DNA of 33,444 nt. It comes from a virus. The first letter of the stretch is position 1, and each line of letters opens with the position of its first letter. Shown piece by piece: positions 1-33,444 of the stretch. The stretch spans positions 1 through 33,444 of IMG/VR virus record IMGVR_UViG_3300025894_000859. One strand, given 5' to 3'. Both the position numbers and the translations under genes were made by a program. The notes below the pieces were generated by a model. The model was not told where the DNA came from. It did not search any database and worked only from the letters and a program-made list of their open reading frames with translations.

Positions 1-867
1 TACGCCTGATTTAGTTGCGTCATCTGGATGGCTATCTACTGCGTCGTCAATTCCATCGTTGTCAGCATCTACGCCTGATTTAGTTGCGTCATTTGGATGG
101 CTATCTACTGCGTCGTCAATTCCGTCGTTGTCAGCATCTACGCCTGATTTAGTGTTATCATGTAAGTGACTATCTGCGTTATTACCTATTCCGTCTCCGT
201 CTGTATCAACACTTTCAGTGCTGTCATTTGGAAATGCATCCGAGTTGTCGCCTACTCCGTCTCCGTCTGTATCGGCACTTTCAGTATTATCATTTGGAAA
301 TGCATCGTCTAAATCGTCAACACCGTCGCCATCTGAGTCTCCAGATCTAGTGCCGTCATTTGGAAATGCATCCAGTAAATCGTCAACACCGTCTCCATCT
401 GAGTCTCCAGCTTTAGTGCTGTCATTTGGAAATGCATCCAGTAAATCGTCAACACCGTCTCCATCTGAGTCTCCAGCTTTAGTATTGTCATTTGGAAATG
501 CATCGTCTAAATCGTCAACACCGTCGACATCTGAGTCTCCAGCTTTAGTATTATCATTTGGAAATGCATCGTCTAAATCGTCAACACCGTCGCCATCCGA
601 GTCTCCAGCTTTAGTATTATCATTTGGAAATGCATCGTCTAAATCGTCAACACCGTCTCCATCTGAGTCTCCAGCGTTAGTGCTGTCATTTGGAAATGCA
701 TCCGAGTTGTCGCCTACTCCGTCTCCATCGCTATCAACTGTTTCAGTTGGATCCGCTGGAAATGGATCTAAGTTGTCGCCTACTCCGTCTCCATCGGTAT
801 CTGCCGACTCTGAGCTATCGAGTGGAAATATATCGAGAGAGTCTTCAACTCCATCGCCGTCGGCGTC
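1..867 (-). repeat. Tandem 66/69-bp repeats coding TSP3-like units
   Basis: Thirteen consecutive units fill this stretch: ten of 66 bases (positions 867 down to 208) and three of 69 bases (207 down to 1). The central units are nearly identical at DNA level and code for DSDGDGVDDLDDAFP followed by NDNTKAG. The outer ones diverge (DTDGDGVGDNSDAFP and DADNDGIDDAVDSHP). One unit has a Gly-to-Val change (DSDVDG) at about 520-530. The pattern is typical of unequal crossing over, and the array continues beyond the left edge. Confidence 0.9.
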
Positions 868-1920
868 TGGAAATCCACCTACGCTGCTATCGGAGTCGTC
901 AGTATCAAAGTCACTGTAAGTTCCGTCCCCGTCTGCGTCGGTGTGAACTTCAACGTTATTTACGGTATCAGTTGGGGGTATAACCATAATATCAACTTGG
1001 GCTGGATCGATTCCATTTTTATCAGCAGTACCGACATCCCCATAAGGGTCTATGGCTGCGGCACCAGCAACAATACCAGTCGACACTCCATCAATTTCCC
1101 ACTCCCCGTTAGAATTTATAACAATTGTAGGGGCTACACCCGGAGTTCCTTGAGGGCCTTGAGCTCCGTCAACTCCTGGGGCTCCGTCATTTCCTTTTAA
1201 ACCTTGAGCTCCGTCAACTCCGTCAACTCCTGAAATTCCTTGAGGGCCTTGAGGGCCCGTAAAGCCTTGTGCTCCAGTTGCTCCGTCAACTCCTGGGGCT
1301 CCAGCAGCTCCAGTAGCTCCATCAGCTCCGTCAGTTCCGGCTAAACCTGGAGTTCCTTGAGGGCCTTGTGCTCCGTCAATTCCGTCCGTTCCATTAGTGC
1401 CAGCAATGCCAGCGGGGCCAGCTACGCCAGTATCTCCTTTAGGGCCCTGTAGTCCGATAGGTCCTTGTAATCCGTCAGCTCCTGGAGCTCCTTGTGGTCC
1501 GCCATTTCCTTGCAGTCCAGGTGCTCCGTCAGCTCCATCAGCTCCAGCGGGGCCATTTGCTCCCTGGGCTCCATTTTGTCCTGGAAGTCCGTTCGCTCCA
1601 GCGGCTCCAGTTGCTCCCTGGACTCCTTGAGGGCCTTGAGCTCCTTGTCCTCCAGCGGCGCCATTATTTCCAGCGACGCCTTGAGCTCCTTGCGGGCCTG
1701 GGGCTCCGTCCGCTCCGTCCGCTCCATCCGCTCCGTCGGCTCCATTATTACCAGGAGCGCCTCGAGCTCCTGTAGCTCCTCTTGGGCCAACACCTTGCAC
1801 TTGGAGATTTAACTCATCCAGGTCGGTGAGAGGGGCGAGATCAGTTAAAACACTGTCTCCTTCTATACGCACATAGGTGCTACCTTTTGTCTTGGAGTTT
1901 CTTTTGCGGTTATTTGCCAT
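1..1920 (-). CDS. Collagen-like / thrombospondin-type-3 repeat fibre protein (3' end outside window)
   Basis: An open frame of 640 codons runs from the ATG at 1920 to the left edge with no stop, so the C-terminus is missing. Residues 1-44 are a basic head plus a short hydrophilic segment. Residues 45-262 are uninterrupted Gly-X-Y triplets (about 72), rich in GADG and GPQG, as in phage collagen-like fibres. A short domain follows with the motif NGEWEIDGVSTG, common after phage collagen stretches. From residue 352 there are 13 acidic units of 22-23 residues (DxDGDGVxDxxDAFPND), which are thrombospondin type 3-like calcium-binding repeats. The likely role is a trimeric, calcium-stiffened fibre or capsid decoration for adhesion; that role is inferred. 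It is the gene after the portal, 81 bases downstream. No Shine-Dalgarno is present, only TATAAGG directly against the ATG. A bacterial-type adhesin acquired by the phage is an alternative reading of the repeat part. Confidence 0.85.
   Translation of the reverse strand, partial: MANNRKRNSKTKGSTYVRIEGDSVLTDLAPLTDLDELNLQVQGVGPRGATGARGAPGNNGADGADGADGADGAPGPQGAQGVAGNNGAAGGQGAQGPQGVQGATGAAGANGLPGQNGAQGANGPAGADGADGAPGLQGNGGPQGAPGADGLQGPIGLQGPKGDTGVAGPAGIAGTNGTDGIDGAQGPQGTPGLAGTDGADGATGAAGAPGVDGATGAQGFTGPQGPQGISGVDGVDGAQGLKGNDGAPGVDGAQGPQGTPGVAPTIVINSNGEWEIDGVSTGIVAGAAAIDPYGDVGTADKNGIDPAQVDIMVIPPTDTVNNVEVHTDADGDGTYSDFDTDDSDSSVGGFPDADGDGVEDSLDIFPLDSSESADTDGDGVGDNLDPFPADPTETVDSDGDGVGDNSDAFPNDSTNAGDSDGDGVDDLDDAFPNDNTKAGDSDGDGVDDLDDAFPNDNTKAGDSDVDGVDDLDDAFPNDNTKAGDSDGDGVDDLLDAFPNDSTKAGDSDGDGVDDLLDAFPNDGTRSGDSDGDGVDDLDDAFPNDNTESADTDGDGVGDNSDAFPNDSTESVDTDGDGIGNNADSHLHDNTKSGVDADNDGIDDAVDSHPNDATKSGVDADNDGIDDAVDSHPDDATKSGV
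1135..1788 (-). repeat. Collagen-like Gly-X-Y coding repeat
   Basis: About 72 in-register Gly-X-Y triplets occur without interruption inside the fibre gene. X and Y are dominated by A, D, P, Q, N and V (GAD, GPQ, GAP, GVD). There is no proline-hydroxylation context, so stability would have to come from charged and glutamine-rich triplets, as in other phage and bacterial collagen-like proteins. Confidence 0.9.
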
Positions 1921-2001
1921 CCTTATATAATCTAATTATGAAGGAGGATAATCAACCGGATGCCCTTAAATTAATTATATGCTTATAACAGTACAGATGC
2001 G
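1921..2001 (-). other. Intergenic spacer between portal and fibre genes
   Basis: These 81 AT-rich bases are the longest gap inside the late cluster. On the minus strand they contain TTATAAGC and TTATATAAGG near the fibre start, which could be -10-like elements for separate fibre transcription. The minus strand also carries ATCCTCCTT, the complement of a Shine-Dalgarno sequence. No clear hairpin with a T run was found. Confidence 0.4.
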
Positions 2002-4020
2002 CTACTGGTACTGATTCATGCCTCGAGGATTACTATTCCCCATGCCTTCAACAGCTCCCATAACACCATCTCTAGGCTGAGGACTCTCCCCCGCATTTGC
2101 GGCGTTGTCCCCATGCATCTTAGCAATCTCAGCTTCAACTTTCGGATCAGGTGGTGCCTCTTGAGGAAGCAGTTCATCGGTATTCTCAAAGCCCATTGCA
2201 TCAAGAATTCGCTTAAGCATAGGACGCATAAAGGGTCTCATCTCTGGCGGTGATTGGAAGAATCTCTCCTGAGTTTGCAGTGCAAGGTTTGCTTTCTCTA
2301 TCGCCCTTTGACCTTGGTCTTGCGACAAAACAACTCGAACATTGATCCCCACCTCTTGTATTTGTTCAGGGGTCATTACTGCAAAAGCTCGGATATCACC
2401 TTCCATGTATTCAAACACTTCCTCTTCATCCATAGTCGCCATTGCAACTTGAACGAGCTTTGTTAAGTGCTCTTCAAATCCTCGGACGATTCTACGCATC
2501 CAACGGCGACCAATCTTCGAGGCTTCAGCGAGAGTAGCTTCTACTCCAGTCGCGGTATTAGCGGGTGCAAGTGCTTGATAATCTCCCTGGGCCATGTTCG
2601 AAACACCTAGCCACAGTTGAACAATACCGAAGACAAAATCAATCAGTTCCTGGGTTTTAATGTCTACATTTGGGATAGCTGAAAACTGTAGGAAGTCGTC
2701 GATCTGGTACTGATCTTTTAGCTCAAATATTTTACCCGCGTGTAACTCTACATCTTCGGGCTCATCTTCAACGGCCTGAGGATTGACACCTATGACTGGG
2801 TTTGCAGCCAGCTCATTCCGATAGCTTTGAGAGTTAAACTGTTTATCGATGTACTCTTGAAAACTCTTAATTCTTTCAGGTAGGCTGTAACCGCACCATT
2901 TATTTCTCTCCTTACCAATTGATACAACCGAATACGGAGGCTTATTGTCTGGAGTTAGTTTTGCTACATACTCGTAGTACAAAGGCTTCTTTGATTCGGG
3001 ATCAATGAATATGCAGAATTCCTGTGGAGTGCCTGTACCTAATACATCTCTTTTAACCCAGCACTCAAGAATTTGAACACTAGGATTCTCTTCATTATCG
3101 AAGTCTAGGTTTTCAGTTCTATTCTCGTTCTTTTCAATTGGGCTTCTTGGATTGGCATCTTTGTTAATTAGATTTCTGTAGTCATCAAATATCATCCACT
3201 CGCGCTCAAGAAATATCTTTTCAACCCATCTGATATCTTTGTCATATAGCTCTACTACAAAGTCTGATTTCTCAACTGACTCTTCGCTAGAAGAACAAAG
3301 AAAACGATCTGAGTCTACGACTTCCGACCTTGGACCTTTGTACCTGACCTGTTCAGTTGGGATCCCGTCTGGAAGCGGTTGGAATTCGTGTACGCCTGGA
3401 ATCATCTGGACTGTGGGATCGTCCGAAAGCCTAAGCTCTTCTTCTCCAGTCATTGGGTTTAGCTCAGGTATAAACTGGGCTTCTCCTTCAATGATTGGGC
3501 CTTTACCAGGGATCTCTTCAAACTCCTGAGTCAGCAGATTAAACATGCCATTTCTTTCGTGGTCATACCAGACAGATACATCTTCCTCGTACACAGACTT
3601 AAGAACTAAAGCTCTTTGTATAAACACGTGGAGATAGGACTCTTCTAGTCTCTCTCGGGTGTTGCCCTGATCCTCAATCTTCCAGTTGAAGTACTTATCA
3701 AAAGATTCTGCCATTTCAGAGTCTTGAGCTCCCTGGGCTTCAAACTTAAAGTAAGGAGAAGTACCTGTAATCTCATCCTCGGCCCTGGCCATGAAATGAT
3801 CTACTACCAAGGAGGTCAGAGGAATAGACAGATTAGAGTTTGAGAATATACCGTCGTATCCAGCTCGGTCGTCTCTCTCGTTGTGATACATTTTCCAAGA
3901 AAGCTTGTCAGATTCGATCCGCTCTCGGTTATCTTCTCGGAGCTGTTCGACTCGGTCTAGTGCGTACTTAACGAGCTTGTCTTCTTGTTCTTTAGTAAGG
4001 CGTAAGTTGGTTTTTTTCAT
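2002..4020 (-). CDS. Portal protein
   Basis: A 672-aa protein that would form the dodecameric ring at the packaging vertex through which the terminase drives DNA in and DNA leaves at infection. It has the length and layout of large podovirus-type portals: an N-terminal helix rich in K/E/R, a segment near residues 60-110 (SIPLTSLVVDHFMARAEDEI), an aromatic-rich wing, a conserved-looking region at about 375-420 (RNKWCGYSLPERIKSFQEYID), then a stem region around residues 490-550 with Ala/Thr-rich NTATGVEATLAEASKIGRRW. The acidic/Pro-rich C-terminal tail ends in a disordered Gly/Asn stretch. Its ATG overlaps the stop of the giant gene (TAATG), so translation is probably coupled. The start at 4020 is the only one compatible with that overlap. 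The assignment rests on fold-like features and position, not on an alignment. Confidence 0.8.
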   Translation of the reverse strand: MKKTNLRLTKEQEDKLVKYALDRVEQLREDNRERIESDKLSWKMYHNERDDRAGYDGIFSNSNLSIPLTSLVVDHFMARAEDEITGTSPYFKFEAQGAQDSEMAESFDKYFNWKIEDQGNTRERLEESYLHVFIQRALVLKSVYEEDVSVWYDHERNGMFNLLTQEFEEIPGKGPIIEGEAQFIPELNPMTGEEELRLSDDPTVQMIPGVHEFQPLPDGIPTEQVRYKGPRSEVVDSDRFLCSSSEESVEKSDFVVELYDKDIRWVEKIFLEREWMIFDDYRNLINKDANPRSPIEKNENRTENLDFDNEENPSVQILECWVKRDVLGTGTPQEFCIFIDPESKKPLYYEYVAKLTPDNKPPYSVVSIGKERNKWCGYSLPERIKSFQEYIDKQFNSQSYRNELAANPVIGVNPQAVEDEPEDVELHAGKIFELKDQYQIDDFLQFSAIPNVDIKTQELIDFVFGIVQLWLGVSNMAQGDYQALAPANTATGVEATLAEASKIGRRWMRRIVRGFEEHLTKLVQVAMATMDEEEVFEYMEGDIRAFAVMTPEQIQEVGINVRVVLSQDQGQRAIEKANLALQTQERFFQSPPEMRPFMRPMLKRILDAMGFENTDELLPQEAPPDPKVEAEIAKMHGDNAANAGESPQPRDGVMGAVEGMGNSNPRGMNQYQ

Positions 4021-7000
4021 TATACGGAAAGACCGGCTTTTTGTGCGCGGTTAATAACTCTGGTCATGAACTCTAACTGTTTTGTCTGATAGTTCGCAAT
4101 CAGTTGTGCTTTTTCCGAATCTGACTTATTAGAAGCGTTTATTTTAGTCTCCATGTCTTTGGCCTTAAGTCTATACGCTGCGTATTTTTTTACGTCGTCT
4201 TTAAACTGTAAGATTTTGCTGTTAAACTTTATTGTCTGAGATCTTTTGTCTGCTGGGGCTTTGTCTACAACTGCCTGTGCGGAATTAACTGCGTCCTCAA
4301 GGTTGTACATTTTACGTTTTGTAGACCCCCCATAAGTATCATTCCTTAAAAATCTTTGTAGTACTGGTATATTTTTAAAGTCAACATCTACACCTGGAGT
4401 GAATGCCGCATGTGCCGTAACAATCGACTTTTCAACAACATCAAATGGGCCTCCTAATATTCCGTAGATTATGTGCCTTATTTGACCTCCGCTCCAGTCC
4501 CACTTCCAGTCTTCGTTCTCCTTGAACTCTAGAGGATTCATTCCGAGCATTCCGCGAATAGATCCGACAGATACGTCTGATCCTCCTCCAGCTTCATTAA
4601 ACTTCCTAGAGAGCTCGGTCCACGCAAGCGGGGTACCCTTAGGGTCTAGCATGTGTGCTGGAACTGGCTCTCCCCATGGAGCTTGAGCATAACGAATGTC
4701 ACCACCCATGAAGTTCTTATTCTGTTTAAGCTCGATAAAAGGAGTTGCGACTGATGGGGTGAGCAGACTGATGATATCTCCACTACCAAAGGGATTAACA
4801 ATATCAGACATGTCACCCGACAGGTTGCTCATCGACTCCATAACACCGTGACCTCCTCTGAGGAAAGGTGTGTAAAAAGAAGTCATATCAGCGAGAGTTT
4901 GACCCGCTCCCCAAATGCCTGCGGGTAGACCGAGAGGTAGATCAAGTCGGATGTGATGACCTTTATCTTCAATACCAGCCGCTTCAAGAAGCCATCCTGG
5001 CATTGGGATAATCATTTTACGATGGCGTGCAAAAGATGATACCTGGTCATACATTGGCTCAGTCTCTTCGTCTTCATCATCGTCCAGCAGTCTAGCCATT
5101 AATGCAAAGCCGTAAGATACACCCATGATTCCTCCTACCAGTTGGTACCTCTCTTTTTTATTTCTGTGCATGAAACTTCGATATGCTCTATCGATACCGT
5201 TAGTCGCTGCACGGAAGAACATGTACATCGAATTCATAGCGTTCGATTTATTGCCACCTTGATTAAAGTCGACCGTCAAGTTCCTAGAGATTAAAGCAGC
5301 TTCTTGAGTAGACCTACCGTCTTTAATCGCCGCCCAGAATGAGGAAACCCTGAGTGAGTTTTCTGCTACTGAGTTTAGCGCATCCAAATATTGGTTAGTT
5401 GTGTTCCAGATTCTAACCGCAGAGTTTTGTTTCTTAGAGTCGGACAATTTAGTCATATCCTGAACTAACTTGGGTACGCTTTTAGCATTAAAGTAACCGA
5501 CAAGGCCTCCGCTAAATTTTGTAAACATGTACATCTTAACAGGATCATTCTCAGCTAAGATCTTTTGAGCAGCACCTTCGTGTTTAAATTCATCCATATT
5601 TACTGGGCTCTTCTTATCTTTCTTGAGAGATACCTCAGCTTTAAAAATAGCTTTACCAAACTTACTGATGTTACCATAGCTAAGCGTGTTCTTAATAAGA
5701 GACTTTTTATCGTCTTCGCCTAGATTCAACAAAGTAGTTCCTAAATCCTTAAGAAAGTTGGGGACTACGAAGTTAGGGTTCTTTGAGGTAAACATCTGAG
5801 ACATAAAACGAGTACCCTCGTTTAAAAGCTTAAGTAGCTCGGGGAGTGCCTCATATCTCATATTTTTAAGCGCTGCGGCCATCATTTTGCCGTGCGCATT
5901 TTCTTGAAATGATATGTACATGGGTAGCCCTCCCTCACGGAAAACGAATGTGTGAGGGTCGTTCTTAAAATCATTATTGATGGTTTTTGTTACCATTTTT
6001 AACCTATCTGAATTTGTGCCGTCTTCATCGATTGGAGACACATCGGCCATCACGTACTCAGTTTTAGGTACTGCTTGAATATGAGTTTTGAAGAACTTGT
6101 CGTACTCCTTATTCATGTTGGCTCTAAGCTCCTTGTTCTGGTGGAGTTTTTCTAGATCCATACCTTGGAATTCATCCGGCAAGCCTTCTTCTGCACCTTT
6201 GGCGACTCTGCGCATAAAATTGTGAAGATCCCCAAAGGATCGGGATACAGTGTTTTTGCTGGCTCTAATTGCACCCTCTGTGTGTTGCTGTTCTGCTACA
6301 CCTAGTACAATCTCGGCATCAGGGCCTTTTATGCCAGTCTCCCCCTTATCATTCTTCTCTGTTCCGAAGCGACCAAATGCACCGTGTGTAAGGAATCTAA
6401 CTTTAGGTTGGTCGAAGCCTTTACCAGCAGACTTTGTTGCTTGGCCTAAAATTTCCCATGCTTGTTCTCCGTCAACCATGCTTTGAAATTCTCCTTCAAA
6501 ACCTTGCATTGGCGCATACGAGTATTTGGAAGGTTTACCGTCAGCGTCTTTAAATGTATAATTCGAGCCATTTAAGCCCCAGTCAAAATAAGAGGCGGCC
6601 TGAGTCATACGAGAATGTTCCTCTTCGGCAATCAGTCCATTGTCTACTCGGTTATCTAAATCAGCTTTCTGCTGTTCGTAAAACAACTGAAGAGGGCTAT
6701 TTGCATGATCTAGGAAAGCTTTAATGCTGTTCTCTGAACTCGAACTTTCTAAATCTTTGACAATTGCCCTAGCTTGTTCATCCGAAATTCCTGAAGGAGC
6801 TTCATTGTCTAATCTCTTGTTTAATTCTTCTAACCTTTCCGCTCTCTCGTTAAGATCCTTAATTGTGTGGAGATCTGCAATTGCGTCTTGAGTTTGTTTG
6901 CGATGATGAGCATTCCTACTTGGAGCCATGCGAGCCAGTAAGTACATACCAACATCTTTAATGTCGGTAGCAGTATCTCGCATAGCCTCCATAATTGGGT

Positions 7001-10000
7001 GGTGATATTTTAACTGAGCTTCTTCAAGCTTAGTGTGACCTATACCTAGGTAGGTGTGGATCTTTCCCCATGTATTGAGGGCGTCGTAAAGCTTACCTCC
7101 CTTTTCCATGTCGTTACCCATAAGGTTTTGCACATCATAGAATAGGTTTTTAACAGGACGAAACTTGTCAATATAATCGACCGTCATCTTGTCCTTAAAG
7201 CGTCCTGGATTAGTGATAGTACTCTTGTAGCCAGCTTTTGTGTGCTCGCTAAGCTCCCTCCAATTATCTTTATTGGAGAGCGTCTCCCACAACTTACGCA
7301 CACCGCTCACCTTGTTTTGGTTAGCAAAGCTAGAGCCGAGGGCGTTTACTTGTCGCACATTTAATCCTGTGAAGTCAGGATTAGCACCATTTGGCAGTCT
7401 AGAGGTAGAGTTATTGATTAGGCCTTGTGCCCTAATTACACCTTCAAGTACAGTGTCCCTAGGGTTTAAACCTAAGAATTTTGCCATGGCAAGCACGATA
7501 ACATCAAAGAAGTTTTCTACCGTCGGAATACTTGAACCTTTGAAAAGATTGCCGTATTTCTTTTTTTGTTCAGGAGTAAGAGTAATTTTACTTAATATCC
7601 GTTGCACGTTTGCGTTGGATAGTCCTTCCGTCAATAACTCAACTGGACCCATGAGATAATAACCGAAATCTATTTGCCCGTCGTTATAGTGTTGAACTAA
7701 ATCCGAGTAAAGAGAGATAAGGTTGTCAGCTGCCTCTACTCTCTCCTTTTCTCTTTTTGTTGTCGCCTTATTTCTCTCAAATGGGATTAACGTATCTCTG
7801 AATTCTTCAACCTTTTCTAGACCTATCTGCACATTTATAGATTTTTCATAAGCTTGTTGGAGTGTAACCTTGGTTCTTTCCGCAGGTGGTCTGTGGCTTT
7901 CCCAAGTGTGATGGAGTTGTGAAAGCCATTTCAATTCCACACCCTTTTTATCGGCGCGTTTTTCAGCTGCCGCATTAGCCATACCCAGAAACTCATTACC
8001 TATAGCGTGCACGGCTTCGTGCAAAAATGTTTTTATAAACTGCCCGGTACTCGGGCCTAAATACCTTCCATGAATGTCATAGTTGATAAATTCTTTAGAC
8101 ATCGAAATGAACCCTGTGTCCTCCTTATTTCTTATTTTTTTCAACTCTTCTGGGTCAGCGTTTAAGTCCTCTTTAGTATCAGAAAACGGATAATATCGAC
8201 CGGCAGCTCCTCCAGTATCATCAAGCATTACCACAGTCTGAGCAACAACAGGGTCTCTTTGAGCTTCGCTTCGTAAAGCGAATGTTAACTCCTTGTAATA
8301 TTCCAACTCTTCACCAGGCCCAATGCTATTAGCCTGTATACGTCTCATGGATACACCTCCACCAAGATTCACTATCTCTTCCGGATCCTGTCTTTCTAAT
8401 ATAAGTATATCGTGATAAAGATGCGTGAGAGCTTTTGTTAGTTTTGCATTTGGGCCACCACTCCCCGTCGTGGCCATATGCCTAAAGGTATTGATCAAAT
8501 TCTTTTCTGCGGGCAGCTTAAAGCTAGAGCCTAAATGTTCTGGAGCTGACCAGTCTTCTGAGGTCTCTGTTATCTTTTCGACTGGAGTGTTTCTCTTCGT
8601 AATGTCTCGGCCAACATTTCTGATGTTCTTAATCCACTTTAACATTGAGGTGTTTTCAGGCTTGTCGAAAGTTTGGCGAATGTACTTATAAAAAGCAGCT
8701 GGAGCTGCGGCATCACTATTACCGAGATCGTCCCACCAGTCTTGCAAAGCCTTAACCTGGAAACCTGATACCGACTCAAACATATTTCCGAGTTCGGGAG
8801 GGTTAGGCACATTGATTTTCTTAAACACTTCGCTGAGCGCACCCTGCTTGCTGTTGACTAGGCTAGACATTGCAGCGGCAATCACCATATTGTGATCTTC
8901 TACACCCTCACGTTTCATTAGGTTCAAAAACTGTTTTATGCGTAAGGACTTCTTGCCAGTCTCAGGCACAATCTCTTCCGCAATTTCACGTGTCGCTAAG
9001 TCTAACGCTTTCGACTTCTCGCGAGTTGAACTGTTTAATTTGCTGTCAGTAGAGGGTTCATTTCCTTCGCCATCCTGAACTGTTTTTGTGTCTTTACCGA
9101 AGTCCTCTTCTCCTAGCTCGAAACCGTCTGGAGCCTCTTCATTTACATCTTCTTTAGGCTTATTTGTTTTTGGGACGGTGTCTCCCATACGGACAACATC
9201 GATAAGACCAGGGTCACGAGTTACAACAGCTTGCTTCTTATCCTTATCCTCAATCTGGTCGTATATGTCTAAGCGTCTAGCATTTAGAATTGCCGAAAAT
9301 AGAGGGTCTAAAGCCTGACGGAAGTTTTGACCCCACTTAGCTTTATCAGCTTTTTCGTGTTGATCGTTCCAAATATCGCTATCTTCAAACCAGGCAGTAG
9401 AGTAAGCCTTACCCTTTAGCTCTTCAAGTAACTCTGGGAATTTTGTTTTCCAGAAAGCATCCTTAACAGGGTGAGTAAAGTTAGAGTTAGCCTTAATTGA
9501 TGCTACAAAATTTTTGTCATTCCGGAAACGCAGTCCAAGCAGTTCTCGCATTAAGTCTTCGCTGGTATCAGTATCAGCTTTTACATCAGCCTCTCGGGCT
9601 ATACTTTGAGCTTGTGCTCCTTCTAGCTCAGACGAAGTAAATTGATCAACCCAAGCATCTCCATCGGCCTCCACCTTAGCTTTATTTTTATAAGCCTGAT
9701 AAGCCGCTTCAACGGTATAGAACTCCTTATCGTTATATACTATGGGATTTGCTAGAGGTTGGAAATTAGAGAGATAAGCATTCTCACCTTTTGCGTAATT
9801 GATTGGAGTCGCTTGTCCATATTGTTTCTTCGACTTCCGACTTTCGGCTTTCGGCTTTTCTTCTTTTTTAACGGGCACTTTGCCTTTGAAAATCGCATCA
9901 AGAACCTGTTGTATTTTCTCCTGTTCCTTTACGGTGGTCCCGGTCGTGAAAATGTTGAGGTTGTATTGATCTGTATACTCAACGTATCTACCCATCGAGT

Positions 10001-13000
10001 CTTTAACTTGCTTCTGTATATCTCTAAAGTTTAGATCCTCAGCTAGATTTACTTCAATCAAATCTAAATCTGGATCGGTACGAGCTAGTTCCGCGACGTC
10101 TTGACCTCTCTTACTGCCTTCCTTTCGGGAATGGAATACGATAACACCCCTAGAGCTAGTCAAGTTTGTTAGGTCAATGTCCTGGTTGCTTACTACTTTA
10201 GCGGGAACTTTAATAGTTCCACCTTTAACTTCTCTGGTTGTTTCCTCTGTTGTTACCGTACCTACTTCAGACTGAAGACGACCAATAAAACGCTCATCAC
10301 CTTCATAGGCTTCAAGGTTTTCTTTAAACCACTTCTTAATAAACTCGGACTGACCGGCATCATCTAGAACTACTCTGTCTGGTGGGTAGGCTATAGAGTC
10401 TTCGTTATCGACTACAGCTCCGGCTTCGACCTCTGGCTCTTGACTTTTGAGTAGGTCTAAGGACTCAAGGAGTTGACCATAGGTTACTTCTTCTGCATCG
10501 GGTCTATCGGTTGGTACAACTGCATTTACATCTATCTTTAGATCCTTGTATAGCTGCTTAACTAAAGGTTGTAGGACTCGTTGTATTATGTACGGTGAAA
10601 GCTTTTGCCCAGGTCTTTCCGCTGATACTCCCTCTCCTCCGCTGTCTGATTCTCTAGTGTCGGCTGTAGGGAACAGGTTAAATGAGGCCATTCCACCTTT
10701 CCAAATTTGTTTAAGTAGGCTGACCGCTGAGTAGTGACCATCGCTGTCCGCTCGCATGAAGTCACGACCCTCTCCGTCTAGCTTGTCCGCATAAGCTGAA
10801 ATAGCTTGGTCGTATATACTAGGTCTATTGTAGTACTCCTGTAGTACACCAGTCTCTGCCTCTTGCTCATTAGTGGGGACTTGAACAGCTCCCATTCTGT
10901 GGCTGAGCTCTTTATTGTCCGCATCTACCCAAACATCTCCACTGAATTTTGCATTAACATTAACTGATTTACCGTCTGTATCAGTACCCTTGAATTTAAC
11001 TGTATCTCCTTCAAAGGCTGTAGACTTTAAAAATGTTTCGTTTAGTTGCTCGCGTTGTATGTACACTCGGTTCCACTCAGCAAACTTACCGCCTTTGCGG
11101 ATCCGACTGGGCACTTCAAATGTTTTACCGTACTGATCTACTTTTACACCAGGGACACGCTTGTCTTCGTCATCAACAAGGTTGAACATAGTACCAAAAG
11201 CTTTTTGTGCCTGCTTTATATACAGGTTTAGTAAGCTTACTTGTTTATCTGCGTCGGCAAACGTGAATTCTCCATGCACGCCTTCCATTGCTTCAACTAC
11301 ATCGTTGGGGTTCTGTAGGGCCTCAGCATCTGCTATAAACTCGTACCCTTCAGTTCTGAATTCTGGGAATACAAAAATCTCATCGAACTTCGTCTCTACG
11401 GGCTTTACGCGAACACGGTACTGGTTAGACCAGCTTATTTTTGTGTCGCCTTTGATTTGATGTGAGAAAGTGGGCTTTTGCTCTACAAACTGCTCTTGGA
11501 GGTTACTTAAAATTGCTTCATTTGTAGTGGTGTCTGCTCCCTCTTCTACGTCAGCTCTCTCTAGTTTTGCGTACTCGTCAAATATTGATTGTCTTGCGGC
11601 TGCGGCACTTTTACGAATTACTTCCTCTTCCTGTGTGATCTCAGCGTTTAGATCTTTGATCTCCTGAGTGACATCGTTCTGATCCTCGGAGTTCCGCTTT
11701 TTGTATGCGTCGGTTCTCTTCTTGTTAAGCTCCCCTAATTTTTTACTAGTGCGAGGTATTTCGGGAAGCTTATTCTTACTTTTCCAACTTGCATACGCTT
11801 TTTTGTCGAACTCGGCAGAACCGCTTTCGAGCTTAAATCTTCTATTCTGTAAGCGATCAATAAATTTGTTTTCGGATTCAGAAGCACCAATTGTAGCGAG
11901 AGTGTCCCGATACTTTGTGCTTAAGCCTGAAGTCCACAATCCGTCTCCTGTTATATCATCTTCCCAAACTTTCAGCACTGCGGCTAGAGCGTGAGACTTC
12001 ATGTATTTAAACTCGTATTCCGATAAAGCACCGCTCCAAAGACTTCCACCAATAATACCTTCAGGGGTGACCTCAATAGGTAACTCGGTCTGCCCTCCTT
12101 GACTGATTAAACCGTCGCTTATCTTTTCTTCGCGATTTACATAGTTGCCATTTTTATCTTTTACGTTGAGCCACTTTCTGTAGGACTGACCTTTAGGATG
12201 ACTCGCAACATATCTCGCTTGAAGAACTCTTTGATTTTCTCGGATCCGAGCGAAATGGTTAAACCCTTCATACGCTTTCTTTTCCTTTGTTAAACCTTCA
12301 ACATCTTTTACCCACGCTTCAAATGCCATTGGGGTTCTCTCTTTGGCGTGTTCCGCATCCTCATACTTTTTGTAGAAGTTCTTAAGTCGGCCCACGATGT
12401 TCTTTCGCATTTGCTGAGCTTTTTCGCTGGTGTCCTCGATTACTTCAGAATTAAAATCGGGTTCTAGATAAGTGCTGCGCTCAATGCCGACTTCATCGGG
12501 ACTGCTCATTTCCATGTTGAGGAGGACGCCTAAATTTCTCTTGTACCTTTCGATCCTGTCTAGTCGGCTTTTTTCGCTTTCGCCTGGAATTTTAGTAGTC
12601 TCTGCAAGTTTGATTGCTTCCGCAAAATAGGTAGATTTCTGGTACATTAACCAAAGCATCTTACCTTGTTTTGAATTCTCCCAAGATGAGCCTGTCCAGT
12701 TTGCTGCGTTTACAAGGTCGTATAGAAATGCTTCTTGAGGAGTTCTTTGATCTGCAAGCTCGGCCATTCTTTGTCGGCGAACTGGTAGCCCGTCTCTTTC
12801 GAAATCTGTATCTAGCGACTTCTCATTTAGCTGAAATATTTGGTGGGATAGGATCTGCAACAGGTTTGTTCCCTGGTCAGAAGTATAGCTCTCTATAGTG
12901 TCCCGATTGAGATTAGATTTTACCGATTTACCTTTAGCGGGGGAGTGTCTAGATGCAACGGCTGCGGATAGAGCTAGTGCGTATTGGCGAGCAGTCAGCC

Positions 13001-16000
13001 CACCGTATAGTGAAGTCGCTCGGTCAGGGTTCTTTTGTTTGGCTAGGTCAAAGCCTAAGTAAAAACCCTTCAGCGACTCTTGAGGCTTTAGCACTATGTA
13101 TTCTTTACCGTCCTTATCTTTAGAATAATATTTGCCGTCTTTCTCGATGTAGTACCTCAGATTATCTGAGGTCTTAGCCATGTCTTCCATAGTTACCCTG
13201 CGGTAGAAATCTTCTTGCCCTTGGGTTTCTTTGATATAGGCCGTGCCACCTTTAATGCCGTTAACTACAGTATTCTTCCATATGATAGTATAGTCTTCTG
13301 GAGCGTATAGCATCTCCGCTTCTTCCAGTTTTTGGATCTGTTCAGTTAGAGAGGCTAACCTCGCAGCCTTACCTTCTTTCCCGAGAATAGAGAGTAAAGC
13401 TTTTGGCTTACGCATTATTTGGGAGAGCTTTTGGGCGACTTCCTCTGGCTTTGGGTCTCTGCCTAGTTGGTCTTTAAGAGTGTCAAAAATACCGCCTTTA
13501 ACGTTTATGGTATCATTCCACAGTCTGTAGACAGAGTCTATAGACATACTGTCGTACTTCGTCTTTGTGTAAGTCTTTCCTTGCTTATCTTTCTTCTGTT
13601 CGGGTTTAGGCGCTTCAATAAGCTTCTTGAGATTTTTGTTAAACTCACTGCGTAAGTCGAAAGGTGTTTGGTCGTCTTGCAGTAGCTGGGCCTCTGTGCC
13701 TTGAGCGTAACCCTTGTCGATATGCTTAAAGACATCTTTTGGGGTCATGGTCTTTCCGTCTGGGCCGGAAGACATAACTTCTAAAAATGCAGTTATGAAA
13801 TTATAATTAAAACCATTTTCTACAAAATAGGAAGCCTGAGCATTTCTAAAAGTTTGGTTTCTGGAAAGCTTTGCGTAATTTAAATAGGAGTCTTGGGCGG
13901 TTAAATCTTTTGCGCTAATCATCGCTTTTGCTTGAGATTCAATCGCGCTGATCACCGCAGCCTTAATCGCTTTCTTTGTATCGGGTTTTATGTTGTCAGT
14001 TTCTTTCGCAAGCTTCTTTTCGCTCTTCTTCTCTCGTCTTTTCGATAGAACAACAAAATCTTTAGCCTTAGTGTTATAGGCTATCTGGTTACCCTTATAT
14101 TTCTTTATAAAGTTGTTGTTATTAGCAACCTTGGTCAGTAGACCCTTTACTAACGCCCTGTTTGATTTTGCCTCTTCAGGAGTAGAATTTGCTGCATCGT
14201 CTTTCTCATACGCATCTAGCATTTTTTCCATGCCCGTTATGTATGAAACTCCCTTCTCTGCCTTCTTACCTTCTTTACTAATCTGCTTAGTAAACTCTTC
14301 AGCACCAGGGTTCAGCGTGTGCACTCTTATAACATTCTTACCCTGCTCTTGTTTCTTTTGTTTTTTCTTATCGGGATAGGCTTTTCTTAACTGTCCCAAG
14401 CTTTTTTCAATTGATTGAGCTTCTTTAATAGCTTCTTGCTTTCGGGCCTGAATGTTTTCGGTGACCGATTTTAGTTCGTCTTTTCCTAAGTAGTCAAACT
14501 CCGCAATATCATTTACACCTGGTAGCTTCATGAGCATATTCGCGATTAACTGCGAACCCCACTGGCTCGAGCCACCTTTACTCATTTCAAGTATTTTATC
14601 AAAACCAGTAAGGTCAGAGATAATTGTTATGACTGAAACTTTCGGTACATACTTATCCCAAGTCTTAGCTTTATCGTCTTGAGGCAGATCTTTATAGGCA
14701 ATGCCGTCTTCTTTCATCAGCTCCTCAATTCTTTTATTCCGAGCAGCTTTAACTTTTTTAGCTAGATCTTTTGGGTTAGTCAGTAACGACTCAACCTCTC
14801 TTAAGGCATTAACTATTTTAGTAGAATCTTTAAGGTCGGACTCAGTTTGGGCTTTAACATAAGTATCGGCTTCCTCCTGGTCTTTAAATTCTTTTACTAC
14901 CTTGGAACCGACTTTCTGAAGAGATCCAGGGCTTCTTTTTGTTACTGTGACTTTCCCGTCTTTTTGCGCTTTAGTTGCATAGACATTCTGAGCAGCTTTA
15001 GATTCAATCTGATTTAACTCGGAAATCCATTGTTCAATCGGGCTTTTAGATAGCTGTCCTTGAACTTCGGCTTCTACCTCAGCATCAAATGCCTCAGTTG
15101 CGTCGCGGTCTCCTCGGGCTCTATCTATACCAACTTGCGGGTCTTGTGGTGCAAAAGTTGACCGACGGCCTTCTTTCTCCCTTAGTTTAATCCTGGAGCT
15201 CTGCTCACTGTCAGGTGCTTTTTTAGGCTCAGCTTTCTTCTTGGCCGTAACGGCTTCTCTGATCTTTCCCGCTTCTTCTTTATACTGTTTTGCCGCTGTA
15301 ACTTTCTCTTCAGCTGTTGCGAAAGCAGTAGTTTCTTTAGTGTAAAATTTTCTGCCGAGAATTGCTTCAACTGATTCTATAAGCTCCTTGTTTTCTTGGA
15401 GACCAGCTTCTCTTATTGCTTGAGACAAGAAGTTTAAACCTTCCTGTTCGCTCATGCCCTCAAAACCTTTCGGTAGAGCGGGGCTTCGAACTCCAGCTCT
15501 TGTAAAACTGTGAGGCAGATCTTCACCCATACGAGTACCGTTTGGTCCCCATCCTAAGGCGCTTAAAATTCTTCCGTCAATATTGACCGCGTCTTCTCCA
15601 GCATTCTCAACTGAACCCATCCAACCTTCCATTGCGGGTCTAATAAATTCTTTTAAGAAACTCTCTAAAGGTTTTACGATGCTCCTGTCTGCCTTGTTTC
15701 CCGCAAGTACTCTTGCGTATTGCAGTGAAAACCACTCTTCCGCTTGTACTTCTAGTGGAACAGTCTGATAGTACTTTAACACCTCAGCCTGCTTAGCCTT
15801 ATCCTTAATCTGAGTGTACTTTATATTAGGCACTTTAAGGACATACTCGGCGAGAGAATCTAGCTGAACTTTCTCACCCAGGTTTCTGTAGGTTTCGTAA
15901 AACTCTGCATTATCTTTGTAGATCTGTCTGCGAGCAAAGTGTCCCGATTCATGCATGAAAGCCCTCATGGGATTCTCTTGCATGAGCTTCTTATTAAAAG

Positions 16001-18629
16001 AGAGGGTGAACGCTCCGCTTTCTGGATCGTGCTCAAAAAAGCCTTCGCCAGTTACATCTTGTGGTGTTCTCTCAGCCATCACCAAACGCATGTTCTTGAA
16101 GTCAGCGGGGTTCATGCCTTGTAACTGCATGATTGTGTGCTGGAGCCATTTACCTTCTTCGGAATCAAAGTTAATATTTGAGGCATCCATTACATGAGCA
16201 GCCATGCTGTCTGAATTATCAAAAGTGTGCCAGGTATTGGTCATACCCGCTCTAGTCACAGTTCCTGTAGTACCAACGGGCTCACCGTTAATCTCATACG
16301 GTTTTGGCTCAGTGTAAGTCGGTGTTGCCATTGAGAAGTCAAAGTTGTCTGGCTTCTTCACTATTTCTCTGACCGATCCGTAAAGACCAAAGGGGCTAAC
16401 TAGATCTAAAACACCTTCTGCGGCAATTGCGTCGTGATCGAATCCTTCGCCAGGATCCCTGGAAAGTAGTTGACCTAAAAACTCTCCACCCATTCCAGAA
16501 GCCACTTGAACTCCTTCTTCTGCACCAACACCCGTCATCCTCTGAGCTTTTGTAAAAATCGGTACATCAAGACCAGCTTGAGTCCAATCTGTTCTACCTT
16601 TTTGCTTAGCGAACTTACTGGCGTTTGTAAGCTTCCCGGACTTTATTCCTAAATAGTTTGCACTTTGACGAACTCGTCCAGCCATCATTGCGCCAAACAT
16701 ATCACCTAGAGCAACTCCGCCTGCTTTTAAAGTGGCTTTCTTGCGAAGCTTATTTAATACCGTTTCATCTTGGAAAGCAGCCATTACTATTTCGGGGTCA
16801 TTTGTATCAATGCCCATTTCTGCAAGGTTGCCCATTACTTCACCTGTGTACTCGAGTGCGAAAGAAGCAAGACCCGCATTTAGTCGAGCGCCTACTCCTG
16901 TGGCCGCAAGTATTCCAAACTTACCTTTCATCTTACCTACAACTCCGACTGCTGCGGATGCGGGTAGTGCAACCTTGGCTGTATTTAAGTAAGTCGGTAA
17001 GTATGCCGTCATGACTTCTACAAGCATTTCGGGTAGCGCTTCAGGCTCGTCAAAAATCATCTTTCCGATCGCTGAAAGAACATTGCTGGACTTCATATTC
17101 TGAAGTCTTTGCAACGATTTACTTCCTGGCATGTCTTCGATGTCTTGGGATATATCAATAAGTTCTTTAACTGTAGATTCCCCTATTCTGTTTAAAGCTA
17201 TCTCATCACTGAGCATTGCTTGGTCGGCCATTTTAAGACCACGGTTCCAAGCATTTGACATGTTTCTTTTGACACCTTCCCACCACCCGACTTCGTCGTC
17301 GCGAGATGACATCTGTTCGTATATTCTAGAGTTAAGGCCGTGGTCACCCGCCACATTCATCATGCCGTAGTAGTTGTTCTTAGCATCCTCGAGCTTATCT
17401 TTTAGTGCGGGTCGGGCTTTACCGTTACCAGCGCTTTTGATTAACTCCATCTGAGCTTGGCGATATAGGTCTTTTGCCTGGTAAACTCCTTTTAAAATCT
17501 TTGCTGTCTCTAAACCTTCTTCGCCACCTAGCTCTGCGATAGCCTCGTCAATGGGAGTCCCTTTAAAGTCAGTAATACCTGATGCTTTTAGTGCTGCTGC
17601 ATCTAGTAGGTCTGCATCTTTTCTGCTGAGGCCACGGGGGAGTGTTCCCGTGTGCGGGGTCATGTAACCCTTAGTTCTAAGGTTTCTACTTTTATCTAAA
17701 ACTTCTCTTTCTCTTAGTATCGCATCTACATTACCACCCATCGCTTTAGCGAGGCGTTGGTTTTGAGCAGACTTAATTGGGTCTTTTCCTGTATATTTGT
17801 CAGGGGTGGACTTTATAGTGGCTCGTGGATCTACTCGATCGAGATTAATGACTTCTCCGCTGTACTTATCTACTACTGGTTTCTCCCAGTTCATCGAATT
17901 CAGCTTTGCATTAACCTGTTTTGCGCTAGAGGATCCCTTACCTTTTGACTTAAGTTGCGCGTCCATTGCGATGCGCTGTTCAAGTGGGATGCTAACCATG
18001 CTGTCCAACAATGCTGTCTTCCTGGAATCAACATCGTCGCGCATTGCTTTTCTTTTATCGCGTTCCTCTTTTAGTTTCAGGAACTTAGCACGCATACCAT
18101 TAGCCCCATTCCAGGAGCCAAAGCCTTTTAAAGATTCAAGTGCTCCGGTTTTGCGATCGGACGGCCCCATAAAACCGTCTTCTTCAAGAGAGTCTTTCTC
18201 GAGCTGCTTATAGTGGGCATCGATCTGATTGAAATACTCGTCACCACTCTTGCTATCCTTTATTTCTCCGTATAAACCTTGCTGATCGTAGAAAGGTTTT
18301 AGCTCGTTTGAGAGGTAGTCATCATACCGACCGTCCCACATTGAGGTTAGCTGGCCTAATTTTGAAGACTCACTGGTTAATATGCTGTGCTGAGACTTTG
18401 CTTGATCGTAGGTGTCGAGTTCGTCGAAAGGAGAAAAGTTGTCAACACGTGGGTCGTCGGCTGGATTTTCGTAGCGCTTAAGGTTGGTAGCCTTCTGTGT
18501 AACTGGAGCTGGCCCTCCAAAGGGCTGATAAGCCTTTGGGGAAGGCTTGCTTATAAATTTACTTAGGCCGGAATCTTTTTTCTTATCGTAGTCCCCAGCT
18601 CCTAAGTCCAAATCACTAAGTAAGGACAT
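4020..18629 (-). CDS. Giant polyvalent, probably virion-ejected protein (4,869 aa)
   Basis: One unbroken frame of 14.6 kb. Residues 1-530 are hydrophilic and helical. About 535-790 is an Ala/Gly-rich amphipathic and hydrophobic stretch (KVALPASAAVGVVGK) like membrane-active segments of ejected proteins. A first zincin motif HESGH is at 893-897 with a downstream acidic helix (AEEWFSLQ, 963-970). About 1000-2800 is charged, largely unassigned helical sequence. About 2825-2915 weakly resembles the C-terminal half of a SLOG/YpsA-type nucleotide-binding domain. About 2945-3080 is NADAR-like (ENAYLSNFQP, TVEAAYQAYK, then FW). A second zincin HEAVH is at 3537-3541 with ELLTEGLSN at 3664-3672. From 4281 (TSKNPNFVVPNFLKD) to about 4650 it matches the large polyvalent protein C-terminal domain (LPD38 type). 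Known polyvalent proteins enter the host with phage DNA and act on host defences or metabolism; this role is inferred here. No T7-type RNA polymerase motifs were seen, which argues against an N4-like virion RNA polymerase. Confidence 0.85.
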   Translation of the reverse strand: MSLLSDLDLGAGDYDKKKDSGLSKFISKPSPKAYQPFGGPAPVTQKATNLKRYENPADDPRVDNFSPFDELDTYDQAKSQHSILTSESSKLGQLTSMWDGRYDDYLSNELKPFYDQQGLYGEIKDSKSGDEYFNQIDAHYKQLEKDSLEEDGFMGPSDRKTGALESLKGFGSWNGANGMRAKFLKLKEERDKRKAMRDDVDSRKTALLDSMVSIPLEQRIAMDAQLKSKGKGSSSAKQVNAKLNSMNWEKPVVDKYSGEVINLDRVDPRATIKSTPDKYTGKDPIKSAQNQRLAKAMGGNVDAILREREVLDKSRNLRTKGYMTPHTGTLPRGLSRKDADLLDAAALKASGITDFKGTPIDEAIAELGGEEGLETAKILKGVYQAKDLYRQAQMELIKSAGNGKARPALKDKLEDAKNNYYGMMNVAGDHGLNSRIYEQMSSRDDEVGWWEGVKRNMSNAWNRGLKMADQAMLSDEIALNRIGESTVKELIDISQDIEDMPGSKSLQRLQNMKSSNVLSAIGKMIFDEPEALPEMLVEVMTAYLPTYLNTAKVALPASAAVGVVGKMKGKFGILAATGVGARLNAGLASFALEYTGEVMGNLAEMGIDTNDPEIVMAAFQDETVLNKLRKKATLKAGGVALGDMFGAMMAGRVRQSANYLGIKSGKLTNASKFAKQKGRTDWTQAGLDVPIFTKAQRMTGVGAEEGVQVASGMGGEFLGQLLSRDPGEGFDHDAIAAEGVLDLVSPFGLYGSVREIVKKPDNFDFSMATPTYTEPKPYEINGEPVGTTGTVTRAGMTNTWHTFDNSDSMAAHVMDASNINFDSEEGKWLQHTIMQLQGMNPADFKNMRLVMAERTPQDVTGEGFFEHDPESGAFTLSFNKKLMQENPMRAFMHESGHFARRQIYKDNAEFYETYRNLGEKVQLDSLAEYVLKVPNIKYTQIKDKAKQAEVLKYYQTVPLEVQAEEWFSLQYARVLAGNKADRSIVKPLESFLKEFIRPAMEGWMGSVENAGEDAVNIDGRILSALGWGPNGTRMGEDLPHSFTRAGVRSPALPKGFEGMSEQEGLNFLSQAIREAGLQENKELIESVEAILGRKFYTKETTAFATAEEKVTAAKQYKEEAGKIREAVTAKKKAEPKKAPDSEQSSRIKLREKEGRRSTFAPQDPQVGIDRARGDRDATEAFDAEVEAEVQGQLSKSPIEQWISELNQIESKAAQNVYATKAQKDGKVTVTKRSPGSLQKVGSKVVKEFKDQEEADTYVKAQTESDLKDSTKIVNALREVESLLTNPKDLAKKVKAARNKRIEELMKEDGIAYKDLPQDDKAKTWDKYVPKVSVITIISDLTGFDKILEMSKGGSSQWGSQLIANMLMKLPGVNDIAEFDYLGKDELKSVTENIQARKQEAIKEAQSIEKSLGQLRKAYPDKKKQKKQEQGKNVIRVHTLNPGAEEFTKQISKEGKKAEKGVSYITGMEKMLDAYEKDDAANSTPEEAKSNRALVKGLLTKVANNNNFIKKYKGNQIAYNTKAKDFVVLSKRREKKSEKKLAKETDNIKPDTKKAIKAAVISAIESQAKAMISAKDLTAQDSYLNYAKLSRNQTFRNAQASYFVENGFNYNFITAFLEVMSSGPDGKTMTPKDVFKHIDKGYAQGTEAQLLQDDQTPFDLRSEFNKNLKKLIEAPKPEQKKDKQGKTYTKTKYDSMSIDSVYRLWNDTINVKGGIFDTLKDQLGRDPKPEEVAQKLSQIMRKPKALLSILGKEGKAARLASLTEQIQKLEEAEMLYAPEDYTIIWKNTVVNGIKGGTAYIKETQGQEDFYRRVTMEDMAKTSDNLRYYIEKDGKYYSKDKDGKEYIVLKPQESLKGFYLGFDLAKQKNPDRATSLYGGLTARQYALALSAAVASRHSPAKGKSVKSNLNRDTIESYTSDQGTNLLQILSHQIFQLNEKSLDTDFERDGLPVRRQRMAELADQRTPQEAFLYDLVNAANWTGSSWENSKQGKMLWLMYQKSTYFAEAIKLAETTKIPGESEKSRLDRIERYKRNLGVLLNMEMSSPDEVGIERSTYLEPDFNSEVIEDTSEKAQQMRKNIVGRLKNFYKKYEDAEHAKERTPMAFEAWVKDVEGLTKEKKAYEGFNHFARIRENQRVLQARYVASHPKGQSYRKWLNVKDKNGNYVNREEKISDGLISQGGQTELPIEVTPEGIIGGSLWSGALSEYEFKYMKSHALAAVLKVWEDDITGDGLWTSGLSTKYRDTLATIGASESENKFIDRLQNRRFKLESGSAEFDKKAYASWKSKNKLPEIPRTSKKLGELNKKRTDAYKKRNSEDQNDVTQEIKDLNAEITQEEEVIRKSAAAARQSIFDEYAKLERADVEEGADTTTNEAILSNLQEQFVEQKPTFSHQIKGDTKISWSNQYRVRVKPVETKFDEIFVFPEFRTEGYEFIADAEALQNPNDVVEAMEGVHGEFTFADADKQVSLLNLYIKQAQKAFGTMFNLVDDEDKRVPGVKVDQYGKTFEVPSRIRKGGKFAEWNRVYIQREQLNETFLKSTAFEGDTVKFKGTDTDGKSVNVNAKFSGDVWVDADNKELSHRMGAVQVPTNEQEAETGVLQEYYNRPSIYDQAISAYADKLDGEGRDFMRADSDGHYSAVSLLKQIWKGGMASFNLFPTADTRESDSGGEGVSAERPGQKLSPYIIQRVLQPLVKQLYKDLKIDVNAVVPTDRPDAEEVTYGQLLESLDLLKSQEPEVEAGAVVDNEDSIAYPPDRVVLDDAGQSEFIKKWFKENLEAYEGDERFIGRLQSEVGTVTTEETTREVKGGTIKVPAKVVSNQDIDLTNLTSSRGVIVFHSRKEGSKRGQDVAELARTDPDLDLIEVNLAEDLNFRDIQKQVKDSMGRYVEYTDQYNLNIFTTGTTVKEQEKIQQVLDAIFKGKVPVKKEEKPKAESRKSKKQYGQATPINYAKGENAYLSNFQPLANPIVYNDKEFYTVEAAYQAYKNKAKVEADGDAWVDQFTSSELEGAQAQSIAREADVKADTDTSEDLMRELLGLRFRNDKNFVASIKANSNFTHPVKDAFWKTKFPELLEELKGKAYSTAWFEDSDIWNDQHEKADKAKWGQNFRQALDPLFSAILNARRLDIYDQIEDKDKKQAVVTRDPGLIDVVRMGDTVPKTNKPKEDVNEEAPDGFELGEEDFGKDTKTVQDGEGNEPSTDSKLNSSTREKSKALDLATREIAEEIVPETGKKSLRIKQFLNLMKREGVEDHNMVIAAAMSSLVNSKQGALSEVFKKINVPNPPELGNMFESVSGFQVKALQDWWDDLGNSDAAAPAAFYKYIRQTFDKPENTSMLKWIKNIRNVGRDITKRNTPVEKITETSEDWSAPEHLGSSFKLPAEKNLINTFRHMATTGSGGPNAKLTKALTHLYHDILILERQDPEEIVNLGGGVSMRRIQANSIGPGEELEYYKELTFALRSEAQRDPVVAQTVVMLDDTGGAAGRYYPFSDTKEDLNADPEELKKIRNKEDTGFISMSKEFINYDIHGRYLGPSTGQFIKTFLHEAVHAIGNEFLGMANAAAEKRADKKGVELKWLSQLHHTWESHRPPAERTKVTLQQAYEKSINVQIGLEKVEEFRDTLIPFERNKATTKREKERVEAADNLISLYSDLVQHYNDGQIDFGYYLMGPVELLTEGLSNANVQRILSKITLTPEQKKKYGNLFKGSSIPTVENFFDVIVLAMAKFLGLNPRDTVLEGVIRAQGLINNSTSRLPNGANPDFTGLNVRQVNALGSSFANQNKVSGVRKLWETLSNKDNWRELSEHTKAGYKSTITNPGRFKDKMTVDYIDKFRPVKNLFYDVQNLMGNDMEKGGKLYDALNTWGKIHTYLGIGHTKLEEAQLKYHHPIMEAMRDTATDIKDVGMYLLARMAPSRNAHHRKQTQDAIADLHTIKDLNERAERLEELNKRLDNEAPSGISDEQARAIVKDLESSSSENSIKAFLDHANSPLQLFYEQQKADLDNRVDNGLIAEEEHSRMTQAASYFDWGLNGSNYTFKDADGKPSKYSYAPMQGFEGEFQSMVDGEQAWEILGQATKSAGKGFDQPKVRFLTHGAFGRFGTEKNDKGETGIKGPDAEIVLGVAEQQHTEGAIRASKNTVSRSFGDLHNFMRRVAKGAEEGLPDEFQGMDLEKLHQNKELRANMNKEYDKFFKTHIQAVPKTEYVMADVSPIDEDGTNSDRLKMVTKTINNDFKNDPHTFVFREGGLPMYISFQENAHGKMMAAALKNMRYEALPELLKLLNEGTRFMSQMFTSKNPNFVVPNFLKDLGTTLLNLGEDDKKSLIKNTLSYGNISKFGKAIFKAEVSLKKDKKSPVNMDEFKHEGAAQKILAENDPVKMYMFTKFSGGLVGYFNAKSVPKLVQDMTKLSDSKKQNSAVRIWNTTNQYLDALNSVAENSLRVSSFWAAIKDGRSTQEAALISRNLTVDFNQGGNKSNAMNSMYMFFRAATNGIDRAYRSFMHRNKKERYQLVGGIMGVSYGFALMARLLDDDEDEETEPMYDQVSSFARHRKMIIPMPGWLLEAAGIEDKGHHIRLDLPLGLPAGIWGAGQTLADMTSFYTPFLRGGHGVMESMSNLSGDMSDIVNPFGSGDIISLLTPSVATPFIELKQNKNFMGGDIRYAQAPWGEPVPAHMLDPKGTPLAWTELSRKFNEAGGGSDVSVGSIRGMLGMNPLEFKENEDWKWDWSGGQIRHIIYGILGGPFDVVEKSIVTAHAAFTPGVDVDFKNIPVLQRFLRNDTYGGSTKRKMYNLEDAVNSAQAVVDKAPADKRSQTIKFNSKILQFKDDVKKYAAYRLKAKDMETKINASNKSDSEKAQLIANYQTKQLEFMTRVINRAQKAGLSV

Positions 18630-18641
18630 ATTGTGGGCGGG

Positions 18642-21338
18642 TTAGTAGGTGTTGCCTAAAGTGGCTTGTTCTCTCTGTCTTCTTAAAGCTTCTTTCCGCA
18701 TTGCTTCAGTTCTTCCGTATCTGCCTCCACCAATGCGGGGGATTCCGGATCTCTCTAAAGCTACTCGAGGTGCATTCTGTGCAGCGTGCTGAGAAGCAAG
18801 AGCACTTGACTGAGCTCGGCCAGCGGGACTAGCAGCTTGTCTAAATTGTTCTGGTGTTACGGCAGCTCCTGGAGTCGGTGTATTTCTAGCGGGCATATTT
18901 CCTAGTCTTGGTTGAGTTTTGTTTCCTAATAATCGGGTTCCGTTAGCAAGCTGCCCTTGAGGGACAACATTCATTCTTTGAGCCTTAAACATTTTTTCAG
19001 CGACCTGTTTTGGTACGCCAAACTTTCTCATCAGCAGTGCAACTCCAGCGCCTAGACCTAAACCTGTCAGCGTGTCTAAGCCAGTATCCGCGGTATTCTC
19101 TGGGCCCATGATTGCGTTTGGATCTGCAACTGGTCCGGGAGCGGGAGCGGGCTCATCTATTGTGGGTCTACCTCCTCGGTTTACATACCCTAGAGCATCG
19201 TCTTTACTAGTAAAGTTGTCGCCGTAATCCTCATCATTTGCGGACATTCGGACTGAGCCTTCGCTCAATTGAGATTGCTGACCAAACTGATCGGTGTACA
19301 TCCCTTTGCCTGATTGATTCGCGTATTCGGGTCTTTCGTAGCTAGCGGCCGAGTCATCAAGAAAGGGGTTTTCTTTTTCAGGGGTGAACACTCCTTCTTT
19401 AGTCATCTCGGGTGCTTTACCACTCCCTGGGCCGAAGTTATCGAGCTGTGCCATTAGGCTAGCTCCGTTTTCAATCGGAGAGAGCTCTCTTTGTTGGTTT
19501 TGTATTTCGCCAACATTTGGGTCGAGTAGAGGATCAGCTTGACTGTAACCTTGGTTGCCTGCCCCTGCGACTGGGCCTTGTATTTCAACTCCAGGGTCGC
19601 GCATTGGTCGTGGCATATTTTGCTGAGGACCAAAGCTCTTCTCTCCCTGAGGCTGAATAGGACCCTGTTCTTCGGTTCCTATTAAATATTCTTCAGCAGA
19701 TTTCTTTCCACCTGAACCTTCAAATGCATCTCCTGTCTCAAGAGTACTATAACCACCCTTTCCGTCTCCGATGAGACCAGTACCAGGTGTAAACATGCCA
19801 CTCTTATCTGTAAATTCATCTTTAGTTACCGACTTAACGCTGCCCTGATAGTTCTCGGGGTTTGCGGCAACACCATATCCTCCAGTTTCTCCTGATTGCT
19901 GGGCTTCTACAGCTGCATCAAGTTCTTGAAGACGGCTTTGCTCAGCCATTTCTTGTCCTTCGGCCTGAGATAGCGCGTCGGCCATGGGAGGAGTATAACC
20001 CGATTCTTTTAACTTGGCATCTGCTGCTTTACCAGCATCTGAGCTTGAGTCGTAATAGCTGTTTGCTCGGTAATTGCTCGCCATTTCCGCTTTTTTTGCG
20101 GGATCTAACGCATCCCAGGCGCCTGCTCCACGATTACCAGTTGACTCATATCGCTGTTTTAGAAAGTAGTTTGGATCCTGGGAATACTTTGGGTCGTATG
20201 TACCCTTATCTTTTTCGATATCTCGCATATCTAGGGTGTCAGCATAAGCTCTTTGTCTGGCCGCACCTAGATCCATCATTTTGCTTCCACTTCCGCCAAG
20301 ACGCGGTTTCATGGTACCGAGATTATCTGCAAAGTCTCTTTGATTGCTAGCGTTCAGCTCACCTGGGTTAAGCCCAGTTCCGAGTCCTAAAGTGCTTTGT
20401 CCATTTGCGAGCGTGCCGTCATCAATACCCTCGTCGGTTTCGCCCTCTTCCGTTGTTTCAGCGACAGGCTCGTTATCCATTAAATTGGCAATGCCAGCGC
20501 CACCAATAAGACCTGCTCCTATACTCTTCCCAGGGTTTCTCTTTATTATGCCAGGTATTAGCCCTTTTTTAGCTGCTTGTTCGCCGCCTTCTTTGACGCC
20601 TTCTTTAGTAACCGCAGCAGCTCCGCCTTTTGCGACATCGTCAACTCCGTTGATCGTGTGCTTAGCTACCCCGCCTACTTTGGCTCCTGAAGTAGTAGCT
20701 CCCCTTCCGCCGTTAAACATACCTTTTACGAAATCCAGGCCTTTCTTCCCGTATTTCGCTATTGTAGGTACCTGGGTAGACGCCATTTGAGCACCCTTTT
20801 TTAGTAAAGGTCTCGCTAGGTGTGCATTTCCAAGTCCGAGTAAATCTCCAGCTTGCTGAAGAGGACCACCACTATTTATGGGAGTATCCGAAAAGCGATC
20901 GTTACCTAGGCCGAATGCGGTTTGGAGACCTTCAGTCACTCCATGAAGCGCGCCAGCTCCAAAGCGACCTGCTTTTGTGAGCATATCTTCATCTGGCCGG
21001 TCTTGAGAGGCCATATCCGAAAGGTTTGAATTCAAGGAGTTTAACAGGCTTAGGCCGTTGTAGTCTCCACCTTCTGCGTAATACTCTTTCTTTTGGTTAG
21101 CGTCTTGAAAAAGCTCTGCCATTCCTGGATCTTTACCGAACTCTTTGTAGAGCTCAGTCATCTCTTCAGCAGACATGTCTTTTATCTCATAAGCCATGTC
21201 TCCACTGTCTATATTACCAAAAGTAGCTCCGTCCCTGTTATTTACAAGTCTCTGCCTTAACCTCTCAAACTTAGTGCTTCCTGGCACTCTTTCAGCAGTT
21301 GGGGCCGGCGCATCTAAAGTCGGTTGGGGTTGAATCAT
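18642..21338 (-). CDS. Probable internal virion protein, Gly/Ser/Ala-rich
   Basis: An 898-aa protein without a recognised family. It is low-complexity, rich in G, A, P, Q and S. Residues 1-90 are a charged helical head. About 125-290 is an Ala/Gly-rich region ending in a hydrophobic segment (GKSIGAGLIGGAGIANLM). A second hydrophobic helix lies around 755-775 (LGLGAGVALLMRKFG). The C-terminus is basic and disordered (GRTEAMRKEALRRQ). Two hydrophobic segments within a disordered soluble protein, placed between the large terminase and the giant protein, suggest a virion component released with DNA and able to engage membrane. That is inference from composition and position. A scaffold or connector role is possible but less likely given the hydrophobic helices. 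It starts 23 bases after the terminase stop and ends 12 bases before the giant's ATG, with no ribosome binding site visible. Confidence 0.6.
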   Translation of the reverse strand: MIQPQPTLDAPAPTAERVPGSTKFERLRQRLVNNRDGATFGNIDSGDMAYEIKDMSAEEMTELYKEFGKDPGMAELFQDANQKKEYYAEGGDYNGLSLLNSLNSNLSDMASQDRPDEDMLTKAGRFGAGALHGVTEGLQTAFGLGNDRFSDTPINSGGPLQQAGDLLGLGNAHLARPLLKKGAQMASTQVPTIAKYGKKGLDFVKGMFNGGRGATTSGAKVGGVAKHTINGVDDVAKGGAAAVTKEGVKEGGEQAAKKGLIPGIIKRNPGKSIGAGLIGGAGIANLMDNEPVAETTEEGETDEGIDDGTLANGQSTLGLGTGLNPGELNASNQRDFADNLGTMKPRLGGSGSKMMDLGAARQRAYADTLDMRDIEKDKGTYDPKYSQDPNYFLKQRYESTGNRGAGAWDALDPAKKAEMASNYRANSYYDSSSDAGKAADAKLKESGYTPPMADALSQAEGQEMAEQSRLQELDAAVEAQQSGETGGYGVAANPENYQGSVKSVTKDEFTDKSGMFTPGTGLIGDGKGGYSTLETGDAFEGSGGKKSAEEYLIGTEEQGPIQPQGEKSFGPQQNMPRPMRDPGVEIQGPVAGAGNQGYSQADPLLDPNVGEIQNQQRELSPIENGASLMAQLDNFGPGSGKAPEMTKEGVFTPEKENPFLDDSAASYERPEYANQSGKGMYTDQFGQQSQLSEGSVRMSANDEDYGDNFTSKDDALGYVNRGGRPTIDEPAPAPGPVADPNAIMGPENTADTGLDTLTGLGLGAGVALLMRKFGVPKQVAEKMFKAQRMNVVPQGQLANGTRLLGNKTQPRLGNMPARNTPTPGAAVTPEQFRQAASPAGRAQSSALASQHAAQNAPRVALERSGIPRIGGGRYGRTEAMRKEALRRQREQATLGNTY

Positions 21339-21361
21339 ATGACGACTCTAGTTGCGGTCAA

Positions 21362-23125
21362 TTAAGGCTTCAACCGCTTGTAATTCTTCTTCAGGACTCC
21401 TAACGGGACTCGGCTAAACCCATCTGGGCACATTAGCCCAGGGTTTTTACGAAGCATCGCGTTAGATATATTTTTTTTACGGGGAGCTTTAAATGTTGTT
21501 GCCGTGTCAATGTTGTACAAAGCAATAGCTGCGGCGAGAACATGGTCGTCGTGATGCCCAGGTGCGGCCGTAGGTTTGCCCTTATCATTAATAACAAAGG
21601 TTTTTAGCTCTTTTAGGATTCCCAGATCGGGTATGTAAAAGTTTTGATCTACTAATTCTGCTGCCATATGATCTATGATCGTCTTCCTGGTTATCTTATC
21701 TGTAGACCAACCAAAACTTTTTTCTACCATACCCATCGCATCGTTAAATTTCCTACGTCGATACACACTCAATCCCGATTCCAATAGGTATTTAAGTAGA
21801 GCGAGACCGGAGTTATTAATTTCAGGTATTACAAAAGCATTTCCGTACCACCTGGTTATCGCTTCTACCTCTTGAGCAAGAACACCAATGTCCATTCTAG
21901 AGTGATGTAGGGCTACCATTTTAGGTACTCGCCAAGTTCCGCGATGATCTTCAAAGGGCCCACGCCAAACTTGAACTGAATGATAGTCCGGATCCGCAGC
22001 TAAACCTTGTAATTGCTGATCCTCCCCTGTGCATGTGTCAACGGATACTAGATATCGGGAGTCATATTCGGGCTGATCGTATACTACCCAGTTTCCCGCG
22101 CGGTCTGGCTTAAAACTAGCGTGTTTACCATCGGGATGTATTCCTACAGTACCCACAATTGGTTTCTCTAGCTCTGCGGCTTTCGTCATTAAACTTAGGT
22201 TGCTTGTGTGAAACCTTGGTCTAGAAGACATTAAGAAACACTCTTCGGGATCGGACGGGTATTCCTGTCTAAACTTGCTGATATCCCCATTACATTTGTC
22301 TTGAAGAACTCTTCTTCTCCAGTGCATGTTCTCCCAGGTGACGTCAAACCTCTCCATTTCAGACTCTTCATCTGCGGTTAGAGTGTTTTGGAACTCTTTA
22401 AGCTCATCATCAGATTTAAACGGTATAACTGAGTCTTCAAATTCGAACCAGGCAGCAAATATCTTCGCCCATTCATTGTCCTGTACCCAGGTTCGGTAAA
22501 ACCAACCAGCAGGCCCGTTAGGTGTAGAGTCAGCTACTACCAGTGAAATGTTATCTTCGTCATACAAAGACTGAAGATACCCGAGTGCGGGGTCTCTTTC
22601 TCCTTGCATAGGCCAGAATGCAACCTCGGTCATGTTACCTACTTGGATTGTTCCAGATCTTCCCGCGTTCTTAGAACCCGCAGTTTCTTTTCCATATGCA
22701 CTGGTACTTTTGAGCTTAATTAGATCCACCATGTTTCCACCCTCGGCTAAAGATCCTCCGCTTTCGTCCCATGGGAAAAGGTCATTCTCTGCGTACCGAC
22801 GGTATATTTCAAAAACCTTATCACTGGTGCCACTAATATCCCCCATGAGGGAGCCCGATAGACTTTCATGTTTTCTCATGTGGTGGTACGTTAGTGCTTG
22901 GGCGCAAGTCGAGGCTCCTTTTTGCCGTGGCTTTAGTATGATCATCTTACACGGAACATCTTCAAGCTGACACTTTCTGTAGTGAGCAAACATCCTTTTT
23001 TGTAAGGTGTTAGCTTTAGGCTTTATGTCCTTGCCCCGCTTGTCTTTGATTACCGCAAAAGTGCTAAACCAAACTTCAGGGTCAATTCTTATTAGGTCTT
23101 CTAGTTGGTCAGTGTTATCGGTCAT
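21362..23125 (-). CDS. Terminase large subunit (packaging ATPase/nuclease)
   Basis: A 587-aa motor protein that pumps DNA through the portal and cuts concatemers. The ATPase part shows a Walker A variant KPRQKGAST at residues 65-73, a Walker B-like segment ending in the catalytic Glu (MTEVAFW, E167), and the coupling motif STPNG at 200-204. The RNase H-like nuclease part shows the three acidic positions: D363 (LVSVDTCTGE), E435 (VIPEINNSG) and D526/D527 (HHDDHVLAAAIAL). The length is normal for the family. The ATG at 23125 overlaps the stop of the SGNH gene by 4 bases (ATGA), which fixes the start and suggests translational coupling. The small subunit is probably the 131-aa gene four genes upstream, so the terminase pair is split by four cargo-like genes. 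Confidence 0.93.
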   Translation of the reverse strand: MTDNTDQLEDLIRIDPEVWFSTFAVIKDKRGKDIKPKANTLQKRMFAHYRKCQLEDVPCKMIILKPRQKGASTCAQALTYHHMRKHESLSGSLMGDISGTSDKVFEIYRRYAENDLFPWDESGGSLAEGGNMVDLIKLKSTSAYGKETAGSKNAGRSGTIQVGNMTEVAFWPMQGERDPALGYLQSLYDEDNISLVVADSTPNGPAGWFYRTWVQDNEWAKIFAAWFEFEDSVIPFKSDDELKEFQNTLTADEESEMERFDVTWENMHWRRRVLQDKCNGDISKFRQEYPSDPEECFLMSSRPRFHTSNLSLMTKAAELEKPIVGTVGIHPDGKHASFKPDRAGNWVVYDQPEYDSRYLVSVDTCTGEDQQLQGLAADPDYHSVQVWRGPFEDHRGTWRVPKMVALHHSRMDIGVLAQEVEAITRWYGNAFVIPEINNSGLALLKYLLESGLSVYRRRKFNDAMGMVEKSFGWSTDKITRKTIIDHMAAELVDQNFYIPDLGILKELKTFVINDKGKPTAAPGHHDDHVLAAAIALYNIDTATTFKAPRKKNISNAMLRKNPGLMCPDGFSRVPLGVLKKNYKRLKP

Positions 23126-23796
23126 TGTATAGCTTCTTTAAACTTATCTGCAAAAAGAGGGCCCGCAGCTTTACTGTTAAAGTGGTGATCCTCGGGATCT
23201 GATCTTAGGAATCGGGGGTGTACTCGGTTGTTTGGTTTATCTAATGTCTCCTCGGATACATCAAAGTATCTATATCCGTTACTTTCAGCCATCTTCTTGA
23301 GCTTTTCATTGTACCTAAAAGTGCAATTCATTCTTTGGCTTAGGTTAGCGGTAACTGAGCCTCTCGCACCCTTTAATACTTTTATATCCGCGTTGTCTTG
23401 AATAGTTGGGAGGGTGGCCCCAACGACAACTATTTGCTTTTTTGTAAAGTTTTTCTCTACATCCTCGTTTAAGAATGTCTCAAGATTTCCCACTGCTAAA
23501 TCTATCTGGGAGCTTACAGTTTTTTTATACTTCTTGGCGCGGTGCCAGATTACAAAACCGCAATCTACTTCGCCTAGCATTATCCCAAAGTAATCGAAAG
23601 CCTCATTAATTCTCTTTTTGAGAACTGCACGATAGCTAGAGAGTGCTTTCGTCTTAGAGTGCGGATTTACAGCACCCTGGGCGGTTGCCCCATCTACTAC
23701 ACATGTCGTAAAATCAAGTTCTTCCTGAACAAGGTCAGCTCCCTTGCTTATGTAGCACCGAGTATGGGAGTCGCCGAAGAAAAGCACTTTGGTCAT
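23122..23796 (-). CDS. SGNH/GDSL-type hydrolase-like protein
   Basis: A 224-aa protein with the landmarks of the SGNH hydrolase fold. The nucleophile block is FFGDSHTR (S10). A central block GEVDCGFVIWHR (75-86) is in the usual position of the GxND region. A C-terminal PEDHHFNSKAAG (201-212) supplies Asp/His. The typical chemistry is ester hydrolysis or acyl/acetyl removal from carbohydrates. The substrate cannot be read from sequence, and the Asp-His spacing is not the textbook DxxH, so activity is uncertain. No signal peptide is seen. It sits directly after a methyltransferase gene (1-base gap) and overlaps the large terminase gene by 4 bases. The pair looks like a cargo cassette for modifying a surface sugar or virion component. 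Confidence 0.65.
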   Translation of the reverse strand: MTKVLFFGDSHTRCYISKGADLVQEELDFTTCVVDGATAQGAVNPHSKTKALSSYRAVLKKRINEAFDYFGIMLGEVDCGFVIWHRAKKYKKTVSSQIDLAVGNLETFLNEDVEKNFTKKQIVVVGATLPTIQDNADIKVLKGARGSVTANLSQRMNCTFRYNEKLKKMAESNGYRYFDVSEETLDKPNNRVHPRFLRSDPEDHHFNSKAAGPLFADKFKEAIQ

Positions 23797-23797
23797 A

Positions 23798-24346
23798 TTA
23801 AATTGCTACAGCCCAAGAGCTGTCAGAAAATCTATGAATAATTAGGTCCCCTTCATGAATTCCTGGTAAAACTTCGTGTACTGCTTTTTGGACTTGCGAT
23901 TGCTTTCTGGTGCTCGGGTACATGTCGTGCCCTGCCAGTATAAAGCCTCTTTTTAATCGTGTGAGCACTAGGCGAAGCTCTTTTACTACAGTCTTATGTG
24001 AATGGTCGCCGTCTAAATATACTAGGTCAAAGTCTCCTTCAACTAGTCGATTGAGGTAATCTTTTGAAAAAGATTCAACAAACTTAATGTTTGAGGTTCT
24101 TTCTAGCAGGTCTTCCATTCTAGGCTTTAGTTTTATGTCGACTGCCGTGACGCTACGGGCGTAGCTGGCGAACAACTCTGTACTAACTCCCCTATTACAC
24201 CCAATCTCAAGAACACGGCACGATGGATATACAAACTTTTGGCATAAGTCATCTAGGCCAAATAGATAGTTTGGCTGAAAACCCGTAAAGGTTTTAGACC
24301 CTCCTGGGCCTTTACCAACCATCCTTTCTGTTTTTAGATCAATCAT
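23798..24346 (-). CDS. Class I SAM-dependent methyltransferase
   Basis: A 182-aa Rossmann methyltransferase. The SAM-binding loop is VLEIGCNRG (45-53), the acidic ribose-binding end of strand 2 is AVDIK (68-72), and LVYLDGDHSH (108-117) plus GHDMY (139-143) match the small-molecule/sugar methyltransferase group usually filed as Methyltransf_24, including its metal-binding Asp/His pattern. It lacks the DPPY or NPPY motif of DNA adenine methyltransferases, so DNA methylation is unlikely. The target is unknown and could be a glycan, given the adjacent SGNH gene. Its start overlaps the preceding 63-aa gene by 8 bases. Confidence 0.8.
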   Translation of the reverse strand: MIDLKTERMVGKGPGGSKTFTGFQPNYLFGLDDLCQKFVYPSCRVLEIGCNRGVSTELFASYARSVTAVDIKLKPRMEDLLERTSNIKFVESFSKDYLNRLVEGDFDLVYLDGDHSHKTVVKELRLVLTRLKRGFILAGHDMYPSTRKQSQVQKAVHEVLPGIHEGDLIIHRFSDSSWAVAI

Positions 24347-24530
24347 CGTCTATGTCGCTGAGATCTATATCGCTTTCAAATTCAACAGAAGTGTCACAGA
24401 ATCTCTCTATGACACCTACCGCAATATCAGACATCTCAATTTCATCTAAGTCTGACTCTTCCCACCACCGCACAAAGACAGCGGAAAGTTCGTGTTCAAA
24501 CATTTCGGAGGGATCATTTGTCTTTTTCAT
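24339..24530 (-). CDS. Small acidic protein of unknown function
   Basis: 63 aa and very acidic, with Asp/Glu-rich runs (EESDLDEIEMSD and ESDIDLSDIDDD at the C-terminus). No family is recognised. The protein is supported by tight packing: it overlaps the upstream 84-aa gene by 4 bases and the downstream methyltransferase by 8. Acidic mini-proteins in phages are sometimes DNA mimics or protein inhibitors, but nothing beyond charge supports that here. Confidence 0.6.
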   Translation of the reverse strand: MKKTNDPSEMFEHELSAVFVRWWEESDLDEIEMSDIAVGVIERFCDTSVEFESDIDLSDIDDD

Positions 24531-24781
24531 AGTGCTTTATCTATACTTTTAGGGCCTTTTTTAGTTAGTTCTTTCCAGCCATTTCCGTTGTTCTGGTACC
24601 GTTTGCCTTTCATCTCAAAATATCCGTAGGGTTTTCCCGATGAAGGAGCTGGCTCGTCTAAAGTCTTCTTCTTTTTAGGGTGTTTCTTACGTGCGGTGTG
24701 ATTTAGGCTGTCTGAAGCGGTTTTTACCTTACCGTCCGCGACAGATTTTAAAAAATCTTGATAATTTACTTTTTTACTCAT
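24527..24781 (-). CDS. Small basic protein of unknown function
   Basis: 84 aa, lysine-rich and mostly disordered in the first half (ARKKHPKKKKTLDEPAPS), with a compact aromatic motif after that (YGYFEMKGKRYQNNGNGWKEL). The charge suggests nucleic-acid or acidic-partner binding. It overlaps the 63-aa acidic gene by 4 bases and the upstream probable small terminase by 8 bases, so the oppositely charged neighbours are probably co-translated. No family is recognised. Confidence 0.65.
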   Translation of the reverse strand: MSKKVNYQDFLKSVADGKVKTASDSLNHTARKKHPKKKKTLDEPAPSSGKPYGYFEMKGKRYQNNGNGWKELTKKGPKSIDKAL

Positions 24782-25169
24782 GATTTGATATCTCTAAAGG
24801 AGCTTCTTTTACAGATTCTGCGTAAACGTCTATAATTTGGCTAATTTGACTCCCTGCGGAGTGTATTCTAGCCATAATTTCTGCTGGCGAAGCTGATTTT
24901 GATGTGTCATCGGTTATGCTAATCTCTGCGCGAGTGGCCGGTTTACCAAATCCATACTCAAGCATGAGTTTCGCTGCGTTTAGTCGGGTCGTGTGGCAGG
25001 GTTTTTCTGTGTATTCAACTCCGCGTTCTCCGTCTGCACGACTTTGACGAACTGTATGTTTCGCTTTTAGTCCTTCTCTCAATGCTGCGACAGCATTATT
25101 GAAATCGTCATCTTCAATAAAGTTGTGAATGTCGTCTCTAAGCTTTTTTACTGAGGTCTTTACCGTCAT
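24774..25169 (-). CDS. Probable terminase small subunit
   Basis: 131 aa. It begins with an acidic helical segment (DDIHNFIEDDDFNNAVAALREGLKA), then a central part with RGVEYTEKPCHTTRLNAAKLMLEYGFGKP (split here only for description), the arrangement seen in small terminase-like phage proteins that recognise the packaging site. The RLNAAKLMLEYGFGKP segment is the most recognisable piece. The rest is helical without a clear HTH signature. Position supports the call: it leads the packaging/virion cluster, four genes before the large terminase. It overlaps the small lipoprotein gene by 32 bases. The assignment is from motif memory and synteny. Confidence 0.6.
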   Translation of the reverse strand: MTVKTSVKKLRDDIHNFIEDDDFNNAVAALREGLKAKHTVRQSRADGERGVEYTEKPCHTTRLNAAKLMLEYGFGKPATRAEISITDDTSKSASPAEIMARIHSAGSQISQIIDVYAESVKEAPLEISNHE

Positions 25170-25284
25170 GTGTAGGATTTTCTATTGGTACGAACTTATG
25201 CTCGTAGTGGTAGTAATAATGGTGGTTTCGGGTGGTTTCGCATCCGGCAATTGTAAATAATAATATGAGCAAAGGAGTCCTCAT
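25138..25284 (-). CDS. Small lipoprotein (possible outer-membrane spanin-like)
   Basis: 48 aa from the ATG at 25284: MRTPLLILLF, then the lipobox TIAGC and a short His/Tyr-rich mature part (NHHYYYHYEHKF). Signal peptidase II cleavage before Cys15 would leave a 34-residue lipoprotein. A longer frame starts at 25344, but its extra 20 residues are encoded by GC-rich hairpins and would bury the signal peptide, so I chose the internal ATG. It overlaps the next gene by 32 bases. Phage lipoproteins this small can be outer-membrane spanins or superinfection-exclusion proteins. No inner spanin, holin or endolysin is seen nearby, so the role stays open. Confidence 0.6.
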   Translation of the reverse strand: MRTPLLILLFTIAGCETTRNHHYYYHYEHKFVPIENPTHDGKDLSKKA

Positions 25285-25295
25285 TTGCGTACATG

Positions 25296-25312
25296 GTACC
25301 TTTTTGGTACCC
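25296..25312 (-). repeat. GGTACC inverted repeat (5-base loop)
   Basis: GGTACC, five T (plus strand), GGTACC: a perfect 6-bp stem. Each arm is itself palindromic, so the two arms are also direct repeats. It lies 12 bases upstream of the lipoprotein ATG and could affect its translation. Confidence 0.7.
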
Positions 25313-25374
25313 ACCCCACCACCGGATGGGGGGCCTTCCGCCAAACAATCCCTTGTTTATTTCTGTGATTGATA

Positions 25375-25445
25375 GCCGATGTCGACTGGTAGTGATAGTG
25401 GTACCGCCCAGAGGGTGGGGGTGCTGTCACAGTCGGCATTCGGGC
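25375..25445 (-). other. Long imperfect hairpin, about 26 paired positions
   Basis: Bases 25375-25388 pair with 25430-25445 (14 pairs, two single-base bulges, one G-T). Inside, 25392-25398 pairs with 25424-25430 (GTGATAG with CTGTCAC; one C is shared with the outer stem). Inside that, 25404-25409 pairs with 25413-25418 (CCGCCC with GGGTGG) around a 3-base loop. This is one coaxial rod of about 71 nucleotides, far longer than chance hairpins elsewhere in the window. It is not followed by a T run on either strand, so it is not a standard terminator. Confidence 0.65.
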
Positions 25446-25554
25446 ACTAGTCAGTTACTAAGTCGGGACGCTCCTGCGTATCCGAGTTGGTAAGTGGCTG
25501 GTGATCAGCGAGTTAGCACATGCAACGCACAGGATTGTATATCCAGTTAACGGT

Positions 25555-25582
25555 TCAGGAGAAAGGGGCACCCTTTCCCTGA
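25555..25582 (-). repeat. Strong hairpin with single-base bulge
   Basis: TCAGG and GAAAGGG, separated by one A, pair perfectly with CCCTTTC and CCTGA around the loop GCA, giving 12 pairs. No T run follows on either strand. It would lie in the first 40 nucleotides of a transcript from the promoter candidate at 25595-25624, a position typical of 5'-end protective stems or regulatory leaders. Confidence 0.65.
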
Positions 25583-25594
25583 GAGTCTGGTTGG

Positions 25595-25624
25595 ACGATA
25601 CTTTGCGTGGATGGGGTAAGTCAA
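25595..25624 (-). promoter_or_regulatory. Candidate sigma70-type promoter for the late cluster
   Basis: On the minus strand TTGACT (25624-25619) is followed after 18 bases by TATCGT (25600-25595). The -35 matches 5 of 6 consensus bases and the -10 matches 4 of 6. It lies just downstream of the terminator at 25662-25725 and faces the lipoprotein/terminase genes, where a new promoter would be expected. It could be chance or a phage-specific promoter of another kind. Confidence 0.35.
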
Positions 25625-25661
25625 GGTGACGTGATAGTAAGGTACTTCTGGAACTTACAGC

Positions 25662-25725
25662 AAAAAAAGAGTGCGAGCAGCCGGCGCTAGCCGACTGCCC
25701 GAGATGCCCATGGCATCGTGCACTC
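25662..25725 (-). terminator. Three-way-junction intrinsic terminator
   Basis: Read on the minus strand, an outer stem GAGTGC/GCACTC (25725-25720 with 25674-25669) encloses two hairpins. One is GATGCC-ATG-GGCATC (25717-25703). The other is CGGGCAG/CTGCTCG (with one mismatch) around an inner CGGC/GCCG stem (about 25700-25675). The outer stem is followed at once by seven T (25668-25662). The stem begins inside the TGA stop codon of the 106-aa gene. This is a Rho-independent terminator in function, but with a branched rather than simple hairpin. Confidence 0.75.
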
Positions 25726-26044
25726 ATCCGTCAACTTTCGTTACGGCGTTAACCCAAGGCTTCGCAGGAAGGTCACCCTTCTTGGGAAGAATTATGACAG
25801 CAACTACTACGTTCTGTCCTACTTCCATATCGTCCGAAAGGACGTATGATTTACCAAACACGGTGCGGCTTTTGCCACCCGCTTTGATGGTGAACGCGGC
25901 TGTGCCACGTGCTCCTTTACTCTTAACTACGGCTTCGTAGTAAGGATCCGATACTCTGATATCGGAGACAACGGCGATGGGATCATCACCGGACGTTCTA
26001 ACGCTTTGCGCCTTCAGGCGCGCGATTGCTTCTTTCATGCTCAT
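25724..26044 (-). CDS. 106-aa protein of unknown function
   Basis: A compact small protein with a beta-rich second half (AAFTIKAGGKSRTVFGKSYVLSD, MEVGQNVVVAVIILPK), which could be a small barrel such as an OB- or SH3-like fold; that is a guess from strand pattern. No family is recognised. The gene stands alone between two terminators (26127-26170 upstream, 25662-25725 downstream), so it probably has its own promoter in the 133-base gap before it and forms a single-gene transcript. It starts ATG AGC ATG, so the start could be either Met, with no Shine-Dalgarno nearby. An AAAGGAAG lies about 30 bases upstream, too far to help. Isolated expression suggests a separately timed or highly expressed product. 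Confidence 0.65.
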   Translation of the reverse strand: MSMKEAIARLKAQSVRTSGDDPIAVVSDIRVSDPYYEAVVKSKGARGTAAFTIKAGGKSRTVFGKSYVLSDDMEVGQNVVVAVIILPKKGDLPAKPWVNAVTKVDG

Positions 26045-26100
26045 TACACAAATTGAAAATGTGACAACAAACTTCCTTTAAATACGTAAGCCTGTATGAT

Positions 26101-26122
26101 AGTTCCCTGGAGGATTGGAACT
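26101..26122 (-). repeat. Small inverted repeat with a 10-base loop carrying the anti-Shine-Dalgarno core
   Basis: AGTTCC and GGAACT form a 6-bp stem. On the minus-strand transcript the loop reads AATCCTCCAG and contains CCTCC, the core of the 16S anti-Shine-Dalgarno. It is in the leader of the 106-aa gene, after the rIIA-operon terminator. It may be an operator (dyad symmetry) or a chance feature. Confidence 0.35.
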
Positions 26123-26126
26123 TAGA

Positions 26127-26170
26127 GCAAAAGATAAGCCCTCGCCAGTGGGTTAGACTGACGAGGACTT
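26127..26170 (-). terminator. Rho-independent terminator after the rIIA operon
   Basis: On the minus strand AAGTCCTCGTCAGT pairs with ACTGGCGAGGGCTT across a 7-base loop (CTAACCC): 14 continuous pairs including two G-T. ATCTTTTG follows. It begins 8 bases after the stop of the 129-aa gene, the last gene of the right-hand operon. The T run is short but well placed. Confidence 0.75.
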
Positions 26171-26177
26171 GTCTGTG

Positions 26178-26567
26178 TTAGGCTGCCATTAGGTGACCTG
26201 TTTGAGGATCGTGGGCACGATGGCCGAATAGCTGTTTCATGATTGGGTGGATTAGATGGAATGTATCCATGAATAGCTCTAGGTCTTCTTTTCTGTATAC
26301 CCAGCCTGATGCTTCAATGTGTTGAGCTTTGTTTACCCAGAGTGTCATAGTTGATACTTGTGAATATTGATGTAGTGGGTTTTTGACTGGTACATTGTAT
26401 CGGTATTCAATGCCGTTGTACCTATGTTTGACTGTAACTCCAATAGGTAGTTCAGCGACAAGGGCGCTAGCCTTGAAGGTTTTGATATTGTATCGTTTTG
26501 TGACATGGTGGTTTGCTACTCCGCGATGGTTAGCAACTGTGACTGGTGCTGGTGTTAGTATATTCAT
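26178..26567 (-). CDS. 129-aa phage protein of unknown function
   Basis: The last gene of the rIIB-rIIA operon; its ATG lies one base after the rIIA stop. It has a beta-rich middle (VAELPIGVTVKHRYNGIEYRYNVPVKNPL) and a helical C-terminus rich in His (LFMDTFHLIHPIMKQLFGHRAHDP). No catalytic motif is seen, and the family is not recognised. Tight coupling to rIIA suggests co-expression early in infection, but a shared function with RIIA is only inference. A terminator follows within 8 bases. Confidence 0.65.
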   Translation of the reverse strand: MNILTPAPVTVANHRGVANHHVTKRYNIKTFKASALVAELPIGVTVKHRYNGIEYRYNVPVKNPLHQYSQVSTMTLWVNKAQHIEASGWVYRKEDLELFMDTFHLIHPIMKQLFGHRAHDPQTGHLMAA

Positions 26568-26568
26568 G

Positions 26569-28665
26569 TTATTTGGATTTGTTTTGTTTGATGTAGTGTG
26601 TGACGGCTTTGGCTATGTCATCGTTGCTTAGTGAGCAGTAGTAACCAGTTGATATGACTTGTAGTAGTGGATACTTGGCTAGTGTTTTCTTTATATCTTT
26701 GATGATAGTTGATTTGTTTGTGTACACGCCCAGGAATGAGCCTACTTGTAACTCACTTGCTCCACCTGTATGGCCTGCGTTGGATAGTGTTTGTGCTTGA
26801 TAGGCTATGGTCTTGTCTTTGACTTTGGACATGATCAATAGATCGGGGAAGAAGCCATTTGTATCTTTTTCCCAGCACTCATATTCATCAGCTTTGCTTT
26901 TGTAGTAGGCCGGTCTTTCTTTGATTGCTTGATCAAGTTTCTCTTTGAAGAACATGTCTAGCGTGATCCAATTGTCACCTAACTTTGATATGTGGTGTTT
27001 CTTTACACCATGTATGGTTATGGATGTGTTATCGTTGATAGACTTTATTGCGGCTTGGATCCAACTTAGATTAGCTAAGCGATCTGGATGTCCATCCCAA
27101 TCGAATCGATCGAGTGGTACATATACGAAGCGTCCGTCGTCCATTGCTTCAGGCTCACATTCTTTGGATAAGCGAGCTGACTTTAGGCTGTTAGGCTTAA
27201 GCGTGCACACATTGATTTTTACTTGCTTTGACTTATTGCCTGCTGCTTTCGTAATGATAGTGCGTGTAGGCTTGAGCGGATCGATAGTCAACAGGTCTGT
27301 GTAGTCTGCTGGTTGTAGTACTGGTTCAACGTCTGATAAGTGTTCGCGTTGTATTACTACGAACTGTTTGGATCTGTTGTAGAGACTTGCTGCTTGTAGT
27401 GTTCTGACTCTGCGTGTTGAGTTTGCTTCACTGATTGTGTTGTCAGTTACACATATTGTTAGATTGTCATCTAACGTGATCATGCTCACATCTTTCTCTC
27501 GTATATTACGGTCTTCATTGTCAGTACTTCTCCAGGATCTTTGACGTTTGTGTATTACTGCTTTCTTTTTGTTCGTTAGGCTGATTGTACGTATTAGCTT
27601 TTGTCCTTTCCAGCTAGCATTGCTTGCGATCGCTCGGTTGAGTGATGTGCCAAGACTATTTTCGAATAGTGATGACTTGATTGATGCAAGAATGCGCGTT
27701 GGTTGTGATGAGACTGTATCTTCTAGCATTGTTGTTAGATCTAACATCATGTTGTTAGCTAGGCTTGTGATACCTGTCTTTGTTCGATCGGTTAGCTCTA
27801 ATGCTTCACGGTTAGCTGCTATGTCAAGAGAACCAAGTGGAGCATAGAATATTACATTGTCGTGATATATCAATGATAGTCCGTGTATGTTGTTGTCTTT
27901 GAATTCTGCTGATGGTACTGGGTATGCGATGTTGCCCATGACAACAGTTGCTGCACCGCGATGGTTGTAAGCGTTGATGCGTCGTTCAGTCTGATGATTA
28001 GCAATGGCCCAGTCATCTGTTGAGTGATGAGGTGTTAGCTCTGTTAACGTATCGCTGAGGTTAGATGTGACATCTGATTTCCAGTACTTAAAGAATGTTC
28101 TTATCTTGGATTCGCATGTCTCGAAGTCGTCGTACTTTATTGTTACTGATATATTTACACCTGTTGGTTCGGTGTGATTAGGTAGACGGCTTACTAGGCT
28201 GACGGTGCCACGCTTTGATTCGTCAATACGTGCTAACCAGGTAGTTATAGTATCTAATGTGTAGCTTGTGATTGTGAATGAGTCACCGTAAGCAAATGCT
28301 GCTTTGCAACCAATACCTAAGCAACCAGTGTAATCATTGGATGATCGTTTGGTGCTTGCACCGTACTTTACATATAGTGATGTAACTTGTTCGTCGGTAA
28401 GACCGTTACCGTAGTCACGGAATTGTAGTTGAGGTGACGTGCGTGTTGGTGTTTCTACATGTATTGGGCGATGTTCGTTGCCAGCTTCTATGTTAGCATC
28501 ACGTGCATTGGTTGAGTATTCGCGTATGACTGCGAGTAGTTTGTCAGAGTATATTTGTGATCTTAATATGCCCATGATGTGGGACAGATCAGACTCTTCT
28601 ATGCCGAATTCTGCTGCTGACGGTATGGATGTATCTAGTGTTTGTTGTGTTGATGATAGTTTCAT
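26569..28665 (-). CDS. rIIA: RIIA-like protein with GHKL ATPase domain
   Basis: 698 aa from the ATG at 28665. The N-terminus has the T4 RIIA pattern of GHKL ATPases: N box IREYSTNARDA (E49, N53, D56), G1 box FRDYGNGL (D84, G86, G88), and a Gly-rich lid SSNDYTGCLGIGCKAAFAYGD (108-128). The remaining ~500 residues are the poorly conserved RIIA body. In T4, RIIA and RIIB are membrane-associated proteins needed against the lambda Rex exclusion system; the molecular activity is still unclear. An in-frame ATG at 28710 would add 15 residues, including NTHTHH encoded by a CA repeat. I reject that start because the same CA leader precedes other genes at their first codon. rIIB lies immediately upstream, 61 bases away, in the usual B-A pair. 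Confidence 0.9.
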   Translation of the reverse strand: MKLSSTQQTLDTSIPSAAEFGIEESDLSHIMGILRSQIYSDKLLAVIREYSTNARDANIEAGNEHRPIHVETPTRTSPQLQFRDYGNGLTDEQVTSLYVKYGASTKRSSNDYTGCLGIGCKAAFAYGDSFTITSYTLDTITTWLARIDESKRGTVSLVSRLPNHTEPTGVNISVTIKYDDFETCESKIRTFFKYWKSDVTSNLSDTLTELTPHHSTDDWAIANHQTERRINAYNHRGAATVVMGNIAYPVPSAEFKDNNIHGLSLIYHDNVIFYAPLGSLDIAANREALELTDRTKTGITSLANNMMLDLTTMLEDTVSSQPTRILASIKSSLFENSLGTSLNRAIASNASWKGQKLIRTISLTNKKKAVIHKRQRSWRSTDNEDRNIREKDVSMITLDDNLTICVTDNTISEANSTRRVRTLQAASLYNRSKQFVVIQREHLSDVEPVLQPADYTDLLTIDPLKPTRTIITKAAGNKSKQVKINVCTLKPNSLKSARLSKECEPEAMDDGRFVYVPLDRFDWDGHPDRLANLSWIQAAIKSINDNTSITIHGVKKHHISKLGDNWITLDMFFKEKLDQAIKERPAYYKSKADEYECWEKDTNGFFPDLLIMSKVKDKTIAYQAQTLSNAGHTGGASELQVGSFLGVYTNKSTIIKDIKKTLAKYPLLQVISTGYYCSLSNDDIAKAVTHYIKQNKSK

Positions 28666-28683
28666 ATGGTGTGTGTGTGTGTT
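28666..28683 (-). promoter_or_regulatory. CA-repeat leader before rIIA
   Basis: AACACACACACACACCAT lies directly before the ATG. It is the longest copy of a leader shared by five genes in this module and replaces a Shine-Dalgarno sequence. It decides the start of rIIA against the upstream in-frame ATG. Confidence 0.7.
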
Positions 28684-28726
28684 AATAAAGGGTGAGCAGT
28701 TATACGACATGCTCAGGTCGATGGGA

Positions 28727-29749
28727 TTAGACTGATTCAGTCCACGGTTCGTGGTCTGTTGGTAACGCTATGAGGCGGATCTCCCAGTCATTAGTGTTCT
28801 GATCGAACGTGACTTGTGGGTAATCGTCGGAGTAATATCGAATAGCATCGAGTATTTCCGATAGTGATGTGCGAGGGAACTCTTCTAGTATGCTGTTGTA
28901 CCATACTGATTCGCTTTCGTCATGATAGTCGCAGAGGTACTGCCAGATGTCGCCAGCTTTGTCGTCTTCGTGACCGTATGCACCGTCGTCAAGTACTTGT
29001 CTAGCTTCTGATTCGCCAACTACTTTGTATTTGCATACTCGTAGTTTGCCATAGCCGTATTCTTCTGGGACAGAGACGATGTCTGTTGGACTGTACTCGA
29101 CAATCATTAGACGGCCATCGCTTGATGCCCAATTGTCTGCATAGTCGTGGCTACCGATGTGGAATCCGGATGAGCAACCGTTGTTCGGGTTGTCATCTAC
29201 ATTTATTCGTGTCATTGAGTGTGCTTGTCCTACTGAGTTGTCGAACTTGCCGGAGTATTTATCTTTGTAGTCGTCGCGTACTCCTTTGTATCCGATGATG
29301 TTACCTTCTTCTGTGAGTGGCATACCTTGTTGAGATATGAAGTTGTATGCTTGTTCTCTGCTGTTGTAGCTGGGGTTGGCCATGAGTTTCTCAAGGAACA
29401 GTACCCAGCGATCTACATCTGTGTGACCTTGTTTGATTAAGTCAGTCAGCTTATCTGCTGCTGCATTGTTGAGGGGCTCATCGTCGAAGTGTAGCTGGTC
29501 ATTAATGACAGATACGCGGCCGTGAGTGAGTTTTACGATTTGGGATGTCTCGTCTAGCGATTCAGCTGCTGTATCCCAGTCACCATCTTTGATTGCTTGT
29601 AGCAATGTATGATAGTTGGCTCGGTCATCTGTGATCGTTATTGGTTTGTTACCGTCTAGTATGGTGATGCTTTTCTCATTGATAGCATAGGGCATTGGCT
29701 TTTTGGAGGATACGACTGGATACGTAGTGTCTGTATTTTGTGTGATCAT
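28727..29749 (-). CDS. rIIB: RIIB-like protein
   Basis: 340 aa. The central region carries the RIIB signature: FLEKLMANPSYNSREQAYNF, GMPLTEEGNIIGYKGV, DYKDKYSGKFDNSVGQ, a Cys-containing CSSGFHIGSHDYADNW and the VSVPEEYGYGKLRVCKYKVV segment, together spanning about residues 117-245. N- and C-terminal parts are variable as usual for the family. The partner rIIA follows. In T4 the pair is needed for growth on lambda lysogens; here it implies a lytic lifestyle and probably a role against host or prophage exclusion. The start at 29749 is preceded by CACACACCAT. The gene starts 12 bases after the stop of the HhH-GPD-like gene, and only that leader fills the space. Confidence 0.9.
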   Translation of the reverse strand: MITQNTDTTYPVVSSKKPMPYAINEKSITILDGNKPITITDDRANYHTLLQAIKDGDWDTAAESLDETSQIVKLTHGRVSVINDQLHFDDEPLNNAAADKLTDLIKQGHTDVDRWVLFLEKLMANPSYNSREQAYNFISQQGMPLTEEGNIIGYKGVRDDYKDKYSGKFDNSVGQAHSMTRINVDDNPNNGCSSGFHIGSHDYADNWASSDGRLMIVEYSPTDIVSVPEEYGYGKLRVCKYKVVGESEARQVLDDGAYGHEDDKAGDIWQYLCDYHDESESVWYNSILEEFPRTSLSEILDAIRYYSDDYPQVTFDQNTNDWEIRLIALPTDHEPWTESV

Positions 29750-29759
29750 ATGGTGTGTG
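29750..29759 (-). promoter_or_regulatory. CACACACCAT leader before rIIB
   Basis: CACACACCAT touches the ATG. It fills nearly the whole gap after the previous stop codon, so it is more likely a translational leader or a very compact promoter than part of a longer control region. Confidence 0.65.
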
Positions 29760-29761
29760 AT

Positions 29762-30547
29762 TTAGTTTAGGTAGTTAGCCCAGTATAGGCTTGAGGTTTG
29801 ATTTTGGATTTGGTCCCAGAATAGATTCCGAGATATGACTGGCGGTATGCCGTATTCGTTAGACATTGATACCCAGTAGTCTTCGTAGAATTCGTACTGA
29901 GCTGTGCTACAGCCTAGGTCTACATCTTCCCATCCGAATGCTTTGAACATATGTCTGTCTATGCATATGATTTGTGCAGTCATTGGGTATAGCATTTCTA
30001 GGGCGAAGCTTGTCTTGGCGAGGCCTAGCTTGTGCAACTTGTTAGCTAGTTTGTTGCGAAACTCTTGCCAGTTAGGCTGAGTGTCGAACATTTCAGGATT
30101 GTCTGTCCAGTAGCTGTGTAGTTTGCTGATGCCGTTAGCTTTGATGTCCCACATGCCGCCGCTGGTGTTACGTAAGATCTTAGCTAATGCTTGGTAGTCT
30201 GCATTTTCGTAGAGCGGTTTGATCTTATCGTATTGTTCGCAGCTGCGTAACCAAGGGGTGTGTACGGTGCAGTATGCAAATCGCCATCTGTTGAGCGCTT
30301 CATGATCGCTAACAGGCATGATAGTTTGCCAGTCTGCTTTGTACTGCTTGATTTGTTGTGGTGTTACTGATTCAAAGAACAGCGTTATGTGCTTTCGGCA
30401 CGCTCTTGGTATTTGCATTATACCCTGTCCAGCTGGACGATAGCTTGAGAAGCGTAAGCGCTTTGCTGGCTTTGCTTTTCGCCGGTTGGGTACCGTGGAG
30501 GAGTTGGCCGAAGCTCGGCCCTCTTGTGTATGCGTGGCTGTCGTCAT
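29762..30547 (-). CDS. Divergent HhH-GPD-like protein (putative DNA glycosylase)
   Basis: 261 aa as the longest frame. The C-terminal half shows KLGLAKTSFALEMLYP (173-188) followed by IICIDRHMFKAFG (193-205). This matches the end of the helix-hairpin-helix and the catalytic Asp strand of base-excision glycosylases: K178 and D197 correspond to the lysine and aspartate of endonuclease III-type enzymes. The classic LPGVG hairpin is degenerate, so the call is tentative. The first 43 residues are basic and disordered and overlap the GP88-like gene by 176 bases. An internal ATG at 30418 (Met44), preceded by CAGGGTATA, would cut that overlap to 47 bases and is a credible true start. The gene is followed by rIIB after 12 bases. 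It lies in the same operon as a clearer glycosylase (32780-33346). Confidence 0.6.
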   Translation of the reverse strand: MTTATHTQEGRASANSSTVPNRRKAKPAKRLRFSSYRPAGQGIMQIPRACRKHITLFFESVTPQQIKQYKADWQTIMPVSDHEALNRWRFAYCTVHTPWLRSCEQYDKIKPLYENADYQALAKILRNTSGGMWDIKANGISKLHSYWTDNPEMFDTQPNWQEFRNKLANKLHKLGLAKTSFALEMLYPMTAQIICIDRHMFKAFGWEDVDLGCSTAQYEFYEDYWVSMSNEYGIPPVISRNLFWDQIQNQTSSLYWANYLN

Positions 30548-31160
30548 GATCTAGTTCTAGGTCCTTATCTATTGCTTCTTGCTCGCTGAATAATACTTGA
30601 GCTGTTTTTAGGTTATATTGTGGTATTAGGTGGTCGTGCTTACCTCCGATACTAGCGTTGAGTTCGAAGTTTGGTGGTATTAGATCTTTGTACTCTAACC
30701 ATAGGTCTAAGCGTTTTGTGTATGCATAGAACCATGTTGGTTGGAATGTTTTTGCTAGATCTAACCAAGCTTTGAAGTAGCTGGTATTGAAGAAGTCACC
30801 GCCTACATGAGCACGGATGATAGGTCGTTGGCCGTGATTCTTGTGGTAGCTGTCGTGATGACGCTTGAGTGAGGAGAACAGCATGTTGAACATCTGCTTC
30901 TTACTCTTCTTTTTGAGTAGAAGTAGATTGTGCCATCTTAGCTTTCTTACGTTTGGGTGTCTTGCTTCTTGCATTGCTGCATAGCACCGGTATTCGGTGA
31001 GGTTACCGTCTGTTATTTTGCCAGTAACTTGGTCTGCTTTTGACAGACACTTGTCTGCCGCCGGGCACGAATGCCCTGACGGAAGACTTAAGTGTATGAT
31101 TCTTGCAGGCAGTTTAACATTACCGTGACTCCATTTAAGCGTCGGGTTTTGGTTTGCCAT
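30372..31160 (-). CDS. GP88-like cysteine-motif phage protein
   Basis: 262 aa. The N-terminal third has the pattern LPSGHSCPAADKCLS (26-40) and later RCYAAM (58-63), ahead of an RWHNLLLL helix. Together these resemble the phage/bacterial 'gene product 88' family, in which conserved cysteines (here C32, C38, C59) probably bind a metal or an iron-sulfur cluster. The central part has an alpha/beta character (RPIIRAHVGGDFFNTSYFKAW, then TWFYAYTKRLDLW), reminiscent of a TIM-like fold. The biochemical function of the family is not established. The C-terminal ~55 residues overlap the next gene in another frame. It begins inside the end of the zinc-ribbon gene (26-base overlap), with only ATCACATAT before its ATG. 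Confidence 0.6.
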   Translation of the reverse strand: MANQNPTLKWSHGNVKLPARIIHLSLPSGHSCPAADKCLSKADQVTGKITDGNLTEYRCYAAMQEARHPNVRKLRWHNLLLLKKKSKKQMFNMLFSSLKRHHDSYHKNHGQRPIIRAHVGGDFFNTSYFKAWLDLAKTFQPTWFYAYTKRLDLWLEYKDLIPPNFELNASIGGKHDHLIPQYNLKTAQVLFSEQEAIDKDLELDHDDSHAYTRGPSFGQLLHGTQPAKSKASKALTLLKLSSSWTGYNANTKSVPKAHNAVL

Positions 31161-31359
31161 ATATGTGATTGTAATGGGTGCATTGTCCGCATAAGGTACG
31201 TCCGCTTTTAAACAATGATAGCGAGATTGGGGCTTCTTTGCATTGTGTGCAAGTGACCTTGGTTACGATATCTTTTATCTTCTGTTTAGCTTTAGCGACT
31301 AGCGCAGGTGAGTATTTCTCTCGATTGCGCAGTATTTTTCGTGCAGTCCAACCATCCAA
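31135..31359 (-). CDS. Small zinc-ribbon protein with TTG start
   Basis: 74 aa. A helical basic N-terminus (RKILRNREKYSPALVAKAKQKIKDI) leads to a CxxC...CxxC zinc ribbon (C37, C40, C57, C60: CTQC and CGQC). The fold suggests nucleic-acid or protein binding. There is no in-frame ATG before the ribbon, so TTG at 31359, 6 bases after the DUF932 stop, is the probable start. A nearby ATG at 31355 is out of frame. It overlaps the GP88-like gene by 26 bases. Small ribbon proteins in phages are often transcription or repair accessories, which cannot be decided here. Confidence 0.6.
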   Translation of the reverse strand: MDGWTARKILRNREKYSPALVAKAKQKIKDIVTKVTCTQCKEAPISLSLFKSGRTLCGQCTHYNHIYGKPKPDA

Positions 31360-31365
31360 GTGGGG

Positions 31366-32136
31366 TTAGTTAAGGTTGAACGATGTTTGTAACTCGTTAG
31401 TGATAGTGTCGACAGGGCTGAGTAGCTGGTCGAAGACGGTGTGCAATTTGATTGATCGATCTTGCAGTTGTGCTGGAGTCTCTTTGAGAATCTCAGTGAA
31501 TGCGTTGAACATTGACCATGCGTTTCTCGGTGAGAATTCGTCATGTCTAGGGTTCTTGTATTCTGTGAGAACTTTGAGAGCTTTGCTTGGTGCAATTGCT
31601 TTGTTGTCTATAGCACTGCCAATTACTCTGTGCATTCCGGCTTCGTCGAGCTCAGTGTCTTGATACATGTCGTATCGTTTAGCCTGAGATTTCCAGTTGT
31701 TCTGTACATTGTGTAGCATGGCATCGATGCGGCCAGGTAGTACATTGAGTATGTTCTTGGTGTGCTTATGTCTGGCTTCGTTACCGTCGCAGGCATGGAA
31801 GGATAGATTGTCGCATACCATTACGCTTGCTGCTGCACCTAATTGTGATGCGAATCGTTTGATATGTGAGTTTCTGATACCGAGTACATTTTTGAATACT
31901 CCGTTATCTTCACCTTCTTTGTGTAGTTTGAGATAGCCGAACATGTCGCCATGATCGTCTAGGCCGTAGCGAGCTTCGTCTATTGTGTAGTTTAGCTTGT
32001 CTAGTTTATCTAGCACGATGTCAACGACCTGTACATGTGGTACTGGGTTGTGTCTCTCTGATAGTGCGTTTGGCGCTGGTAGTCTTTGAAGTGCTTCGTA
32101 GCCTACTTCTGTTGATCCGTTTATGTAATAGCTCAT
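31366..32136 (-). CDS. DUF932-type phage protein
   Basis: 256 aa with the landmarks of the DUF932 family, common on phages and plasmids: a conserved turn LGIRNSHIKRFASQLGAA, a VMVCDNLSFHA segment (the 'C.N' motif), KHTKN, and a C-terminal NAWSMFNAFTEIL. The function is unknown. The family is often near DNA-metabolism or anti-restriction genes. The ATG at 32136 overlaps the stop of the upstream small gene (ATGA) and is preceded by two copies of the CACACACC leader. It lies within a tightly spaced run of small early-type genes. Confidence 0.75.
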   Translation of the reverse strand: MSYYINGSTEVGYEALQRLPAPNALSERHNPVPHVQVVDIVLDKLDKLNYTIDEARYGLDDHGDMFGYLKLHKEGEDNGVFKNVLGIRNSHIKRFASQLGAAASVMVCDNLSFHACDGNEARHKHTKNILNVLPGRIDAMLHNVQNNWKSQAKRYDMYQDTELDEAGMHRVIGSAIDNKAIAPSKALKVLTEYKNPRHDEFSPRNAWSMFNAFTEILKETPAQLQDRSIKLHTVFDQLLSPVDTITNELQTSFNLN

Positions 32137-32375
32137 TTGATTATGGTGTGTGTTGGTGTGTGTATTATTTCTGTTGTCCAGCCTCGCATTATTATGTGTG
32201 GTTGCTGGGTTTGGTGATGTGATTCACATGCAGTATGGCATGTGATATCTTCGGTTAAGTAACACTTGTTATCGTAGTGTACTGTTAGACATTTCTTTAC
32301 CTTGTTATAGTGGAAGAAGAAACGTTTGCTTCGGCTTGTTCTTGGTAGCTTAGACCGTGAGTGCTTTGATTCCAT
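32133..32375 (-). CDS. Small conserved FFHY-type phage protein
   Basis: 80 aa from the ATG at 32375 (a longer frame from 32429 overlaps the upstream gene by 80 bases and is less likely). The core is KRFFFHYNK, LTVHYDNKCYLTEDITC, then QPHIIMRGW. It resembles a small phage/plasmid protein that I recall with an RRFFFHYNK start and a QPHxVMxG end, function unknown. Three Cys and several His could bind metal. Its stop overlaps the DUF932 start by 4 bases (ATGA), so the pair is probably co-translated. The last residues (HTPTHTIIK) are encoded by the CA leader of the DUF932 gene, so this DNA serves two purposes. Confidence 0.6.
   Translation of the reverse strand: MESKHSRSKLPRTSRSKRFFFHYNKVKKCLTVHYDNKCYLTEDITCHTACESHHQTQQPHIIMRGWTTEIIHTPTHTIIK
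32137..32163 (-). promoter_or_regulatory. Double CACACACC leader before the DUF932 gene
   Basis: Two CACACACC copies in close tandem, then ATAATCAA and the ATG. Unlike the other copies, this one lies inside the end of the upstream ORF and sits 8 bases from the start codon. Confidence 0.6.
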
Positions 32376-32763
32376 CTTGTAGCTGGTATAGGTTGTTAGG
32401 TGATTCAAAGTCTGACATGTTAAGGTCAAAGGTTTGAGTGATAGGTTCTGGTGTTATCTGGTGTGAGGATCCTTTTGTTGTTATTTGGGTTATGGTGCTT
32501 AGGTTGACTAGCCTGAAGCCTGATTCATACAGGAATGTGTTTCCTTGCATGTTAGGCATTAGGTAGAGGAGAAGGTACGCTGAGTTTGGTTGTGCTACTA
32601 CGCTTATACGCTTACTTTTGCGTATGAGTTTGACACTTTGCCTGACATTTGCGTTGCGAATAGATCCATCCTTTTTGATCCACGTAATGTTGAAGATAGT
32701 ATTACCCAGGGCACGGATAAATGTATATAGTTTGATTCTGTTAAGCACGTTTAATTCATTCAT
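32350..32763 (-). CDS. Small beta-rich conserved phage protein
   Basis: 137 aa. The first half, NTIFNITWIKKDGSIR (21-36), then a basic turn, a hydrophobic strand AYLLLYLMPN and FRLVNLSTITQI, matches a small phage/plasmid family that I recall with 'IFSVTFIKKDGSxR' and a closing 'YRxxxLDxV' strand; its fold is probably an SH3-like barrel. The second half (TTKGSSHQITPEPITQ onward) is a low-complexity tail. No enzymatic motif is seen, and the function of the family is unknown. It starts 17 bases after the glycosylase stop, behind ACCACACACCAAACAT, and its end overlaps the FFHY gene by 26 bases. Confidence 0.65.
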   Translation of the reverse strand: MNELNVLNRIKLYTFIRALGNTIFNITWIKKDGSIRNANVRQSVKLIRKSKRISVVAQPNSAYLLLYLMPNMQGNTFLYESGFRLVNLSTITQITTKGSSHQITPEPITQTFDLNMSDFESPNNLYQLQDGIKALTV

Positions 32764-32778
32764 ATGTTTGGTGTGTGG
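32764..32778 (-). promoter_or_regulatory. CACACACC leader before the 137-aa gene
   Basis: CCACACACCAAACAT touches the ATG. The C/A core is the same as in the other leaders, with AAACAT instead of AT before the start codon. Confidence 0.6.
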
Positions 32779-32779
32779 T

Positions 32780-33346
32780 TTATTTACTTAGGGAGTTTGC
32801 TTGCCATATCTTGTTGTCAAGATCGGCGGGAGATAGATTAAGCTGGCAGGCTTTACCGAGGAACAGCGCTTCTACTGCTTCGTATTTGCTGATATCTTGC
32901 GGTGTAGAGTCTGGTATCGGGTGTCCCGGGAATTGTTGTTGCAACCATTTGAGTATGTGAACATCTAGGACTGCCATTTCTTGCCATTTCCTTGAGTGTA
33001 CAAGAAAGAATGAGGCTGTCTTTGGGCCAATGCCTGGTATGGTTGTTAGCTCATCACGGGTGATAGTGCGTAGTTGGCCCATGGGCTGGATAAGTTTGAT
33101 TGCTTTCCATGCTTTCATGATGCGGTCGTACTGCCCTATTCCATGTTTTTCTAGTAGTGATCTTACTGATTTGCCATGCTTCTTGATTACTTGTGATGGC
33201 TTGTTAGTATCGTCGAACATTGCATTGAACTTGGGTGTAATGACATCTGACTTTTTGCCAGGTGTGACTGTACACCACATCAAGAATGTGAGTAGCTGTT
33301 CGACATTTCTGTCGTACTTAGTGATTTTGTTGTAGTTTATATCCAT
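32780..33346 (-). CDS. HhH-GPD base-excision DNA glycosylase
   Basis: 188 aa, close in length to endonuclease III without its iron-sulfur tail. The helix-hairpin-helix is LTTIPGIGPKTASFFL (100-115), and the catalytic strand is MAVLDVHILKWL (124-135). K109 and D128 occupy the positions of the lysine and aspartate in endonuclease III, so a bifunctional glycosylase/lyase is possible. No Cys cluster follows. The enzyme would remove a damaged or modified base from DNA; which base cannot be read. It is preceded by CCACACACCAT at its ATG and lies in the early-type operon with a second, more divergent member of the same superfamily. Phage roles could be repair of its own DNA, removal of host-added bases, or attack on host DNA. 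Confidence 0.8.
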   Translation of the reverse strand: MDINYNKITKYDRNVEQLLTFLMWCTVTPGKKSDVITPKFNAMFDDTNKPSQVIKKHGKSVRSLLEKHGIGQYDRIMKAWKAIKLIQPMGQLRTITRDELTTIPGIGPKTASFFLVHSRKWQEMAVLDVHILKWLQQQFPGHPIPDSTPQDISKYEAVEALFLGKACQLNLSPADLDNKIWQANSLSK

Positions 33347-33357
33347 ATGGTGTGTGG
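33347..33357 (-). promoter_or_regulatory. CACACACCAT leader before the glycosylase gene
   Basis: CCACACACCAT touches the ATG, and the stop codon of the preceding tiny ORF (TAA, 33361-33359) lies two bases before it. It is the first of the five leaders in transcription order. Confidence 0.65.
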
Positions 33358-33358
33358 G

Positions 33359-33424
33359 TTATTGTAGTATTAGGTAGAGTGTGCAGATCCATGGTAGGAT
33401 CAGTATTAGTATGTCATAGGTCAT
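33359..33424 (-). CDS. Tiny membrane peptide or end of a larger gene (right edge)
   Basis: From the ATG at 33424 the frame codes 21 residues, MTYDILILILPWICTLYLI and two more: a single hydrophobic span. The frame stays open upstream to the window edge (NDNTNQ before the Met), so it may equally be the C-terminal membrane anchor of a larger protein beginning outside. Its position, closing directly on the leader of the glycosylase gene, fits a real gene. No homologue is recognised. Confidence 0.35.
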   Translation of the reverse strand: MTYDILILILPWICTLYLILQ

Positions 33425-33444
33425 CTGGTTGGTATTGTCGTTTG

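What the first reader, a model, noticed from the sequence alone, without database searches (positions are those of the whole stretch)
1..1920. Fibre combining an unbroken collagen domain with calcium-binding TSP3-like repeats
Phage collagen-like stretches are known, and TSP3-like repeats are typical of bacterial surface adhesins. Both in one phage protein next to the portal is unusual. The nearly identical DNA units allow rapid length change and so variation in reach or host binding.
Basis: partly seen in the sequence, partly recalled or inferred. Interest (0 to 1): 0.6.

Follow-up and report, generated by a model that had tools for sequence, protein, structure and literature searches.

The report
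Marine phage fibre joining collagen, TSP3
This is the front part of a long virus fibre gene that joins a collagen rod to a chain of calcium-binding-type repeats; each part is known, but the combination is unusual and shows how ocean phages mix and match the arms they probably use to grip bacteria.

Summary
Window 1..1920 (-) is the 5' part of a fibre gene cut by the contig edge inside its own 69-bp repeats: a 44-aa N-terminus, 73 unbroken Gly-X-Y triplets, a linker, then 13 units of 22-23 aa of the DxDxDGxxD type. Two near-identical contigs complete it: about 1,501 aa, no cysteine, net charge about -221, with beta-type domains after the first array. The repeats are TSP3-like by profile (COMP 1.2e-9, bacterial OmpA 1.5e-9) and modelled fold, but score below the Pfam cut-off.

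Relatives show how it is built. The N-terminal anchor recurs directly behind the portal in three other phages on different stalks. The TSP3 array plus first beta domain (80% identical) recurs in a phage with unrelated capsid and tail genes, on another stalk. In otherwise 99.9% identical DNA, two contigs differ by exactly one in-frame 69-bp unit, so array length probably varies.

Best reading: a modular adhesion fibre with a virion anchor, a collagen rod of about 60 nm, a calcium-stiffened extension and C-terminal binding domains. Virion location, calcium binding and receptor are inferred. No other viral ORF examined combines the two repeats. New variant of a known kind; moderate interest.

The parts
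1..1920 (-). Fibre gene, 5' part (640 aa), cut by the contig edge; complete composite about 1,501 aa
   Evidence: ORF; continuation in L002 and L038
1789..1920 (-). N-terminal anchor, residues 1-44 (basic, KxKGxTxxRxxxxSxLxxL)
   Evidence: Similar to N-termini of genes directly behind the portal in L029, L170 (two genes) and L022; 0-1 of 5000 shuffles reach the scores for L029 and L170
1132..1788 (-). Collagen stalk, residues 45-263, 73 unbroken Gly-X-Y triplets
871..1131 (-). Linker after the collagen, residues 264-350 (APTIVINSNGEWEIDGVSTG and following), possible trimer cap
   Evidence: sequence; the cap role is inference
211..870 (-). TSP3-like units 1-10, 22 aa (66 bp) each
   Evidence: profile and fold match to TSP3
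1..210 (-). TSP3-like units 11-13, 23 aa (69 bp) each; the window ends inside this block
   Evidence: one extra unit in L038 relative to L002
2002..4020 (-). Portal protein (SU10 type), upstream neighbour of the fibre gene
   Evidence: PF23899, 117 bits; PHROG portal

Best explanation
The gene encodes a modular adhesion fibre of a marine, probably short-tailed phage. A small basic N-terminus fixes it to the virion, probably near the portal or neck; 73 Gly-X-Y triplets form a trimeric collagen rod of about 60 nm; the TSP3-like array, loaded with calcium in seawater, forms a stiff acidic extension; and C-terminal beta-type domains bind a surface structure, probably a glycan, on the host. Anchor, stalk and distal arm are exchanged between phages, and in-frame gain or loss of 66/69-bp units changes the length of the arm. 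Shown: the sequence anatomy, the shared anchor, the shared distal module, and a one-unit difference between contigs. Inferred: virion location, trimer, calcium loading, binding role.
For: Collagen 73 triplets. TSP3-like repeats by profile against solved structures, model pLDDT 93, Foldseek to 5wtl E 5e-8. The gene lies behind an SU10-type portal and, in L038/L167, before scaffold- and capsid-position genes. Anchor shared with post-portal genes of L029, L170 and L022 on other stalks. Array plus first beta domain shared with a fibre of an unrelated phage, L042. Relatives carry collagen proteins with carbohydrate-binding-type domains, Laminin_G_3 in L007 and CBM_5_12 in L017. One exact 69-bp unit differs between L002 and L038 with one other substitution.
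Against: No virion proteomics. The C-terminal domains have no family or structure match, so a binding role rests on analogy with relatives. Pfam TSP_3 is below its cut-off and TSP3_bac gives no match. The position between portal and scaffold, not among tail genes, leaves a head or neck location open. The full gene is a composite of two contigs.
Confidence: 0.62

Rival explanations
1. It is a head or neck decoration fibre (in the way of the whiskers or Hoc of T4) that binds polysaccharide, mucus or particles and so concentrates virions, and is not the receptor-binding fibre that decides host range.
For: The gene lies between portal and scaffold/capsid genes; the family slot holds many adhesin-like domains; Roseobacter phage CRP-7, a distant relative by terminase, goes from the portal straight to two small genes and the scaffold, so such a fibre is dispensable in the wider group.
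Against: In L042 the same array plus beta domain sits on a fibre stalk encoded among tail genes, which favours a tail location there.
Confidence: 0.25
2. The apparent variation in repeat number is an assembly artefact: the 69-bp units are collapsed or expanded in short-read contigs and the true number is fixed.
For: All contigs are metagenome assemblies; the window ends inside the 69-bp units, L038 begins inside the array, and the extra unit is an exact copy of its neighbour.
Against: L002 and L038 both run through the 69-bp block into unique sequence and otherwise differ at one position over about 1,100 bp.
Confidence: 0.35
3. The gene is a host-derived surface protein gene carried by the phage, expressed in the infected cell rather than built into the virion.
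For: TSP3 repeats occur with carbohydrate-binding and FN3 modules in secreted proteins of marine bacteria such as Saccharophagus degradans (PMC2386152).
Against: The gene starts with a short basic N-terminus that is shared with other post-portal phage genes and shows no evident signal peptide (by eye, not run); it lies in the virion gene block; the first beta domain was not found in bacterial genomes.
Confidence: 0.06

Closest known systems
Phage collagen-like fibre proteins (EPclA-type proteins of E. coli prophages; PHROG 'collagen like minor tail')
   Same: Collagen repeat between non-collagen end domains in a phage fibre-type protein (PMC3368898)
   Different: No PfN, PfC or Pf2 domain found; a TSP3-like arm and beta domains follow the collagen
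Bacterial TSP3 repeats (Capnocytophaga gingivalis OmpA, PDB 5wtl)
   Same: DxDxDG repeat, no cysteine, profile E 1.5e-9, Foldseek E 5e-8
   Different: Not in an outer-membrane protein; much longer array; follows collagen; low TM-scores (0.26-0.30)
TSP3-bearing fibre of the uncultured phage contig L042 (IMGVR_UViG_3300046368_001116)
   Same: TSP3-like array of the same kind followed by the same beta domain, 80-81% identical
   Different: Coiled-coil/beta-type stalk instead of collagen; different C-terminus; capsid and tail genes without similarity to this family
Anchored short collagen genes of relatives L029 and L170
   Same: Same N-terminal anchor, directly behind the portal, followed by collagen
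   Different: Only 24 and 13 triplets and about 18 further residues; no TSP3 repeats, no distal domains

Membership tests
Collagen-like proteins (PF01391) | Continuous Gly-X-Y repeat over the curated cut-off | tested here: met
   73 triplets; 115.8 bits against 27.2
Collagen-like proteins (PF01391) | Triple-helical trimer | not testable with these tools
   needs CD and mass measurement
TSP3 repeats | Tandem DxDxDGxxD calcium-loop motif | tested here: met
   23 strict motifs in the composite; 12 full units plus one at the edge in the window
TSP3 repeats | Score over the curated Pfam cut-off (PF02412 or PF18884) | tested here: not met
   PF02412 best 19.3 bits against 25; PF18884 no match
TSP3 repeats | Profile and fold similarity to solved TSP3 structures | tested here: met
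   3fby 1.2e-9, 5wtl 1.5e-9, 2rhp 9.6e-7; Foldseek 5wtl 5e-8, 1yo8 1.5e-3, with low TM-scores
TSP3 repeats | Calcium binding | not testable with these tools
   inferred from the motif
Animal thrombospondin TSP3 | Conserved disulphide-forming cysteines | tested here: not met
   0 Cys in 1,501 aa; hence the bacterial type, not the animal family
Phage virion fibre | Gene in the virion block, N-terminal module shared with other phage genes | tested here: met
Phage virion fibre | Presence in the virion | not testable with these tools
   metagenome contigs only
EPclA-type E. coli phage collagens | PfN/PfC phage fibre domains | tested here: not met
   no such Pfam hit at E <= 0.1 for the window part and E <= 1 for the L002 and L038 parts

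The most novel reading that the evidence does not exclude
The phage decorates its own collagen fibre: the glycosyltransferase-25-type gene (a family that also holds animal procollagen galactosyltransferases) and the sulfotransferase gene next to it, a few kb downstream in the same phage, modify the fibre. The three phages that have the KxKG-anchored collagen gene and a visible region (window phage, L029, L170) all carry this pair; five relatives with a visible region but without the anchor (L004, L007, L023, L028, L036) do not.
Probability: 0.08. Interest if true: 0.7.

Novelty: new variant of a known kind. Interest (0 to 1): 0.4.

Why it matters
It shows in natural sequence how an ocean phage lengthens and re-tips a fibre: a conserved virion anchor, an exchangeable collagen stalk, and a calcium-repeat arm that also occurs on another stalk in an unrelated phage. 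The in-frame 66/69-bp units make copy number a testable setting for reach.

Tried and rejected
Megablast, blastn and tblastn of the gene or its parts against annotated phages gave no match; BLAST's low-complexity filter may hide the repeats. L039, returned by the first protein search, is a chance low-complexity match to an unrelated phage. L113 looked like a second collagen-TSP3 ORF, but its run is a GSG/GGS linker, not collagen. Single-sequence structure prediction of the C-terminal 860 aa failed (pLDDT 34.5), so the distal domains stay unassigned. The first beta domain was not found in bacterial and archaeal genomes, nor was the exact VDDLxDAFPND repeat subtype, so no host could be named. 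No paper joining TSP3 and phage tail fibres was found in the open library. A DxDGD motif near the N-terminus of several relatives' first post-portal genes was considered as the common anchor, but the window protein does not align to it convincingly.

Full report
What is there. The window is a 33,444-bp virus record. On the minus strand, 1..1920 is one ORF that starts at 1920 and runs off the left edge. Residues 45-263 are 73 unbroken Gly-X-Y triplets, Pfam Collagen 115.8 bits; chance does not give this. From residue 351 there are ten 22-aa units and then 23-aa units with the motif DxDxDGxxD. The DNA of units 4-9 is 82-97% identical and that of units 12-13 is 97% identical; other pairs are mostly 47-77%, so 'nearly identical' applies to two blocks only.

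Completing the gene. L002 (4,674 bp) matches the window over 4,090 bp with one mismatch and continues past the edge; L038 (part of a 16.8-kb contig) overlaps the array and reaches the stop codon. The composite is 1,501 aa with no cysteine, a net charge of about -221 and 23 strict motifs. After the first array come a beta-type domain (D1), a second array, a further domain, a single unit, a pair of domains 49% identical to each other, one or two more units and a C-terminal domain. This is a composite of two contigs, not one sequenced molecule.

Repeat number. L002 and L038 differ over about 1,100 bp by one substitution and one exact 69-bp unit. Both unit lengths (66 and 69 bp) are multiples of three, so gain or loss keeps the frame: length would change, not on/off state. 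Short-read assembly can produce such a difference, so this is suggestive and not proof.

Are the repeats TSP3? A profile of 36 segments headed by the window's own units finds COMP (1.2e-9), Capnocytophaga OmpA 5wtl (1.5e-9) and thrombospondin-2 (about 1e-6) among solved structures. The model of six units has pLDDT 93 and no regular secondary structure, and matches 5wtl at 5e-8 by Foldseek, with low TM-scores. Pfam TSP_3 stays below its cut-off and TSP3_bac gives nothing. I therefore call them TSP3-like, nearest the bacterial type. Calcium binding is inferred from the motif.

Family context. The neighbouring portal is SU10-like. Among 36 portal relatives, most of them 73-89% identical, the genes between portal and scaffold differ strongly: collagen proteins without TSP3 in L007, L017, L020, L023 and L029, none in others. 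In Roseobacter phage CRP-7, a distant relative by terminase, the portal is followed by two small genes and the scaffold with no fibre gene between. In L007 a collagen protein carries a Laminin_G_3 domain and in L017 a CBM_5_12 domain, which is the main reason to expect a glycan-binding end here too.

Two-sided evidence for modularity. The 44-aa anchor recurs at the start of genes right behind the portal in L029 (24 triplets, 125 aa, nothing distal), L170 (13 triplets; and a second gene with a non-collagen stalk) and L022. Conversely, array plus D1 recurs in L042 at 80-81% identity on another stalk, in a phage whose capsid and tail genes show no similarity to this family in the loci held. The module has therefore moved between lineages.

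How unusual. Two DNA patterns for TSP3 repeats brought in viral loci of which, with all others held, 116 (some from one contig, the window's own phage left out) carry at least two TSP3-type motifs in one ORF; none of those ORFs also holds ten or more collagen triplets; six loci carry both in separate ORFs. Bacterial proteins were not surveyed for the combination.

Mechanism. Anchor at the portal or neck, collagen rod of about 63 nm (219 residues at 0.286 nm, established geometry), calcium-loaded acidic arm, binding domains at the far end. Shown: anatomy, shared anchor, shared distal module. Inferred: virion location, trimer, calcium loading, ligand. The chief rival is a head or neck decoration fibre.

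Open lead. The phage's contig encodes a glycosyltransferase (PHROG glucosyltransferase, 27 bits; its 60% homologue in L029 passes Pfam Glyco_transf_25) followed by a sulfotransferase (PF03567). Both occur in the three phages with the anchored collagen gene and a visible region, and not in five relatives lacking the anchor. Numbers are small, shared ancestry explains it equally well, and modification of the host surface or of other phage parts is the ordinary expectation; only two of 73 triplets carry lysine at Y, so the animal-type hydroxylysine route is unlikely.

Noticed in passing
L038:7302-8027 (+) and 8024-8587 (+): Glycosyltransferase-25-type gene followed by a sulfotransferase gene in the window phage's contig, also in L029 and L169/L170.
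   Followed up: partly
window 4020-18629 (-): A 4,869-aa ORF between the portal and an 898-aa gene, with only a Large polyvalent protein domain (LPD38) recognised near its C-terminus; probably an injected giant protein.
   Followed up: no
L049, L055, L056, L069, L073, L121 and others: Long TSP3-like arrays are frequent in viral contigs, some over 200 kb; L069 holds about 50 motifs in one ORF, and six loci carry a collagen ORF and a TSP3 ORF side by side.
   Followed up: partly
first genes behind the portal in L008, L010, L012, L020, L021, L023, L027: A basic N-terminus followed by a single DxDxDG-type loop recurs in otherwise different proteins of this slot; possibly another anchor type.
   Followed up: partly
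window 26569-28710 (-); 30372-31160 (-); 31366-32136 (-): rIIA-like protein, a GP88-family protein and a DUF932 protein in the other half of the window.
   Followed up: no
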